NCBI RefSeq assembly: GCF_023370115.1
Contig: NZ_CP097160.1
Span: forward strand, 1,922,001-1,986,000
DNA: 64,000 nucleotides
Source: Gulosibacter sediminis
Lineage (GTDB): Bacteria; Actinomycetota; Actinomycetes; Actinomycetales; Microbacteriaceae
Direction of reading: 5' to 3'
Shown here: piece after piece, positions 1 to 64,000 of the stretch
Position numbering within the stretch: position 1 is the stretch's first letter
Layout of the letters: every line of letters starts with the position of its first letter
The notes under the pieces: model-generated
What the model was told of the DNA's origin: nothing
What the model saw: only the letters and a program-made list of their open reading frames with translations
The model's database searches: none
Program-made: the position numbers and the translations under genes

Positions 1-918
1 GGGCCACGAGGCCCCGACAATCCGCTCGAGAATCACGGCGAGCCCGGCCGACTGGCCCTCAAACTCGTCGGCCGGCTGCGCGCCGAGCGCCGTCACGACG
101 ACCATGAGGTACATCGCGGTGACAATGACGAGCGCGGCGATGATCGCGATCGGCAGGTTGCGCCGCGGGTTCTTCGCTTCCTCGCCCGTCGTCGACACCG
201 CATCCAGCCCGACGTACGAGAAGAACACGATACCGGCGCCCGTCATGACACCCGAGAAACCGAACGGCGCGAACTCGGCGAAGTTGTCGACGTTCCAGCC
301 GGTCACAGCGATCGCAGCAAAGAACACGAGCACGGCGAGCTTGAGCGACACCATGATCGTGTTCGCGATCGCCGACTCCGAGGTACCGCGAATGAGCAGC
401 AGCATGCACATGACGACGAGCAGCACGGCAGGCAGGTTGATGACGCCGCCCTCTTCGGGCGCGGCCGAGATCGCCTGCGGCAGCTCAAAGCCGAACAGGT
501 TGAGCAACAACTGGTTCACATACTGCGCCCAGCCCACCGCCACGGCGGCGGCCGAGACCCCGTACTCGAGCAGCAGGCAGGCGGCGACGCCCATCGCCGG
601 CAGTTCGCCGAGCGTCGAATACGCGTAGCTGTACGACGATCCGGCGACCGGCACGCTGCTCGAAAGCTCGGCATAGCAGAGCGCCGATAGCCCCGCGACG
701 GCGCCCGCGATGACGAACGACCAGATCGCCGCCGGGCCAGCAATCGGCACGACCTCCGACAGGATGAAGAAGATGCCCGTGCCGACCGTCGCACCGACGC
801 CCATAAACGTGAGCTGGAGCAGTCCCATACTGCGAGGCAGCAACCCCGTGCTAGTTCCGGGTTCGGCGGGAACGGGCTTCACCCGAAACAGTTGTTGCGC
901 GAGGGTCGATCGAGGCAT
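1..918 (-). CDS. APC-family amino acid permease, C-terminus cut by window edge
   Basis: Reading the minus strand from the ATG at 918 gives 306 uninterrupted codons that run off the window start. After a soluble N-terminus of about 35 residues come the first hydrophobic helices, with the typical APC helix 1 motif GVGATVGTGIFFI, then PIAGPAAI and the helix 3 region VPVAGSSYSYAY. This is the pattern of cationic amino acid transporters (CAT/YfnA-like) of the inner membrane. About eight membrane helices are visible; the family usually has 12-14, so roughly a third is missing. It lies 51 bases downstream of the Orn/Lys/Arg decarboxylase on the same strand. A decarboxylase-permease pairing suggests uptake of a basic amino acid or exchange against its amine, but the substrate is inferred from the neighbour only. 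Confidence 0.88.
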   Translation of the reverse strand, partial: MPRSTLAQQLFRVKPVPAEPGTSTGLLPRSMGLLQLTFMGVGATVGTGIFFILSEVVPIAGPAAIWSFVIAGAVAGLSALCYAELSSSVPVAGSSYSYAYSTLGELPAMGVAACLLLEYGVSAAAVAVGWAQYVNQLLLNLFGFELPQAISAAPEEGGVINLPAVLLVVMCMLLLIRGTSESAIANTIMVSLKLAVLVFFAAIAVTGWNVDNFAEFAPFGFSGVMTGAGIVFFSYVGLDAVSTTGEEAKNPRRNLPIAIIAALVIVTAMYLMVVVTALGAQPADEFEGQSAGLAVILERIVGASWP

Positions 919-969
919 CGTACTGTTTTACTCCAGACTTCGTTGTCGGTGCGCCATTTCGGCGGGGGG

Positions 970-2529
970 TTAGCGGTCGCGCAGCACTCGCATCCGCTGC
1001 ACGGTGGGGTCGATCGCACCCCGCACGTGCCCGGTCGGCGACGCCGCGACGGCCTGCAAGAACGCGACCGTCTCGGCCGTGATCTCTTCGCCGGGAATCA
1101 CGTTCGGGATGCCCGGCGGGTACGCCGCGAGGGTGTCGGCCGACACGCGGCCGATCGCGGCGCTCGCGTCGACGAGCTCCGAGTCGGCGAAGTAGGCCCG
1201 CCGTGCCGTGCGGCGCAGCACGCCAGGCTCGGGCAGCGTCGGGAACGCGACCTTCGTCTCGCCGCGCACGAGGGCGGCCTCGGGCGACGTGATGACCTCG
1301 ATGAGCGCGTCGAACACGGCCGCGTAGTCGGGCACCTTGCCGGCGCCCACGATTGCGACGATCGACGTCGCGGTCGACATCTCGAAGAAGAGCGCGTGCC
1401 GGTTGATGAGCTGCTGCCGCACCCAGTGCCCGCTGAGCCCGGCGACCGACACGTCGAGCACGATGTGCAGCGGGTCGACGTCGACGATGTCGTCGAAGCG
1501 GCCGAACGTGTCGCTGAGTACGCCGATGCGGCCATCGGCCCGCACGACGTCGCGGAACGCGTTCGCGGCCTCGATCGACGCGCCGATCTGCTCGCGACCG
1601 TTCACGAGCGCGTGGCGGGCGATGTCGAGGGATGCGCGCAGCAGCGCCGAGGAGGAGGTCGAGGCGGTCATCGACATGGCGCGATTGATCTGTGCCTCGA
1701 GCACGTCGGCGAAGGGCCCGTCGGCGAGGTGGAGCATCGCCGACTGCGTGAGCGAGCCCGCGAGCTTGTGCGTGCTCGAGATGACGAGGTCGGCGCCGAG
1801 CTCGATCGGCGACGCGGGCAGCCCGTCGTGGAAGCCGAAGTGCGGCCCCCAGGCGCCGTCGACGATGAACGGCACGCCGTGCGCGTGCGCGAGCTCGGCG
1901 AGGGCGGCGAGGTCGGCGGCCGCGCCGAAGTAGCTCGGCGAGACGACGTAGACCGCGGCGAGCGGCACGCCGGATGCGTCGGCTCGCTCGAGCGCTTCGG
2001 CGAGCGACGCGAGCGTGATGCCGTGCGCGACGCCGTGCTCGTGGTCGATGCTCGGCATGACGTACGTCGGCACGAGGTCGGCCACGAGCATCCCGTCGAT
2101 GAAGCTCGAGTGCACGCTGCGCTGCATGACGATGCCCTCGCCGAGGCCGCGCAACGCGAGCGCGACCGTGCGGTTCGCCTGCGAGGCACCGTTCGTGAGG
2201 AACCAGGTGCGGCGCGCGCCCCAGGCCTCGGCCGCGAGCGCGAGCGCCTGGTCGTAGGGCGAGTTGTCGCCGAGGTCAACGTCGTCAACGAGCATCGGGA
2301 TGTCGAGCTGGAGCAGTCGCTCGCCGAAGAAGTCGGCGAGGCGCCCGCTCACGCCGGCCGCGGTGCCGCCGTGGCCCGGCACCATGAGCTGCGTCGAGAC
2401 CGAGCGCGCGTGCTGCTCGAGCGCATCCGCGTACGGCGTCGTGCTCTGCGCGGCGCTCGGGGCCGCAGGCGTCGCCATGGTCGCGTCGATGTCGCGGTGA
2501 GTGGGGCGAGCGAGTTCGGAGATCGACAT
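970..2529 (-). CDS. Orn/Lys/Arg decarboxylase family, PLP-dependent (fold type I)
   Basis: 519 residues. The motif SSTHKLAGSLTQ near residue 250 carries the probable PLP-binding lysine, and FIVDGAWGPHFG just before it carries the aspartate that contacts the cofactor. VPGHGGT near the N-terminus and FLTNGASQANR are also family hallmarks. Enzymes of this family decarboxylate arginine, lysine or ornithine to agmatine, cadaverine or putrescine. The length matches the short Gram-positive type, without the N-terminal wing domain of the long enterobacterial forms. I chose the ATG at 2529 (MSISELARP), because the upstream extension is Arg-rich and looks non-coding. The APC permease follows on the same strand and a LysR gene diverges from it. 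The substrate cannot be fixed from sequence; the agmatinase-family gene at 50.5 kb makes arginine attractive but is far away. Confidence 0.86.
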   Translation of the reverse strand: MSISELARPTHRDIDATMATPAAPSAAQSTTPYADALEQHARSVSTQLMVPGHGGTAAGVSGRLADFFGERLLQLDIPMLVDDVDLGDNSPYDQALALAAEAWGARRTWFLTNGASQANRTVALALRGLGEGIVMQRSVHSSFIDGMLVADLVPTYVMPSIDHEHGVAHGITLASLAEALERADASGVPLAAVYVVSPSYFGAAADLAALAELAHAHGVPFIVDGAWGPHFGFHDGLPASPIELGADLVISSTHKLAGSLTQSAMLHLADGPFADVLEAQINRAMSMTASTSSSALLRASLDIARHALVNGREQIGASIEAANAFRDVVRADGRIGVLSDTFGRFDDIVDVDPLHIVLDVSVAGLSGHWVRQQLINRHALFFEMSTATSIVAIVGAGKVPDYAAVFDALIEVITSPEAALVRGETKVAFPTLPEPGVLRRTARRAYFADSELVDASAAIGRVSADTLAAYPPGIPNVIPGEEITAETVAFLQAVAASPTGHVRGAIDPTVQRMRVLRDR

Positions 2530-2645
2530 GTGGCCAAGTCTGGTGCGGCGCCGCGCCCGGCAGAATCCCGCACTTGCCTGCCGACCCACATACGCAGGCT
2601 GTTAGCCTCGCTGTAAGCAAAAGCTGTGGTATTAGTGAGGCGCGG

Positions 2646-3554
2646 ATGCTCGACCTACGTCAATTGCAGGCGCTACGGGCCGTGCACGCGGCCGGCTCGG
2701 TCACGCGCGCCGCCCGCGAGCTCGGCTGGAGCCAGCCGACCGTCGACTATCACCTGCACGCGCTCGAGCAGCTCGTCGGCGGGCTCGTGCTCGAGCGCAC
2801 GCCGCGCGGCAGCACCCCGACCGAGGTTGGCGCGTTGCTCGTCGAGCGCGGTGACGAGATTCTCGCGCTGAGCGAGCGGGCGGTGGCGGATGCGCGCGAG
2901 CTGCAGCGCAGCGGCCGCACGACCCTGCGATTCGGCACTTATCCGACCGCCGCCGCGCTGCTCCCCGAAATCGTCGCGCGCGTGCGGGGCGCCGGCCGCG
3001 AGCTCGAGGTCGTGCTCAAGGAGGTGCCGCAGCTGCTCGACGACCTGCATCGCGGCGAGCTCGACGCGCTGCTTGCGTACTCGGTGCCGACGATTGCGCT
3101 CGGGGTGCGGCCCGAGTTCGAGGTGGCCGAGGTGTATCGCGATCCCCTGCTCGTCGCCCTGCCCGCCGACCACCCGCTCGCCGCGGCCGAGGCGCTCGAC
3201 ACCGCTGCGCTGCGGAGCTTGCACGAGCTGCCGTGGGTGCTCGGCTCGAGCGAGCGCGACCCCATGGATGTGCTGCTCATGGCCACGTTCGAGGAGGCCG
3301 GCCTAAGCCCCGAGGTGTCGATTCGCACCGACGACATGCAGGTGATGCTCGCGATGGTCACCGCGCGGCTCGCGGTCTGCCTCGTGCCCCGGCTCGCGGC
3401 GCCAGCGCCGCCGCCGGGCGTCGCGCTCGTGCCGATCGCCGACGAGTCGTTCGCGCGGACCCTGCTCGCGGTCGTGCCGAAGGATGCGCGCCGCACCGGC
3501 CTCTCGATGCGGCAACTGCGCACGCACCTCGCCGCCGCCATCGCAGGGGGTTGA
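2646..3554 (+). CDS. LysR-family transcriptional regulator
   Basis: 302 residues. The first 60 form the LysR winged helix-turn-helix (LRQLQALRAVHAAGSVTRAA, then SQPTVDYHLHALEQLVGG). The rest is a periplasmic-binding-protein-like effector domain with LRFGTYPTAAALLPEIVARV and a C-terminal VTARLAVCLVPRLA segment. Length is normal for the family. The ATG at 2646 starts exactly at the conserved HTH. The gene diverges from the decarboxylase over 116 bases, the usual arrangement in which a LysR protein controls its neighbour and itself, so it probably regulates the decarboxylase-permease pair. The TGA stop lies inside the left arm of a 32-bp perfect inverted repeat. Confidence 0.92.
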   Translation: MLDLRQLQALRAVHAAGSVTRAARELGWSQPTVDYHLHALEQLVGGLVLERTPRGSTPTEVGALLVERGDEILALSERAVADARELQRSGRTTLRFGTYPTAAALLPEIVARVRGAGRELEVVLKEVPQLLDDLHRGELDALLAYSVPTIALGVRPEFEVAEVYRDPLLVALPADHPLAAAEALDTAALRSLHELPWVLGSSERDPMDVLLMATFEEAGLSPEVSIRTDDMQVMLAMVTARLAVCLVPRLAAPAPPPGVALVPIADESFARTLLAVVPKDARRTGLSMRQLRTHLAAAIAGG

Positions 3555-3613
3555 GTGGTCGTTTTTTGTAGTTCTGGCACCGCCAGAACTACAAAAAACG
3601 ACCACTCAACCCC
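3547..3613. repeat. Perfect 32-bp inverted repeat with 3-base loop
   Basis: Bases 3547-3578 are perfectly complementary to 3582-3613, with loop acc. The arm contains ttgagtggtcgttttttgta, and the LysR stop codon is inside it. There is no U-run after the stem in either direction, so it is not a classic terminator, although a stem this strong could still stop transcription or shield the 3' end. Architecture (32-35 bp stem, 3-base loop) matches the elements at 47.1 and 52.7 kb, but the arm sequence differs. The remaining 217 bases before the MFS gene show no coding potential. Confidence 0.9.
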
Positions 3614-3830
3614 AACGAACGGTACAGAGGAGGGGATGCGGCTTTTTCTGCATACCTGGCTGGGTGTAACCTGAATCGTCGCCAACTTGACCGACACCGT
3701 TCGACTCCTGCACTCCCCAACCCCGCTGAGGCAGGTGGTCGGGCCGCGCCACCGCGTTCGAGGCCTCGCCCCACCAGGGCGGGTACAGCGTTTCCGGCGC
3801 GCCGTTCATCGTCAGCTCAGGAGCACATTC

Positions 3831-5270
3831 GTGTCACACGACACCTCGACCATCAACACCGGCGCCACGCCCGCCGCATCCGGCGCGAAGCAGAACAAGC
3901 CCTGGCAGGTCATCGTCGCGAGCCTCGTCGGCACGTCGATCGAGTTCTACGACTTCTACATCTACGCCACCGCGGCTTCGCTCGTCTTCCCCATTCTCTT
4001 CTTCCCGAGCGCCGACCCGATTACCGCGCTGCTCTCGTCGTTCGCCGTCTTCGGCGTCGCGTTCATCGCGCGCCCCTTCGGCTCGATCCTCTTCGGCCAC
4101 TTCGGCGACCGCATCGGCCGCAAGGGCACGCTCGTCGGCACGCTGCTCGTGATGGGCATCGCGACCTTCCTCATCGGCTGCCTGCCGACCGCGGCGAATG
4201 CCGACGGCTCGATCAACACGAACATGACCGTGCTCGCGCCGGCGCTGCTCGTGCTGCTGCGCTTCTGCCAGGGCCTCGGCCTCGGCGGTGAGTGGTCGGG
4301 CGCCGCCCTCCTCGCCACCGAGAATGCCCCTGCGAACAAGCGCGCCATCTACGGCACGTTCCCGCAGCTCGGTGCACCGATCGGCTTCATCCTCGGCAAC
4401 CTCCTCTTCGTGCTGCTCAACTACACGCTGACCGAAGAGCAGTTCCTCACGTGGGGCTGGCGCCTGCCGTTCCTCGTGTCGGCCGTGCTCGTCATCATCG
4501 GCCTCTGGGTGCGCATCCAGCTCACCGAGACGCCCGCCTTCCAGAAGGTCGTGCGCGAAGACCACGTCGTCAAGGCCCCGCTCGTCGAAGTCTTCCGCAA
4601 GTCGTGGCGCGCGATCATCCTCGGCACCTTCGTGATGCTCGCCACCTACGTGCTCTTCTACATGATGACCTCGTTCATGCTCACGTTTGGCTCGACGCCG
4701 ACGACCGATCAGGCCGCCGCGACCGCGGCCGAGGCGGGCACGGCGTTCGACGCCGCGACGCACGTCGGCGGCCTCGGCTACCCGAAGACCGACTTCTTGC
4801 TCATGCTCATCGTTGCCGTCGTCTTCTTCGGCATCTTCACGCTCGTCTCGGGCCCGCTCGCCGAAAAGTTCGGCCGCCGCAAGATGCTGCTCTCGGTCAC
4901 GGCGCTCATCTTCATCTTTGCCTTTGTGATGACCCCGCTGCTCGGCCTCGGCCACACGGGCGTGCAGACGCAGCTCATCATCGGCATGGCGCTCATGGGT
5001 CTCACGTTCGGCCCGATGGGCGCGGTGCTGCCCGAGTACTTCCCCGCGAACACGCGCTACACCGGCTCGGCGATAGCGTACAACCTCTCGTCGGTACTCG
5101 GCGCGGGCATCGCCCCGACCGTGTTCGTCGCGCTCTGGAGCGCGGGCGACGGCTCGCCGTTCTGGGTCGGCGTCTACCTCGCCGGCGCGGCCCTGCTCAC
5201 CTTCGTTGCGCTGCTGTTCTCGAAGGAAACGAAGCACAACGACTACACGAATGAGTCGGTCGCGGCCTAG
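3831..5270 (+). CDS. MFS transporter, metabolite:H+ symporter (MHS) type
   Basis: 479 residues with 12 predicted membrane helices. MHS hallmarks are visible: GTSIEFYDFYIYATAA in helix 1, FGHFGDRIGRKGTLVGTLL in the first cytoplasmic loop, GEWSGAALLATENAP after helix 4 and GPLAEKFGRRKMLL in the second half. Known relatives carry shikimate, alpha-ketoglutarate, proline/betaine or aromatic acids with protons. The start is the GTG at 3831, preceded by a clear caggag ribosome site 7 bases upstream; an upstream in-frame start would add a non-conserved leader. The gene stands alone and is followed by a terminator. The substrate is unknown; the RraA-family gene downstream might hint at an organic acid, which is weak inference. 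Confidence 0.9.
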   Translation: MSHDTSTINTGATPAASGAKQNKPWQVIVASLVGTSIEFYDFYIYATAASLVFPILFFPSADPITALLSSFAVFGVAFIARPFGSILFGHFGDRIGRKGTLVGTLLVMGIATFLIGCLPTAANADGSINTNMTVLAPALLVLLRFCQGLGLGGEWSGAALLATENAPANKRAIYGTFPQLGAPIGFILGNLLFVLLNYTLTEEQFLTWGWRLPFLVSAVLVIIGLWVRIQLTETPAFQKVVREDHVVKAPLVEVFRKSWRAIILGTFVMLATYVLFYMMTSFMLTFGSTPTTDQAAATAAEAGTAFDAATHVGGLGYPKTDFLLMLIVAVVFFGIFTLVSGPLAEKFGRRKMLLSVTALIFIFAFVMTPLLGLGHTGVQTQLIIGMALMGLTFGPMGAVLPEYFPANTRYTGSAIAYNLSSVLGAGIAPTVFVALWSAGDGSPFWVGVYLAGAALLTFVALLFSKETKHNDYTNESVAA

Positions 5271-5282
5271 CGTCGCCTGACG

Positions 5283-5347
5283 AAATCCCCGGTTCGCGGG
5301 GCCGGATGCGCGCCAACACATCTCGCCCGGCGCACCGGGGATTTTTT
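5283..5347 (+). terminator. Probable terminator after the MHS transporter
   Basis: The arms aaatccccggt (5283-5293) and accggggattt (5334-5344) are complementary and followed by a run of T. The loop of about 40 bases is long but GC-rich and can fold further. It sits 12 bases after the stop codon. Confidence 0.7.
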
Positions 5348-5479
5348 GCTCGGGCCGACGGATGCTCGGCCCGGCTCGCCAGCGCGAGTCGCGCATCCGC
5401 CTCGCGCCACGAAACAATCTCGGATTAGAGTGAATTGCAGCGCGGGCGTCACCGAGGTCGCTCGCGGAAGGGATGCGCC

Positions 5480-6079
5480 ATGACCGATCTGCCGGACTCC
5501 GAGATTCGCCGCCGCCTCACTGCCCTCGCGCCGAGCCAACTCAGCGACGCAATGGGCCGCCTCAACGTGGTCGACAGCGGCATCGCGCCGATGTGGCCGT
5601 CGCCCGGCTTCGTCGGCCGCGCCGTCACCGCCTACGTTGCGCCCGGCGACAACAAGGTGCTGCACGAGCTCGTGCCCGACCTCGCCGAGGGTGACGTCGT
5701 AGTCGTAAATGGCAGCGGCGTCACGAACCGCGCGCTGCTCGGCGGCATCATCGCCGAGCGGATGCAGCGCCACGGCGCCGTCGCCGTCGTGCTCGACGGA
5801 GCGATCCGCGACGCGCTCGAGTTTGAAGAGATCGGGCTGCCCGCCTACGCCCGCGCGGTCTCCCCCGCCGGCCCGTACCGCAACGGACCCGGCCGCCTGC
5901 ACGAGGCGGTCGCGATCGGCAACGTCGTCGTGCATCCGGGCGACTGGCTCGTCGGCGACCGCGACGGCATCGCTGTGGTGCCGCAGGGCGAGGTCGCCGA
6001 GGTGCTCGCCGGCGCCGAGGCGAAGCGCGAGTCCGAGGAGAAGCAGCTCAGCGAGCTCCGCGCTGGCCTCCTCGACTAG
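5480..6079 (+). CDS. RraA-family protein (HMG/CHA aldolase-like fold)
   Basis: 199 residues, normal for the family. Conserved blocks are LSDAMG near the N-terminus, GDVVVVNGSG, the glycine-rich GGIIAERMQRHGAVAVVLDG with the following IRDALEFEEIGLPAYAR, and GDWLVGDRDGIAVVP. The R(x)nD pair that binds the metal-substrate complex in class II pyruvate aldolases is present in VLDGAIRDALEF. Members include 4-hydroxy-4-methyl-2-oxoglutarate aldolase, oxaloacetate decarboxylases and the E. coli RNase E regulator RraA; this divergent copy cannot be assigned to one. The start ATG has ggaaggga just upstream. Its last codons are partly duplicated about 100 bases downstream. Confidence 0.85.
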   Translation: MTDLPDSEIRRRLTALAPSQLSDAMGRLNVVDSGIAPMWPSPGFVGRAVTAYVAPGDNKVLHELVPDLAEGDVVVVNGSGVTNRALLGGIIAERMQRHGAVAVVLDGAIRDALEFEEIGLPAYARAVSPAGPYRNGPGRLHEAVAIGNVVVHPGDWLVGDRDGIAVVPQGEVAEVLAGAEAKRESEEKQLSELRAGLLD

Positions 6080-6224
6080 CCCGCGCCGAAGGGCTCGCGC
6101 TCTCCATGGGTGTCGCGTTTAGGCCCATTTCACGCCCGATTCCGCGAGTTTTTGGGGCCAAACGCAACACCTATGCGGAGGGGACGGCGAGCTCCGCGCC
6201 AGCCTCCTCGACTAGCTCGCGCCG
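6051..6224. repeat. Duplicated gene tail flanking an imperfect palindrome
   Basis: Bases 6051-6088 (the end of the RraA-family gene plus stop) recur at 6187-6224 with 35 of 38 identical. Between them, 6109-6126 (ggtgtcgcgtttaggccc) pairs imperfectly with ggggccaaacgcaacacc at 6154-6172. The second copy covers the stop codon of the convergent MetF-like gene. It looks like a small insertion or slippage event that copied a gene tail. Confidence 0.75.
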
Positions 6225-7081
6225 CCCGACGCCGCGACGAAGTCGCGCGCCCACGCGGCCGTCGCGTCAAGCCCGCCGAAGGTGTAGAAGTGCATCGCGA
6301 CCTCGCCGAGCGCCGCGTCGCGAGCCACGGCATCCTGCAGCGAGCGGATGAACGTGTCGGGCCCCGCGGTGCCCATCAGATTCGCGAGCGAGAAGCCGTA
6401 CTTGCGCACGATGCCCGCGCTCGACGTAACGCCGAAGCGGCTCGCGTACCGTAGCAACCGCTTCACGCCGGCAGGCCCGGGCGCGCCGACTCGAATGGGC
6501 CCGTCGTAGCCGCGAGCCCGCACCTCGCCGACCCACGTCGCCACCGCATCCGCGTCGAAGCCGAACTGCGTGACGACGACGGGCGCGAGTCCCTGGGTCC
6601 GCAGCTCGCCGAGCTTCTCGTCGAGGGATGCCCAGAGCACGTCAGTCGCAATGTTCGGGTGCCCCTCGGGGTAGCCCGCGATGCCGACCTCGCGCACGCC
6701 ATAGTCGGCGAGCCGCACCGCGCGGATGAGCGAGGCCGCGTCGGAGAACGGCCCCTCGGGCTGCGCCGGATCGCCCGCGATGAGAAACAGGTGTTCGGCA
6801 ACGCCGGCTGCCTGCAGCTGCTCGAGGAGGCTCATGAACACGTCGAGTGAGCGGATGCGCCGGGCCGCGAGGTGCGGCACCGGCACGAACCCGGCGTCGA
6901 GCACGGCGCGCGCCGCAGCCACCGTCGTCGCCGGTTCCTCGTTGCTGAGAAACGTCACGTTGATGCGCGTGCCCGCGGGAATCAGCTCGGCCGCCGCGGG
7001 AATCGCCGCCACATCGCGGCTCGTGATCTCGAGCGAAAAGTCACGCATGAGGGCAGATTCGCGGGGTGCCGGTGGCGTCAT
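6212..7081 (-). CDS. Methylenetetrahydrofolate reductase-like protein (MetF family)
   Basis: About 289 residues forming a TIM-barrel like MetF. Visible blocks are FSLEITSRD at the start (the position of the family's E-x-x-P region), a VPHLAARRI segment, LFLIAGDPAQPEGPF, IGIAGYPEGHPN-like VGIAGYPEGHP and VVTQFGFDADA. Those strands line the FAD and folate site of MetF. It is too divergent to be called the methionine-cycle enzyme; many actinobacterial paralogs act in one-carbon or demethylation pathways. ATG 7081 has gggggag upstream with the intervening ggga; a TTG at 7090 is an alternative. It converges with the RraA-family gene and its 3' end overlaps the duplicated tail. Confidence 0.75.
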   Translation of the reverse strand: MTPPAPRESALMRDFSLEITSRDVAAIPAAAELIPAGTRINVTFLSNEEPATTVAAARAVLDAGFVPVPHLAARRIRSLDVFMSLLEQLQAAGVAEHLFLIAGDPAQPEGPFSDAASLIRAVRLADYGVREVGIAGYPEGHPNIATDVLWASLDEKLGELRTQGLAPVVVTQFGFDADAVATWVGEVRARGYDGPIRVGAPGPAGVKRLLRYASRFGVTSSAGIVRKYGFSLANLMGTAGPDTFIRSLQDAVARDAALGEVAMHFYTFGGLDATAAWARDFVAASGGAS

Positions 7082-7129
7082 AATCCCCAATTCTCCCCCG
7101 TCGCGCGGTCTCCCGGCGACACGCGGCAG

Positions 7130-7783
7130 CTACCCACCAATACCCAGCACCCCGGCCACGAGGTTGATCGCCACCGCGAGAATCACCATGCCGAACAGGA
7201 ACGACACGGCCGCGTGCCGCAGCAGAATCTTGCGGATGCGCGTGTCGTTGATCTCGGGGTCGGTTGCGCCATAGGTCATGCCGACCGCGTAGCTGAGGTA
7301 GAGGAAGTCGGCGAAGCACGGCGGCGACTTCGAGTGAAAGTCGATGCCGCCATCGTCATCGCGGTAGTACTCGTACGCGTAGTGCACGGCGTAGGTCTGG
7401 TGAATGCACGCCCACGCGCCGAAGACGCCGACGAGCGTGAGCACCGCCCCGAGCGGCGTGTTGCCGCTTTGCTGCACGATGAGCACGCTCACGATCGCGA
7501 GCACGGCAACGATCGCGACGAGCACCTCGTCGAAGATCGGGCTGAGATCCTCACGGCCAACGTTGCGCTCAGTCGCCGCCGCATCCATCGGCCAGAGCGT
7601 CAGCATCGAGAGCACGACGAAGACGAGCTCACCCACGCAGATGCCGAGCAACGCCGCCACGTAGCCGTCGAGCCAGAAGCCGGCCACGAGCGCCGCGGCC
7701 ACCCCGAGCACCGCCGCGGTCACGAGTTGCGCCCACGTTGGCCGCAACAGTCGTGGCGTATAGCCGGTCTCCTCGCCCGTCAT
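7130..7783 (-). CDS. DUF1345 family membrane protein
   Basis: 217 residues with about five membrane helices. The signature FADFLYLSYAVGMTYGATD in the last third, followed by a helix ending in AVAINLVAG, is diagnostic of DUF1345. A charged loop, YRDDDGGIDF, precedes the signature. The function of the family is unknown; it resides in the inner membrane. The gene is preceded on its strand by about 200 bases of repetitive GC-rich sequence and followed by the MetF-like gene 48 bases on, so the two may be co-transcribed. Confidence 0.85.
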   Translation of the reverse strand: MTGEETGYTPRLLRPTWAQLVTAAVLGVAAALVAGFWLDGYVAALLGICVGELVFVVLSMLTLWPMDAAATERNVGREDLSPIFDEVLVAIVAVLAIVSVLIVQQSGNTPLGAVLTLVGVFGAWACIHQTYAVHYAYEYYRDDDGGIDFHSKSPPCFADFLYLSYAVGMTYGATDPEINDTRIRKILLRHAAVSFLFGMVILAVAINLVAGVLGIGG

Positions 7784-7991
7784 GTCAACAACCTAGCCCC
7801 GGCCGGCGCATCCGAACGCGCCAGTGTCGCCGTGTCGCAGCGAGCAGCCCAGCGCAAACCACCGCAGCGCCCGGCCGCAACGCCGGCCCGCAGCGCCGGG
7901 CGGCCAGCCCGGCCGCAGCGCCGTGTCGCAGCCAACCACCCGGCCAGCGAACCAGCGCGACAGCCAGCGCGGCCGCCGCGCCACGACAGAC

Positions 7992-9704
7992 TCAGTGCCC
8001 AAACGCCTCCGCGAGCCACCAGGCCCCGCCGTCCGAGGCGATCCGTGCATCAATCACGATCGGCCCGTCGCCCGCCTCAAGCCACGCGCGCACGGGTTCG
8101 AGGTCGTCGACCGAGCGCACCGTCACGCCCGCCGCGCCGAAACCGCGCGCAATCGACGCGATGTCGACGCGCGGAAAGGTGACCGTGCCGAAGTCGGGCG
8201 GCACCCCATCCGCGCCGAAGTGATGCACCTCGGCGCCGTACGCGTCGTCGTTGTACACGATCACGACGAGCGGTAGCTCGAGCCGCACGGCGGTCTCGAG
8301 TTCGGCGATCGCCATCAAGAAGCCGCCGTCGCCGACGCCGAGCACCGGCAGTCGCTCGGGCTGGGCGAGCGCGGCGCCAATCGCCGTCGCGAGCCCCAGG
8401 CCAATCGACTGAAACGCCTGGGTGAAGCAGAAGCCATACTCGTCAGGCACGCGCAGATAGCTCGACGGATACCCCATGAAGTTGCCCGAGTCGATCGACA
8501 CGACGCGCTCGGCGGGCAGGATGCGGTCGAGCGCGTCGGTGAGGATGCGCGGGTCGATGCGCCGCTCGCCGTCGTCGCCGATGACCGAAAGATCGCCGGG
8601 CACGTGCACGTCGGTGAGCCCGGGTTCGCCGTGCGGCACGTCGTTCCAGCGCGCCTCGGCGGCGATGGCCTCGGCGACCTCGGCGGTGCGATACCGCTCC
8701 CCCGCACCCGAGCGCGCGAGTTCGTCGGCGACGGCGCGGGCCGTGAGCGCCGCATCCCCCACCACGCCGAGATCGATCGGCCGCTGCGCGCCGAGGGCGA
8801 GCGGCTCGAGGTCGACCTGCGCGACGCGGGTGTCGTCGCCGATGAGGCGACCGTGACGCATCGTCCACATGTTCAGCGCGCAGCCGAACGACACGATGAG
8901 GTCGGCCTGCGAAATGAGCTCGGCCGACAGCGGCGACGAGAATCCGCCCGAGATACCGAGCGAGAACGCCTCGCCCTCGAACAGTCCGTTCGCGACGGCC
9001 GAGGTGGCGAGCAGCGCGCCCGCGACGCGGCCGAGCTCACGCAGTTCCCGGCCCGCGCCTCGGGCACCGCGCCCGGCCACAATGACCGGCCGCTCGGCCT
9101 GCCGAATGAGGTCGGCGAGCGCACGCACCGATGCGTCGGAGGCGCGCGGCGGCGCGGGTCGCGGCGGCGACGTCAGCGTCTCGAGCGCACGGATGCTCGC
9201 CTCGGGCACGAGCGCATCCTGCACGATAATGGGCAGGTTGAGCACCACGGTGCGGCGCTCATCGCGGGCCAAGCGAAACGCGTGCACGACGTCGCCGAGC
9301 GCGCTCGCCGGCGAGTTGACCCGCTGCGGGCTCGCGAGCACGGCCGAGGCGAGCCCAGACTGGTCGATCGAAAAGTTCGTTGGCACCGGCGCGGGCGCCG
9401 ACTCGGCGGCAAGCACGACCACGGGCGTGCGACTCTTCGCGGCCTCGCCGATGCCGGTGACCGCGTTGGTGAGGCCGCAACCCTGATGCAGCGAGACGAG
9501 CGCGACGGTGTCGCTCATGCGCGCGTACGCATCGGCCATCGTCGCCGCGCCGCCCTCGTGCCGCGTCGCCGTGAACTCGACCCCAGCATCCCGCAGCGCG
9601 TTCGTCACGGCAAAATTGCCCGAGCCGACGACGCCGAAGCAGTGCCGGGCGCCCAGCTTGGCGAGAGCGCGACCAACGAGTTCGGCGACGGTGAGGCCGC
9701 TCAT
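7992..9704 (-). CDS. Thiamine diphosphate-dependent enzyme (acetolactate synthase/benzoylformate decarboxylase superfamily)
   Basis: 570 residues with the three ThDP domains. The N-terminal PYR domain has the cofactor-activating glutamate in ATRHEGGAATMADAYAR, then a central domain (RPVIVAGRGARGAG), then the C-terminal PP domain with the Mg/ThDP motif GDGGFLMAIAELE ending in NDDAYGAEVHHFG. Such enzymes carry out decarboxylation or carboligation of 2-keto acids. The ATG at 9704 overlaps the TGA of the upstream cyclase-family gene as ATGA, so the two are translationally coupled. In known isatin catabolism a cyclase-family hydrolase makes isatinate, a 2-keto acid, which would suit a ThDP decarboxylase; that pairing is a hypothesis. 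Biosynthetic acetolactate synthase is unlikely because no small subunit or ilv genes are near. Confidence 0.85.
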   Translation of the reverse strand: MSGLTVAELVGRALAKLGARHCFGVVGSGNFAVTNALRDAGVEFTATRHEGGAATMADAYARMSDTVALVSLHQGCGLTNAVTGIGEAAKSRTPVVVLAAESAPAPVPTNFSIDQSGLASAVLASPQRVNSPASALGDVVHAFRLARDERRTVVLNLPIIVQDALVPEASIRALETLTSPPRPAPPRASDASVRALADLIRQAERPVIVAGRGARGAGRELRELGRVAGALLATSAVANGLFEGEAFSLGISGGFSSPLSAELISQADLIVSFGCALNMWTMRHGRLIGDDTRVAQVDLEPLALGAQRPIDLGVVGDAALTARAVADELARSGAGERYRTAEVAEAIAAEARWNDVPHGEPGLTDVHVPGDLSVIGDDGERRIDPRILTDALDRILPAERVVSIDSGNFMGYPSSYLRVPDEYGFCFTQAFQSIGLGLATAIGAALAQPERLPVLGVGDGGFLMAIAELETAVRLELPLVVIVYNDDAYGAEVHHFGADGVPPDFGTVTFPRVDIASIARGFGAAGVTVRSVDDLEPVRAWLEAGDGPIVIDARIASDGGAWWLAEAFGH

Positions 9705-10480
9705 GCCTGCGCTTCGACGAGGGCGAAGACGCGCGTCGGGCTGCCGGTGCCGCCAACAATCGGCAGCGGTGCGACGACGAGCACGGCGCCCCGGGCCGGC
9801 AGTTCGGCGAGGCGCTGCAGAGAGGTGATGCCGTACTTGTCGGCGCCGAGCAGGTGGTAGTGCATCGGGAACGGCGGGTCGAGCTCGGCGCCGCGGCCCC
9901 AGTCGATGCCGACCGTCTCGACGCCGACGCCCGAAATCTCGGGTCGTGCGGCGAGCCATTCGGCGAGCTCGGCGGTGCAGCCCGGCGTGTGCGAGCCGGT
10001 TTCGTCGGCGTTGAGGAACGCCTCCTGGTCGTCGGAGAACTGGTCCCAGCCAGTGCGCAGCAACAGCCAGGTGTTCGGTTCGAACGCGCCGTGCTCGGCC
10101 TCCCAGCGCTCGATGTGCTCGACGTCGATGAGGAAGTCGGCGTCGGCCGCCGCCTCGGCAGAGAAGTCGAGCACGACCGCCGGGCCGACGAGCCGTTCGG
10201 GCGGCAGCTGCGACACATCGTGCCCCTCGCGGCCGCTCACCCAGTGCACGGGCGCGTCAATGTGCGTGCCGATGTGCTCGCCGGTGTGGATGTTCGCGTG
10301 CTTCCAGAAGGGCCCGGGTTCGTTGTATTCGCTCACGGTCTCGAGCGAGAAGTCGATGAGGTTCGCGAACGGCTCGGGCAGGCGCAGCGTCGGCGTCGAG
10401 GCTTCGAGGCGGTTCGTCAGATCGACAATACGAACGCAACCGCTCGCGAGGGCGGCAACGAGGTCGGGCAGCAGCGCCAT
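9701..10480 (-). CDS. Cyclase-family metal hydrolase (KynB/isatin hydrolase-like)
   Basis: 259 residues. The metal-binding signature HTGEHIGTHIDAPVHW, the hallmark of the cyclase family (kynurenine formamidase, isatin hydrolase), lies near residue 65. VDLTNRLEASTPT opens the fold, and LLLRTGWDQF and GVGVETVGIDWG are further family blocks. These enzymes open amide or lactam bonds with a divalent metal. The ATG at 10480 has aaggaagagga upstream, 6 bases away; the longer reading frame lacks a ribosome site. It is the first gene of a two-gene operon with the ThDP enzyme. The substrate is not determinable from sequence. Confidence 0.85.
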   Translation of the reverse strand: MALLPDLVAALASGCVRIVDLTNRLEASTPTLRLPEPFANLIDFSLETVSEYNEPGPFWKHANIHTGEHIGTHIDAPVHWVSGREGHDVSQLPPERLVGPAVVLDFSAEAAADADFLIDVEHIERWEAEHGAFEPNTWLLLRTGWDQFSDDQEAFLNADETGSHTPGCTAELAEWLAARPEISGVGVETVGIDWGRGAELDPPFPMHYHLLGADKYGITSLQRLAELPARGAVLVVAPLPIVGGTGSPTRVFALVEAQA

Positions 10481-10562
10481 GGGGAGTCCTCTTCCTTGGG
10501 GAACCTGGGGCCGCCGGGTGCGCACCCCACACCTGTCAGGCTAATCGAGCGCGGCTACGCTG

Positions 10563-10949
10563 GTGGGCGTGCTTGCCAACGACACTCGCTGCCCCTGCGG
10601 AACCGGACTCACCTACGGCGAATGCTGCCGCCGCTTCCACGCCGGCCAGCCCGCCCCGAGTGCCGAGGCGCTCATGCGCTCGCGCTTCACCGCCTTCGTC
10701 ACGGGCAACGCCGAGTACCTGCGCTCGACGTGGCATCCGAGCCGTCGCCCCGAGCGGCTCGACCTCGACGCCGACCTCGTGTGGCAGCGCCTCGAGGTGC
10801 TCGGCACGACCGGTACGCCGTTCGATGCGACCGCCACCGTCGAGTTCATCGCGCACTTCAGGGATGCGGATGAGCGGGGAACCCTGCACGAAAACAGCGA
10901 GTTTGTGCGCGAGCGGGGCCGCTGGTTCTACGTGCGCGCGCTGTCGTAG
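10563..10949 (+). CDS. YchJ-like (UPF0225) SEC-C zinc-binding protein
   Basis: 128 residues. The N-terminal CPCGTGLTYGECCRRFHAG is a SEC-C-type zinc knuckle (C-x-C, C-C), followed by the conserved block SAEALMRSRFTAFVTGNAEYL and a C-terminal NTF2-like half (VEFIAHFRDADERGTLHENSEF, GRWFYV). This arrangement defines the YchJ/UPF0225 family, small cytoplasmic proteins of unknown role. The start is a GTG at 10563; a second GTG at 10569 is possible. It stands alone, divergent from the cyclase operon. Confidence 0.88.
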   Translation: MGVLANDTRCPCGTGLTYGECCRRFHAGQPAPSAEALMRSRFTAFVTGNAEYLRSTWHPSRRPERLDLDADLVWQRLEVLGTTGTPFDATATVEFIAHFRDADERGTLHENSEFVRERGRWFYVRALS

Positions 10950-11000
10950 CGCCGCCGCGGGCCCCGTAGGGGCACCGCCAGTAATGCTGCGCTAACAGTA

Positions 11001-11095
11001 GTGGCGCGCTCAACGACACAGCCACCTCGGCAGTGGCGCGCTCAGCGACAAGTGGCGCGATGATGACAGCGCCACTTGTCGCTGACCGCGCCACC
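11001..11095. repeat. Inverted repeat with 26-bp arms plus partial direct copy
   Basis: Bases 11034-11059 pair with 11070-11095 with a single C/C mismatch, leaving a 10-base loop (gatgatgaca). The arm begins gtggcgcg. Bases 11001-11019 repeat the outer part of the left arm (18 of 19). It lies between the convergent YchJ-like and EcfT genes, so it may end both transcripts, although no U-run follows. Confidence 0.85.
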
Positions 11096-11126
11096 CAGAC
11101 GTTCCCGCCCTCACGGGGACGTGCAC

Positions 11127-11951
11127 CTATCGGTACACCGGCCAGGCCGAGCCCGCCACGAACGCGCCGACCACCGCAAGCACCGTCACGGCAAGCACGA
11201 CGAGGTCGAGTCGCCGAATCTGCAGCTTGGCCATGCGAATCTGGCGCCCGCGCGCATCCGAACCGGCGCGTGTGAAGCCGCGGGTTTCAAGCGCCTCCAC
11301 GGTTGTGCGCACCGACTTCGCGGTGTTGAGGAAGATCGGGTAGAACGACAGCACCGCGAGCTTCGCCCACTGCGCCATGACGCGCCAGCCAAGAATCCCG
11401 CGCCGTTCGGGCGGCGCCGTCCGCAGTCGATACCCCTCGAAGACGGTGCTGAACTCCTCAACGAGAATTGGGAGCATCCGGTAGCCGTAGCTGACACCGA
11501 ACGCGAGCATCTGCGGCGCGCGGAACGCGAGCAGCGCATCCGAGAGCTTCTCGGGGTCGAGCGACACGAACGCGGCCATGCTCGCGAGCGAAACCACGCC
11601 GAGCTTGAGGTGCAGCGCCGCGAGCGCGATCAGCGTCTCGAGGTTGCCGCCGAATAGCCACGCGGCAACCGCCATGTAGATGACCTCGGCGCCGAGTCCG
11701 AGCACGAACAGCCCGAGAATGAGCGGGCCGACGCGTGCGAGGAAGATCGACGCGGCGCCGATGACGAAGAGCCCGGCGAGCACCGTGATGTTGTGGGTGA
11801 ACCAGGGCACGAGGGCGAGCAGGATGTACCAAATCACCACCGCGCGCGGGTCCATCGCCGCGAACAGGCCGCCGCGGGTCGCGTACGCGGTGCGAATCAG
11901 CTCGAGCTTGACCAACTCGACCGACAGGACGTCATGGTGTGCGCGTGCCAT
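11127..11951 (-). CDS. ECF transporter T component (EcfT/CbiQ family)
   Basis: 274 residues. An N-terminal membrane part (DPRAVVIWYILLALVPWF, then several helices) is followed by the cytoplasmic coupling region with the arginine motifs YRLRTAP and LETRGF, which dock into the ATPases. It ends with a last membrane helix. EcfT scaffolds the S component and the ATPases of energy-coupling-factor vitamin or metabolite importers. The ATG at 11951 overlaps the TGA of the ATPase gene as ATGA. It is last in the operon HAD - EcfS - EcfA - EcfT. Confidence 0.87.
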   Translation of the reverse strand: MARAHHDVLSVELVKLELIRTAYATRGGLFAAMDPRAVVIWYILLALVPWFTHNITVLAGLFVIGAASIFLARVGPLILGLFVLGLGAEVIYMAVAAWLFGGNLETLIALAALHLKLGVVSLASMAAFVSLDPEKLSDALLAFRAPQMLAFGVSYGYRMLPILVEEFSTVFEGYRLRTAPPERRGILGWRVMAQWAKLAVLSFYPIFLNTAKSVRTTVEALETRGFTRAGSDARGRQIRMAKLQIRRLDLVVLAVTVLAVVGAFVAGSAWPVYR

Positions 11952-13702
11952 CAGTGCGTCTCCTCCAAGTGGTTGAGCGGTGCTGCGACCGCGGCGACGA
12001 GCTCGCCCACCGACAGCGGAACCGGGTCGAGCCCGAGCTCGCGGCCGAGCACAGCGATCTGCGGCGGCCGCAGGCGCACCTGGTCGAGCAGCGCCGCGTC
12101 GGTGAACAGCTCGCGCGGGGTGACGTCGGCGAGGATGCGCCCGCCCTCGAGCACGAGCACGCGATTCGCCCACTCGGCGACGAGCTGCATGTCGTGCGTG
12201 GCGACGACGGTGCACTCGATGGTGTCGGCGAGCTCGGCGAGCATCGTCGTCACGTCGTCGCGGCTCTGGGTGTCGAGGCTTGACGTGGGTTCGTCGAGCA
12301 GCAGCAGCTTCGGCCGCATCGCGAGGCCGATCGCGAGGGTCGCGCGGCGCTGCTGGCCGCCCGACAAGGTGCGGCCGTCGCGCTCGGCGATCGGCGTCAG
12401 TGCGACCCGCTCGAGCACGCGCTGCACGATCTGGTCGGTGTCGGCCACCTTCCGCGAGCGCGGGAACAGCGCGACGTCGTCGCGCACGGTGCCCTTGAGG
12501 AACATGAGCTGCGGATGCTGGTAGAGGTAGGCGGCGGTGTCGGCCATCTTCCGTGCCGAGACCGAGCGCGTGCTTTTGCCGTCGACGACCACCTCACCCT
12601 CGCGGGCGACGATGATGCCAGCGAGGAGCTTGAGCAGCGTCGACTTGCCCGCGCCGTTGCCGCCGACGAGGGCGATGCGCTCGCCGCTGCGCAGCGTCGT
12701 GTCGAGGCCCTGCAGCACCGGGGTGATGTTGCCGCCGACGCTCTTGTAGCCGTGCGTCACGTTCTCGACCTGGGCCACGACCGGGGCGTAGTCGCCCGTC
12801 ACATCCGTACGAAGCGGATGCGCGCCAAGCAGATCCGCGGCCTCAGCACGGTCCTCGACCACCACATCCGCCCGAACCGGATGCGCGCCAAGCAGCTCCG
12901 CGGCCTCGGCCGGGGTGCGCGGCGCGGCATCCAAGCCGAGCGCGCGCACCGCCTGCACCGCCTGGGGTGCCGGGATGCCGTGCTGCTCGAGCTCGTCCGT
13001 GCGGCGCAGCGCATCCTCGATCGGCAGGTGCCAGACCGGGCTGCCGTGCGCCATCAGCACGACCGACTTCGCGTACTTCGCGACGAACTCGGCGTGGTGC
13101 TCGATCGTGATCACGGTAACGCCGTGCTCGCGGTTGAGCTCGGCGAGTCGCTCGTAGATCTCCTCGGCGCGCGCCGGGTCGAGCTCGGCGACGGGCTCGT
13201 CGACGATGATTACCTCGGGCCGCAGCGCGAGCGCACCGGCGAGCGCGGTGAGGTGCGCCTGGCCGCCCGAGAGCTGCCAGATGTAGCGGTCCTCAAGGTG
13301 CGCGATGCCGAGGCTGTCGAGCGCCGCATCGGTGTCAGCCTTATACGAGTCGCGGCCGAAGTTGATCGGGCCGAACGCGACGTCGTCGCGCACCGTCGGC
13401 CGCACGAGCTGGTTCTGGAAGTCCTGGTAGACGTAGCCGACGCGGGTCGAGAGCTCGGCGACGCTCGAGGTGTACGTGTCGACCCCATCCACCGTCACCG
13501 AGCCGGCGAAGTCGCCCGACCAGTAGTGCGGAATCAGACCGTTGATGCTCTTGCAGAGCGTGGTCTTGGACGCTCCGTTGCCCCCGACCACGGCAACGAA
13601 GTCGCCGCGTTCGATGGTGAGGTTGACGTTGCGCAGCACGTCAGCCTCGGCGCCGGGATACCGGAAGGACAGGTTCTCGATGACGATGATGGGGTCGGCC
13701 AC
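11951..13702 (-). CDS. ECF transporter ATPase, two fused ABC domains (EcfA-A')
   Basis: 583 residues carrying two ABC ATPase domains, about 1-240 and 330-560. Domain 1 has QLSGGQ and VIIVDEP, and its Walker A reads GGNGASKTT, with serine where glycine normally precedes the lysine. Domain 2 has a canonical GGNGAGKST, TLSGGQQ and LLLLDEP. The two domains power an ECF importer together with EcfS and EcfT. The linker contains a near-repeat (AELLGAHPVR / ADLLGAHPLR) encoded by a 63-base tandem duplication. The start is a GTG at 13702, two bases after the EcfS stop. The ribosome site is weak, so coupling to EcfS translation is likely. Confidence 0.9.
   Translation of the reverse strand: MADPIIVIENLSFRYPGAEADVLRNVNLTIERGDFVAVVGGNGASKTTLCKSINGLIPHYWSGDFAGSVTVDGVDTYTSSVAELSTRVGYVYQDFQNQLVRPTVRDDVAFGPINFGRDSYKADTDAALDSLGIAHLEDRYIWQLSGGQAHLTALAGALALRPEVIIVDEPVAELDPARAEEIYERLAELNREHGVTVITIEHHAEFVAKYAKSVVLMAHGSPVWHLPIEDALRRTDELEQHGIPAPQAVQAVRALGLDAAPRTPAEAAELLGAHPVRADVVVEDRAEAADLLGAHPLRTDVTGDYAPVVAQVENVTHGYKSVGGNITPVLQGLDTTLRSGERIALVGGNGAGKSTLLKLLAGIIVAREGEVVVDGKSTRSVSARKMADTAAYLYQHPQLMFLKGTVRDDVALFPRSRKVADTDQIVQRVLERVALTPIAERDGRTLSGGQQRRATLAIGLAMRPKLLLLDEPTSSLDTQSRDDVTTMLAELADTIECTVVATHDMQLVAEWANRVLVLEGGRILADVTPRELFTDAALLDQVRLRPPQIAVLGRELGLDPVPLSVGELVAAVAAPLNHLEETH
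12801..12907. repeat. 63-base-period tandem duplication in the EcfA linker
   Basis: Bases 12801-12844 and 12864-12907 are 40 of 44 identical and start 63 bases (21 codons) apart, so the reading frame is kept. They code for the repeated linker segment between the ABC domains. The period in whole codons and the location in a linker suggest a tolerated slippage event. Confidence 0.8.
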
Positions 13703-13704
13703 AA

Positions 13705-14634
13705 TTAGCGCTTTCGGTTCTTCTGGGAGCGGCGGAACAGCAGGATCGCGACGACGAGCATGACGACGATGACGCCGACGCTCACCCACAGGAAGCCGGG
13801 GCCGTACTGGTCGAGCAGCTCGGTGTCGACGGCGCCGAACGAGAGGTCCCACGCCTCGAGGAAGGCGAAGAAGAACGAGGCGATCGAGAGCAGCAGGGCG
13901 ACGACGACGAACCAGCCGACGTGCTGCACCGAGCCGGGCGCACGCTCGCCGGGAACGCGCGGGCGCAGGCCGAGCAGCGGCTCGATCTTGCCGTAGAGCG
14001 CGGGGATGAGCCACATGGCGGGGATGGCGCCGAAGAGGATGCCGCTGATGAGCACGTCGACGCCGAGGCCGATGCCCTCGATCGCGAGGATCGACTGCGG
14101 GAGGCCCTCGACGTACTCGGCGTCTTCGAGGCCGATCCAGACCTTCGAGAGGTCGACGATGGCCGAGAGCACCTTGTCGATGAGCACCACGGTGATCGCG
14201 GCGATCCAGATCTGCACGCGCGAGTTCGCGTTGCGAATGAGCATACCGCCGACGTAGAGCGCGAGGAACATCTGTAGGAAGCCCTCGACCTCGGCGAGGC
14301 CCGAGAAGTCGCCCATGAGCAGGTCGGTGAAGACGATCTCGCCGAGCGGTGCGCCGAGCGCGGCCCAGAACGGGTTGAACAGGGCCACCATGGTGAGCGG
14401 CACGAAGATGAAGCTGCTCACCGAGACGTCGATCGGGCCGATCGAGACGTCGGGAATCACCTCGAGGATGATGTTCGCGAGGCCATTCAGTGCCATCGCG
14501 AGCACGAAGACCATGAGCTTCTGCGGCATGGTCATGTCGCCGCCGGGGGCGCCGTTGCCGCGCAGGGCGCCGGCGCGGCGGTAGTCGGAGGGCTCGGCGG
14601 AGTGGGGCTTGGTGGGCTGTTGGGTGTCAGTCAC
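13705..14634 (-). CDS. ECF transporter S component-like membrane protein
   Basis: 309 residues with a soluble N-terminus of about 35 residues, then about seven hydrophobic segments (for example VFVLAMALNGLANIILEVI and FIFVPLTMVALFNPFWAALG), and a C-terminal tail RRSQKNRKR. The position directly before EcfA and EcfT and the small polytopic nature identify it as the substrate-binding S component. I chose the GTG at 14634, which has a perfect aaggag 7 bases upstream, over the GTG at 14661. The substrate is unassigned; there is no riboswitch or biosynthetic gene near that would tell, only the HAD protein and the LacI regulator. Confidence 0.78.
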   Translation of the reverse strand: MTDTQQPTKPHSAEPSDYRRAGALRGNGAPGGDMTMPQKLMVFVLAMALNGLANIILEVIPDVSIGPIDVSVSSFIFVPLTMVALFNPFWAALGAPLGEIVFTDLLMGDFSGLAEVEGFLQMFLALYVGGMLIRNANSRVQIWIAAITVVLIDKVLSAIVDLSKVWIGLEDAEYVEGLPQSILAIEGIGLGVDVLISGILFGAIPAMWLIPALYGKIEPLLGLRPRVPGERAPGSVQHVGWFVVVALLLSIASFFFAFLEAWDLSFGAVDTELLDQYGPGFLWVSVGVIVVMLVVAILLFRRSQKNRKR

Positions 14635-14688
14635 GGGGGTGCTCCTTGATTCGGGGGTCACGCAGCGTCGGCTAATGGAGGGATGTGG

Positions 14689-16311
14689 TCACGACACTGC
14701 CGCGGTGGCGGCGTCGCGGCTCGGGGTCAGCAGGTCGATGAGGTCGGCGGCGGAGTCGATGGCGTCGGTGGCGATGCCCTCGGCGACGGCGGCGTCGATC
14801 TCGGCGTCGCCGGTCGAGCCGCCGCGCACGAGCACGCGGCGGGCGATGCCCACGGCGAGCGAACCGGCCGCGTCATTGCGCGGCTTGTCGCCGAGGAACC
14901 AGGTGCGGGCCGGGTCGGCGTCGGCGACGAGGAGCGCCTCGCGCAGAATGCGCGCATCCGGTTTGCGCACGCCGACCTCGTCGGAGCACACGTAGGCGGC
15001 GATGAGGTGGTCGATGCCCTGGGCGGCGCACTCGGCGCGCACGGCTCGGCCGCTAATCGTGTTCGAGACCACGACAACGGGCATCGCCTCGCGCTCGGCG
15101 TGCTCGAGCAGCTCGCGGATGCCGGGGCGCGGCGTGCGCTTGCTCTTCGCGGTGCCGAAGCGGAACATCAGATCGTGTGCCTCGGCCTCGAGCAGCGCCC
15201 GGGCTCGCGGGCTGAGGTCGCCGCCGACGAGGTCGCGCCAGAAGCGCGCGGCGCCGATCTCGTGGCAGCCGTCGGGGCGCTCGCGCTCGGTCACCTTGAA
15301 CTCGCGGTAGCGGTCGATGCCCGCCGAGATGAGCGCCCGGGCGCGGATGCGGTCAACCGGCTCGTCCTCGGCGTCGAGCAGCGCCGCGAGCGAGTCGCAG
15401 AACGCATCAAGGAGCGCGCCGTCGGGCTGCGAGGTCGAGATGACCCCACCGTGGTCGAGCAGCAGCGCTGCCTGCCGGCCCGCGGGCAGCGCGTCGGTCG
15501 CTGCGGGCAGCGCCGAGGCGGGCGCGGGGTCGGCCGCCGCCCGCAGCGTTTCGAGCAGCCCCTCGGGGGTCGGGAACACCGCATCCGCTACCTCGGCCAC
15601 GCCGAACGGCGGCTGGTCGGTGTGCTTGCTCACCGTGAGCACCACCGCGCCGACGCCCGCGCGGCGGCCGGCCACGACATCCCGGTCTTGCGTGTCGCCG
15701 ACGTACCAGGCGTGGGCGGGCGAGACGCCGAGCGCCGCCGACGCGAGCTCGATCATGCGCGGGTGCGGCTTACGCATCCCAACCTCGTCGCTGTAGACCT
15801 GCACCTTGAAGTACGCGTCGAGGCCGTGCTTCGCGAGCAGGCGGCGGTGGCTGCGGCCCGAGTGCGCGTTGCTCACGATGCCGAGGGGAATGCCGCGGCG
15901 CTCGGCCTCGGCGAGCAGTTCGGGGATGCCCGGGCGCACGTTGTGGTCGGAGATCGTCGTGTTCTGCTCCTCGAGCAGCGCGCTCGCCTCGGCGACGAGC
16001 AGGGCACGGATGGGCTCGGGCAGCTCGGCCGCGAGGAAGTCGCCGACGACCTCGCGGTGCGTCATCTCGCGCGGCTCGAGGCGGCGGCTCGACGCGTGCT
16101 TCCAGTGGCGCAGCGCGGTGAGTCCCGAGTCGAGCGAGGTGCGCACCTCGGCCTGCTCGATGCTGTGCCCGGCTCGCGCGGCACGCGCCACGATCGACGC
16201 AGCCAGCTCGTCTCGACCGGTGGGTCGCTTCACCGTTTCGAAGATGACGCCGCCGAAGTCGAGCAGCAGGGCGCGGGGCGCGTAAAGCAGGGGGGATGCG
16301 GTGGTCGGCAC
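14689..16311 (-). CDS. Tandem HAD-superfamily hydrolase (two fused HAD domains)
   Basis: 540 residues with two complete HAD domains. Domain 1 (about 1-230) has LLLDFGGVIF, IVSNAHSG, RKPHPRM and YVGDTQDRD. Domain 2 (about 265-520) has LLLDHGGVIS, VVSNTISG, RKPDARI and FLGDKPRND. In both, the second aspartate of the usual DxD is glycine, as in other DxGGV-type subfamily I HAD proteins. HAD enzymes are mostly phosphatases, so it probably dephosphorylates a metabolite linked to the ECF substrate. The GTG at 16311 has agaaagaga upstream. It heads the operon with the ECF genes, 54 bases before EcfS, and faces the LacI gene. Confidence 0.84.
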   Translation of the reverse strand: MPTTASPLLYAPRALLLDFGGVIFETVKRPTGRDELAASIVARAARAGHSIEQAEVRTSLDSGLTALRHWKHASSRRLEPREMTHREVVGDFLAAELPEPIRALLVAEASALLEEQNTTISDHNVRPGIPELLAEAERRGIPLGIVSNAHSGRSHRRLLAKHGLDAYFKVQVYSDEVGMRKPHPRMIELASAALGVSPAHAWYVGDTQDRDVVAGRRAGVGAVVLTVSKHTDQPPFGVAEVADAVFPTPEGLLETLRAAADPAPASALPAATDALPAGRQAALLLDHGGVISTSQPDGALLDAFCDSLAALLDAEDEPVDRIRARALISAGIDRYREFKVTERERPDGCHEIGAARFWRDLVGGDLSPRARALLEAEAHDLMFRFGTAKSKRTPRPGIRELLEHAEREAMPVVVVSNTISGRAVRAECAAQGIDHLIAAYVCSDEVGVRKPDARILREALLVADADPARTWFLGDKPRNDAAGSLAVGIARRVLVRGGSTGDAEIDAAVAEGIATDAIDSAADLIDLLTPSRDAATAAVS

Positions 16312-16391
16312 GAGTGGGTCTCTTTCTGTCGCGTTCGCAACGACCGTACGAAGGACCCGTGTACGGCTTGGCACCGCTATGTGAACGGTTG

Positions 16392-16427
16392 TGGAACGCT
16401 CCAATTGGAAATTCCTGGAACGCTCCA
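16392..16427. promoter_or_regulatory. Two LacI-type operators
   Basis: The 12-mer tggaacgctcca occurs at 16392-16403 and again, identical, at 16416-16427, so the centres are 24 bases apart. Each is a near-palindrome with central CG, the usual form of LacI/GalR-family operators. They lie between the divergent HAD-ECF operon and lacI-family gene, the second ending 19 bases before the regulator's ATG. Binding by the LacI protein next door is inferred. Confidence 0.82.
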
Positions 16428-16446
16428 ACGCTGCTAGAACAGTGCC

Positions 16447-17445
16447 ATGGGAGCAAAGAGCCACCGCGCGCCGACCCTCAACGATGTCGCCGCCGAGGCG
16501 GGCGTATCGAAGTCGCTCGTGTCGCTCGCCGTGCGCGGCGACGTGGGCGTGCGGCCCGAGACGCGCACGCGCATTCTCGACGTCGCCGACCGGCTCGGGT
16601 ACCACTCGAACCCGTGGGCGCGCTCGCTCGTGCGCGGCCGCAGCCAGATGATCGGCGTGCTGCTCGACGACCTGCGCAGCGGCTACCACACCGACGTCGT
16701 GCACGGCATCGAAGACGAGGCCGAGACGAACGGCATGTCGGTGGTCATGGCCGATGCCCGCCGCGACCCGGCGCTGCTGCGCACCCGCCTCGAGCGGATG
16801 ATCGGGCTCGGGCTCGACGGGGTCGTGATCGTCTCGGGTCGGGCCGACAGCGCGCCGATCGGCGACTTCGCGCGCCGGGTGCCGCTCGTCGTCGTGGGCC
16901 GCCCCGCCGAACTCTCGCCCGGCATCGGCCAGGTGTCGAACGACGACCGCGCCGGCATGCGCCTCGCGGTGCACCACCTCGCGTCGCTCGGGCACCGCCG
17001 CATCGTGCATCTGCCCGGCTCGCCGCGCCCGGCGGCCGTCGCCAGGCGCGAGGCCTATCTTGAGACCATGCGCGAACTCGGCTTAGAAGACCACGCGAGC
17101 GTCGTGCCCGGCATCGAGTCGCTGCTCGGCATGCTCGCCCCCGGCGACGCCGACGCCCCGACGGCGGTGTGTTGCGCCACCGACCGCATCGCTGTCGAGC
17201 TCATCGGCGAGCTCAGCGACGCCGGCGTCGAGGTGCCCGGCCGCCTCAGCATCGTCGGCTACGACAACATCGACTTCGCGGCCCGGATGCGGCCGACGCT
17301 CACGAGCGTCGACCAGCCGCGCCGCTCGATGGGGTCGCTCGCCCTGCGGCAGCTCACCGACATGCTCGATGGGGCGGATGCGCGGCACGAGATCGCGACG
17401 CCGACCCTCGCGATCCGCCGCTCAACCGCGGCGCCGGAGCGCTAA
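16447..17445 (+). CDS. LacI-family transcriptional regulator
   Basis: 332 residues. The N-terminal HTH is TLNDVAAEAGVSKSLVSLAV, followed by the hinge region RLGYHSNPWARSLVRGRS. Next comes a periplasmic-binding-type effector domain with GVLLDDLRSGYH and, late in the chain, LSIVGYDNIDFAARMRPTLT and SVDQPRRSMG. Length and order are normal. It diverges from the HAD-ECF operon with two identical operators between them, so it probably represses that operon and itself. The effector is likely the transported molecule, which is unknown. Confidence 0.93.
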   Translation: MGAKSHRAPTLNDVAAEAGVSKSLVSLAVRGDVGVRPETRTRILDVADRLGYHSNPWARSLVRGRSQMIGVLLDDLRSGYHTDVVHGIEDEAETNGMSVVMADARRDPALLRTRLERMIGLGLDGVVIVSGRADSAPIGDFARRVPLVVVGRPAELSPGIGQVSNDDRAGMRLAVHHLASLGHRRIVHLPGSPRPAAVARREAYLETMRELGLEDHASVVPGIESLLGMLAPGDADAPTAVCCATDRIAVELIGELSDAGVEVPGRLSIVGYDNIDFAARMRPTLTSVDQPRRSMGSLALRQLTDMLDGADARHEIATPTLAIRRSTAAPER

Positions 17446-17728
17446 CGTGGCGCAGCGGGATGTCGTGCTTGAGGCCTCGGGCCGGGTCGCTGAGACCCGC
17501 TCCTGTCGAACACCTTGTGGCCGCTTTCACCCGGCGGTGCCACTGTGGCGCCCATGACTGACACCACCGAGCCCCGCGTCGTCGCGTTCGAGGAGGGGCG
17601 GCGCATCCGTGTCGCGCCTCAAGGCGCTCGCCGAGTCGCTCGCGTAGCCCCGCCGCCCCACCGACGTGCCCGACGCCGCGCGTCGATTGGGTGTGCCACA
17701 CTCTCGGGGTGACAACTAGGCGCGCATC

Positions 17729-18490
17729 GTGACCGGGCAGGAGCTGCTCGGGTGGCTGCCGACCGTCGCCGCGATCGTGCTGCTCGCCGGCATCGCGTTT
17801 GGCGGGCTCGCGGCGTTCCGCATCCCGGCGCCGCACGAGGTCATCGTCGCCGTCGCCCGTGCCGCTCTGCAGCTCGCGGCACTGAGCCTCGTGCTGTCGG
17901 GCGTCATCACGCATCCGCTCTGGGTTGGCCTCGGGCTCGTCGTGATGTTCGCGGCGGCGGTGTTCACGTCGGCCCGGCGCACCCGCGGCATGGGCGTCCC
18001 GATTGCTCTGCTCGCGAGTTCGATGGCGCTCGGCCCGTGTGTCGCGATGGCGATCGTGTTCGGCACCGGCGCGCTCGCCTTTGAGCCTCGGTACCTGCTC
18101 GCGGTCGGCGGCATCGTCGTCGGCAACACCATGACGATCGCGACGCTGACGCTGCGGCTGCTCGACGCGGGAGCGCGCGATCACTGGGACGAGATCGAGG
18201 GCTGGCTCGCCCTCGGCGCGACTCCGCGGCAGGCCTTCGCGCCGATCGCGCGGCCGGCGGTGCGCAACGCGCTCATGCCGTCGATCGACCAGACTCGCAC
18301 GACCGGCCTCGTCGTACTGCCGGGCGCCTTCGTCGGCGCGGTGTTCGCGGGCGCCTCGCCGATCGAGGCCGGTACGTTCCAGCTCATCGTGCTCGCGAGC
18401 ATCCTCGCCTCGGGGGTCATCACCGCGACGCTGCTCGCGTTCCGCCAGCCCCAACTGCGCAAACCGCCGCCGCTCGTCGCCGCGGCCTAG
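17729..18490 (+). CDS. FetB/YbbM-like ABC permease (UPF0014)
   Basis: 253 residues with about seven membrane helices. The family signature is strong: GGIVVGNTMTIATLTLRLLD, ALGATPRQAF, then ALMPSIDQTRTTGLVVLPGAFVG split over two blocks, and GTFQLIVLASILASGVITAT. In E. coli FetB works with the ATPase FetA in iron efflux. Here no ATPase gene is adjacent on either side, so it is an orphan permease in this window. The start is a GTG at 17729. The 283 bases before it contain no convincing complete gene. Confidence 0.85.
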   Translation: MTGQELLGWLPTVAAIVLLAGIAFGGLAAFRIPAPHEVIVAVARAALQLAALSLVLSGVITHPLWVGLGLVVMFAAAVFTSARRTRGMGVPIALLASSMALGPCVAMAIVFGTGALAFEPRYLLAVGGIVVGNTMTIATLTLRLLDAGARDHWDEIEGWLALGATPRQAFAPIARPAVRNALMPSIDQTRTTGLVVLPGAFVGAVFAGASPIEAGTFQLIVLASILASGVITATLLAFRQPQLRKPPPLVAAA

Positions 18491-18642
18491 GTGGAACTCC
18501 TTGCCGCACTGTGAACGTCTGCGGTCCGCAACGATCTCCGGGCAGGAGATGCGCGAAGACGCTCGCAATCTATGCACGGGTGCCCTCGCGCACCTTGTGC
18601 CACCTCACCTGGCTGTGCCCTGAGACGGCACGCCTTGCAACG

Positions 18643-19032
18643 TCAGGCGAGTACGAGCTCGACGTTGTCGTGGCTCGCGAACACGTCGAGCACGAGGTCG
18701 AAGTAGGTCGGCTCGCCCGCGGCGCGCAGCCCCGCGAGGTCGCGGGTGATCTTCTCGGCGTTGAAGGTGCCGGGTCGCGCGAGCTTCGCCTGGTACCAGG
18801 ATGCGGTGGTGTCGACGCCGAGGGCGGCGCGGCTAAGTTCGTGGTCGCGCCACGTGACGCGGATGCGGTCGTGCCCGACGGCGTCGCCGATACCGCCGTA
18901 GAGGAGATCGTCGAGCGCGTCCAGGCTCTCGCCGAGCCGCCAGTCTTCGCTCTGCATGAAGCCGCGGTTGAGCTCGTCGTAGAGCGAGGCGATATCGGTG
19001 ATCACGGTGCCGCGCAGTTCGACCTCAAACAT
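18643..19032 (-). CDS. Barstar-like protein
   Basis: 129 residues. The N-terminal half resembles barstar: a beta strand (FEVELRGTVIT), helices around ASLYDELNRGF, and SLDALDDLLYGGIG, which corresponds to the barstar block that contacts barnase. Barstar inhibits secreted ribonucleases by plugging their active site. No barnase-like gene is visible nearby. The start is the ATG at 19032, placed at the first beta strand; the upstream codons are Arg-rich and were rejected. No clear ribosome site is seen. Confidence 0.68.
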   Translation of the reverse strand: MFEVELRGTVITDIASLYDELNRGFMQSEDWRLGESLDALDDLLYGGIGDAVGHDRIRVTWRDHELSRAALGVDTTASWYQAKLARPGTFNAEKITRDLAGLRAAGEPTYFDLVLDVFASHDNVELVLA

Positions 19033-19080
19033 GGGTCGATTCTGGCAGACGGCGGTGGCCTCACCCTCGGACAAACCACG

Positions 19081-19112
19081 AGGCCCGCGCATCCGGGTGG
19101 ATGCGCGGGCCT
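19081..19112 (-). terminator. Hairpin terminator after the DUF4352-like gene
   Basis: A 14-bp perfect stem (aggcccgcgcatcc paired with 19099-19112) and a loop of gggt, 29 bases beyond the stop of the minus-strand gene. No strong U-run. Confidence 0.65.
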
Positions 19113-19140
19113 TCACCGCTTCTGCGGCGTTACTACTGAA

Positions 19141-20019
19141 CTACTGAATCGCGACGAACACGGTCTCGGCCGATATGCCGGGGCTCACCCCCAGCACACC
19201 GTCAACTGGAGCCGGTACCTCGAATACCTCGTTGCCGGTCGTCGACGCACCCTCATAGAGGGTGTTCATCGTGTCGATTGCGTCGGGGGCGACCACGAGG
19301 CTGTCGTATGACTCGACGGTGTTGCCGCCAGCCGTGACGTAGTCGAGGCCGACCGAAATCGGGGTCGATCCATCGGCATCGTCACCGGTGTAGGTGATCG
19401 TGTAGTTCACGAGGATGTAGACGTTGCCCTCGGCGGGCTCGTCGTTGAACTGGTTCTCGGCCAGCACCGCGTCAGTCGCGTCGAGCGTGACCGAGTTGAT
19501 GGTGACGGTCCAGTCGCGACCCTCGAGCGACGAGCCGAGCGGAACCGGGTTCTCGCGGGTGCCGGCCTCGGCTTCTTCGGCCACGGCCTCGTCCGCCTCC
19601 TCAGCCGGCGCATCCTGCTCGGCTGAGTCGACCTCAGCGGCCTCGCTCGAGGTCACGTTGACGTTGCTGTTCTCTTCAACCGCGTCACCAATGGCGTTGC
19701 CGACGGCGACAAAGAAGACGATGAATCCGACGATGGTGCCGACGACCGAGATGATGACGGCGCTCACCGCCTGCCACTTCACCTTGCCCTTGAGGAAGAT
19801 GGCGACGAGGCCAAGGATGAACGCGATGGGCAGCAGCACCCACCCGATGATGAGGGCGCCCGGCATGCAGGCGAAGATGAAGCCGACGATCGCGACGATG
19901 AACGCGGCAATGCCGAGCCCGTTCGTGCGCTTCGGCTGCTCGCCCATCGGCGGCTGCCCAGACGCCTGGTGCGGCGCGGGAGGGTAGAGCTGCTGGGGCG
20001 GGTTTTGGAAGTTTGACAC
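19141..20019 (-). CDS. Membrane protein with extracellular DUF4352-like domain
   Basis: 292 residues. A Pro/Gln-rich cytoplasmic N-terminus (about 1-35) precedes two or three hydrophobic segments (IAAFIVAIVGFIFACMPGAL and following; VIISVVGTIVGFIVFFVAVG). An acidic Glu/Asp/Ala-rich linker (about 120-155) leads to an extracellular beta domain beginning ENPVPLGSSLEGRDWTVTI and containing YILVNYTITYTG, as in DUF4352/telokin-like domains. DUF4190-type proteins share this layout. The function is unknown; the outer domain probably binds something at the cell surface. The GTG at 20019 has ggag 6 bases upstream. Confidence 0.8.
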   Translation of the reverse strand: MSNFQNPPQQLYPPAPHQASGQPPMGEQPKRTNGLGIAAFIVAIVGFIFACMPGALIIGWVLLPIAFILGLVAIFLKGKVKWQAVSAVIISVVGTIVGFIVFFVAVGNAIGDAVEENSNVNVTSSEAAEVDSAEQDAPAEEADEAVAEEAEAGTRENPVPLGSSLEGRDWTVTINSVTLDATDAVLAENQFNDEPAEGNVYILVNYTITYTGDDADGSTPISVGLDYVTAGGNTVESYDSLVVAPDAIDTMNTLYEGASTTGNEVFEVPAPVDGVLGVSPGISAETVFVAIQ

Positions 20020-20142
20020 GGTTACTCCATAGGTAGCGAGGCAGGTTTCGACGCATGTCGTGCCTCACTCCGGAAGTTATGTCGAGCCTCCGACATGACT
20101 TCGATGCGCCTGCATCTCCCCCGGCCCGTGGCGCAAAGAACC

Positions 20143-20174
20143 GCGCGGCGGTGGCGCACTCGCCACCGCCGCGC
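20143..20174 (-). terminator. Hairpin terminator after the PRC-barrel gene
   Basis: A 14-bp perfect stem (gcgcggcggtggcg with 20161-20174) and a loop of cact, 14 bases after the stop on the minus strand. Confidence 0.65.
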
Positions 20175-20188
20175 AGACTCGTCAGGCT

Positions 20189-21334
20189 TTAGCGCATCGG
20201 GGCGCCGCCGTCGGCGCCGTCGACCGGGCTCACGCTGCCGTCGGGGTTCTCGACGACGATCTCTTCGCGCTGCACCGGCACCTCGACGAGCTTCGTCTCG
20301 GTGACGACCCGCTTGCGCAGGCGCAGGTTGCCGCCCGCGTTCTGCTGCGAGGCACCACCCGCGGGAGCCGTTGCGCTGCCCGCCGTGTTGGGGTCGGATG
20401 CAACGCCCGCGCCAGTCGCGGCATGGCGCCCGGCGGCATTCGGGTCGAGTCGCTCCTCGCCCGCGGCGGCATCCTGGCCGGAGTCAAGCCGCTCCCCAGC
20501 GGGCACCGCATTGGCGTTCGAGTTGACGCGTCGGTCGCCGGGCACAGCGTTCGCGTTCGGATCGACGCGTCGGTCGCCAGGCACAGCGTTCGCGTTCGGG
20601 TCGACGCGTCGGTCACGAGGCACAGCGTTCGCGTTCGGGTCGGCGTGTCGATCACGAGGCACAGCGTTCGCGTTCGGGTCGAGTGGTTCGGCTCCCGTAC
20701 CCGGATGCGCGCCCGCCGCGGCGGCAGCTCCCGCGACGCCCACACCCGCTTCGGCACCGCGGCCTTCGTGACGGCCATCGCCGCGCTGGAACTCCTGCTC
20801 GAGCGCCGCGCGATCCCCGGCCGCGCCGGCATCCCGCTCGTCCTGGCGCGCATTCACGCCGTCGTGGCGAACGTCAGCGTCACGCGCATCCGCGCGGTCG
20901 TGGCGAACGCCAGTGTCACGCGCATCCGCGTCGCCCTGGCGAGCATTGGTGTCGCTCGCATCTCGCTCACCGTCGCGCGAATCCGTCCCGGGCACACCGG
21001 CGTTGCCGCGCACCGCGTTCGGATTGTCGATGCCGTAGTAGTGGAAAAGTTCGTTCTCTTGCTCCACCGAGAGCTCGCCGTCGGGGCCGATATTTGGCGC
21101 ATCCTTAATGAACGACTTCTCGTACGGCACGACGAGTCCGCCGCTATTGAACTGCGCGTTGGCGAGCGGAATGAAGGTCTCGTGGCTGCCGAAGAGACCC
21201 GTGTTCACCGTGACCCACGAGGGCTCCTCGGTGCCATCGAATACGGAGACATTATTGACGCCACCGAGCTTGTGCCCGGCGCTGTCGTAGACATCGGCGT
21301 TGGCAAGATCGCTAAAGGTGTTTTGGTTCGTCAT
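20189..21334 (-). CDS. PRC-barrel protein with 13-residue repeats and short DUF2382 motif
   Basis: 381 residues. Residues 1-80 form a PRC-barrel (VYDSAGHKLGGVNNVSVFD, PSWVTVNTGLFG), followed by the usual short helix segment with ENELFHYYGID. A low-complexity Asp/Arg/Ala-rich middle includes five consecutive 13-residue repeats of the type DPNANAVPRDRHA (residues 219-283). The C-terminus has only a short DUF2382-like strand pair (RLRKRVVTETKLVEVPVQRE). PRC-barrel/DUF2382 proteins are common stress-related proteins in actinobacteria with no known biochemistry. The middle is probably disordered. It stands alone with its own terminator. Confidence 0.82.
   Translation of the reverse strand: MTNQNTFSDLANADVYDSAGHKLGGVNNVSVFDGTEEPSWVTVNTGLFGSHETFIPLANAQFNSGGLVVPYEKSFIKDAPNIGPDGELSVEQENELFHYYGIDNPNAVRGNAGVPGTDSRDGERDASDTNARQGDADARDTGVRHDRADARDADVRHDGVNARQDERDAGAAGDRAALEQEFQRGDGRHEGRGAEAGVGVAGAAAAAGAHPGTGAEPLDPNANAVPRDRHADPNANAVPRDRRVDPNANAVPGDRRVDPNANAVPGDRRVNSNANAVPAGERLDSGQDAAAGEERLDPNAAGRHAATGAGVASDPNTAGSATAPAGGASQQNAGGNLRLRKRVVTETKLVEVPVQREEIVVENPDGSVSPVDGADGGAPMR
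20486..20680 (-). repeat. Five 39-base tandem repeats inside the PRC-barrel gene
   Basis: Five units of 39 bases encode DPNANAVP(R/G)DR-type 13-mers; the last is degenerate (NSNANAVPAGERL). The repeated nucleotide core is cacagcgttcgcgttcgg on the plus strand. The high identity between units suggests recent expansion and length variability between strains. Confidence 0.9.
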
Positions 21335-21486
21335 AGTCAGTTGCCTCCCGACAGGATTGGCGATTGTCGCGAGCGCAGGTTTGCTCGCTCGTATCTCTGA
21401 CTAGCGAACCGGCCTCGGTGGCACATGAGCGCTTGGTGAGAAAGCTGGGCATCCTCACACCGCGCCATCAGCCGCGAGCGCGCAGG

Positions 21487-21642
21487 TCAACCGCGCAAGA
21501 CGCCCACTAAGTCGGCGAACTCGGGGTCCTCACCGAGCTCGGCGAGCGCTGCTTCAAGCGCGGCATCATTCAGTGGACGTGCAGCTTCGAGCAGCTTGCG
21601 GCCCGCCTCGGTGACGTCGGCATTCGCTCGGTCGTCGCGGCC
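21487..21642 (-). pseudogene. Remnant of a MarR-family regulator (C-terminus only)
   Basis: About 50 codons reading VTEAGRKLLEAARPLNDAAL and ending DPEFADLVGVLRG, the typical C-terminal helix pair of a MarR regulator. The winged-helix domain is absent: upstream codons are unrelated and lie on the antisense of an MFS fragment. It is a broken gene end. Confidence 0.55.
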
Positions 21643-21645
21643 TAG

Positions 21646-21822
21646 CTCGTCGCGCCCGAGCGCCGTTCGAAGGCGGTCGCCGTCATGTTCAGCGGTATCG
21701 CTCTCGCGAACCTCGCCGGCGTGCCGCTCGGCACCTGGCTCGGCCACGAGCTCGGCTGGCGCGCGACCTTCCTCGCCATCCCGGTGCTCGGCGTCGTCAT
21801 GATCGCGGCGCTTGCGACGCTC
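21646..21822 (+). pseudogene. Internal fragment of an MFS efflux transporter
   Basis: About 59 codons beginning after an in-frame stop and reading APERRSKAVAVMFSGIALAN, then GVPLGTWLGHELGWRATFLA. This is the loop and helix 5/6 region of arabinose-efflux-type MFS proteins. Neither the N- nor C-terminal part of the transporter exists. It runs in frame into the RhtA-like fragment that follows. Confidence 0.65.
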
Positions 21823-22502
21823 ATCGGCCTCGGTGTCGTGACGGGCATGATGACGACGTTCTTCCTCGCCGCGGTCGAGCGCATCCCGCTCGGTACCGCC
21901 GTCGCGATCGAGTTCCTCGGGCCGCTCATGGTGGCCGGGCTCATGAGTAAGCAGCGCAAGTCGCTCATATGGCCGGCGCTCGCGCTCGTCGGCGTCGTGC
22001 TGCTGACCGAGCCGTGGCGCGGTCACATTGACCTCGTCGGCGTCGCCTTCGCCGTCATGGCGGGCGTCTGCTGGGGGCTGTACAACGGCTCACGCAGCAC
22101 GTCGGCGACCGCTTCGCGGGCATCAGCGGCCTCACGCTCACGATTCCGGTCGCGGCGCTCGCCACCCTGCCGGTCGGCCTGCCGCAGGTGATCGGCGGCG
22201 AGTTCACCTGGTGGCTCCTGCCCGTCACTGCCGGCATCGCCCTCATCACGCCGGTGATCGCGTTCGGGCTCGAGATGCTCGCCCTGCGCTGCATGACCCA
22301 CACCGCCTTAGGCACGCTGCTCTCAATCGAACCCGCCTTCGGCATCCTCATCGGCGTGGTCGTGCTCGCGCAGCAGCCCACGCTGATGCAGGTTGTAGGG
22401 GTCACGATCGTGTTTGTCGCGGGGGCCGCGGCGCAGCGTGGCGGGCTCCGCGTGGTTGAGCCCGCGCCGGCCGTCACGTCACCGCAACCAACGGATGCGT
22501 AG
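21823..22502 (+). pseudogene. RhtA-like EamA/DMT exporter, frameshifted and N-truncated
   Basis: The first stretch reads GLGVVTGMMTTFFLAAVERI, then PLGTAVAIEFLGPLMVAGL, and ends in a WGLYN helix, as in threonine/homoserine exporter RhtA. Near 22087 the frame breaks (one base missing). The sequence continues in another frame as LTQHVGDRFAGISGLTLTIP through to SIEPAFGILIGVVVLAQQP and the stop at 22502. The N-terminal half of the ten-helix protein is missing and replaced by an MFS fragment. It is a non-functional mosaic unless the shift is a sequencing error; even then the N-terminus would be chimeric. Confidence 0.75.
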
Positions 22503-22569
22503 GGTCGCCCGAGGTGCCCCGGCACGTTCCCACGCATGACCGGGTCGGCACTGTCGTAGGCTGAATCGC

Positions 22570-23568
22570 ATGGCTAGCGAGTGGCGTCCCGATGTGCTCG
22601 GGGCCCCGTTCGAGCAGCTCACGCTGACGCTCGCGCCCGACGACGAGGGCGAAGTCGAGGCGACGCTCGTGCGGCTGCTGCCACCGAAGCGTCGATGGTG
22701 GGCGCCACGCGAACCCCTTGATGATGTCGACGTGCTCTATGTGCACGGCTGGTCGGACTATTTCTTTCAGCGTCGGCTCGCCCGCTATTGGGCCGACCGC
22801 GGGGCGCGATTCTTCGCGCTCGACTTGCGCAAGTATGGCCGCAGCCTGCGCGAGCACCAGACACCGGGCTACATCACCGATCTCGCCGCCTACGACGAAG
22901 ACCTCGCCGCCGCGCTCGCCGCGATGGGCTGGTCGGTGGACGAACCCCGCAGCGACCGCCGCCTCGTGCTCATCGGCCATTCCACCGGTGGCCTCACCCT
23001 GAGCCTCTGGGCCGCGCGCCACCCGGGCGTCGCGTCGGCGCTCATCCTCAACAGCCCCTGGCTCGAGTTTCAGCTTAGCGGCATCACGCGCGGCGTGATC
23101 TCGCCCGTGCTCGACCTGCAGTCACGCGTTCGCCCGCTCAGCACCTCACCGCAGGTCGACTTCGGCTTCTACTCGCGCGCCCAGGCGGAGGTCGCCGACC
23201 CCGACGACCTCATGGATGTGTATCTCCCCTGGCGCCCCGCGCAGACGATGCCGGTGCACACGGGCTGGCTGCACGCGATTTTGAGCGCTCACGCGCAAGT
23301 CGCAAAGGGGCTCGGCATCGCCGCGCCAATTTGTGTCCTGCTCTCGCAGCGCTCCGCCGTGCCCGCCCGCTGGTCGGAGGACCTCACTCGCGCCGACACG
23401 GTGCTCGTCGTCGACGACATCGCGCGCGCCTCGCTCAAGCTCGGGTCATCGGTCACCGTCGAGCGCATCGACGGTGCGCTCCACGACGTCTTTCTCTCGA
23501 GGCGTGAGGCACGCAATGAGGCGTACGCCCGCCTCGACCGTTGGGTGACGGGATGCCTCGCCCGCTAG
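22570..23568 (+). CDS. Alpha/beta hydrolase
   Basis: 332 residues. The oxyanion-region motif DVLYVHGWSDYFFQ, the nucleophile elbow LIGHSTGGLTLSLWAARHP (serine in GHSTGG) and a late histidine in IDGALHDVFLSRREARNEAY complete the catalytic set of a lysophospholipase-like hydrolase. No signal peptide is seen, so it is probably cytoplasmic. The substrate is unknown. The gene follows the RhtA remnant by 67 bases and is the last native gene before the IS remnant and defence island. Confidence 0.85.
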   Translation: MASEWRPDVLGAPFEQLTLTLAPDDEGEVEATLVRLLPPKRRWWAPREPLDDVDVLYVHGWSDYFFQRRLARYWADRGARFFALDLRKYGRSLREHQTPGYITDLAAYDEDLAAALAAMGWSVDEPRSDRRLVLIGHSTGGLTLSLWAARHPGVASALILNSPWLEFQLSGITRGVISPVLDLQSRVRPLSTSPQVDFGFYSRAQAEVADPDDLMDVYLPWRPAQTMPVHTGWLHAILSAHAQVAKGLGIAAPICVLLSQRSAVPARWSEDLTRADTVLVVDDIARASLKLGSSVTVERIDGALHDVFLSRREARNEAYARLDRWVTGCLAR

Positions 23569-23691
23569 ACGCTGCGCCGCCGAAAGGCGCGCGAAGGGCA
23601 AGGCACACCTCTCAAGATGAATCTCCGCGGCGACTCAGCGGGGGTTCGCGTCGGCGCGGTCGCGGGCCGCTGAAGTTCGATTCGCGCCGTC

Positions 23692-24669
23692 AGCCGCCCG
23701 GCCGCTCGGCCCTCGCATCCGCCATCGCGGCATCGACGGCCGATGGCGCCGCCATCGCCTGGCACCTCAACAACGAAGGCCTCACCCCACCCTCAACCTC
23801 CACCATCCGCCGCATCCTGCACGCCGCAAACCTCATCGTCCCCGAACCCCGCAAACGCCCCCCGCTCCTCCTACCTCCGCTTCGAAGCCGCGCAACCCAA
23901 CGAGACCTGGCAATCCGACTTCACCCACTGGCGCCTCGCCGACAACACCGACGTCGAAATCCTCAACTGGCTCGACGATCACGCCCGATACCTGCTCTCC
24001 TGCACCGCCCACACCCCAGTCACCGGCGACGACGTCGTCACCAGCTTCATCGCGAACATCGAACGCGACGGCCCACCCGCGTCCACCCTCACCGACAACG
24101 GCCGCGTCTCCACCACCCGCCACGGCGGCGGCCGCAACGCCTTCGAATACGTCCTCGCGCTCCTGAGCATCCGACAGAAAAACGGCGCCCCGAACCACCC
24201 ACAAACCCAGGGCAAAGTCGAACGCTTCCACCAAACCCTGAAACAGTGGCTTACGGCCCGGCCTCGCGCCCGCACCACCCACGAACTCCAAACCCAGCTG
24301 ACCACGTTTCGCGAGCATTACAACGAACGCCGACCCCACCGATCCCTCACCGGGCACACCCCGGCCCAGGCCTTCGCCGCGACCCCGAAAGCGGTCCCCA
24401 GCGATCCCACCGACACCGCACACTACCGACTGCGCTACGACCGCGTCAGCGACGGCACGATCAGCTTCCGCCGCGCCGGCCGCATGCACCACCTCGGCAT
24501 CGGCACCGCGAACAACGGCAAACGCGTCCTCGCGATCGCCGACGACACCACCGTCACCGTCACCCACCTCACCACCGGCGAAGTGCTCTCCACCCACGAC
24601 ATCGACCCCGACCGCGGCTACTGGAGAAACAAACAACGAGAGCCTGGCCGATGGCCAGGCTCTCGTTGA
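23692..24669 (+). pseudogene. IS481-family transposase, N-truncated and frameshifted
   Basis: The rve/DDE integrase core is clear: NETWQSDFTHWRLADNTDVE, LNWLDDHARYLLSCTAHTPV, STLTDNGRV and HPQTQGKVERFHQTLKQWL, giving the D, D and E residues. The segment before it (AIAWHLNNEGLTPPSTSTIR) is in another frame; the break is at the run of six C at 23858-23863. The N-terminal HTH region is absent, with the junction near 23690. It cannot make an active transposase. Confidence 0.88.
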
Positions 24670-24718
24670 GTGACATATCTCGTGACTCATCTGGGACATA
24701 TGTCCCGACTCATCACAT
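23692..24718 (+). mobile_element. IS481-family remnant A, right end intact
   Basis: It comprises the broken transposase and its downstream end, finishing with tgtcccgactcatcacat at 24701-24718. Those 18 bases are identical to the end of remnant B at 38546-38563, so they probably are the right inverted repeat plus a base or two. A hairpin (agcctggc...gccaggct) lies over the transposase stop. No left end is visible. Confidence 0.78.
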
Positions 24719-24720
24719 TC

Positions 24721-25464
24721 ATGGACCTCGGCAGCGACCATTACAAAGAATGGCGGCTGCTGTTGGCCTACAGGGCGGGCTGCCCGCCCAAACCTAGGCG
24801 AGAGCAAGCGGAGCCCCCGGAAGCGCCAGATACGGCCCCACAGGCCGTTTCTGGGCGGCGAGGGCGCAAGCCGCAGCTGCACCTGCCGATCGAGCAGCAG
24901 CTCGAAGTTGTTGAGCTGTACAAGGCTGGTGTCTCGGTCAAGGAAATCGCTGAGCGCTTCCACATCCACCGCGCCACGGTCAGCGAGATCTGCAATCGCA
25001 GGTGCGTTGCGCTCCGCAACGAGAGCCGAGGACTGACACGGGAGCAAGTACAGGGCGCCGCGCTCCGGTATGTCCAGGGTGCGTCGCTCGCGACAGTCGC
25101 GAAGGAGTTCGGCTCGACTCCAACAACGATCCGCACGGCGCTGATGGCGGCTGGGATCGAGATGCGGCCAGCGCGGGGCGGGAACGGGAAGCGAGCGCAT
25201 ATCAGCCGACGCTCCTCGGGTTTCAGGTGTCAAATCCAGGCGACCGGCAAACACCAAACATTCACGCTAGAGTTTACTGCCATCTGCTGGAGAGGTATTG
25301 AGCCAGTTTCTGGCAGTTCCGACGTCGTGCATAACGACATGGACATACTCCCTCAGCCGAGCGCGTTCGGATGGCGCAGCAAACTCAAGGAATTTGTCGC
25401 AGACCGCATCGACATCCCATACGTTTCCGCCCCCATTGAACCAGTAGAGAATGAGTTCCGGTGA
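24721..25464 (+). CDS. Helix-turn-helix protein, recombinase-associated type, 3' end run-on
   Basis: 248 codons from the ATG at 24721. Residues about 55-145 contain RRGRKPQLHLP and two HTH units: VSVKEIAERFHIHRATVSEI and SLATVAKEFGSTPTTIRTAL followed by MAAGIEMRP. This is the layout of small DNA-binding proteins or C-terminal tails of actinobacterial serine recombinases; the catalytic recombinase domain is not present. The last 65 codons or so read antisense to abiH and show no homology, so the original stop was probably lost. The start directly follows the IS end and has no ribosome site, so it may be a fragment. Confidence 0.5.
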   Translation: MDLGSDHYKEWRLLLAYRAGCPPKPRREQAEPPEAPDTAPQAVSGRRGRKPQLHLPIEQQLEVVELYKAGVSVKEIAERFHIHRATVSEICNRRCVALRNESRGLTREQVQGAALRYVQGASLATVAKEFGSTPTTIRTALMAAGIEMRPARGGNGKRAHISRRSSGFRCQIQATGKHQTFTLEFTAICWRGIEPVSGSSDVVHNDMDILPQPSAFGWRSKLKEFVADRIDIPYVSAPIEPVENEFR

Positions 25465-26355
25465 GTATTTTCTCACCCCATCGGATCGAGTGCGCTCAGT
25501 TCCGAGAGCGTCGGCAATATGTTTCCACCACCATCGATCGGATTCGCCGAGCGAACAACCAAAGATGATGAAGAGTTCGGCATCATCAAACAAGTGGCGA
25601 TACCGCAGGTCATTCTGAGCCCAAAATGGCTTGGCGAGCCTGAGCGCCGGATCTTGGTTACCACGCACATGCTGCGGAGTGTCTACGCCGAACAAGAGCG
25701 ACCGAGGGATGCTCTGGTGTCCATGAGGGTGAACGACGTCCGACGTGACATAGGAAGAGAAATGGTCTCCCCACTCGCCAGCAACGGCACCCGGGTCGAT
25801 CTTGAAGTCGAAGTTCCGGTCCACGGTTTTGTAGGGCCTCGGATCGAACTGCTGCTGATCAAGATAGACAAAGTCATCGAGCAGTGACGTGTAGTTGAAA
25901 TTGACAAAGAAGAAGTTGAATACGTCGAAGTTGTTGATTCGCTTGGGGAATTGCAGTCGGGCGTAGTCGTCACGATCGAGATCCCCCAAGAACTCCTGCA
26001 ACGACGTTACTGCCGAGTTGTTGTTCATTGAATCCGCGCCAAGTCGAACGAGTAGGGAGCTCGGCACCGCAAGTTCGAGGAACTGCGAGAACTGCTCCTG
26101 TATCCGCCTGAGTGATTCGCCGAGTTCGCGGGGTCGCACCCGATTCTCTCGAAGCATCTTTTCGACAACTGCTTCAACGTCACTCCAGTTGTCTTTCCTC
26201 GCGCGCTGCAATTCCTCCATCTCCTGGAGAATCGGGTTTGTCTCATCAAATGATCGGAGTTTGAGGAAGTGGTAAAAACTGGCATACCGAGTATCAATCG
26301 GCATCTGGTAGTCGCTCGCCACCTGGAGGTCAAATCCGTTGCCAACGAATGCCAT
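25267..26355 (-). CDS. AbiH-family abortive infection protein
   Basis: 362 residues from the ATG at 26355. Family features in order: GNGFDL at residues 5-10; Tyr-rich YASFYHFLKL; NFNYTSLLDDF in the middle; VVHPHGH; and near the C-terminus IFGCSLGESDRWWWKHI, where cysteine replaces the histidine of the usual GHSLGESD. AbiH confers abortive infection in Lactococcus; its biochemical activity is not well established. The GTG at 26415, two bases after the Abi_C stop, is an alternative start that adds 20 residues. I prefer the ATG because family members start just before GNGFDL. It is the last gene of the defence operon. Base composition is markedly lower in GC than the flanks. Confidence 0.85.
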   Translation of the reverse strand: MAFVGNGFDLQVASDYQMPIDTRYASFYHFLKLRSFDETNPILQEMEELQRARKDNWSDVEAVVEKMLRENRVRPRELGESLRRIQEQFSQFLELAVPSSLLVRLGADSMNNNSAVTSLQEFLGDLDRDDYARLQFPKRINNFDVFNFFFVNFNYTSLLDDFVYLDQQQFDPRPYKTVDRNFDFKIDPGAVAGEWGDHFSSYVTSDVVHPHGHQSIPRSLLFGVDTPQHVRGNQDPALRLAKPFWAQNDLRYRHLFDDAELFIIFGCSLGESDRWWWKHIADALGTERTRSDGVRKYSPELILYWFNGGGNVWDVDAVCDKFLEFAAPSERARLREYVHVVMHDVGTARNWLNTSPADGSKL

Positions 26356-26417
26356 GATATTGTGTTGCACTTCCGGTGAGTCAAATCCGGCTGTCGTGTA
26401 GTCGCGATGCCCCACGG

Positions 26418-27230
26418 TTACTTCACTTTCCGTCGCCACGGCGCTGACTGGTCGCCGTATGTGTCGAGCACGATCTCGCACCAGGTGCGTCCGGCGTTGA
26501 CCGCGAGGCGCGCATGCCTGGCGGTCAGATTGGATGCACGCGTGCGACCGTGGCCGCTACCCTCGGCATTGCGCAGTTCGGTGATCCCGATAGCGATTCC
26601 CTTGAGCCCGCCGAGCACCTTCTTGATAGACCCCGAGCTGTCGGCAGTGCCGCTCACGCCTGACGCCGACAGTCCGAGGGCGTCTTGCGTCTGAGTCAGG
26701 AGCGCAGGGAGGTCTGCGTCCCTGACTACCGTCTCCCCCAGGTGCTCCAGCACCGTCTTGGCGGTCGCTTCGATGAGTTCCTTGACTGCCCCGACGACAC
26801 CGGCCGGGTCGGAGTCGAGCAGCAGTTCGATACGGCGGAAGGCGTCGCGGATTCCTGAGGAATCACGTAGCCCGTCCAAGCCCGAGAGGCTCGAGAGCGC
26901 ACCGCCGACCATCGTGATCTTGCGACTCGGGTCGACCGAGAGGCCGTCGAGTTCGAGCACGCGAGTGAACGGAGTGATGTCGTCACCGCCAAACTCGATG
27001 AGGAAACTCTCGTAGACGCGGAGGACACGACGGATGTGTTCAAGGCTTGCCCAGTCAACGGATGCCTCGTACTCGGCCCAGAGTGTGACGCGCTGGCCAC
27101 CAAGAAATGTAGTTGTCCCCGGAGCGAAGCCTTCGGCTTGCCATATGCGATCGATCTCCCGGAGCACCATGCGCTGCGAGACGGCGTCGCGGAAGACGGC
27201 GCGCACACGGCCAGTGATGAGGTCAGTCAT
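26418..27230 (-). CDS. Abortive infection family protein with Abi_C domain
   Basis: 270 residues. The C-terminal half matches the Abi_C (abortive infection C-terminus) domain: DPAGVVGAVKELIEATAKTV, LLTQTQDALGL, IKKVLGGLKGIAIGITELRN, and the signature HGRTRASNLTARHARLAVNA preceding a final helix WCEIVLDTY. The N-terminal half (about 1-125) is an uncharacterised alpha/beta region. Proteins with this domain are recurrent in defence islands, but the mechanism is unknown. It lies 7 bases after the YobI-like gene and directly before abiH, so all are likely one transcript. Confidence 0.8.
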   Translation of the reverse strand: MTDLITGRVRAVFRDAVSQRMVLREIDRIWQAEGFAPGTTTFLGGQRVTLWAEYEASVDWASLEHIRRVLRVYESFLIEFGGDDITPFTRVLELDGLSVDPSRKITMVGGALSSLSGLDGLRDSSGIRDAFRRIELLLDSDPAGVVGAVKELIEATAKTVLEHLGETVVRDADLPALLTQTQDALGLSASGVSGTADSSGSIKKVLGGLKGIAIGITELRNAEGSGHGRTRASNLTARHARLAVNAGRTWCEIVLDTYGDQSAPWRRKVK

Positions 27231-27237
27231 GGCCGCT

Positions 27238-30200
27238 CTACTTATGCTTCCTGTTCACCTTGATAGGCGACACGTCCGCGTCGTACGAGCTGACAGTTCC
27301 GTGCTGTTTCAAGCACTCAAGGAGGGCTCGGTCTGCAGGTGTATTTGCGACATGCAGGGCGGTGCGTCCCACTGCGGTCAGCTTCGAATAGTCGCCTCCC
27401 AGCTCCTGCAAGATCGCGAAGAGGTCTGCGCGGGCAAGGTCGCCGAGGTGCGGTTCGAGAAGCGGTACTACGTACTGCGCAGAAGCGCCACCCTGCGCCA
27501 TCTTCTGCACGACGACGGACGGGATGGTGTGCCCGTGCTTCACAGCAAGGCGCGCCAGTTCATTCAGCCCTCGCTGCCCAGCGACCTCGGCGTAGGCTTC
27601 AGACTGCTCGACGCTCACCCGCTTGATCGCGTCCTCGATCTCATTGTCGGCGAGAAGCGCCGCCAGATCCGGCTGCACCAGCTCCGGCGTCATGTAGCTC
27701 GCGAACTTCTCCGACTCGCGGATGAACGCCCTTCGCGTTGGCCACTCAGTCGCCGCAAGGTGCGCGTATGACTCGGCGGTGTCCGAGATGATGTCGTACT
27801 TGAGGAGTAGCGCGAACAAGTCGCCGGTCTCGGCAGCAATCTCCCCAATCTCGAGGTGGCTGCCCAGCTTCAAGCTCGCAACAAGGTCCGCGCGCAGTGT
27901 TGCGGCTGGCAGCTGCTCCCGCGCCGCAAGGATCGTGGTCGCCAACGTGGTCTTCTCGCCCTCGTCGGCCGACTCAGCCTCGGTGAGCGTGCCTGCTGCG
28001 GCCAGCAGCGGAGTGAGGTGGGCATCGACTCCAAGAGCAGCAACGTATCGGCTGACGTTGTTGAACGTTGCAGGGAACCGCTGATGCATAGCCAACGCCG
28101 GCCACGCTCCCTCGGAGATGGCGCCAAGATCGACAACCTGGCACGCTGGCGCAGCGCGCTCAACCACGTCGGCCAGGCGCGGCGTCCCTTGCTCGAGTAG
28201 TTCCTCGAGCACTGCGATGAACTGCTCACCTGTATCGACCGCTGCGGAAGAGCCTTCGATCGCGCCCAGATAGACATCGATATATTCGAGGACGTAGTCG
28301 TAGACCGTCTTGTTCGCCGCTCGGATGACGTCGAGAGCAACCGTCTCGTCATTGCCAATCGCGAGGGTCAGGTTCTCATGCGTGATGTCGTACAAACTGC
28401 GCGAGACGAACGACGGACGGGCACTTGCCGAGAGCGGCGTCAGGCTAGGCAGCGTGATACTCGCCTCGGCGAAGAGCGCTCCAACTCGCTGTGCCTGGGC
28501 GGACATCCCGTCGTTCGTGAGGACGGAGAACTCCGCGTAGTGCTTTCGTAGATAATCGACGACCCGCGCGTCCGTGCGCTGCGCTGACGATGACAGATTC
28601 GCCAGTGCAACGTCTACTAGTTCTAGCTGCGAAGCGTCGTCCAGCTCCGCTTGGTTCACGAGGTAGAGAAGCGTTCTCGGCGACACTGTCACAAACCGCT
28701 GGACGAGTTGTGCGCGCTGCTCACCGGCGGTCAAGTACGCTTGCAGGAACTGCGTCTGACTCTCTCCCAGGCCAACCAGCGAACGAACCATGATGTCGGC
28801 TGCATCAACGTTGGCTGCAAGGAGACGATCAAGGATCGCGATGTTGTAGAGCGCTGGTTCTTTCAGTGCGCTCTTGCCACGTTCCCGTACGACGGCATCG
28901 ACATCCTCCGGGCCAAGTTCAAAGTGCGCATCCATCAGGCCTCGCTCGACGTGGTGGATGATGAAGTTCGTCGCCGCTGGGCTTACGCGGTCGCCGTGGA
29001 ACGTCGAGGTGTACAGCGTGAAATTGCGGTTGATGTGTCCGGCCCGAACAAGCTGATAGGCCAAGCCGGGCTTGAGCAGTGCCTTGGCGACGTACTCAAG
29101 CGACTGCGCCGTCTCCTTGTAGGTCGCAGACGTACCTTCGCTCGCAGGCGTGTCGAGTTCCTTGAACATGACTAGAAACTCCGGGCGCTTGATCAGATCA
29201 CCCATGTCCGCACCGCGCAGGAACTTGATGTCCTCGAACTTCTCGTTGAGTTGTTCATTCAGCGGATCCCGATCTGCATCGCTCCAGCTGTCAGCATCCA
29301 ATGGATCACCGAGCGCGCCGACAAGGCTGGATCGCGAGAACGTTAGTACGTAGCCAGACGACATCTGCTGACGGAGCTCTGGGTCACCATCCGCCGCAAC
29401 GAAAGCCGCCCAGAACTCCGCACTTCGTAGATCCGCGTCCGACTTCGGGGCGCCATCAACCGAGGATGTCAAACCGTTCCGACGTCGGCTTCCTAGCGCT
29501 GAGGCCGAAGCTGCCGTCCGTTCGATGTGCGCCGCCAGCAAGTCCCCAAGGTGGGAGCTGCGCGACTCTGCGCCGCTCTTGCGTGCAAGCCGCTGCCGAA
29601 GCGTACGACGCTTGCCCTCGATCCGCTTGATGTTCTCGGTTACCAGCTCGCGACTGAGCTTGTAGAGGGTGTCCAGATTGCTCTTACCGAGTCGGATCGT
29701 CTCGAAGTCCGTGAGGTGCGTGCTTTTGTAGAGCATCATCGCGAACAAGTCAGTCTCGCTCAGGTCGAGTTGCTCACCGTCGCCTGAGAAGATTCGATCG
29801 CGGAAGACGATGAACTCGTTGCGGACGTTCTTCAGTAGCCGCATATCAGGGACGTACTGCGCAGCCAGATCGAGCAGTTCCGGCTCCACTTTGTGCTCGA
29901 TCTCGCCCAGCAACCGAGTCGCCAGGTTCCGTGCACTGCGATGCGTGATGAACGGCACCACCGGAATCACGAGATCAAAGAACTTGGTGCGGTTAGCACG
30001 CACCGCCTCAGCCTGCGCCGGATCCTCGATTGCCAGTACGCCTGTCTCGAGCTTGCGGCCTTCCGCCTCCAGCCCGATCCGGTCGAAGATGCTGTCCTTG
30101 ATCGCGTAGATGAAGCGGATCGGCTTCTCGATCTGAGGCGAGGCGTTGAGCAACGTGTTCAGCGCACGCAGCGTCTCAAAGATGTGTGAGTCGTTAAAGC

Positions 30201-30933
30201 GGTCGATGTCCTCGAAGATCACGACGTCACGATCCGACACGTCGAAGAAGTAGACGATCTCGTCGAGGTACTGGTCGAAGTACGACACAGCGTTGTCATC
30301 GAGGGTGACAGTCGCTGCGCCGGCGGACAGCTGCTTGATGCGGATCTTCCCGTAGAACAGCCAGCGCACCAGGAGCACCGCAGTCGTTGCCACGACCCAA
30401 ACGATCAGATGCGTCCAGACGCCGAGGTCGTTCATCGCCGTGAAGGTCGCTATAACCTGCGCAGTCCAGCCAGTCAGCAAGAAAATGACGGCAACGGCCA
30501 GACCGATCAGTGCAGCCGTGCCGAACTCTCTCCACCACCGGAAGCGCTCGATTCGACGAAATCTGGACGCAGGCGTCTTGCTCGGATCCTCCCGGTAAAG
30601 CAGCTGCTTGACGATCTCCTGCTGGATACGGTTCGTCGGAGTCGTGGCCTGCAGCGGCACCGACTCGTCTAACTTGGACGCTTCAATCGGGGCAAGGGTC
30701 GACAGCGAAAGCTCGACAACGCGGCCGTCAAGTCGCTTCCCGAGCTCCCGCAAGATACTGCTCTTGCCGACACCGTAGTTTCCGGACAGCGCGATGTTAC
30801 GGATTTCATCGTCTTCAAGTGCAGCCTCAAGCGCCGAGACGTAGCCACTGTGCTCAGCTTCGAGATACTCAGGGGTAAGTGGGATGAGGCTCCACTTGGA
30901 CTTCTCGGTCGGCTCCTTCGGCGCGTGGTTCAT
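27238..30933 (-). CDS. YobI-like giant P-loop NTPase with membrane helices
   Basis: 1231 residues. Walker A is [10 protein letters not shown] (residues 50-59). Two hydrophobic helices follow (about 147-205: [18 protein letters not shown], then [18 protein letters not shown]), interrupting the ATPase as in KAP/YobI ATPases. Walker B is [11 protein letters not shown]. The C-terminal 800 residues are a long, mostly helical repeat-like region; the end has an ankyrin-like stretch ([20 protein letters not shown]). YobI-type NTPases are of unknown function and probably membrane-anchored on the inside. The ATG at 30933 overlaps the hsdR stop as ATGA, so it is translationally coupled to the restriction subunit. 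That suggests it works with, or watches over, the R-M system. Confidence 0.86.
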
Positions 30934-33900
30934 CCCTCCGATGCCTCCCCCTTAGCGAACAGCTCCGCCTGCTCCAGCACCAGTTCGATCGCCTTTGCCT
31001 CAGCGTCGGGCGGGTAGTCGTATTTGGCGAGCAGACGCCGCACCTTCGAGCGCATCGAGGCGCGGACGCTCTCCTTCTGATCCCAATCGATGACGACGCT
31101 GGTGCGCACGGCCCAGACAAGGTCGACGGCGATCTTCTTGAGGGTGGCATCGCCCATCTCCAGCACGGCAGCATCATTCTGGGCAATGGCGTCATAGAGA
31201 GCGACCTCGGCAGCGGACAGGCCGAGGTCGTCCTGGCGCTTGGCATCGTCGCGCATTTGCTTGGCGAGCTTGACCAGCTCCGCGATGATCTCCGCCGTCG
31301 TCAGCGATCGGTTCGTGTACCGATTGATCGCCTCGTCAAGCAGCTCGGAGAACTTCCGTGCCTGCACAAGGTTGGTGCGCTGCACGGTGCGGATCTGGTC
31401 GTTGAGGAGGCGCCGCAGCAACCCCATCTGGAGGTTGGGCTTGTCCTTCTCCGCGAGCGAGTCGAGGAACTCGTCGCTGAGGATCGACAGCTCTGGCGTC
31501 TCGACGCCGGCGAGCTTGTAGATGTCAACCACCTGGTCGGCGGCGACCGCCTCGTTGAGCAGCTGCCCCAGTGCCGTGTCGATCTCAACCGCGCCGGAGC
31601 CGCCACGCCCAGAATCCGGGTTCTGGATCTTCAAGATGGCTGCACGCACGTCGGTGAACAATCGCACGTCGTTGCGGATCGCTGCCGCCTCGTCGCGCGC
31701 TCCAGCCAGAGCGAACGCCTTGGCCAGTGCGAGCACCTGGTCGTTGAAGCGCTTGGTGCGGTCGGGGTCGGCCATGACGAAGTCGAGCACCTTGGCGTAC
31801 TCCGCCAGGCGCTGGGAGGCGGTGAGTGTCGGCGAGGAGTCGTAGTCGACGCCGTGCAGCAGTCCCCGGATGATGTCGTGCTTCTCCAGCATGACGGCGA
31901 CCATCTCGTCGATCGGTACGCCTGCCTGGTCACGGTCGGAGGGTGAGTACTCCTGGAGGGCCGCCTGGAGGTTCGAGAACACGCCGATGTAGTCGACGAT
32001 GAGGCCGCCGGGTTTGTCCCGGAAGGTGCGGTTGACTCGAGCGATAGCCTGCATGAGCCCTGCACCCTGCATGGTCTTGTCGACGTACATCGTGTGCATG
32101 CTGGGCGCATCGAAGCCGGTCAGCCACATGTCGCGGACGATTACCAGCTCGAGTTCGTCGTCGGGGTTCTTCGCCCGGAGCTTGAGATCTTTGCGGACGT
32201 CCTTGGAGTGGATGTGCGGCTGGAACTCGGCCGGGTCAGCAGCCGAGCCGGTCATGACGACCTTGATCTTGCCCTTGGCGGGATCGTCCGAATGCCAGTC
32301 CGGGCGAAGCGCGACGATCTTCTCGTAGAGCCGCACCGCGATACGGCGGCTCATCGTGACGATCATGCCCTTGCCGAGCAGCGCTTCTCGTCGTTTCTCC
32401 CAGTGCTCGACGATGTCACGGGCGATGAGGTCGAGCCGCGAGTCGGCGCCGACGATGGCTTCCAGCCGTGACCAGCGGGACTTCGCGGCCGTGGCGGCGT
32501 CCTCTTCGACGGTCTCGGTGATCTCGTCCGCCAGTTCGTCGAGCGCGGCAAGGTCGTCGTCGGACAGATCGACCTTCGCCAGGCGCGACTCGTAGAAGAT
32601 CTTCACCGTCGCGCCGTCCTCGACCGCACGAGTGAGGTCGTAGACGTCGATGTAGTCACCGAACACCGAGCGCGTGGACTTGTCGTTCGATTCGATCGGT
32701 GTACCGGTGAAGCCGAGATAGGTGGCGCCGGGTAGGGCGTCGCGCATGTGCTTCGCCAAGCCTGAGCGCAAGCGTCCGTGACGATCCAGTGTCTCTCCGA
32801 AGCCGTACTGGCTGCGATGCGCTTCGTCGGCCACGACGACGACGTTGCGCCGGTCGGTCAGCACCGGGTTGGCATCGCCATCCTCACCGGGAGCGAACTT
32901 CTGCAGCGTCGTAAAGACGATGCCACCTGACGCGCGCTTCAACTTCGTCCGCAGGTCAGTACGCGTTGTGGCCTGCACCGGCGTCTCCGGCAGGATGCGG
33001 GCAGGGGCGAATGTCTCCCCGAAGAGCTGGTCGTCCAAGTCGTTGCGGTCGGTAATGAACACCAGCGTCGGATTCGCCATCCGAGGATCCCGCATAATCT
33101 TCGCGGCGTAGAACACCATCTCGAAGCTCTTGCCCGACCCCTGGGTGTGCCAGACCACACCACCACGACGGTCACCATCAGGCCGAGACGCCTGCACGGT
33201 CGACTCGACAGCCGCATTCACCGCCCAGTACTGGTGGTACTTCGCCACCCGCTTCACCAGCACCCGCGTCGGCTGCCCAGTGGCCTTGTCCGTCGCCGTC
33301 TCGTCGCTGAACACAACGAAGTTCTGGACGATGTCAAGGAACCGCTTCGGCTCAAACACTCCCTTGATCAGCACCTCAAGGGCGGGGCGGTCGCTCACAA
33401 CCTCGCGGCCCTCGATCGTTTTCCACGGGGCATAGTGCTCGAACGCCGCTGCATAGCTGCTCATCGCTGCCGAAGTACCGTCGGAGATAACCGTCACCGC
33501 ATTCGGCACGAACACGGACGGGATGTCCTGCCGGTACGTCTGCACCTGGTTCCACGCTGACTTCAACGTCGCGTGCTCGGCAGCCGGATTCTTCAACTCC
33601 AGCAGCGCCAGCGGCATACCGTTGACCAGCACCAGCACGTCAGGCCGGCGGTTCTTGCCGTTGTCGATGATCGTGAACTGGTTGATCGCCACCCAGTCGT
33701 TGTTCTCCGGGCGCTCGAAGTCCACCAGCCACAGGCGTGTCGTGCGCAGTGCACCGTCGGCATCCCGATGCTCAACAGGCACGCCCTCCGTGATGAGCTG
33801 ATGCAGCCGGTAGTTCTCATCGATCGGGCTCTGCGACTCCGCACGACGCACCCGCTTGATCGCCTCGTCGACAAGGGCAGGGGAAGTACCGGGATTGATC

Positions 33901-34070
33901 CGTCCGATCGCATCACGCAGCCGTCCCCAGAGGAACACCTCCTCATAGGAATCGCGCTCCGCTCCCGGCTCGCCAGGAGCGATGTCCGGGCCGTGCAGGG
34001 TGCGGTAGCCCAGCTCCGCGAAGTACTCCAACGCCGCCAGCTCGACGGTGTTCTCGTTGAACGCGCTCAC
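30930..34070 (-). CDS. hsdR: Type I restriction enzyme, R subunit
   Basis: 1046 residues. The N-terminal PD-(D/E)xK nuclease has [10 protein letters not shown] and LALLELKN (Asp144, Glu158, Lys160). The translocase has Walker [12 protein letters not shown] (308-318), [25 protein letters not shown] (DEAH at 415-418), GFTGTPIE and the late helicase motif [22 protein letters not shown]-terminal helical domain for assembly with HsdM follows. All catalytic residues are present, so it should translocate DNA and cut unmodified targets. It overlaps its neighbours on both sides by 4 bases (ATGA). Confidence 0.97.
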
Positions 34071-34810
34071 GATGCAACCTCCAACGTCGATTCATCCACC
34101 CAGCGCGCCAGAACACTCAGCGCAGCGAGGTATTCGAGCCCGATCTGCTCGTCGATATCGCGGGGATCTTCATGATTGAACGGATTGCGGATGCCCGCGT
34201 AGAATCCCTCGGCTAGCGCCATAGCTCCGCGTTGCATCGACTTGTACGTATCGCTGCCGTCATCCTTCATCCGGCGCAGGCGTGGCTTGCCGGGCACAGG
34301 CGAGTCGAGGCTGAAGGTCTGCTTAAAGAGATCAGTTTCGCTGACATCTCGGCGGCCGAGCTTGTTCTGAATCTCGGCATTCAGCTTTTTGGCGGCATCC
34401 TCGACGGCTGAGCGATAGTGACCAGATCGCCAGAGCGACTGTGCTCCACTCCAGACCCAAGGATGCAGGTTTGCAGCGGATATCTCCGGGGCGTCATCGC
34501 CAAGGTTCTTTCGCACCTCATCTTCACGATCGACGATCCCACGCGCCCGGAGCGCTAGATTACGGTGCTTCGCCCATACTTGCTCCTGCGGATCTTCACG
34601 GTCATATGACAGATCTTCTTTCTGCCATCCGGGCAGGTAACGATCAAGGATGCGTTCAACGACTGGAAGCTGCAACTTGATGGAGTCTTCGTCTCCTTCG
34701 ACCACCCACCACACACCGACATCTTCCGGATTCCCCTCCCAATGCCCCTTGGTCAATTCAATGAAGATGTCGAGTTGATCAACAACCCAATCGAGGTTAA
34801 CTCCTGTCAT
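34067..34810 (-). CDS. TIGR02391 (Ymh) family protein inside the type I R-M operon
   Basis: 247 residues. The conserved C-terminal domain is seen from [20 protein letters not shown] through [36 protein letters not shown] and [14 protein letters not shown], the pattern of TIGR02391/Hypoth_Ymh. The N-terminal half (about 1-110) is unrecognised and charged. The family is often met near R-M genes and in phages, with no known activity; the RNPFNH-like motif resembles HEPN-type RNase motifs (R-x4-6-H), which is suggestive only. It sits between hsdS and hsdR with ATGA overlaps on both sides. Confidence 0.8.
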
Positions 34811-35988
34811 GCTGCGACTCCTTCAACAGGGACGCGCATGCGGCCGGAGAGGAGTTCAGGGAGGAGGGTGTCGCGCAGCGCAGCAAGACGTTCCGACTCA
34901 GCCCGAGCCTGAGCGACACGGCGCCGCAGCGGCATCGTGTCTGCCTCGAACTGCTCGGCGACAACGGCTTCCTTCGGTACAACAACCGGATAGCTGCCCA
35001 TCGCCTGAATACCGACGGCGGGATACGCACTACCGTGTGCGACCGATTCGAGGTACTCAGCGAACTCGGGCGCTCCCACCACGCTCGTTAACATCGATGA
35101 GCCCAATCGGACGCTCGGGCTCATGACGGCGAAACCGGTCGAGGCGACGCTGCCGGGGGTCGGGTCAACAATCAGAGCAAAGGCGCGGTTGCCAGGGCGC
35201 ACGGTCGAGTAAATTACGTCACCATCGCTCACACCACGTCGTGCCCGACTCGGCGCCTCATCCCAAGTCAGCTCCTGAACCGAGTCGATCTGCCCCGGTG
35301 ATACTGACGCGATGTCGATGTAGCGCAAGGCATCGGTCGAGTGTGGCTTCACGCTCAGCCGATTGAACTCCACAAGGTCGGCGAGAGGAAGAACCTCCGT
35401 CGATGTGCGCGCCAGAAGTTGCGAGGCAGATGCATCGATCACCGCCGACGCTCGTTCAGCAAGTTGCCGGTTCGACTCGATCTTGTCGTCGAGCGCACCC
35501 AGTGTCGCGGCGATGGCACGCTGCTCACCGAGCGAGGGTAGCTCGAGCTGAATCCTTACTAGCTCTGCCTGACGTATGCCTAAAACGGTGGTGCCCGTAG
35601 CCCGAGCAAAGAGCTCCTCTCGTGGCTTGCCACCTTTCAAGAGGTAGTACAGGTAACGGCCATCCAGAATCTCCGGCCTCGCCCTGAGCGCAAAAAGGCG
35701 CTGACCGAGCGCCCATTCAACATCACGATCCAGGAATGCGACCTCGCCGAGTGGCGCTTCGGAAGTTACCAAGACATCGCCTGCGCGAAGGGGATCAGGC
35801 ATCCATTTTTCGTACATTTCAGTACTGATGTAGTGATGTTCATTACTATCTACGCGGCTGTTCTTAATGTTTAGCGCCGATACAACGCGATGACCCGACT
35901 CTGTCCAATCTCCGCCGAGCTTCTTAGGTGTCTTGCCACGGTGATCTATTACTAGCTGCGCTGCTTCACGTAAAGGGATGCTGATCAT
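34807..35988 (-). CDS. hsdS: Type I restriction-modification specificity subunit
   Basis: 393 residues with two target-recognition domains. TRD1 (about 1-150) ends in the conserved helix PSLGEQRAIAATLGALDDKI followed by ESNRQLAERASAVIDA. TRD2 (about 195-345) ends in AQARAESERLAALRDTLLPE before LLSGRM. The two helical spacers hold the two half-site readers apart and bind HsdM. The recognised sequence cannot be read from the protein. ATGA overlaps link it to hsdM upstream and the TIGR02391 gene downstream. Confidence 0.95.
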   Translation of the reverse strand: MISIPLREAAQLVIDHRGKTPKKLGGDWTESGHRVVSALNIKNSRVDSNEHHYISTEMYEKWMPDPLRAGDVLVTSEAPLGEVAFLDRDVEWALGQRLFALRARPEILDGRYLYYLLKGGKPREELFARATGTTVLGIRQAELVRIQLELPSLGEQRAIAATLGALDDKIESNRQLAERASAVIDASASQLLARTSTEVLPLADLVEFNRLSVKPHSTDALRYIDIASVSPGQIDSVQELTWDEAPSRARRGVSDGDVIYSTVRPGNRAFALIVDPTPGSVASTGFAVMSPSVRLGSSMLTSVVGAPEFAEYLESVAHGSAYPAVGIQAMGSYPVVVPKEAVVAEQFEADTMPLRRRVAQARAESERLAALRDTLLPELLSGRMRVPVEGVAA

Positions 35989-37550
35989 CTTGATAGCTCT
36001 CCCAACCGCCGACGAACCTCGTCTTCCAACTCGCGTCCGCGTTCGAACTCCGCGAAGAGCTCCTTCGTGAGGCGCTCGATCTTCTCGTCGATCGGCTCGT
36101 CGTCTACCTCGGCCTCGGCAGCGCCGACGTAGCGGCCCGGCGTGAGCACGAAGTCGTGCTTAGTGATCTCTTCCAGCGACGCAGCCTTCGCGAAGCCGGG
36201 CGTGTCCTCGTAGCCGCCATCATGGTTGCGCCAGGCGTGGTATATACCGGCAATCTTCGCGATGTCGTCGTCGGTGAGCACGCGCAGGCGGCGTGACTCC
36301 ATCGTGCCGAGCTTTCGGGCGTCGATGAAGAGCACCTCGCCGCGGCGCTCGCGGTGCCCGTTGCCGTGCCGGGCTTTGGAGACGAACCAGAGTGAGACGG
36401 GGATGCCGGTGTTGAAGAACAGCTTGTCGGGCATCGCCACGATGCAGTCGACCAGGTCGGTCTCGACGAGCTTGCGACGAATGTCGCCCTCGCCGCTTGT
36501 CTTGGCGGACAGCGATCCGTTCGCCAGCACGAAGCCCGCCGTGCCCCGCGGGCTCAGGTGGTGGATGAAGTGCTGCACCCACGCGAAGTTTGCGTTCCCC
36601 TGGGGCGGGGTGCCATACTGCCAGCGCGGGTCGCCTTCGAGCTTCGCGTCCCACCAGTCCGAGACGTTGAATGGCGGGTTGGCGATCACGAAGTCCGCGC
36701 GCAGATCCGGGTGTAGGTCATCGGTGAATGAGTCCGCCGAGCGCGGCCCCATGTCGGCCTCGATGCCGCGCAGCGCCAGGTTCATCTTCGCGAGCTTCCA
36801 CGTCGTGTCCGTGAACTCCTGCCCGTAGACGGAGATGTCGGTGCCCTTGCCGCCGTGCGCCTTCACAAACTCGGCCGACTGCACGAACATGCCGCCCGAT
36901 CCCGCAGCGGGGTCATACACGCGGCCCTGGTAGGGCTCCAGCATCTCGACCAACGTCTTGACCACCGAACGCGGCGTGTAGAAGGCCCCGGCGTCCTTGC
37001 CGGTCTCCTTGCCGGCGAACTGGCCGAGGAAGTACTCGTACACGCGGCCCAGCACGTCGTCGGCGCCGTGGTCGTCCGTCTCGGTGAAGCCGATCGAACC
37101 GATCAGGTCGACGAGCTCGCCAAGGCGCCGCTTATCAAGCCCGTCACGGCCGTAGTTGCGCGGGAGCACACCGCGCAGCGACGGGTTCTCCTTCTCGATG
37201 AGATCCATCGCTTGGTCGATCTGCTGACCGATCTCGGGCTGCTTCGCTACCGACTGGATGTAACCCCAGCGCGCCAGCTCCGGCACCCAGAACACGTTGT
37301 GGCTGGTGTATTCGTCACGGTCCTCCAGGAAGTCGGGCAGCCGCTCGGGTTTGATGCCCTCTGCAGCCAGTTCTGCCTCCAGCGTCGCCCGTCGCTCTTC
37401 GAAACGGTCGGAGATGTACTTGAGGAACACCAAGCCCAGCACGACGTGCTTGTATTCACTCGGCTCCTGGTTGCCGCGCAGCTTGTCGGCAGCCTCCCAG
37501 AGGGTCTGCTCGAGTGTCTTCTTCGGTTTCGGCGTCGCGGCGCGTGCCAT
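35985..37550 (-). CDS. hsdM: Type I restriction-modification methyltransferase subunit
   Basis: 521 residues. The HsdM N-terminal helical domain (LEQTLWEAADKLRGNQEPSE, HVVLGLVFLKYISDRFEERR) is followed by the SAM-binding motif DPAAGSGGMF and the catalytic NPPF in FVIANPPFNVSDWW, as in N6-adenine methyltransferases. It methylates the HsdS-defined site to protect host DNA. The ATG at 37550 has agaggaga upstream, a strong ribosome site, and opens the seven-gene defence operon. Confidence 0.97.
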   Translation of the reverse strand: MARAATPKPKKTLEQTLWEAADKLRGNQEPSEYKHVVLGLVFLKYISDRFEERRATLEAELAAEGIKPERLPDFLEDRDEYTSHNVFWVPELARWGYIQSVAKQPEIGQQIDQAMDLIEKENPSLRGVLPRNYGRDGLDKRRLGELVDLIGSIGFTETDDHGADDVLGRVYEYFLGQFAGKETGKDAGAFYTPRSVVKTLVEMLEPYQGRVYDPAAGSGGMFVQSAEFVKAHGGKGTDISVYGQEFTDTTWKLAKMNLALRGIEADMGPRSADSFTDDLHPDLRADFVIANPPFNVSDWWDAKLEGDPRWQYGTPPQGNANFAWVQHFIHHLSPRGTAGFVLANGSLSAKTSGEGDIRRKLVETDLVDCIVAMPDKLFFNTGIPVSLWFVSKARHGNGHRERRGEVLFIDARKLGTMESRRLRVLTDDDIAKIAGIYHAWRNHDGGYEDTPGFAKAASLEEITKHDFVLTPGRYVGAAEAEVDDEPIDEKIERLTKELFAEFERGRELEDEVRRRLGELSR

Positions 37551-37610
37551 GCTGTGGGTCTCCTCTGCGCCGCAGGGCGCGTCTTAAGTTGTGCTCTCGG
37601 GGCGTGTCCT

Positions 37611-37639
37611 ACGCTACCGACGACCACTGAGACTGCTAA
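37611..37639 (-). promoter_or_regulatory. Possible promoter of the defence operon
   Basis: On the minus strand, TTAGCA (37634-37639) and TAGCGT (37611-37616) are separated by 17 bases and end 61 bases before the hsdM ATG. Both boxes are weak matches. No other promoter-like pair is seen in the 240 bases upstream. Confidence 0.3.
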
Positions 37640-37790
37640 GGTGCCGCGCCGGAGGCGGTGCCGAGAGAGGTGTCGCGATGGGAGCCGGACGGGCTCGACC
37701 GAGCGTCACGATCTACCCCAATTATCTCATGACCTGCCTCTTTCGTGAAGAGCCGATCGTTGAACCCGCATAGGCCACGGCGCCAGCGTC

Positions 37791-38522
37791 GCCATCCGGT
37801 ACCTCAGCCACAGGTCAACGAGCACTGCCTGGTCGGTCACGATCTGCACCGCCAGTACGACCGAGTCCATCACCCAAGTCATCGACACCTTCACCACCGC
37901 GGTCAACACCTACGGCCTGCCCGCCAGCACCCTCACCGACAACGGCGTCGTCTACACCGCCCGCTTCGTCGGCGGCACCAACCGGTTCGAACGCCTCCTC
38001 ATCGTGCTAGGCATCACACAGAAAAACGGGTCACCCGGCCACCCACAAACCCAAGGCAAGATCGAACGTTTCCACCAAACCCTGAAGCAGTACCTCCGCC
38101 AACGCCCCGACGCGAAGGACCTCCCCGCCCTCCAAACACAACTCGACGAGTTCCGGCACATCTACAACACTGAACGACCCCACCGCGCCCTCGGCCGCCG
38201 CACCCCGGCCACGGCCTACCACGCGACCGCGAAAGCGACCCCGACCGGCACCTCAACGGACCGGCTGCTTCGAATCCGGCACGACCACATCGACAAGTTC
38301 GGGAAACTCACCCTCCGCCACAACGGCCGACTCCGCCACCTCGGCGTCGGCATCATCCATGCGGAAAAGCCCGTGATCATGCTCGTCACCACACACGACG
38401 TCACCGTCATCCACCTCGAATCCGGCGAACTCGTCGCAACCCACACCATCAACGACGCGAAAGCGTACTGGCGCAACCAACAAAATGCCCCCGGCCGATG
38501 GCCAGGGGCGGAAACCCAATGA
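37791..38522 (+). pseudogene. Second IS481-family transposase remnant
   Basis: From about 37860 the frame reads TLTDNGVVYTARFVGGTN, ITQKNGSPGHPQTQGKIERF and HQTLKQYLRQRP, then the C-terminal region to GRWPGAETQ before the stop at 38522. The first aspartate region and everything N-terminal are missing or scrambled. It resembles remnant A at only about half of positions, so the two are different members of the family rather than copies. Confidence 0.85.
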
Positions 38523-38562
38523 GTCGGGACACAAACTGTCGCTTGTGTCCCGACTCATCACA
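37791..38562 (+). mobile_element. IS481-family remnant B, right end intact
   Basis: After the transposase stop, 38520-38534 (tgagtcgggacacaa) and 38543-38557 form a 15-bp perfect hairpin with loop actgtcgc. The end tgtcccgactcatcacat is identical to that of remnant A and touches the CCA end of the tRNA-Ala gene. No left end is visible. Confidence 0.78.
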
Positions 38563-38638
38563 TGGTGGACCTAAGGGGATTCGAACCCCTGACCCCCTGC
38601 ATGCCATGCAGGTGCGCTACCAGCTGCGCCATAGGCCC
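38563..38638 (-). tRNA. tRNA-Ala (anticodon GGC)
   Basis: On the minus strand the gene reads from GGGCCTATGGCGCAGC to the encoded CCA. The acceptor stem GGGCCTA / TAGGTCC contains the G3-U70 pair that marks alanine tRNAs. The D-stem is GCGC, the anticodon loop ATGGCAT gives GGC, and the T-arm is AGGGG-TTCGAAT-CCCCT. Its 3' end faces the defence island, the usual side for integration of mobile DNA. Confidence 0.96.
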
Positions 38639-38743
38639 AATTTGGGGCTTCCCACTGGGGAAGCAACTCAACGAATATAGCCCAGATCTGAACGACCGCG
38701 CAAGTTGAGCCCGCCTCGGTGAGCCAAGCCCCGCGCATCCGCC

Positions 38744-39532
38744 CTACTTCTTCGACTGCGAACGCACATCCCAGATCATGCGGATGATCACGAGCACGAG
38801 GAATACCGAGAACGCCATGTTCGCAGCGAACGGCGACAACACGGTCGAGAGCCACACGCTGAAGGGCGTCACGACGCCCGCGGCGACGCCCAGCATCAGC
38901 GCGCCAACCGGGTCGACGTTGCGATTGCGAATGTTCGCGACGGTGCCCGAGATGCCGGTCGCGATGATCATGAGCAGCGAGGTGCCCTTCGCGACGAGGT
39001 CGCTCGCGCCGAACAGCACGACGAGCGCGGGCACGACGATCACTCCCCCACCAATGCCGAGCAGGCCGCCCGCGATGCCGGCCACGAGGCCGACGAGCAC
39101 GATTAGCGCGCCGCTGAGCAGGTCGACGTGCACCTCGGCATCGCGCGACGGCACCACCAAGAACAGCGTGACAATGACGATCACCAGGAAGCAGATGAAC
39201 ACGATCTGCACGATGCGCTTCTCGAGCCGCTTGAGCAGCCAGGCCCCGATCGGCGCGCCGACGATCGAACCGATCGCGAGCAGCAGCGCGAGGAGGTAAT
39301 CCACATCCCCACGCAGCCCGTAGCTCACCACACCGACCGCGGCCGGAATCACGATCGCGAGCAGCGAGGTGCCCGAGGCGATCTTGTGGTCATAGTGCAG
39401 CAGGTAGACGAGCGCCGGCACGATGATGATGCCGCCGCCCACCCCGAACAGGCCGGAGGCCACGCCCACGGCAACGCCGACGAGGATGAGCCCGAGCCAG
39501 TTGCGCTGCTCGGGAATCGCGGGGGTCGTCAC
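38744..39532 (-). CDS. TauE/SafE-family sulfite/organosulfonate exporter-like protein
   Basis: 262 residues with about eight membrane helices in two repeated halves. Each half carries the family's glycine motif: ASGLFGVGGGIIIVPALV near the N-terminus and GGLLGIGGGVIVVPALVVLF in the second half, each followed by a KGTSLL or ASGTSLL turn. Members export sulfite, sulfoacetate or similar anions, but most are uncharacterised. The GTG at 39532 lies 9 bases after rsfS, so it probably is the last gene of the obg-nadD-rsfS transcript. Confidence 0.88.
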   Translation of the reverse strand: MTTPAIPEQRNWLGLILVGVAVGVASGLFGVGGGIIIVPALVYLLHYDHKIASGTSLLAIVIPAAVGVVSYGLRGDVDYLLALLLAIGSIVGAPIGAWLLKRLEKRIVQIVFICFLVIVIVTLFLVVPSRDAEVHVDLLSGALIVLVGLVAGIAGGLLGIGGGVIVVPALVVLFGASDLVAKGTSLLMIIATGISGTVANIRNRNVDPVGALMLGVAAGVVTPFSVWLSTVLSPFAANMAFSVFLVLVIIRMIWDVRSQSKK

Positions 39533-39541
39533 CCTACGCTG

Positions 39542-39985
39542 CTACTCCGGCGCCTGGTCGGCGTCGGGCTCGTCGTCGCCCTCGGCCTCGGCGTCGCTCG
39601 CCGCGGCAGCCACGTCCGCCGCCTCGGCGAGGCCCAGCGGCACGACCGGCGCATCGCGCCAGAGACGCTCGAGCGAGTAGTACTCGCGCTCTTCTTCGTG
39701 GAACACGTGCACAACGAGGTCGCCGAAGTCGAGCAGCACCCAGCGGCCGAGTTCGGTGCCTTCCTTGCGCAGCGACTTCACGCCGAAATCCTCGCGCAGC
39801 TTGTCTTCGATCTCTTCGGCGATCGAGAGCACCATGCGCTCGTTGCGGCCGGAAGCGACGAGAAACACGTCGGCGTACGGCAGCGTCTCGCTCACGTCGA
39901 GGCCGATCTGCTCGGTGGCCTGACGCTCGTCGGCGGCCAGTGCGGCCGCCTTGGTCAATGCGATGGCGTTCTCAGAAGCGGTCAT
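39542..39985 (-). CDS. rsfS: Ribosomal silencing factor RsfS
   Basis: 147 residues. The conserved core DERQATEQIGLDVSETLPYA, DVFLVASGRNERMVLSIAEE, and GRWVLLDFGDLVVHVFHEEE followed by REYYSLERLW is the RsfS/DUF143 signature. It binds L14 on the large subunit and blocks subunit joining in stationary phase. The C-terminal 30 residues are an acidic Ala-rich tail not needed for the fold. It follows nadD by 23 bases, the standard order in bacteria. Confidence 0.95.
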   Translation of the reverse strand: MTASENAIALTKAAALAADERQATEQIGLDVSETLPYADVFLVASGRNERMVLSIAEEIEDKLREDFGVKSLRKEGTELGRWVLLDFGDLVVHVFHEEEREYYSLERLWRDAPVVPLGLAEAADVAAAASDAEAEGDDEPDADQAPE

Positions 39986-40008
39986 AGATCAAGGCTCCAA
40001 CCCGGCAG

Positions 40009-40638
40009 CTAAATGCTGCGCTGTTCATCCGGCCGATAGAGCCGGTTCTTGGTGATGTATTGCACGATGCCGTCTGGCACGAGGTACCAGACTTGGGCCC
40101 CAGCGCGGACGCGCGCACGGCAGTCGGTCGACGAAATGGCGAGCGCGGGAATCTCGAGCACCGAGACGTTCTCGAGCGACAGGCCCGCGAGGTCGAGCTC
40201 GTGCCCGGGTCGCGTGACGGCGACGAAGTGCGCGAGCGCGAACATCTCGTCGGCGTCTTTCCACTCGAGAATCTGCGTCACGGCGTCGGCGCCCGTGATG
40301 AAGAAGAGCTCGGCCTCGGGCATGAGGCGGTGAAAGTCGCGCAGCGTGTCGATGGTGTAGGTCGGCCCCGGGCGGTCGATGTCGACGCGGCTCGTCTTGA
40401 AGCGCGGGTTCGACGCGGTCGCGATCACCGTCATGAGGTAGCGGTGCTCGGCCGGCGAGACGCCGTCTTTCATGTACGGGTTGCCCGTAGGAACGAAGAA
40501 CACCTCGTCGAGGTCGAAGTGCTGCGCAACTTCGCTGCCCGCGACGAGGTGGCCGTGGTGAATCGGATCGAAGGTGCCACCCATGATGCCGACGCGGTGT
40601 CGTCGGCGCTGGGCGGGCTCGAATTCGTTCGGCGTCAC
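40009..40638 (-). CDS. nadD: Nicotinate-nucleotide adenylyltransferase
   Basis: 209 residues. The nucleotidyltransferase signature [12 protein letters not shown], then [12 protein letters not shown] and the late ISSTDCRAR region, define NadD. It transfers AMP from ATP to nicotinate mononucleotide in NAD synthesis. The start is a GTG at 40638; no strong ribosome site is seen, and the gene follows a small membrane protein gene by 12 bases. The neighbours obg and rsfS are conserved partners. Confidence 0.95.
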
Positions 40639-40650
40639 GCCAGTGGTTCG

Positions 40651-40986
40651 CTAGTGATCTTGGTGCCGCTGTGCAGCACGCTGCTCACCCTGCGAACGGC
40701 CGATCTGGTCGCGGACGAGTGCGTCTTCGTGGCCGGGGGCAGCTTGCGCACCCTCGTGGGCGCCAGCGGCAATCGGGTGACCCGGGTGGCCGATGGGCTC
40801 ATACACATAGACCGTCGGGTTCTCGGGGTGGCTCGCGGCCATGTTGCGGAACGAGAAGGTCACGAGGGCGCAGACCAGCAGAATCACGAGGGTGATGATG
40901 CCGAACACGATCGGGGGAAACCACATCTCGCCCGGGTGCACGATCATTTCACCGGCCGACTGGATCACTGCGGGAAGCTCGAACAT
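40651..40986 (-). CDS. Small single-helix membrane protein, unknown function
   Basis: 111 residues. One clear transmembrane segment (PPIVFGIITLVILLVCALVT) follows an N-terminus with VHPGEMWFP. After SFRNMAASH comes a His/Gly/Ala-rich cytoplasmic tail with HPGHPIAAGAHEG. The ATG at 40986 has aggatgg close upstream; ATG 40995 is a near alternative. It is wedged between obg and nadD and is probably co-transcribed. I do not recognise a function. Confidence 0.78.
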   Translation of the reverse strand: MFELPAVIQSAGEMIVHPGEMWFPPIVFGIITLVILLVCALVTFSFRNMAASHPENPTVYVYEPIGHPGHPIAAGAHEGAQAAPGHEDALVRDQIGRSQGEQRAAQRHQDH

Positions 40987-40996
40987 AGCTACCATC

Positions 40997-42529
40997 CTAG
41001 CGCGAGTTCTCAGCCGATTCGGCCGCGTCGTCGTCGCCGTTCCAGATGCCGGCCTTGCGTTCGTCCTCAAGCTGCTCGCGGGCGGCCGCCTTCGCGTCCA
41101 TCCAGCGGTAGTAGTCCTCGCGGCGCTCCTTCGTGGTGCGGCGCGTGCGGTCCTCGAAGCGGATGTCCGAGCCGCGCGCCGTCATCACCTCGGCGGCCGA
41201 CGAAAGCGTCGGCTCCCAGTCGAAGATCATGCCGTCGCCCGGGCCGATCACCACGGTCGAGCCGGCCTGCGCGCCCTTCGCGACGAGGGCATCCTCGAGG
41301 CCGAGCTTCGCGAGGCGGTCGGCGAGGTAGCCGACGGCCTCGTCGTTCGCGAAATCGGTCTGCGCCACCCAGCGCTCGGGCTTGCGGCCGAGGATGCGGT
41401 AAATGTCACCCCAGGTGCCACCCTCGACGCGGATTGTGTAGTCCTTCTCGTCAACCGCCTTCGGGCGAATGACGATGCGCTCGCGCTGATCGGTCTGCTC
41501 GGCACGCGCGGCGCGGGCCTGCTCGACGATGTCTCCAAGCGCGAAGCCGAGCTCACGCAGGCCCTCGTGCGAAACGGTCGACACGAGGAACACCTTGTAG
41601 CCTCGCGCCTCGAGATCGGGGCGGATGAACTCGGCCAGCTCGCGCGCATCCGGCACGTCGATCTTGTTCAGCGCGACGATCGCGGGCCGCTGCGTGAGCG
41701 GTGTCTGCCCCTCGGGCACCTCATAGGCGTCGAGTTCGGCGAGGATGATGTCGAGGTCGCTGAGCGGGTCGCGACCCGGCTCGAGCGTGGCGCAGTCGAG
41801 CACGTGGAGGAGCGCCTCGCAGCGCTCGACGTGGCGAAGGAATTCGAGGCCAAGGCCGCGCCCCTCGCTCGCGCCCTCGATGAGGCCCGGCACGTCGGCC
41901 ATTGTGAAGCGGCTGTTGCCGGTCTCGATGACACCGAGGTTCGGGTGCAGCGTGGTGAACGGGTAGTCGGCAATCTTCGGCTTCGCGGCGCTCATCGCAG
42001 CGATGAGCGAGCTCTTACCGGCGCTCGGGTACCCCACGAGCGCAACGTCGGCGACCGTCTTGAGCTCGAGCACGAGCTCGGTCGTCTCGCCCGGCGTGCC
42101 GAGCAGCGCGAAGCCCGGCGCCTTGCGCTTCGAGTTCGCGAGCGAGTTGTTGCCGAGGCCGCCGAGGCCACCCTCGGCCGCGACAAAGCGCATCCCGGCC
42201 GTGTCGAGGTCGACGATGACCTCGCCATCGCCGTCGCGCACGACGGTGCCAACGGGCACGGGCAGCTCGAGGTCGGCGCCCTTCGTGCCGTTGCGGTAAT
42301 CGCCCATGCCGAAGCCACCCGAGTCGCTGCGCTGGTGCGGCGTGTGGTGGTAGGTGAGCAGGGTGGTCACATCGGGGTCGGCGACGAGCACGATGTCGCC
42401 ACCGTCACCGCCGTTGCCGCCGTCAGGGCCAGCGAGCGGCTTGAACTTTTCGCGGCGAATCGACATGCAGCCATTGCCGCCGTCGCCAGCGCGCAGGTAC
42501 AGACGTACCTCATCGACGAACGTTGCCAT
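40997..42529 (-). CDS. obg: GTPase Obg/CgtA
   Basis: 510 residues. The Obg glycine-rich domain ([30 protein letters not shown]) spans 1-158. The G domain has G1 GYPSAGKSS, switch [10 protein letters not shown]3 DVPGLIEGA and G4 NKID. The C-terminal OCT domain includes FDWEP-type residues, followed by a tail. It is a GTPase of late 50S assembly and stress response. It starts 134 bases after rpmA, with a terminator in between. Confidence 0.97.
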
Positions 42530-42599
42530 GAATGCTCCTTCGTTCCCGTTCCATTGTGCCGCCCCGCGTGGCGCCCGTGTTCAGGCCACGTGCGGCAAT

Positions 42600-42632
42600 G
42601 AAAAAGGGGCGGAGAGTGTCCGCCCCTTTTTC
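42600..42632 (-). terminator. Rho-independent terminator after rplU-rpmA
   Basis: The arm gaaaaaggggcgga and its complement tccgcccctttttc surround a 5-base loop, with U-runs in both orientations. It ends the rplU-rpmA transcript 32 bases beyond the stop of rpmA. Confidence 0.88.
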
Positions 42633-42663
42633 AAAGTGTGCCGGTTTGCCGGCTCACAGCACC

Positions 42664-42921
42664 CTATTCGGCTGCTGCGACGATGTTCACGACCTTGCGC
42701 ATGCCCTTGGCGCCGAACTCGACCTTGCCGCCCGCGAGAGCGAAAAGGGTGTCGTCGCCGCCACGGCCGACGTTAACGCCGGGGTGGAACTTGGTGCCGC
42801 GCTGGCGGACGAGGATCTCACCGGCGTTGACTTCCTGACCAGCGAAGCGCTTCACACCGAGACGCTGAGCGTTGGAGTCGCGGCCGTTCTTGGACGAGCT
42901 TGCGCCCTTCTTGTGTGCCAT
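42664..42921 (-). CDS. rpmA: 50S ribosomal protein L27
   Basis: 85 residues, beginning [20 protein letters not shown] with no N-terminal cleavage extension, then [20 protein letters not shown] and RGTKFHPG. Its N-terminus reaches the peptidyl-transferase centre. It follows rplU by 20 bases in the usual pair. Confidence 0.98.
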
Positions 42922-42941
42922 TTCAGTATGCTCCTGACGAC

Positions 42942-43250
42942 TTACTTAATGTCGGTGATCTTGACCGTGGTGAGCTCCTGGCGGTGGCCCTGGCGCTTCT
43001 TGTAACCGGTCTTGTTCTTGTACTTCATGATGCGGATCTTCGGGCCGCGGAGGTTCTCAACAACCTCGGCCGAGACCGTCACCTTTGCGAGCTTGTCAGC
43101 GTCGCTGGTGATCTTGTCACCGTCGACGAGCAGCACGGCGGGCAGAACAACCTTGCCCTTGTCGTCTGCGACGACGCGGTTCATCGTAACGACCGAGCCA
43201 ACCTCGACCTTTTCCTGCCGGCCACCGGCGCGCACTACTGCGAATACCAC
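42942..43250 (-). CDS. rplU: 50S ribosomal protein L21
   Basis: 102 residues from the GTG at 43250 ([18 protein letters not shown]), the normal length of L21; upstream in-frame codons have no homology and were excluded. [18 protein letters not shown] closes the protein. An aaaagg ribosome site lies 9 bases before the start. It forms the standard operon with rpmA, downstream of rne. Confidence 0.97.
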
Positions 43251-43444
43251 TTCAGCTACCTTTTCTTTGTGCTCGGCGACCGAAGTCGCTTCGCGAACGA
43301 TTTGCGTGACGTGCCGGTGCACGTACCCTGACGCTCTCATTGCGCGGCCGACGCCGCGTCGCTCGAAGAGCGTGCAACAGCGACCTACTTTAGTCGATTC
43401 TTCGGGTGAGCGTCAACCCTCGGAGTCGACCCGCTCGCGGGGAG

Positions 43445-46400
43445 CTACTCCCCCGTGATCGGGCCCGTCGTGATGCGCCGACGACGCTTCGGCGAGCTGG
43501 TCTTTGGCGCCTCGGCGGCCGGAGCCGGCTCGGCGCTGGCCTGCGGCGCGGCCTGTGGCTGCTCCTTGGGCTCGGCCGGTTCGGCGGCGGGCTCGCTCGG
43601 CTCGGCGCTGGTGCCCGCGAGCGAGTCGAGGGCGGCGTCGAGGGATGCGAGGCTCAGCGACGCATCGACCTTCAGCTCGGCCTTCGGCGCCGGCTCCTTC
43701 GCTTCGGGCAGCTCAATCGAGAGCGCCGACTCGCGGCGCGCCTCGCTGCTCGAGGCGTCAGCCGTCACCGTGCCCGTGCTCACGCGGCGGCGACGCGGCT
43801 TGGATGCGCGGGGCGCCTCCTCGGCCTTCGTCGCGTGCTGCGCGGCGGTGGCGGCGTCAGTGCGGTCGGTTGCATTGCGGTCACTGCCGCTGCGGTCGCT
43901 ATTGGTGCGGTCGCTGGCGCCGCGGTCGTTTGCCGAGCGGTCGTTGCCGTTGCGGTCACCGGCCGACGCATCCTGCTGGGCCGAATCGCGGCTGTCGCGG
44001 GCGTCGCGGCTGTCGCGCGCATCCTGCTGGCCATCGGCCTGCTCGGCGTTCGAGTTCTGCGACTCATCGCCCTGCTGCTCGACGTTACGGTTGCGACCGC
44101 GGCCGCCGCGGCGCGAGCGCCGCGAACGACGGCCCTCACCGTTCGAGTCGTTGTCGTTCGACGCTTCGCCACCGGCCGCGAGCACATCGGCGGCCGGCTT
44201 GCCGGACGCTGCCGCGGCAGCCGCATCCGCGAGCTTTTCAGCCGCCTCGCGCACCGCCTCGTCGTCCTTCGCCGACACCATGGTCGACGCGGCGATCTTC
44301 GTCAGCGCGTTGCGGGCGTCGTCGGTGATCTCGTGGGTGCCGCCGCTGTTCGAACCGTTCTGCGTCTGGTTCTGGTTTTGGCCCTGGTTTTGGTTGCGAC
44401 CGTTGTCGTTCTGGCCCTTGTTGTTGCCGCGGCGCGACTGCGAGCGGCCCTTCGACTGGTTGCTGTTGCCGCCGCCGTGGTTGACCGGGTGCGAATGCAC
44501 GACGACGCCGCGGCCGGCGCAGGCAGCACAGGGCTCCGAGAAGGTCTCGAGGAGGCCAAGACCGATCTTCTTGCGAGTCATTTGCACGAGGCCGAGGCTC
44601 GTCACCTCGGCGACCTGGTGCTTCGTGCGGTCGCGCGAGAGGCCCTCAACGAGGCGGCGGTGGACGAGGTCTCGGTTCGTCTCGAGCACCATGTCGATGA
44701 AGTCGATGACGATGATGCCGCCGATGTCGCGCAGGCGCAGCTGGCGGATGATCTCTTCGGCCGCCTCGAGGTTGTTCTTCGTGACGGTCTCTTCGAGGTT
44801 GCCACCCGAGCCGACGAACTTGCCGGTGTTGACGTCGATGACCGTCATCGCCTCGGTGCGGTCGATGACGAGCGAACCACCCGACGGCAGCCAGACCTTG
44901 CGGCTGAGCGCCTTGTCGATCATGTCGTTGACCTTGTACTCAACGAAGATGTCGTCGCCGGTGTACTTCTCGACGCGCTCGAGCAGGTCGGGGGCGACCT
45001 GACCGAGGTAGGTCTTGATCGTCTCGAGCTCGGAGTTGCCCTGGATGATCAGCTGGTGGAAGTCCTCATTGAAGACGTCGCGGATGATCTTGATGAGCAT
45101 GTCGGGCTCGGCGTGGAGCGTCTTCGGGCCCTTGCCTGCCGAGGCGACCTGCTTCTGGATGTCTTCCCACTGGCGCGTGAGGCGCTCAACGTCGCGCTGC
45201 AGCTGCTCCTCAGTCGCGCCCTCGGCGGCGGTGCGCACGATGACGCCAACGCCGTCCGGCAGCACCTCCTTGAGGATCTTCTTGAGGCGCGTGCGCTCGG
45301 TCTCGGGCAGCTTGCGGCTGATGCCGTTGAGCGTGTTGCCGGGCACGTACACGAGGTAGCGGCCGGGCAGCGAGATCTGGCTCGTCAGGCGGGCACCCTT
45401 GTGGCCGACCGGGTCTTTCGTGACCTGGACGAGCACCTTGTCGCCGGGCTTGAGGGCGTTCTCGATCTTGCGGGCCGTGTTGGGGCCGAGCTTCGCGGCG
45501 CTCCAGTCGACCTCGCCCGAGTAGAGCACGGCGTTGCGGGCCTCGCCGATGTCGACGAACGCGGCCTCCATGCTCGGCAGCACGTTCTGCACGCGGCCGA
45601 GGTAGACGTTGCCGATGAGCGAGACGTCTTCATTGCGGGCGACGTAGTGCTCGACGAGGATGTTGTCTTCGAGCACGCCGATCTGCACGCGGCCGTCCTT
45701 GGCGCGCACGAGCATCTTGCGGTCGACCGACTCGCGGCGGGCCTGGAACTCGCTCTCGGTGACGACGGTGCGGCGGCGGCCGAGCTCGCGGCTCTCGCGG
45801 CGGCGGGCGCGCTTCGCGGCGAGACGGGTCGAGCCCTTGACGGCCTGCGGCTCGTCGATGACCTCGTCGTCGGTGTCGTCGTCGAAGTCGCTGGTGTCGC
45901 GGCCTCGGTCGCTCGCGCGGTCGCGGCGCTGGGGTTCGCGCTGCTCGCGCTCCTGCTCGCCACCGCGGCGGCCGCGGCGCGAGGTGCGGCGGCGCTTGCC
46001 GCTGCCGGTCTCGTTGTCGTCGCCGTCGTCGTTCGAGTCGTCACGCTGCGGCTCGCGCGGTTCGTTGCGGCGGCCGCGCGGTGCCTCGGGCAGCGGCGGC
46101 AGATCGGGCGCGAGGAAGAAGAGGGTGCGCTGCGTGATGACCTCGGGGATGCGCGGGTCGCGAGCGTCCTCGGGCTTTTCGGCGTCGTCGGCCTTGGTGG
46201 CGTCGTCAGCGCCCTCGGCGTCGGCTGCCTTTGCGGTGTCGTCGGCCTTCTCTGCGTCGCCAGCCTTGTCGGTGTCTTCGGCCTTTGACGTAGCGTCTGC
46301 CGAGGCATCGCCCTTCGCGCTGTCGTCAGCAGTTGCGGCCGCGTCGTCACCCTCTGCGGCGTCAGCCTTGGCAGCGACTGCGCTGTCGGCGTCGCTGGTC

Positions 46401-46720
46401 TCAGCCGAGTCGGCGGTCTCGGTCGCCTCTGCGTCGGCGTCGGTCTTTGCGTCGTCCGAAGTCACGTCGGCTGCAGCTTCGCCCTCGTTTGACTCGGCGG
46501 CAGTGCCTGCATCGGCGGCTTCGGTCTCGCCGGCAGCCTGGTCAGCTTCCTCGGCCGTCTCGTCAACCTCGGCGTCGGGCGCGGGCTGCGACTCTGCGTC
46601 GGTCGCTGCGGCGTCGACTGCGTCGCTCGTCGCCTCGGTCTGAGGCTGCGTGGCGTCGTCTACCTGGTTCGCTTCGTCGTTGGAGTTATTGGAATCGTTG
46701 TTGTGGTTGTCCACCGTCAC
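43445..46720 (-). CDS. rne: Ribonuclease E/G family protein with long disordered extensions
   Basis: 1091 residues. A 270-residue acidic Ala/Glu/Asp-rich N-terminal extension is followed by an Arg-rich stretch. The catalytic part has an S1 domain (VYLGRVQNVLPSMEAAFVDI), the DNase I-like active site with VIDVNTGKFVG and IVIDFIDMV, and the zinc-link cysteines in FSEPCAACAGRG. The C-terminal 300 residues are low-complexity, with Asn/Arg/Asp repeats (SDRSGSDRNATDRT). Actinobacterial RNase E has this layout, with the scaffold parts on both sides of the core. It matures rRNA and degrades mRNA. The GTG at 46720 has gcaggag upstream. The long disordered parts make antisense frames look open; those are not genes. 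Confidence 0.95.
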   Translation of the reverse strand: MTVDNHNNDSNNSNDEANQVDDATQPQTEATSDAVDAAATDAESQPAPDAEVDETAEEADQAAGETEAADAGTAAESNEGEAAADVTSDDAKTDADAEATETADSAETSDADSAVAAKADAAEGDDAAATADDSAKGDASADATSKAEDTDKAGDAEKADDTAKAADAEGADDATKADDAEKPEDARDPRIPEVITQRTLFFLAPDLPPLPEAPRGRRNEPREPQRDDSNDDGDDNETGSGKRRRTSRRGRRGGEQEREQREPQRRDRASDRGRDTSDFDDDTDDEVIDEPQAVKGSTRLAAKRARRRESRELGRRRTVVTESEFQARRESVDRKMLVRAKDGRVQIGVLEDNILVEHYVARNEDVSLIGNVYLGRVQNVLPSMEAAFVDIGEARNAVLYSGEVDWSAAKLGPNTARKIENALKPGDKVLVQVTKDPVGHKGARLTSQISLPGRYLVYVPGNTLNGISRKLPETERTRLKKILKEVLPDGVGVIVRTAAEGATEEQLQRDVERLTRQWEDIQKQVASAGKGPKTLHAEPDMLIKIIRDVFNEDFHQLIIQGNSELETIKTYLGQVAPDLLERVEKYTGDDIFVEYKVNDMIDKALSRKVWLPSGGSLVIDRTEAMTVIDVNTGKFVGSGGNLEETVTKNNLEAAEEIIRQLRLRDIGGIIVIDFIDMVLETNRDLVHRRLVEGLSRDRTKHQVAEVTSLGLVQMTRKKIGLGLLETFSEPCAACAGRGVVVHSHPVNHGGGNSNQSKGRSQSRRGNNKGQNDNGRNQNQGQNQNQTQNGSNSGGTHEITDDARNALTKIAASTMVSAKDDEAVREAAEKLADAAAAAASGKPAADVLAAGGEASNDNDSNGEGRRSRRSRRGGRGRNRNVEQQGDESQNSNAEQADGQQDARDSRDARDSRDSAQQDASAGDRNGNDRSANDRGASDRTNSDRSGSDRNATDRTDAATAAQHATKAEEAPRASKPRRRRVSTGTVTADASSSEARRESALSIELPEAKEPAPKAELKVDASLSLASLDAALDSLAGTSAEPSEPAAEPAEPKEQPQAAPQASAEPAPAAEAPKTSSPKRRRRITTGPITGE

Positions 46721-47178
46721 TGGGGTGCTCCTGCTGTCGCCGACCAGTCGCTGGCGCGATTCCTGGTCGGAACTCTGTCTTGGCCGCGGTCAGCCCGCGG
46801 GAAATCTGTCGTCGTGGGTACGGCGTGCCGCTGGTGCGGCGGGAGCGGTTGCTCCGAAAGTCTCAGTACGCTTTCGCGCACTCTGACAGTATCGCACGGT
46901 GCCGCTCCGACTGGCTCGGCCAGTGACCCCGAACTCGGCACTTTGTCGGTACCCCTTTGTACGACTGCGGCAGGGATGCAGTACGCAACGAACCACGCCG
47001 AGCTCAGACGACGTAGCCGCCACGAAACCAACGCGGATCGCGGCGGTCACCCCGCAGAACACGGACGAACGGCGAGATTTTGGGGGTTTGAACGGGCTGA
47101 GCCCGTTCAAACCCCCAAAATCTCGCCGTTTGTCCAAGAACTTCGCGTTACGCACCCGCTCACCGCGACCGAGCACTC
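46721..47178. other. 458-base intergenic region upstream of rne
   Basis: No gene is supported here. It holds the rne leader and promoter (a GATACT-like -10 on the minus strand near 46890, without a convincing -35) and a 35-bp inverted repeat at 47063-47135 described separately. Confidence 0.6.
47063..47135. repeat. Long inverted repeat, element copy 1
   Basis: Bases 47063-47097 pair with 47101-47135 over 35 positions with loop tga; only one pair is G-T. The arm contains gattttgggggtttgaacgg. The same element recurs at 52713-52785 with coordinated changes in both arms. It lies 43 bases beyond the stop side of the cyclase-family gene and far upstream of rne. Confidence 0.93.
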
Positions 47179-47814
47179 CTACTGTGCGTCGGCGTAGGCG
47201 CGGATCGGGCTGCCGTCGCCGGCGTCGATGCGCAGCGGCACGCCCGCAAAGCGCACGCGCGACGGCAAGCCCGTCATCCCGCGCAGGTTCTCAATGATGA
47301 GCCGGTCGCTGCCCAGCACGAGTTGGTGCACCTCGAGTTCGCCGCCGTCGCTCGGGTCGGGGTTGAGCGTGTCCATGCCAAGCACGTGCATGCCGGCCTC
47401 GATCAGCGCGCCGCACGCATCGGTGCCGAGCGTCGGATGCTCGAAATACGCAGCCTCGCCCCAGTGCGCATCCCAGCCCGTCGCGAGCAGCACGATGCGC
47501 GCGCCGCCGAGCCCGGCATCCAACAGCGGCGCGAGCCGCTCGACGGTGATCACCTCGCGCGGCGCGAGCCCGGGCAGCTGCAGCACGGCCGCCTCGCCGA
47601 CGATCTCGTCGAGCGCGACCTGGTCGATCGTGCGGCCGCCGGCAATCGAGTGGGCCGGCGCATCGACGTGCGTGCCGCTGTGGCTGCCGAGCTCGAGCCG
47701 GGCAACCTCGAAGCCGTCGCGCTCAAGCTCGGCCGACGGCCGCACCGTGACCTCTGGGTCGCCGGGGAATACCGGCATGCCGGTGCCGATCGGGTGCGAA
47801 AGGTCGATCAACAT
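47179..47814 (-). CDS. Cyclase-family metal hydrolase (KynB-like), second copy
   Basis: 211 residues, the compact bacterial kynurenine formamidase size. IDLSHPIGTGMPVFPGDPEV opens the fold, and the metal site is GSHSGTHVDAPAHSI. LLATGWDAHWG and GMDTLNPDPSDGGELEVHQL contain further metal and active-site positions. Such enzymes hydrolyse N-formylkynurenine or related amides. It shares only the family motifs with the gene at 9.7 kb. No tryptophan-pathway gene is adjacent; the NCS1 permease upstream on the same strand may feed the same pathway. Confidence 0.85.
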   Translation of the reverse strand: MLIDLSHPIGTGMPVFPGDPEVTVRPSAELERDGFEVARLELGSHSGTHVDAPAHSIAGGRTIDQVALDEIVGEAAVLQLPGLAPREVITVERLAPLLDAGLGGARIVLLATGWDAHWGEAAYFEHPTLGTDACGALIEAGMHVLGMDTLNPDPSDGGELEVHQLVLGSDRLIIENLRGMTGLPSRVRFAGVPLRIDAGDGSPIRAYADAQ

Positions 47815-47912
47815 GGGGTCACGCTACCTCGGTGTCTTCGGTGAACCTGCCGCTGCCCCGGCGGAACGAATTCCGCGCGAGGGAGCGGGCAGGACGGCCA
47901 TGAACTTCGCGG

Positions 47913-49280
47913 CTACGCCGCCTCGGCGAGGTGCTGCGAGCGCGCACCTTCCTCGGCACGAATGCCGGTCGCCTTCACCCACACGAAGTAGACGAGCGCC
48001 GACACGAGCACCGTCGGCAGCGCCGCGCCAATCGGCGAGAGCCACACGAACGCGAGCACCCAGTAGGTCGCGCCGCCGACGACCCAGGTGAGGATCGCGC
48101 CGATGTTCCAGCCGCCAGCGAACCAGTACTTGCCGCCGCTGTGCCGCAGAATGTCGCGGTCGTAGACGCCGCGGCGCGCGACGTAGTAGTCGATGATCAT
48201 CACGGCGAACACCGGGATGAACAGCGCGCCGATGGTCGAGAGGAACGTCGTGAACTGGTCGAGCAGGCCGAGCCAGGTCGAGCCGATGACCGACACGATG
48301 CCGAGCCCGAGCGCGGTCGGCACGAACGGCAGCGGCTTCTTCAGCGGGAACGCGTGCTGCAGCGATAGCGTCATGCCGAACACGACCATGGTGTTCGTCG
48401 CCATCACCGAGAGGAACATGACGATCGCGAGCGGCGCGCCGAACGCGTCGATGACGACGGTCGGGTCGAAGGGGATCGCCTCGTTGCCCTCAAGCAACAC
48501 GTACGAGATCGCGACGGCGCCGAGCAGCATCGCGAGCACGGTCGAGAGCGTGTAGCCGATGGCCGCACCGGTCGCGCCGGCGCGCGGCGTGCGCGCGGTG
48601 CGGGTGAGGTCGGCCGAGAGCACCGTCCACGAAATCGCGGTCGCGAAGACGATGTCGAACACGCTGAGGCCGGTCATACCGAGCTCGGCATCGGCCTGAA
48701 TCGCGAGGTACTCGCTGAGCGAGTGCTGCCCGAACGCCGAGATGAAGACGTAGGCCATGAAGCCGAGAATCACGAGGCCGAGCCACGGCTCGATCTTCGC
48801 GATGCCCTCGTGCCCGAAGATCGCGAGCAGCACGACGACGATCTCGCAGAGGGCGGCGAAGAGCGCGGGGTTCGTGAAGCCGGTCCAACTAAAGATGAGG
48901 TAGTCGAGCGAGATGCCGGCCAGCATCGCCTGCACCCACGACCAGCCCATGAGAATCACGAGGTTCGACAGCGCCGGCACGATCGAGCCGCGCAGGCCGA
49001 ACGAGCCCTTCGTGAGCGCCATCGTCGACAGGCCGGTGCGCACACCCATCACCGCGATGAGCGTGAGCACGCAGGCGCCGAGCACCGTGCCGACGACGAT
49101 CCAGAGCGCCGACTCAGCGAAGGTGACGCCCGGCACGAACAGCGTGCCGGTGAGCAGCGTCGTGACGACGAGGTTCGCCGCGAGCCAGATGAGCAGGATG
49201 CGCCCGCCGCCGAGCGTGCCGCGGATCGGCCCCTCAGCCTGGGTCGCGTCGGCCGATTCAGTGTTGACGTCGTGGCTCAT
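47913..49280 (-). CDS. NCS1-family (purine/cytosine-type) permease
   Basis: 455 residues with about 12 helices. Cytosine permease-like segments are GTLGGGRILLIWLAANLVVT, TGLSTMALTKGSFGLRGSIV and PALSNLVILMGWSWVQAMLA, plus a central FATAISWTVLSADLTRTART. The family imports nucleobases, hydantoins, allantoin or thiamine with H+ or Na+. The ATG at 49280 overlaps the NTF2-like gene stop as ATGA. The substrate is unknown; the ureohydrolase nearby suggests a guanidino- or ureido-compound. Confidence 0.88.
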   Translation of the reverse strand: MSHDVNTESADATQAEGPIRGTLGGGRILLIWLAANLVVTTLLTGTLFVPGVTFAESALWIVVGTVLGACVLTLIAVMGVRTGLSTMALTKGSFGLRGSIVPALSNLVILMGWSWVQAMLAGISLDYLIFSWTGFTNPALFAALCEIVVVLLAIFGHEGIAKIEPWLGLVILGFMAYVFISAFGQHSLSEYLAIQADAELGMTGLSVFDIVFATAISWTVLSADLTRTARTPRAGATGAAIGYTLSTVLAMLLGAVAISYVLLEGNEAIPFDPTVVIDAFGAPLAIVMFLSVMATNTMVVFGMTLSLQHAFPLKKPLPFVPTALGLGIVSVIGSTWLGLLDQFTTFLSTIGALFIPVFAVMIIDYYVARRGVYDRDILRHSGGKYWFAGGWNIGAILTWVVGGATYWVLAFVWLSPIGAALPTVLVSALVYFVWVKATGIRAEEGARSQHLAEAA

Positions 49281-49705
49281 GCCCCTGCCTCGCTTGTTGC
49301 GGCCGGTGCCTCGTCGATCGTCGAGAGGTGCTCGTGAATGGCGATGAGTTCGCCGTCGCGGCGCGTGAAGACGATCGTCTCGCGCTCCTTGTACGTTTCG
49401 GTCTCGTCGCCGGTGCGCGCGGTGGTCTCGAGCTCGTGCACGAAGATGCCACCCTCGGGGATGAGCTGAATGTGCGTCACGAGGCTGTGGCAGTCGACGA
49501 CCTCCCAGCCCTCGGCGCGCAGCTCACGCCAGCCCTGCTGCCACTCATCGCGAGCGGTGTGGATCTCGCCGTCGGTGTGGAACGCGAACGAGCAATCGGG
49601 CGCAAAGCGGGCGAAATAGTCTGCCTCGTCGTTCGCGGCGAAGGCGGCGACGATCGCCTGCGCGGCCGCCGCGATGTCGTCGACGGTGATGGTGGGGTTC
49701 GTCAT
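49277..49705 (-). CDS. NTF2-like/SnoaL-like protein
   Basis: 142 residues with the cone-shaped fold of DUF4440/SnoaL proteins: an N-terminal helix (AAQAIVAAFAANDEADYFAR), FAPDCSFAFHTDGE, and the beta sheet with TYKERETIVFTRRDGELIAI ending IHEHLS. Members are small enzymes or binding proteins. It is translationally coupled to the NCS1 permease, so it probably acts on the imported compound. It diverges from the XRE-cupin regulator. Confidence 0.8.
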   Translation of the reverse strand: MTNPTITVDDIAAAAQAIVAAFAANDEADYFARFAPDCSFAFHTDGEIHTARDEWQQGWRELRAEGWEVVDCHSLVTHIQLIPEGGIFVHELETTARTGDETETYKERETIVFTRRDGELIAIHEHLSTIDEAPAATSEAGA

Positions 49706-49864
49706 TGAGTCCTCCGGGAGGTGATCGCCGGCAATCGGCGGGCGCGCAGCTCGCGCAACATTTCACAATTATGCAATCTTTGTTTTCTATCACGCAACCC
49801 ACGTCGCACGCCGACGTCGCGCATCCTGGTGGATACTGGAGTCCACCCAACGGAAGGACCATCG

Positions 49865-50443
49865 ATGCGCGGCGTCTCCCCTCAGGCAGAATCCCAGGCG
49901 GCCCGAATCGGCGCGAAGCTGCGCGCCGCCCGTCGCGCGCAAGGACTCACACTCGCCGAGGTGGCGAGCGGCACCGGCCTGTCGAAGGGGTACATCTCGC
50001 GGGTCGAGCGCGACGAGACCTCGCCGAGTGTGGCGACGCTGCACTCGCTGTGCCAGGTGCTCTCCGTGACGATCGGAAGCCTCTTTGACGAACCCGACAC
50101 CGCGGTGGTGCACCTCGACTCGGCGCCGCACATCAATCTCGGCGGCTCCGGCGCGCGCGAGCAGATGGTGACGCCCCGCGGGCAGTCGGCCGTGCAGGTG
50201 ATTCACTCGACGATCGAGGCGGGCGCCGACGGTGGCGATGAGCTCTACACGATCAACTGCGACGTCGAGGTGCTGCATGTGATCTCAGGGTCGATCGATC
50301 TGCGATTCAGCACCTCGACCCTGCAACTCAAGGCGACCGACACCGTCACGTTCCATGGCGCCGAACCACACAGCTGGCACTGCGACGAAGAAACCCGGCT
50401 CATGTGGATCCTCATCCCCGCCCCGTGGAGCAACAGCCACTAA
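49865..50443 (+). CDS. XRE-family regulator with C-terminal cupin
   Basis: 192 residues. The HTH (about 10-70) reads GAKLRAARRAQGLTLAEVAS, GTGLSKGYISRVERDETSPS; the cupin sensor (about 110-190) has VLHVISGSIDLRF and TFHGAEPHSWHC. The start ATG has ggaagga 6 bases upstream. Regulators of this build control neighbouring catabolic or transport operons in response to a small ligand. It lies divergent to the NTF2-NCS1 pair and just before the ureohydrolase, and may regulate both sides. Confidence 0.92.
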   Translation: MRGVSPQAESQAARIGAKLRAARRAQGLTLAEVASGTGLSKGYISRVERDETSPSVATLHSLCQVLSVTIGSLFDEPDTAVVHLDSAPHINLGGSGAREQMVTPRGQSAVQVIHSTIEAGADGGDELYTINCDVEVLHVISGSIDLRFSTSTLQLKATDTVTFHGAEPHSWHCDEETRLMWILIPAPWSNSH

Positions 50444-50541
50444 GCAATCTGCCGCAAGTCGGATGCTCAGGACTTGCGCGCGCCGCACCTCGCGCGTAGT
50501 TTCGCTATAGACAACTTTTGTAATCTGACAGTGAGGTTGAG

Positions 50542-51507
50542 ATGCGTCCCGAGTACGTGCAGTTTGAGAGCGGCAAGCTAGGCCCCGCCGACGCGAGCAA
50601 GTCGCCCCGCTACGCCGACATTGCGACGTTTGCGCGCCTGCCCCGACTCGAAGATGTCGAGTCGGCCGACGTAATCGTCGTGGGCATCCCCTTCGACAGC
50701 GGCGTGAGCTACCGCCCCGGCACGCGCTTCGGCCCGTCGCACGTTCGTGAGGCCTCGCGCCTGCTGCGCCCCTACAACCCGGCCGTCGACATCGCGCCGT
50801 TCAACGAGGTGCAGGTCGTCGATGGCGGCGACATCCCCGTGAACCCCTTTGACATCACGGAGGCCGTGGCCGAGATGGAAGCCGGCGCCGACCAGCTGCG
50901 CGCCGACGGCGCCCGCCTCGTCGTCATCGGCGGCGACCACACCCTCGCGCTGCCGATGCTGCGCTCCGTCGTGAAGCAGCACGGGCCCGTCGCGGTCGTG
51001 CACTTCGACGCCCACCTCGACACCTGGGACACCTACTTCGGCGCGCCCGTGACGCACGGCACGCCGTTCCGCCGCGCCTCCGAAGAGGGCCTGATCGACC
51101 TCGAGGCGAGCCTGCACGTCGGCACCCGCGGCCCGCTCTACAGCAAGCAGGACCTCCGCGACGATGAGCGCCTCGGCTTTGCGATCATCTCGAGCGACGA
51201 GATCGAGAACGAGGGCGTGCCCGCCGCGATCGAGCGGATGCGCACCCGGCTCGGCGACCGGCCCGTGTACCTCTCGATCGACATCGACGTGCTCGACCCG
51301 GCGCACGCGCCCGGCACCGGCACGCCCGAGGCCGGTGGCATGACGAGCCGCGAGCTGCTGCGGATGATCCGCCAGTTCTCGGACTTCAACCTCGTCGGCG
51401 CCGACGTCGTCGAGGTGTCGCCGCCCTACGACCACGCGCAGATCACCGCGGTGAGTGCCTCGCACGTCGCCTACGAAATCGTGAGCGCCATGGCGGCCCG
51501 CCCGTAG
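50542..51507 (+). CDS. Agmatinase-family ureohydrolase
   Basis: 321 residues. All manganese-binding motifs are present: [19 protein letters not shown], and [20 protein letters not shown]. The family cleaves urea from agmatine, guanidinobutyrate, guanidinopropionate or similar compounds. The N-terminal loop sequence does not settle the substrate. It follows the XRE-cupin gene by 98 bases and ends at a strong terminator. The link with the decarboxylase at 1-2.5 kb (arginine to agmatine to putrescine) is possible but not supported by proximity. Confidence 0.92.
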
Positions 51508-51539
51508 CAAGCTAGCGCATAACAAAGCAGCCACGAACA

Positions 51540-51576
51540 GTGCGGCCCTCGTCTCGACCAGAGGCGAGGGCCGCAC
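51540..51576 (+). terminator. Terminator after the ureohydrolase gene
   Basis: A 12-bp perfect stem (gtgcggccctcg with 51565-51576) and a short T-rich tail (cgctttct), 33 bases past the stop. Confidence 0.8.
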
Positions 51577-51696
51577 CGCTTTCTGCGCTTGACGCACGTG
51601 CAGGGCCAGCTTCCGGACGCGTTGTGGATACGTAGCTGTCCACAGCTCTCCTCCATGCCACGCCGCCTTCGGCGGCTCGAGAGGCAGGCTGCCGCC

Positions 51697-52545
51697 ATGC
51701 ACGACGATCTCGACGCCTATCTCAACCGCAAGCACCAGGTTATCGCGACCGAGGAACTCCATGCCCTTGGCTACGATCGGCACACCATCGGTAAGTTCGT
51801 CGCGACTGGGCGGTTAAAGAAGCAGCAACGCGGCTGGTACCGCCTGCCCACAACGCCGCTCACGATGTTCGGGCGTGCCCGGATCGCCGGCGGCGCCGTC
51901 ACTTGCCTCAGCGCGCTGCAGCACCTCGGCTTTTGGACACCGGAGTTCAACGAACTGCATCTGCACGTGGGCGCCTACGGACTTGGTGAAACGTGGCACC
52001 ATCTGCCCACGCTCGACCTCCCCGAAGACGCCCTCGACAGCCACGAGGGCATCTTGCTGTGCGCCCAGGACTGCTGTGAACTCGACGAACTCGTGGCGAT
52101 CCTCGACGAGATGGCCAGGCGCGAACTCGACGTCACGGCGCTTGATGCGCACCCGCTCGCGAAAGAGAAGCTGCAGCGCGCCATCGCGTTGTCGGGGCAT
52201 CGCGCCGACTCGGCGCTCGAGTCACTCGTGCGGGTGCGGCTTGACCAACTCGGCATCAAGCACCGTCGGCATGTGAAGGTGGGGGTGTTCGAGCTCGACT
52301 TTCTCATCGGCGACTACCTCGCCGTCGAGTGCGACGGCTTCGCCTACCATTCGAATCAAGCTGATGTGATCCGCGATCGCAAGAAGGACCGCTACTTCGA
52401 GTCGCTCGGCTACTCGATGCTGCGGTTCACGTACTGGGACATCATCGAACGCTGGGACGAGTGCGAGTTGCAGATCCTCGCGATGGTCCGCGCCGAACGG
52501 CACCGTTACCCGTCGTCGCGCCGAGTCGCCCCCTTCGCCGTCTAA
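51697..52545 (+). CDS. DUF559-type endonuclease-like protein with AbiEi-like N-terminus
   Basis: 282 residues. The N-terminal 70 residues are a winged helix (VIATEELHALGYDRHTIGKF, VATGRLKKQQRGWYRLP), as in AbiEi antitoxin-like proteins. The C-terminus is a Vsr/DUF559 PD-(D/E)xK domain with ELDFLIGDYLAVECDGFAYH, then RDRKKDRYFESLGYSMLRFT and YWDI. The aspartate of ELDF and the ECD glutamate are the expected metal ligands. These proteins are abundant in actinobacteria with no established role; DNA binding and cutting are inferred. The ATG at 51697 was chosen because the upstream codons are non-conserved. Confidence 0.8.
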   Translation: MHDDLDAYLNRKHQVIATEELHALGYDRHTIGKFVATGRLKKQQRGWYRLPTTPLTMFGRARIAGGAVTCLSALQHLGFWTPEFNELHLHVGAYGLGETWHHLPTLDLPEDALDSHEGILLCAQDCCELDELVAILDEMARRELDVTALDAHPLAKEKLQRAIALSGHRADSALESLVRVRLDQLGIKHRRHVKVGVFELDFLIGDYLAVECDGFAYHSNQADVIRDRKKDRYFESLGYSMLRFTYWDIIERWDECELQILAMVRAERHRYPSSRRVAPFAV

Positions 52546-53017
52546 CCCAAAGGACTGTCGAGACGAAGCTCACGGATCGACTCGGGTCGACACACGTGGC
52601 GCGCAAGGCAAGGAAGAGCGACGCGCAGTGTCGTTGGGTCGAATTATCGCGTGTTCTGGCGCGCCACTGCGAAGAACTGCGGCCTCGTGAGGCCGGTGAC
52701 CTCGGGAAACACGGACGAACGCCGAGATTTTGGGGGTTTGAACGGGCTGAGCCCGTTCAAACCCCCAAAATCTCGGCGTTCGTCCAAGAATCTGCGCGGC
52801 ACTCGGGCCCTGACGCACGAAATGCTGCTCAAACTCGGCCGCCCGGAAACCGGTCGGCGATGGCACTCGGGAACCCACGCCACAGCGTCCGTATTCAGGC
52901 GGCGTCAAGCGCGCAGAGAGCGCGAGCGGCCAGACTCGCAGCGAAGCCACTAGCGGTTGCGCCAACCATGAGCAGTAGACAGCACATGACTCGCCACAAC
53001 GCTATTCACGGCTCCCA
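52546..53017. other. 472-base intergenic region with repeats
   Basis: No gene is supported. It contains a pair of 9-base complementary boxes (gtggcgcgc at 52596-52604 and gcgcgccac at 52659-52667) and the second copy of the 35-bp inverted repeat at 52713-52785. The remainder shows no reading frame with homology. Confidence 0.6.
52713..52785. repeat. Long inverted repeat, element copy 2 (perfect)
   Basis: Bases 52713-52747 and 52751-52785 are perfectly complementary over 35 positions; loop tga. Compared with copy 1, base 52722 is C and its partner 52776 is G, where copy 1 has G and C, and the G-T pair of copy 1 is G-C here. The flanks also match for a few bases (acacggacgaac before, gtccaagaa after). 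Confidence 0.95.
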
Positions 53018-53061
53018 AACGCGAATGGTCGCGCCGGGGAACCGGCGCGACCATTCGCGTT
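53018..53061 (-). terminator. Hairpin terminator after ndk
   Basis: A 20-bp perfect stem (aacgcgaatggtcgcgccgg with 53042-53061) and a 4-base loop, beginning 13 bases after the ndk stop; the minus-strand transcript continues as a short U-run. Confidence 0.8.
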
Positions 53062-53074
53062 GGCGCGAGCAGCG

Positions 53075-53488
53075 CTAGCTGAACCAGATGCCGAGCTCGC
53101 GCTCGGCCGAGAGCGTCGAGTCGGAGCCGTGCACGATGTTCTCGATGACGGCCTTGCCCCAGTCGCGGCCGAGGTCGCCGCGGATCGTGCCGGGCGCGGC
53201 AGTCGTCGGGTTGGTCGCGCCGGCGAGCGAGCGGAAGCCCTCGACGACGCCGTTGCCCTCGACGCGCACGGCGACGGTCGGGCCCGACATCATGAACTCG
53301 ACGAGCGGCTCGAAGAACGGCTTGCCCACGTGCTCCTCATAGTGCTCGGTGAGCAGCTCGCGAGTCGCGCTCACGTAGCGCAGGTCGGTGACGACGTACC
53401 CCTTGCGCTCAATGCGGGCGATTACTTCGCCAATGAGGTTGCGGCGAACGCCATCGGGCTTCACGAGAACGAGGGTCTGTTCGGTCAT
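53075..53488 (-). CDS. ndk: Nucleoside diphosphate kinase
   Basis: 137 residues. TLVLVKPDGVRRNLIGEVIA at the N-terminus, ATNPTTAAPGTIRGDLG, and the phospho-histidine motif NIVHGSDS are diagnostic. It equilibrates nucleoside di- and triphosphates. It closes the ileS-folC-DUF4233-ndk cluster, the usual actinobacterial order. Confidence 0.98.
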   Translation of the reverse strand: MTEQTLVLVKPDGVRRNLIGEVIARIERKGYVVTDLRYVSATRELLTEHYEEHVGKPFFEPLVEFMMSGPTVAVRVEGNGVVEGFRSLAGATNPTTAAPGTIRGDLGRDWGKAVIENIVHGSDSTLSAERELGIWFS

Positions 53489-53527
53489 TCCTGCTCCTAT
53501 TCGTTGCAGCGGATATCGCTGTCGACG

Positions 53528-53971
53528 TTAGTCGGTGGTGGTTGCGGCGCGCGGGGCGCCAGTGTCGTCAAGCGGGGCGCCGGTTTCGTCAATCTCGCCC
53601 GCCGCGAGGGCGCGTTCGAACTCGGCGATGACGGGCGCCCGCTCAGCATCGATCTTGCCGCCGCGGATCATGCAGAACAGCCAGACGGCCAAGAACAGCC
53701 CGCCCACGACGAACACGATGGGGTCGAGGAAGCCGCCGAGCGTGAGCACGATCTGCAGCGCGAGCACGTACCAGCGGCCCCAGCTGAACCGCAGGAAGTA
53801 CACGCCGGCAATGAAGGCGAGCACAAACACGGCTCCGCCGCCGAGCGCGATGCCGGCGGGCAGCGCCCGCAGCCCGAACAGTGCGAGCGCGACGAGCGCG
53901 ACCGAGATCACCTCGAACGCGATGAGAATCGAGCCAAGCTGCTCGGTGACGGTGCGATACCTCCGCGCCAC
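53528..53971 (-). CDS. DUF4233 membrane protein
   Basis: 147 residues with four membrane helices (ILIAFEVISVALVALALFGL through PIVFVVGGLFLAVWLFCMI), then a charged cytoplasmic tail rich in Asp/Thr. DUF4233 proteins sit between folC and ndk across actinobacteria; their role is unknown. It starts two bases after the folC stop, so it is translationally linked. Confidence 0.9.
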   Translation of the reverse strand: MARRYRTVTEQLGSILIAFEVISVALVALALFGLRALPAGIALGGGAVFVLAFIAGVYFLRFSWGRWYVLALQIVLTLGGFLDPIVFVVGGLFLAVWLFCMIRGGKIDAERAPVIAEFERALAAGEIDETGAPLDDTGAPRAATTTD

Positions 53972-53973
53972 GC

Positions 53974-55584
53974 CTACTCCCCCGCGTCTTCCGGCGGCAA
54001 CTTCCAGCCGCCCTCGTGGGCGAGCGTGTACGCCTCGCCGATGAGCGTGATCGAGCCGGTTACGAGCACGCCGGCTGACTGCGGCAGGCCGTGGTCGTCC
54101 TCGCCGAGTTCGAACGTCGCGGCCTCGGCGCGCGCCTGCAGCAGCGCATCCTCAGAGCGGTCGATGACGCGCACCTGCTTCTGCTCGGCGAGCTCCTCGC
54201 CGAGCACGTCGCGCACCATCTCGGCAAGATCGTAGGCGTCGATCGCGCGCGGCGAGTCGGATTGCGTCACGATGATGCGGTCGGCGATCGCCGCGAGCGG
54301 GCGCACGATGCCCTCGACGTTCTTGTCCTCGAGCACCGCGAGCACGAGCGTGAGTTGGTCGAAGGCGTACGTCTCGGTAACGGCCTGCGCGAGGTGCGCG
54401 GCTCCGTGCGGGTTGTGCGCGGCATCAATAATGACGGCCGGGGATGCGCCAACCAGCTCGAGCCGGCCGGGCGAGAGAGCCTCGGCGATGCCTGCCTCGA
54501 CGTTCTCGGCGAGCAGCTCGCGCTCGCCGCCAAAGAATGCCTCGACCGCCGCGAGCGCGAGCGCCGCGTTGTGGGCCTGGTAGTCGCCCGCAATCGCGAG
54601 CGGCAGGTCGTCGTACTGCCCAGAGAGGCCCCGCACCGAGATGAGTCGGCCGCCGACTGCCATGTGATCGGCGGTCACAGCGAAGTCGGTGGGTTCGACG
54701 TAGAGCTTGGCCTCGAGCCGCTCGGCGGCCGCGGCGATTTCGGCGGCGGCCTCGGCAGGCTGCGCGGCCGACACGACCGAGGCGCCGGGCTTGATAATGC
54801 CCGACTTCGTGCGCGCGATCTCAGCGACGGTCGAGCCAAGCCGGCCGACGTGGTCGAGCGAGATCGGCGTGAACACCGAGACCGCACCGTCGGCAACGTT
54901 CGTCGAGTCCCACTCGCCGCCCATGCCGACCTCGACGACGGCGACGTCGACCGGTGCATCTGCGAAGCACGCGAACGCGAGCACGGTGAGGGCCTCGAAC
55001 AACGTCAGCCGAACCTCGCCGGCCTCTTCGAGCTCGGCGTCGACGATCGAGAGGAACGGCTCGATGTCGCGCCAGTTCGCGACGAGTCGTTCGTCGGAAA
55101 TCGGTGCGCCGTCAATGCCGATGCGCTCATTGAGCCGCACGAGGTGCGGGCTCGTGAGCACGCCGGTGCGCAGCCCGTGGGCGCGCAGCAGCGACTCGGT
55201 GATGCGCGCGGTCGACGACTTGCCGTTCGTGCCGGTGACGTGAATCATCGGCCACGCGCGGTGAATGTCGCCGAGCAGCTCGCACGCGCGGCGCGTGGGC
55301 GCGAGCCGCGGCTGCGGCTGGCCCTCGCCGACGCGCTCCATGAGCTCGTCGAACACGGCGTCGGCTTCCTCGCGCCAGTCGGTTTGCTCGAGTCGGCGGC
55401 GCTCCTCGGCCTCGCGGTCGCTGAGGCGCACCTCCTCGGCGGCAAAGTCGTCGGCGAAGTCGGTGTCGAAGTCGAGGCCGTCGTCGAACGGCGCCCCGCC
55501 GAGCAGCTTCGCGATGTCTTCGGCGGTCAGTTCTTCTTCGGGGAGGTTGTCGTCGGACTCGTCGCGATTGCGGTCATCGCTCAT
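53974..55584 (-). CDS. folC: Bifunctional folylpolyglutamate/dihydrofolate synthase
   Basis: 536 residues. An N-terminal acidic extension of about 70 residues precedes the Mur-ligase core. The core has the P-loop [55 protein letters not shown] and [11 protein letters not shown]. It adds glutamates to folate and makes dihydrofolate. The ATG at 55584 overlaps the ileS stop as ATGA. Confidence 0.95.
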
Positions 55585-58500
55585 GCCTTCTCCAGTTCAA
55601 TCTCGAGGGCGCCGTAGCTGTGCGCCACGGATGCGCGCGCCGGGTCGGGCGCGGCGCCGCCAGTGATCTCCAGGCTAGTAGCGAGCGTCTCGCCCGCGAG
55701 CAGATCGCGGTTCGCCTCGAGCGAAGCCACCGACGCGTCGTCGGCGCGCAGGCGCAGGCGGATGCGGTCGCTCACCTCGAGCCCGGCGGCCTTGCGGGCA
55801 TCCTGCACCGCGCGCACGGCGTCGCGGGCCGTGCCCTCGGCCGCGAGCTCGCCGGTCACTTCGGCGTCGAGCACGAGGATGCCACCGTTCGGCAGCAGCC
55901 CGAGCACGTCGGTGCCCTGCGAGTCGGCGACCTGGAGGTCAACCTCGTACTCGTTCGGCTCAAGCGCGATGCCGCCGGCGACGACGTTGCCCCCGTCATC
56001 CTGTTGCCAGTCACCCGACTTCGAGCCCTTGATGGCCTGCTGCACGAGCTTGCCGATGCGGGGTCCTGCGGCGCGTGCGTTCACGCGCAGCACGCGCGAG
56101 ACGCCGTAGGCAGCAGCGGCCTCGTCGGTGCGCGGCTGCAGCAGCACCTCGCGCACGTTGAGCTCGTCGGCGACGATCGACGCAAAGCCCTCGAGCTCGC
56201 CGGCGCGCTCGGTGAGCACGGTGAGGCGGTGCAGCGGCAGGCGCACGCGCAGCTGGTGCTGCTTGCGCAGGGCCTGGCCGGCCGAGACGATCTCGCGCAC
56301 CGCATCCATCGACGACACGAGCTCGACGTCGGCGGGGAACGCCTCGGCGTCGGGCCAGTCTTCGAGGTGCACCGAGCGACCGCCCGTGAGCCCCTGCCAG
56401 ATCGTCTCGGTGACGAACGGCGCGAGCGGCGCGGCGACGCGGCAGAGCGTCTCGAGCACGGTGTAGAGCGTGTCGAACGCATCACGGTTCGCCTCGGCGT
56501 TGTCGCCCTCGAGGCCCTCCCAGAAGCGGTCGCGCGAGCGGCGCACGTACCAGTTCGTCAGCACCTCGGCGAAGTCGCGCAGGCGCTGGGTGGCGTTCGA
56601 GGCGTCAAGCTCGTCGAGGTCGGCCTGCACGCCGCGCATCGTCTCGCCGAGCTTCGCGAGGATGTACCGGTCGAGCACGTGCTGCGAGTCGGTGCGCCAC
56701 TGCGCCTCGTACCCGGGCGCATCCGGCCCGTTCGCGGTGTTCGCGTAGGTCGTGAAGAAGTAGTACGTCGACCACAGCGGCAGCAGGAACTGCCGCGTCG
56801 ACTCGCGGATGCCCTCTTCGCTCACGATGAGGTTGCCGCCGCGCAGCACCGAGCTCGACATGAGGAACCAGCGCATCGCGTCGGAGCCGTCGCGGTCGAA
56901 CACCTCGTTCACGTCGGGGTAGTTGCGCAGCGATTTCGACATCTTGCGGCCGTCGGAGCCGAGCACGATGCCGTGCGAGATGACGTTCGAGAACGCCGGG
57001 CGGTCGAACAGCGCCGTCGAGAGCACGTGCATCATGTAGAACCAGCCGCGCGTCTGCCCGATGTACTCGACGATGAAGTCGGCGGGCGAGTGCGTGTCGA
57101 ACCACGGCCCGTTCTCGAACGGGTAGTGCACCTGCGCGAACGGCATCGAGCCCGAGTCGAACCACACGTCGAGCACATCGGGGATGCGACGCATCATCGA
57201 CTTGCCGGTCGGGTCGTCGGGGTTCGGGCGCACGAGCTCGTCGATCGCGGGGCGGTGCAGGTCGGTCGGGCGCACGCCGAAGTCGCGCTCGAGCTCGTCG
57301 AGCGAGCCGTAGACGTCGACGCGCGGGTAGTTGTCGTCGTCGCTCTTCCACACCGGGATCGGCGAGCCCCAGTAGCGGTTGCGCGAGATCGACCAGTCGC
57401 GGGCGCCCTGGAGCCACTTGCCGAACTGGCCGTGCTTCACGTTCTCGGGCACCCAGGTGATGTCTTCGTTGAGCTCGACCATGCGGTCGCGGAACTCGGT
57501 GACCCGCACGAACCAGCTCGAGACCGCCTTGTAGATGAGCGGCTGCTTGCAGCGCCAGCAGTGCGGGTACGAGTGCACGTACGACTTCTGCTGCACGAGG
57601 CGGCCAAGTGCCTTGAGCTCCTGCACGAGCGGCTTGTTCGCGTCCTGCCAGTTCAGGCCGGCGACGAGTGGCACGTCGCCGAGGAACTTGCCGCCCGCGT
57701 CGAGCGAGAGGATGGTCGGGATGCCCGCGGCGTCGCCCAGCCGCTTGTCGTCCTCACCGTAGGCGGGCGCCTGGTGCACGATGCCGGTACCGTCGCTCGT
57801 CGTGACGTAGTCGTCGACGAGGAACTGCCAGGCATTCTCGGTGCCCCACTTCGCGGTGTCGGTGTAGAAATCGAAGAGCGGCTCGTAGGTGACGCCGGCG
57901 AGGTCGGCGCCGATCACGCGCGCGGTCGACGCGGCCACCGCATCCTCGGCCTTCTCGTAGCCGAGCTCCTTGAGGTAGGCGGGGATGCGCGCCTCGGCGA
58001 GCAGGTAGGTGGCCGAGCCGTCGGCGGTCGGCACCGCGAGGTAGACGATCTCGGGGCCGGCGGCGAGTGACGCGTTCGTCGGCAGGGTCCACGGCGTCGT
58101 CGTCCACGCGAGCGCCGCAACGCCCTCGAGTCCGAGCTCGGATGCGCGTGCGCCGGTGAGCGGGAACGACACGGTGACCGTGTTGTCCTGACGATCCTGG
58201 TAGACGTCGTCGTCCATGCGCAGCTCGTGGTTCGACAGCGGCGTCTCGTCGTTCCAGCAGTACGGCAGCACGCGGAAGCCCTCGTAGGCGAGGCCCTTGT
58301 CGTAGAGCTGCTTGAACGCCCAGATCACCGACTCCATGTAAGTGATGTTCAGCGTCTTGTAGCCGTTGTCGAAGTCGACCCAGCGACCCTGGCGCTCGAC
58401 GTAGTCCTGCCACTCCTGCGTGTAGCGCAGCACCGATTCACGCGCCTCGCGGTTGAACTCCGCGACGCCCATCTCCTCGATCTCGTCCTTGGTGGTGATG

Positions 58501-58838
58501 CCGAGCTGCTTCATCGCCTCGAGTTCGGCGGGCAGCCCGTGGGTGTCCCAACCGAAGACGCGGTTGACCTGCTTGCCGCGCATCGTGTTGTAGCGCGGGA
58601 AGACGTCCTTCGCGTAGCCGGTAAGCAGGTGGCCGTAGTGCGGCAGGCCGTTCGCGAACGGCGGGCCGTCGTAGAACACCCATTCCTCGGCGCCCTCGCG
58701 CTGGTCAATCGACGCCTGGAAGGTGCCGTCGCTGCCCCAGAACTTGAGCACCTGCTGCTCGAGGTTCGGGAAGGAGGGCGAAGCGGGCACGTCGGCGCCG
58801 AACGCCGAGGCGGAGGACTTGGGATACGTCGCGCTCAT
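55581..58838 (-). CDS. ileS: Isoleucyl-tRNA synthetase
   Basis: 1085 residues. The HIGH-type motif is in [14 protein letters not shown] (residues 59-72) and the KMSKS loop in [14 protein letters not shown]. The editing domain (CP1) and an anticodon-binding domain ([20 protein letters not shown] and following) are present. Length is typical for the long actinobacterial form. A T-box leader upstream couples its expression to uncharged tRNA-Ile. It heads the transcript through folC and DUF4233. Confidence 0.98.
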
Positions 58839-58864
58839 GTGGGTGGTCTCCTGCAGATGACTGG

Positions 58865-59030
58865 TTTGTCAGGCCCAGGGGCGCTTTCGCGCGGTACCAC
58901 CCCGATTGCAGCGTGCGCTGCCACTTCGTTACGGCTGTTTCGGGCCTACCCGTTCGGTTCTACTTGGCCGCGGGCGGCCGTTCTTCCGAAGACTCCCCGT
59001 TGATGGCGGATCATCGTCACTGGCGCCAAG
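58865..59030 (-). promoter_or_regulatory. T-box leader of ileS (isoleucine)
   Basis: The minus strand carries the invariant T-box core ggggtggtaccgcg at 58890-58903, followed by gcgaaagcgcccct. Upstream lies a short stem I region with gatgatccgcc (59005-59015), where ATC is the expected isoleucine specifier. No poly-U terminator is visible before the start codon, so control is probably at translation, by hiding the ribosome site gcaggag, as known for actinobacterial ileS T-boxes with very short stem I. Confidence 0.88.
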
Positions 59031-59055
59031 TCTAGCCGCCGCCGGGCGGCAGCCG

Positions 59056-59886
59056 CTACCAGTACTCGTCGCCCCAGGCGAACGATTCCTCGGGCAGCCG
59101 CTCGGGAATCACGATGGCGTTCGGCGCCTCGGCATCGATCGTGTAGCCGACCTGCCCGAAGCGTTCGACGAGCCAGTCGGGGGCCGTGAGCGCGAGCGGC
59201 GTCGTCTCGGGCAGCCCCGCGACGGTGAGCAGGTTGGTGTCGAGTGCGGCGCGCTCGGGCGCGACGCCGTCGAAGTTCACGTCGAGCGAGTCGCCCGAGG
59301 CGGTGAGCGAGCCGATCTCGCCGCGGACGCTGAACGTCGCGGTGGGGCCGGCGAGCTCGAGGGTGCCGATGTCGCCCCGTACGTCGGCCCAGCTGGGGCC
59401 GGTCACCCGCACGCTCACGCGCTCGGCATCGGTGTCGAGCCAGAGGTTCGCCTCGTTCGACAGCGTCACGTCGATGTCGAGATCGGTCATGCTGCTCGGC
59501 AGCCGCAGCACGCCGGTCGCAAGGGCGTACCCTTCGTTCTGCCACGGCAGTGTCTCCTGCTCGAGCGAGGTGATGCGCAGCGTGCCTTCTTCCGAGGTGT
59601 CGACCCCGAAGGGGGCCTGCCCGTCGATGCCCGTGCCGTACACCTCGAGCGTCGGCCGCAAGATCTCCCTGTCGCGCTCAACCGAGAGCGTCGACACCGT
59701 GCCGAGTTCGAGCACGATGCGCTGGGCTACGGGCAACTCGACGGTGCTCGTGACGTCGAACTCGCGGGCCGCGCCGTAGGCGGTAAGACCCGCGACGGTT
59801 GCGCCAACGAGCACGATGGCGATGCCGACGGCGGCGAGGATGCGCGCGGCCCAGCCTGCGCGCGGGTGAACGGCGGGAGTCGTCAT
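59056..59886 (-). CDS. Membrane-anchored DUF4097-like protein
   Basis: 276 residues. One N-terminal membrane helix (ARILAAVGIAIVLVGATVAG) is followed by an extracellular, all-beta region with repeated strand patterns (RIVLELGTVSTLSVERDRE, DIDVTLSNEANLWLDTD, TFSVRGEIGSLTASGDSLDV), resembling the beta-helix of putative adhesin DUF4097 proteins. The function is unknown. The ATG overlaps the response regulator stop as ATGA. The pair with a two-component system suggests it senses or responds at the envelope. Confidence 0.7.
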   Translation of the reverse strand: MTTPAVHPRAGWAARILAAVGIAIVLVGATVAGLTAYGAAREFDVTSTVELPVAQRIVLELGTVSTLSVERDREILRPTLEVYGTGIDGQAPFGVDTSEEGTLRITSLEQETLPWQNEGYALATGVLRLPSSMTDLDIDVTLSNEANLWLDTDAERVSVRVTGPSWADVRGDIGTLELAGPTATFSVRGEIGSLTASGDSLDVNFDGVAPERAALDTNLLTVAGLPETTPLALTAPDWLVERFGQVGYTIDAEAPNAIVIPERLPEESFAWGDEYW

Positions 59887-60536
59887 GGCTGCCTCGCTTC
59901 GACCTCGAGGTAGGTGAGCACGGCCTGCACCCGGCGGTTGCCCGCTCGGTCGGTCGAGAGGTCGAGCTTCTGGAAAATCTGCGCGCTGTATTTCTCGACC
60001 GCGCCGTTCGACACGAACAGCTGCGCCGCGATCTCGGCGTTCGAGCGGCCCTGCGCCATGAGCCCGAGCACCTCGCGCTCGCGGGGCGAGAGCGCCGCGA
60101 GCCGGTCGTCATTGGTGCGCCGCGCGAGCAGCTGGGCAATCACATCCTCGTCAAGCACGTGCTCGCCAGCATGGATGCGCTCGAGCGCGTCGAGGAACAT
60201 GTCGATGTCGGCGACGCGATCTTTGAGCAGATAGCCGAGCCCGGCGCCGGGCTGGCGGATGAGCTCGGTCGCGTAGCGCTCCTCGACGTACTGCGAGAGC
60301 ACGAGCACCGGGAAGCAGGGGCGCTCGCGCCGCAGTTCGAGCGCGGCGAGCACGCCCTCGTTCGTGAACGTCGGCGGCATGCGCACGTCGAGCACCGCAA
60401 TGTCGGCGTCGGCCGCCGCCGCGGTGAGCCCGCGCGCATCCGACAGCGTCGCGACCACCTCGTGGCCGGCCTCGCGCAGCAGCCGCACGAGGCCCTCCCG
60501 CAGCAGCGCGTGATCTTCGCACACTACGACGCGCAT
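59883..60536 (-). CDS. LuxR/NarL-family response regulator
   Basis: 217 residues. The receiver domain has the acidic pocket CEDHALLREG and the phospho-acceptor Asp50 in AVLDVRMPPT; the LuxR HTH (about 145-195) reads LSPREREVLGLMAQGRSNAE, IAAQLFVSNGAVEKYSAQIF. It is phosphorylated by the kinase encoded just upstream (13-base overlap) and controls transcription. Targets probably include its own operon. Confidence 0.95.
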   Translation of the reverse strand: MRVVVCEDHALLREGLVRLLREAGHEVVATLSDARGLTAAAADADIAVLDVRMPPTFTNEGVLAALELRRERPCFPVLVLSQYVEERYATELIRQPGAGLGYLLKDRVADIDMFLDALERIHAGEHVLDEDVIAQLLARRTNDDRLAALSPREREVLGLMAQGRSNAEIAAQLFVSNGAVEKYSAQIFQKLDLSTDRAGNRRVQAVLTYLEVEARQP

Positions 60537-61774
60537 GGCACCATCACCTCGATCTCGGTCGGGCCGCCCGCGGGGCTCGAAAACACCATCGAACCGCCGG
60601 CGGCCGCGACGCGTTCGCGCACGCCCTGCAGGCCGCCGCCCGGCGTGAGCAGCGCCCCGCCGCGCCCGTTGTCACGAATGTCGGCGCGCAGCCCGTGCTC
60701 GCTGCGCCAGATGCGCACGTCGATGTTCGTCGCGCCCGAATGCTTCATCGCGTTCGTCACCGATTCGGCGACGGCAAAGTAGACGACGAGCTCGGTCGTC
60801 ACGTCGACGCGTTCGGTCACCTCGTTGACGAGCCGCACGGGCACCGCGCTCGACGAGACGAGCGCCGAGAGCGCGGCGTCGAGACCACGGTCGCTCAGGA
60901 TCGCGGGGCGCATGCCCCGCACGAGCGCGCGGAGGTCGCCGATGCTCAGCTTCGTGGTGCGGATCGCCTCGTCGATGAGCTCCTCGGCGCCCTGCGCATC
61001 GCTCGCGAGCTTGCGCTTCGCGAGCGCGAGCGTCATCGCGACCGAGACGAGCTGCGGCTGCACGCCGTCGTGGAGGTCGCGCTCGAGGCGGCCCTGCTCG
61101 ATGTCGGCCGCCGAAATCGCGTGCCGGCGGCGGTCACGCTCGGCGCGGGCGGCCTCGCGCAGCTCGGCCTCCTTCGACGGCACGAGCATCGCGCGGGTGA
61201 GGAGGGCGAACAGGGCGAGGATGCCGACGATGAGCGCAAGGCCGACGACGATCGCGCCGATCGCGATGCCGATGACGGTGCCGCGGTCAACGGGCACCGT
61301 GAACACCGCGACGAAGCCCGAGGGCTGCGCGAGCGCCCGCACGAGGTAGCCCACGCCGATGCCGACGGCGATCGCGAGCACGAGCACCGCGGTGCCCGTG
61401 AGCACGGCGACGACGGCGTTCGCGAAGCCCCACCAGTTGCGCGGGTCGGCGAACTGCGCGAGCGAGCTCGCCGACACCGAAAACTCGCTGCCGCCCCCGC
61501 CGCGGCGCACCGGATGCTCGGGTACGGCCAGGCCGTACGTCTCGCGCCCGAACCGCTCCTGCACCCGAGCCGCGCCGGCAATCACCCAGGGCGACGCGAC
61601 CGCGATCACCGCGAGGAGCACGAGGGTCGCGGCGACGTAGGCAAACGTCGTGCCGATGGCCCAGCCGATCGATTGCGCGAGCACGAGCGCGGCGAACAGC
61701 ACGCCGAGCACCACGGTGGCTTCGAGCACCAAGTGCCCTGCCGAGAGCAGCAAGCGCGCGGGCGTGATCTTCAT
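60524..61774 (-). CDS. NarL-type sensor histidine kinase
   Basis: 416 residues from the ATG at 61774. About five membrane helices form the sensor part (LLSAGHLVLEATVVLGVLFA and others). The HisKA_3 dimerisation helix carries the phospho-histidine in ERDLHDGVQPQLVSV, and the ATPase has VAESVTNAMKHSGATN (N box) and DNGRGG. The short extracytoplasmic loops suggest that the signal is sensed in or at the membrane. It forms a three-gene unit with the response regulator and the DUF4097-like protein. Confidence 0.93.
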   Translation of the reverse strand: MKITPARLLLSAGHLVLEATVVLGVLFAALVLAQSIGWAIGTTFAYVAATLVLLAVIAVASPWVIAGAARVQERFGRETYGLAVPEHPVRRGGGGSEFSVSASSLAQFADPRNWWGFANAVVAVLTGTAVLVLAIAVGIGVGYLVRALAQPSGFVAVFTVPVDRGTVIGIAIGAIVVGLALIVGILALFALLTRAMLVPSKEAELREAARAERDRRRHAISAADIEQGRLERDLHDGVQPQLVSVAMTLALAKRKLASDAQGAEELIDEAIRTTKLSIGDLRALVRGMRPAILSDRGLDAALSALVSSSAVPVRLVNEVTERVDVTTELVVYFAVAESVTNAMKHSGATNIDVRIWRSEHGLRADIRDNGRGGALLTPGGGLQGVRERVAAAGGSMVFSSPAGGPTEIEVMVPCAS

Positions 61775-61845
61775 GCCCGTAACGCTACGAGGCGCGGCGG
61801 GCGCCGCCAATGCGGTTTTCCCTACCTTCAGCGCAGCCGTGAGCG

Positions 61846-62361
61846 CTACTCGCCGCGCCACTGCGTGCCGAGCACCGCATCCATGCGCTCGGCGAGCGCG
61901 CCGCGGGTGACGCCGTCGCCCGCCCAGTCGACCACGACGAGCACGACTCCGAGCGCGCCCATCTCGGCGCGGATGCGCTCCCCCGCGCCCTGCGGATGCG
62001 GGGCGATGTGGCGCAGCAGCCGGCGCGCGCGGCTCAGGGCCGTCTCGGCGATGGCGTTCTGCGCGCCCATCGCCTCGGCGTGCGTGAGCGCGGCCGGTGG
62101 GCCCGCGAGCTGGAGCCGCTCGACGACGTCGACGAGCGAGGTGCCGGTCTCGGCCGCCTCATCGAAGGTCGACCAGAGCACGTCGGATTTCGCGGTGAAG
62201 TAGTTAAAGAAAGAGGAACGGCTCACACCCGCGCGCGTCGCGATGTCGTTCACCGAGATCGCGTCCCACCCCTGCTCGAGGGCAAGCTCGCCCGCGGCCT
62301 CTTCGAGCGTGACCCGACTCGAGGCGGCGGGGCGGCCGATGCGGCCCTTGCGCTGCGACAT
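61846..62361 (-). CDS. TetR-family regulator
   Basis: 171 residues. The HTH is AISVNDIATRAGVSRSSFFN followed by YFTAKSDVLW, a standard TetR start, with a ligand domain that is short for the family. It diverges from two small lipoprotein genes across 73 bases and may repress them or the two-component operon downstream. Ligand unknown. Confidence 0.9.
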   Translation of the reverse strand: MSQRKGRIGRPAASSRVTLEEAAGELALEQGWDAISVNDIATRAGVSRSSFFNYFTAKSDVLWSTFDEAAETGTSLVDVVERLQLAGPPAALTHAEAMGAQNAIAETALSRARRLLRHIAPHPQGAGERIRAEMGALGVVLVVVDWAGDGVTRGALAERMDAVLGTQWRGE

Positions 62362-62434
62362 GCATGACTCCGTGTTCTCTCGTGTTCGTATGCGATGCTA
62401 TCGGGCGCACCAGCATCACTTTTGGAGGATTTCC

Positions 62435-62887
62435 ATGCGCAGCGTTCCCCGCGCGCTCACCGGCCTCGCGGCCGGTATCTCGCTGCTCGCCCTCACGGCC
62501 TGCGGTGCCGTCGGCCCCGAATCGGGTGGCGATCGCGAGACGACGCAGCAAGAGGTCGCGAGCGAGATCACCTGCGCGAACATCGGCAGCGAGCTCGAGC
62601 GCATCGGCAACGACCTCAGCGCGGCCGCCGAGTCGGCCCTCACCGACCCGCAGGGCTTCATCGCGGAACTCCAGCAGCTTTCCGACCGGGTGACGCAGCT
62701 CACCGACAGCACGACCGACCCCGAGCTGCGCACGCGCATGGAGGCGGTCGAGACCGCGATCGGCGAGCTCGTGGCGAGCGTGTCGAACGGCTCGGGCCTG
62801 AGCGATCTTGGCGAACTGCAGCAGCAGGCGCAGGAGGTCGGCGACGCCGTCACCGCGGTGAGCGACTACTGCAGCTCGGCGACATAG
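62435..62887 (+). CDS. Small lipoprotein
   Basis: 150 residues. A signal peptide with lipobox LTAC (cysteine near residue 22) is followed by an Asp/Glu-rich linker. The mature helical domain carries two cysteines (ITCANIGSELERI and SDYCSS) that could form a disulfide. Start: ATG with ttggagga 6 bases upstream. It is followed 14 bases on by a second lipoprotein of the same design, so the two look like tandem paralogs. Function unknown. Confidence 0.82.
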   Translation: MRSVPRALTGLAAGISLLALTACGAVGPESGGDRETTQQEVASEITCANIGSELERIGNDLSAAAESALTDPQGFIAELQQLSDRVTQLTDSTTDPELRTRMEAVETAIGELVASVSNGSGLSDLGELQQQAQEVGDAVTAVSDYCSSAT

Positions 62888-62901
62888 GAAGATAGGGAGC
62901 A

Positions 62902-63375
62902 ATGTTTTCGTCTCGCCGCACCCTCACCGTCGCCGCCACCCTCGCCGCCGCCGCCACGCTGCTCGTCGGCTGCAATGTGTCGCCGCCCACCGGCGTCGTC
63001 GACGGCGGCACTGTGCCCCCGACGAGCACGCACCCAGCGCCGACCTCGGTCTCGTGCGCGACGATCGAGAGCGATCTCGCCTACGCGAACCAGATCGTGT
63101 CGGAGGCCGCGCAGAACTTCGGTGACGACCCTTACGCGACGCTCGACCGCATGCGCGTCGCGATCGGCTACATCGAAGACCTCCGCGATGTCGCCGAAGA
63201 CGTCGAGCTCGAGGGGATGCTCAACGAAGTCGCGGTCGAGGGTGATGGCCTCGTCGACACGATCGAGCGCGTGATGGACAACGGCACAATTCTGCTCGAG
63301 TTCGACCAGATCGCCGACGGCGCGGACGCGGTCGAAGACCGCATCAACGACCTCGTCGACTACTGCCGGTTCTAA
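62902..63375 (+). CDS. Small lipoprotein, paralog of the preceding gene
   Basis: 157 residues. Signal peptide with lipobox LVGC, a Pro/Thr-rich linker, then a helical domain bracketed by two cysteines (SVSCATIESDLAYAN and VDYCRF), the same frame as its neighbour though sequence identity is low. Likely an outer-leaflet anchored protein of unknown function, in one operon with the preceding gene. Confidence 0.82.
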   Translation: MFSSRRTLTVAATLAAAATLLVGCNVSPPTGVVDGGTVPPTSTHPAPTSVSCATIESDLAYANQIVSEAAQNFGDDPYATLDRMRVAIGYIEDLRDVAEDVELEGMLNEVAVEGDGLVDTIERVMDNGTILLEFDQIADGADAVEDRINDLVDYCRF

Positions 63376-63434
63376 CGCTCTGCGCGCAACCCGCCGTTTC
63401 TAAACACGGTCTACAAACGGCTAAGCTGGGAGTT

Positions 63435-64000
63435 ATGCCTGCTCCTCTTCGGCGTGCGCTCGCCGTGGCAACGGGTCTCGCGCTTCTTGCGCCCCTTGCC
63501 GCCTGCTCCGCACAAGCCGCCACGACCACCCTCGTCTACGCCACCGGCCAGTCCGAGCCCGACTGTCTCGACCCGCACGTCGGCGGCAACTGGCCCCAGG
63601 CCGAGCTCGGCCACCAGGTTCTCGAGTCGCTGTTCGCCCGCGACGACCAGGGCGACATCGTGCCCTGGCTCGCCGAGTCATCGTCACTGAGCGACGACGG
63701 CCTCACGCTCACGGTGCCGCTCAAGCAGGGCATCGAGTTCTCCGACGGCACGCCGTTCGACGCGGATGCCGTGGTGGCGAACATGCAGCACGTGCGCGAC
63801 CCCGACACGGCCTCGTCGACGGGCATCCTCGCCCTCGCGAAGGTCGACGAGATCGTCGCGACCGACGACCACACCGTCGAGTTCCGTCTCAACACCCCCG
63901 ACTCGGCCCTCACCGCATCCCTCGCCCAGACCTGGCTCGCGATCATGTCGCCCGCCGGCCTCGACCGCGGGCAGGACGCGAACTGCGAAGACCCGATCGG
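63435..64000 (+). CDS. ABC transporter substrate-binding protein, family 5, 3' end outside window
   Basis: The reading frame from ATG 63435 is open for 188 codons to the window end. A lipoprotein signal ends in PLAACSAQ; the mature part has TLVYATGQSEPDCLDPHVGG, VLESLFARDDQGDIVPWLAE, VPLKQGIEFSDGTPFDADAV and VVANMQHVRDPDT. These are the N-terminal blocks of peptide/nickel-type (SBP_bac_5) binding proteins. Family members deliver oligopeptides, nickel or glycans to an ABC importer, whose other genes should lie beyond the window. Confidence 0.9.
   Translation, partial: MPAPLRRALAVATGLALLAPLAACSAQAATTTLVYATGQSEPDCLDPHVGGNWPQAELGHQVLESLFARDDQGDIVPWLAESSSLSDDGLTLTVPLKQGIEFSDGTPFDADAVVANMQHVRDPDTASSTGILALAKVDEIVATDDHTVEFRLNTPDSALTASLAQTWLAIMSPAGLDRGQDANCEDPI

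Follow-up and report, generated by a model that had tools for sequence, protein, structure and literature searches.

A type I restriction-modification operon with YobI-like, HEPN-type and AbiH genes in Gulosibacter sediminis: a candidate modular, layered defence unit

Do the seven defence-type genes that follow one another in Gulosibacter sediminis form one layered system, or are they separate systems that share a promoter? The window analysed here is a stretch of 64,000 nucleotides from contig NZ_CP097160.1, and positions are counted from its first letter. On its minus strand it carries hsdM (35985–37550; 521 aa; Pfam HsdM_N and N6_Mtase), hsdS (34807–35988; 393 aa; Methylase_S), a Ymh HEPN-type gene (34067–34810; 247 aa; Hypoth_Ymh, PF09509), hsdR (30930–34070; 1046 aa; HSDR_N, SWI2_SNF2 and T1RH-like_C), a gene for a YobI-like P-loop NTPase related to Tmn (27238–30933; 1231 aa; PF20693, E = 1.1e-119), an Abi_C/AbiJ-like HEPN-type gene (26418–27230; 270 aa; PF14355, E = 4.2e-20) and abiH (25267–26415; 382 aa; PF14253, E = 2.2e-20). 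A first-pass annotation had read this set as one composite operon, and its gene list and coordinates hold for all seven genes. It had also described the first four junctions as ATGA overlaps; the four 4-base overlaps are there, three of them ATGA (including hsdM/hsdS and hsdR/YobI) and the one at ymh/hsdR GTGA, where hsdR starts with GTG. The gap between YobI and Abi_C is 7 bases, as had been noted, and that between Abi_C and abiH is indeed short, being 2 bases if abiH probably starts at the GTG at 26415, so that the offsets in gene order are −4, −4, −4, −4, +7 and +2. From this GTG, AbiH has 382 residues and begins GHRDY; a homologue in another locus (L135) likewise has 382 residues and begins MGHREY. 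One tight operon of restriction-modification (R-M) plus abortive-type genes is supported, as an operon and not as the protein fusion that the word "fused" suggested, none being found in the window. The exact seven-gene composition occurred in none of the 92 other YobI loci examined, although parts of it recur; the first-pass annotation likewise knew no described system of this make-up. The unit may be read as a single transcript. A promoter consensus scan of 24600–38700 gave 2 sites against 2.4 expected by chance; at this chance-level yield, one minus-strand site lies upstream of hsdM (37749–37721) and none on that strand lies inside the seven-gene unit.

What the parts may do follows from their domains. 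By gene and domain content, hsdMSR is classed as a type I R-M system, with neighbouring hsdM, hsdS and hsdR genes that encode methyltransferase, TRD, and HSDR_N plus SF2 helicase domains; HsdR matches the EcoR124I HsdR structure 2w00 (E = 2.5e-32). The third gene had been labelled TIGR02391, a label that scores 31.5 bits and misses its cut-off of 39.45, whereas PF09509 is reached with 104.3 bits against a cut-off of 25. Ymh has been assigned to HEPN (PMC3710099). The R-x4-6-H motif is invariant in both Ymh (R208-x4-H213, 6 of 6 aligned) and Abi_C (R220-x6-H227, 12 of 12 aligned), which makes the two proteins predicted HEPN RNases; that Ymh is itself a candidate RNase had escaped the first-pass annotation. 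No sequence relatives of Abi_C were found in the PDB below E 0.01. The YobI protein matches PF20693 with 400.6 bits and the PADLOC Tmn model with 172.7 bits (E = 2.5e-51), and its AF2 model (mean pLDDT 85.9) has two long helices, 133–154 and 173–193, and a C-terminal alpha-solenoid. Judging by their hydrophobic sequence, the two helices would span the membrane, giving the predicted YobI-type P-loop domain with two inserted membrane segments that is characteristic of Tmn/YobI-ATPases. Searched against the PDB, the model had no match at E ≤ 0.001; the top matches were alpha-solenoids, and RdrA and Avs3 were also listed with TM-scores ≤ 0.24. Tmn is known as a single-gene system, whereas the YobI gene of the window, for all its likeness to Tmn as a P-loop NTPase with two membrane segments, does not stand by itself: its start lies within the end of hsdR, and Abi_C comes next. 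According to PMC11846954, which cites Gao 2020, Tmn is a transmembrane NTPase of the KAP family, and it is able to inhibit phages. The word YobI was absent from the papers listed by two topic searches of the open-access literature (all six of one, 20 of 30 of the other).

The next question is whether the linkage of YobI to restriction systems is accidental. Of 93 YobI loci, the window's own included, 11 have a type I R-M system no further than 3 kb upstream of the gene (8 of the 93 have less than 2 kb of upstream sequence). The HsdR proteins of these R-M-linked loci represent five lineages with at most 49% mutual identity. Moreover, in 8 of the 11 R-M-linked loci and in none of the 82 others, YobI shares 4 bases with an upstream frame of 200 codons or more (Fisher p = 1.6e-9, the test having been picked after the data were seen), and in one locus (L039) YobI sits inside the operon, between hsdS and hsdR. 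Both features speak against the reading that YobI (as Tmn), Abi_C and AbiH are stacked, self-contained systems that gain a promoter and ride behind hsdR, as in defence islands, as promoter sharing alone needs no start/stop overlaps. We still regard this reading as possible, if somewhat doubtful, because 82 of 93 YobI loci show no type I R-M in the 3 kb before the gene, so that YobI is evidently able to stand alone, and because AbiH is unlinked in the order and the set of genes behind YobI or hsdR varies. On an E. coli plasmid with no R-M nearby, YobI is annotated as an "anti-phage transmembrane ATPase". The R-M label changes 7–8 times on the YobI tree, which counts in favour of the operon reading; set against shuffled labels, however, it is more clustered (8 changes, mean of the shuffles 10.6), and part of the linkage is therefore shared descent. 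The suspicion of an accidental assembly, raised at the outset as what would undo the operon reading, is only partly allayed: the hsdR–YobI pairing does not look accidental, with its five HsdR lineages and mostly overlapping junctions, whereas most close hsdR relatives are without YobI (4 of the 6 genomes whose HsdR is 83% identical or more, our own among the six). YobI stood behind hsdR in none of the 20 hsdR loci retrieved. Similarly, the expected recurrence of the distal genes with R-M held once for YobI–Abi_C in the same gene order and failed for AbiH in the other AbiH genomes of its taxonomic order. The genes found behind YobI or hsdR include Ppl-like, AAA_13, GajA-like and UzuA genes; loci that lack YobI have Schlafen/helicase or Hachiman-like pairs instead.

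AbiH is recognised by PF14253 (74.5 bits against a curated cut-off of 30.9), while the PADLOC AbiH model did not match the window's protein. None of the 10 further AbiH genomes of the order had YobI or type I R-M near the gene, and the window's AbiH alone as a query found no relatives in viral contigs. In two loci, one in Niallia and one on a viral contig, AbiH is fused to an HsdR C-terminus directly behind hsdR; the link of AbiH to R-M rests on the window together with this separate fusion. The structure model of AbiH, with a mean pLDDT of 33.4, is of no use for judging its fold. Read by eye, the AbiH motif order GNGFD, NFNYT, HPHG, FGCSLG resembles that of SIR2; hhalign probabilities to SIR2_2 domains were 0.2–0.4, no higher than the 0.1–0.7 of controls, and AbiH as a putative SIR2-like enzyme was set aside.

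Modularity is seen in a pair of loci, in Timonella (L029) and in another Gulosibacter (L049), which have both flanks in common and different R-M systems in between. The flanks are 90.4% identical over 1507 nt and 92.9% identical over 3666 nt of DNA, and the HsdR proteins between them are 30% identical. Judged from this alignment, the difference is an in-place swap of the R-M cassette. In Timonella, the final part of YobI lies in another reading frame. The YobI+Abi_C block of the window is 93% identical to that of L049, the only recurrence of YobI–Abi_C with this arrangement of the genes; dN/dS between the two is 0.23 for YobI and 0.08 for Abi_C, ratios by which both genes are under purifying selection. 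In three genomes (G275, G085 and G256) Abi_C is instead found upstream of YobI, at most 1.8 kb away, and Abi_C is present in 4 of 12 YobI genomes compared with 13 of 285 others.

The exchange also bears on a special case of the layered reading, a guard or addiction arrangement in which the R-M complex would directly keep the HEPN proteins silent, as PrrI does with PrrC, and loss or inhibition of R-M would free them. Among the operons examined, the slot between hsdS and hsdR holds a HEPN gene (Ymh or Abi_C) in 5 of 8 of lineage A and in 3 of 5 of lineage B, and the HsdR C-terminal region that is part of AbiH in the two loci above hints that it docks on the R-M complex; together with the PrrC precedent (PMC3710099), these observations would fit such control. 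However, blastp brought out nothing HsdR-like in the window's AbiH, Abi_C, Ymh or YobI (best E = 0.13), and when a distant R-M system replaces another, YobI or YobI+Abi_C stay in place, which is hard to fit with R-M-specific contacts of these two. We consider this arrangement unlikely.

Taken with modest confidence, the reading that we prefer is that of a modular, layered defence operon with an exchangeable R-M part. From one leader, the type I R-M enzyme would be made, methylating self and cutting unmodified DNA as the first line. Translational coupling would then yield the membrane-anchored YobI/Tmn NTPase, the predicted HEPN RNases Ymh and Abi_C, and AbiH. R-M would act first, and Ymh and the distal proteins later, shutting down host or phage processes through HEPN RNA cleavage and membrane NTPase action. 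This second layer would probably come into play in a lasting infection or once R-M has been inhibited; a triggering of the distal genes by blocked restriction, as the first-pass annotation proposed, is plausible by analogy with PrrC. Recombination bounded by the leader and the YobI gene can swap the R-M system while YobI stays (and Abi_C too, in the comparison of the window with the other Gulosibacter locus). Defence layers would in that case look exchangeable like cartridges, R-M being swapped as a block and the leader and next defence gene being kept. If correct, the layered reading would mean that the same membrane NTPase family has been plugged into five R-M lineages, with restriction blocks swapped in front, and that "immunity coupled to suicide" is a recurrent and testable design, beyond an anecdote of one operon. 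The swap would then provide a natural control, the same cargo with a different restriction system.

The leader invoked here (37560–37643, minus strand) consists of a TANNNT box, a core, a hairpin and a ribosome-binding site. The promoter-like box TAGCGT (about 37616–37611) and the GAGGAG ribosome-binding site were read by eye on the sequence; the core of 21 nt is AGCACAACTTAAGACGCGCCC at 37575–37595, and the hairpin is short. This leader of about 75 nt stands ahead of the first gene not only in two type I lineages that are distant from each other but also in one R-M operon of type III (75–96%), a presence on other R-M operons that the first-pass annotation had missed. The leader is not bound to YobI, which three of the eight leader loci (G001, G105 and G029) lack. 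No Rfam family matched up to E 1 (37400–38000), and five leaders fold no better than shuffled sequences (z −1.0 to 0.2). A leader model run on 394 genomes of the class recovered the window's leader, that of G001 and a marginal hit in G442 (E = 6.6e-4); the last was rejected as chance, since neither a leader-like sequence nor an R-M profile match lies near it. A 130-nt leader stretch of the window had no match in plasmids, that of L188 had none in plasmids and phages, and the exact core was not found in viral contigs. We tentatively raise the idea that the leader is a control-and-exchange element: any type I or III system behind it would gain the same promoter and 5′ UTR, homology in the leader and in the distal abortive gene (YobI) would allow cartridge swaps, and a generic suicide layer would sense the failure of whichever restriction system is installed. 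In any event, the short leader marks some of these operons and offers a sequence handle for finding further members.

Mobility of a different kind is suggested by the surroundings. An IS481-like transposase frame, recognised by profile match, lies on the downstream side of the operon (23743–24669, plus strand), and the remnant of a second lies between the leader and tRNA-Ala (38004–38522, plus strand), in the same orientation and about 70% identical in DNA; there is also an 18-nt perfect direct repeat. These flanking copies could indicate a composite transposon that mobilised the block, its gene content being incidental. Yet two copies with 70% identity have diverged too far to stem from a single recent transposition, the copies are absent around orthologous operons in the loci compared, and blastp of both transposases against the genes called in L017–L114 gave, outside the window, one distant match (30.6%, L084). 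We rejected this explanation as very improbable.

How does the operon relate to systems already described? In the enteric immigration control region, type I R-M families replace one another between conserved anchors (PMC12707154); in that region the genes yjiA and yjiN on either side serve as anchors, whereas in the window this part falls to a short leader and to a defence gene that belongs to the operon itself. MADS resembles the window in its R-M-like core, and HsdM and HsdS weakly match mad2/mad5 profiles, but the NCBIfam scores (MAD2, 44.3 of 720 bits; MAD5, 14.5 of 400 bits) are far under cut-off. The coupling of R-M and HEPN genes is already in print: HEPN genes of the Ymh and AbiJ kinds that share an operon with R-M have been tabulated (Anantharaman 2013, PMC3710099), and a back-up role of such genes, analogous to PrrC, has been proposed (PMC3710099, PMC3506569). 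AbiH is absent from the text of PMC3710099, and YobI, a cassette swap and a shared leader were not met in the passages of it that were consulted. A close precedent is PrrI-PrrC, a type Ic R-M system with an embedded anticodon nuclease as second line of defence (PMC3710099, PMC3506569). The likeness is that a HEPN RNase, in the window a predicted one, is encoded within the operon of a type I R-M system; the difference is that the window is without PrrC, the predicted RNases being the separate Ymh and Abi_C, and the NTPase being YobI. An SbcC-like NTPase fused to an anticodon-nuclease HEPN domain (PrrC type) was likewise not seen, with no AAA_13 or PrrC match among those listed for the window proteins. 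In two other loci (L034 and L058), an AAA_13 ATPase follows YobI; that of L034 has PDC-S06 as its best PADLOC match and matches PrrC weakly (4.8e-8).

The seven minus-strand genes at 25267-37550 (hsdM, hsdS, ymh, hsdR and those for YobI, Abi_C and AbiH) form a real, tightly packed operon, as the first-pass annotation had proposed. Four 4-base overlaps (ATGA at hsdM/hsdS, hsdS/ymh and hsdR/YobI, GTGA at ymh/hsdR) are followed by gaps of 7 bases (YobI/Abi_C) and 2 bases (Abi_C/abiH), the latter if abiH starts at GTG 26415, a start in agreement with abiH homologues. Per kb, GC content is 57-66% within the block vs mostly 65-73% in its surroundings, and the block is bracketed by two IS481-like transposase frames, with a tRNA-Ala gene adjoining; together this is the pattern expected of acquired DNA. 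On the plus strand, an HTH (resolvase-like) frame (24670-25464) overlaps the 3′ end of abiH; distant relatives lie 3′ of the operons in the Timonella (L029) and Actinomyces (L034) loci.

The scores of HsdM, HsdS and HsdR fit type I subunits, and YobI matches PF20693 and is a relative of Tmn. An AlphaFold model of YobI (residues 1-1200, 55 aligned rows, mean pLDDT 85.9, pTM 0.53) predicts an alpha-solenoid from ~620 to 1186 and, at the N-terminus, a P-loop domain with two long helices (133-154 and 173-193); a Foldseek search of the PDB with this model returned nothing at E 0.001 or better. The HEPN motifs of Ymh (R-x4-H) and Abi_C (R-x6-H) are kept in 6/6 and 12/12 aligned proteins, respectively. 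PF14253 is the sole domain match in AbiH. When the window or L034 is compared with relatives, dN/dS is 0.38 for HsdS and falls within 0.04-0.23 for HsdR, HsdM, Ymh, Abi_C and YobI, with synonymous sites in Ymh and HsdS close to saturation.

Does this combination recur, or is it an accidental assembly? We compared 80 named YobI loci (the best 80 of 462 confirmed matches), 12 regions from genomes of the order and six plasmid loci, 98 in all; removal of five second records of the same genome left 93, including the window's own region and the near-identical L095 and L096, each counted. A type I R-M gene lies within 3 kb upstream of YobI on the same strand in 11 of the 93 (own region, G074 (L023), Timonella L029, Leucobacter L030 and L038, Actinomyces L034, Methylobacillus L039, Nesterenkonia L040, Agromyces L042, Gulosibacter L049 and Bifidobacterium L058). 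Most of the 93 are without visible R-M, and in eight, with less than 2 kb of upstream sequence, the R-M context is only partly readable. A 4-base overlap between a YobI start codon and the stop of an upstream frame that is 200 codons or longer is seen in 8/11 R-M-linked loci vs 0/82 others (Fisher p 1.6e-9, with the 200-codon cut picked after the data were seen); six of the 82 overlap shorter upstream frames (60-199 codons). All these counts draw their named loci from the best 80 of 462. On a FastTree phylogeny of YobI (90 rows, the window replacing its copy; left out were second records, L095, the plasmid Tmn L114 and any row shorter than 900 aa), 8 changes of the R-M label are needed vs a shuffled mean of 10.6 (4/500 shuffles as low), so the label reflects shared descent in part but has more than one origin. 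A small hsdR remnant lies ahead of YobI in L041; with this locus counted as linked there are 7 changes.

Among 297 genomes of the order, 12 carry YobI (own included), and HsdR (E 1e-40) is present in 5/12 of these vs 41/285 others (p 0.024). Judged by gene order, the YobI-R-M coupling is recurrent, and it extends over five HsdR lineages, which speaks against accident. The other side of the comparison is that four of the six genomes in which HsdR identity is 83% or higher (the own genome among the six) have something else or nothing at the YobI position. The full set of seven genes is unique in this sample (named loci being the best 80 of 462), in line with the earlier remark that the exact composition was not known elsewhere. 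That YobI, Abi_C and AbiH act when restriction is blocked, by analogy with PrrC, is our best bet for this putative back-up, with chances about evenly balanced. Published work (PMC3710099, PMC3506569) already describes HEPN genes within R-M operons, the analogy to PrrC and the replacement of toxins.

The two Abi genes differ in their links to YobI. Abi_C-like genes occur in 17/297 genomes, in 4/12 with YobI vs 13/285 others (p 0.003; with the own genome left out, 0.016). In all four, the distance to YobI is no more than 1.8 kb, and the gene is downstream of YobI in the window and upstream of it in G275, G085 and G256. Three of the 80 named loci (best 80 of 462) have one: L042 (between hsdS and hsdR), L049 and L105, the last being the G275 genome again. 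AbiH is found in 11/297 genomes, three of them among the 12 with YobI (p 0.007), with AbiH far from YobI in G232 and G256. Elsewhere in the order, AbiH showed no link with YobI or type I R-M: in the 15-19 kb read around AbiH in the ten other genomes of the order that carry it, neither type I R-M nor YobI was found (10/10), and other YobI loci (named ones the best 80 of 462) had no AbiH. AbiH is probably a recent addition to the window operon. The addition is not senseless, since fusions to HsdR sequence are found elsewhere: in Niallia taxi (L181, pMEGANia) and a viral contig (L162/L182, IMGVR_UViG_2822917416_000004; HsdR 90% identical to that of L181), the order is hsdM-hsdS-hsdR-AbiH, and AbiH is a fusion protein that includes a copy of the C-terminal region of HsdR (in L162, with 48% identity to the adjoining HsdR across 151 aa). 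This suggests that AbiH may dock on the type I R-M complex. In L182, not in L181, a short frame that resembles Abi_C and has a HEPN-like motif lies 1.6 kb further on.

By HsdR identity, the five lineages are A (window, L029, L030, L042 and G001, the last without YobI; 82-98%), B (L034, L038, L040, L049; 65-92% within, 28-30% to A), L039 (48-49% to A), L058 (split over two frames, neither more than 31% identical to the others) and L023 (21-29% to others). In all four B loci with YobI, the hsdR-YobI interval holds a gene of one cluster, a YgjP-like metallopeptidase. It lies directly 3′ of hsdR (L034:9240-9989, L038:9219-9950, L040:9109-9846, L049:9267-10004 and L188:10270-10995), the assignment being by Pfam for L038 and L188 and by cluster membership for L034, L040 and L049. 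In L188, a Hachiman-like HamA/HamB pair (11083-14378) follows hsdR and YgjP, at the YobI position of other lineage-B operons. In the Timonella locus (L029:3497-6867, read on L017 of the same genome), HsdM forms a fusion with a single HsdS-type target domain, and next comes a 402-aa protein that partially matches the BstXI restriction enzyme and occupies the Ymh position. The final ~118 YobI codons of this locus lie in another frame (L029:13392-13697), by decay or sequencing error.

The window and Gulosibacter L049 share a single 4474-nt stretch (93%) that coincides closely with YobI plus Abi_C, beginning at YobI codon 10 and ending 13 bases short of the Abi_C stop, and the R-M systems ahead of it have 30% HsdR identity. 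Timonella L029 (A) and L049 (B) have two flanks in common, one of 1507 nt (90.4%) that stops at the first gene's ribosome-binding site and one of 3666 nt (92.9%) that begins near YobI codon 10; between these flanks, the one match is 121 nt (71%) within hsdR. The simplest reading of these alignments is that the whole R-M system would have been swapped in place between leader and YobI, in either direction; on this evidence, the R-M part behaves like a cassette that can be exchanged. That type I R-M families replace one another at one locus is already published (PMC12707154).

The leader, a ~75-nt stretch before the first gene (window 37560-37643, minus strand), is common to several R-M operons, and this is the most novel observation. 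Its 21-nt core occurs with at most 2 mismatches in 5/297 genomes, the reversed core in 0/297. With named loci included there are eight leader places, in two distant type I lineages and one type III operon: window, L029, L030 and G001 (A); L034 (2 mismatches), L049 and G105 (B); and G029, with a DrmD-like helicase, type III MTase, type III REase and OLD-like gene. They are also listed as window, L029, L030, L034, L049, L115, L188 and L189. YobI is present at five (window, L029, L030, L034, L049), not in G001, G105 or G029. In pairwise comparison, homology of A to the type III locus does not extend beyond ~ -38 to +35 relative to the core (85-95%), with similar spans for B (82-96%). A and B share a 70-175 nt segment (75-93%); in addition, L029 and L049 have the upstream gene in common, and short, weaker matches lie within hsdM. 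The leader was absent or matched weakly and partially in L042, G291, G156, G076, L038 (14.4 bits), L040, L023, L039 and L058. R1, a model built from the eight places, scores high on them by construction, and searches with it gave no further credible place. The leader contains a TANNNT box and a hairpin ahead of GGAGGAG or GAGGAG; it folds no better than shuffles and has no match in Rfam. Just 3′ of it, upstream of hsdM, the lineage-B loci L034, L049 and L188 carry a ~20-codon frame ending PSR(V/T)V-, the stop of which overlaps the hsdM start by GTGA in L034 and L188.
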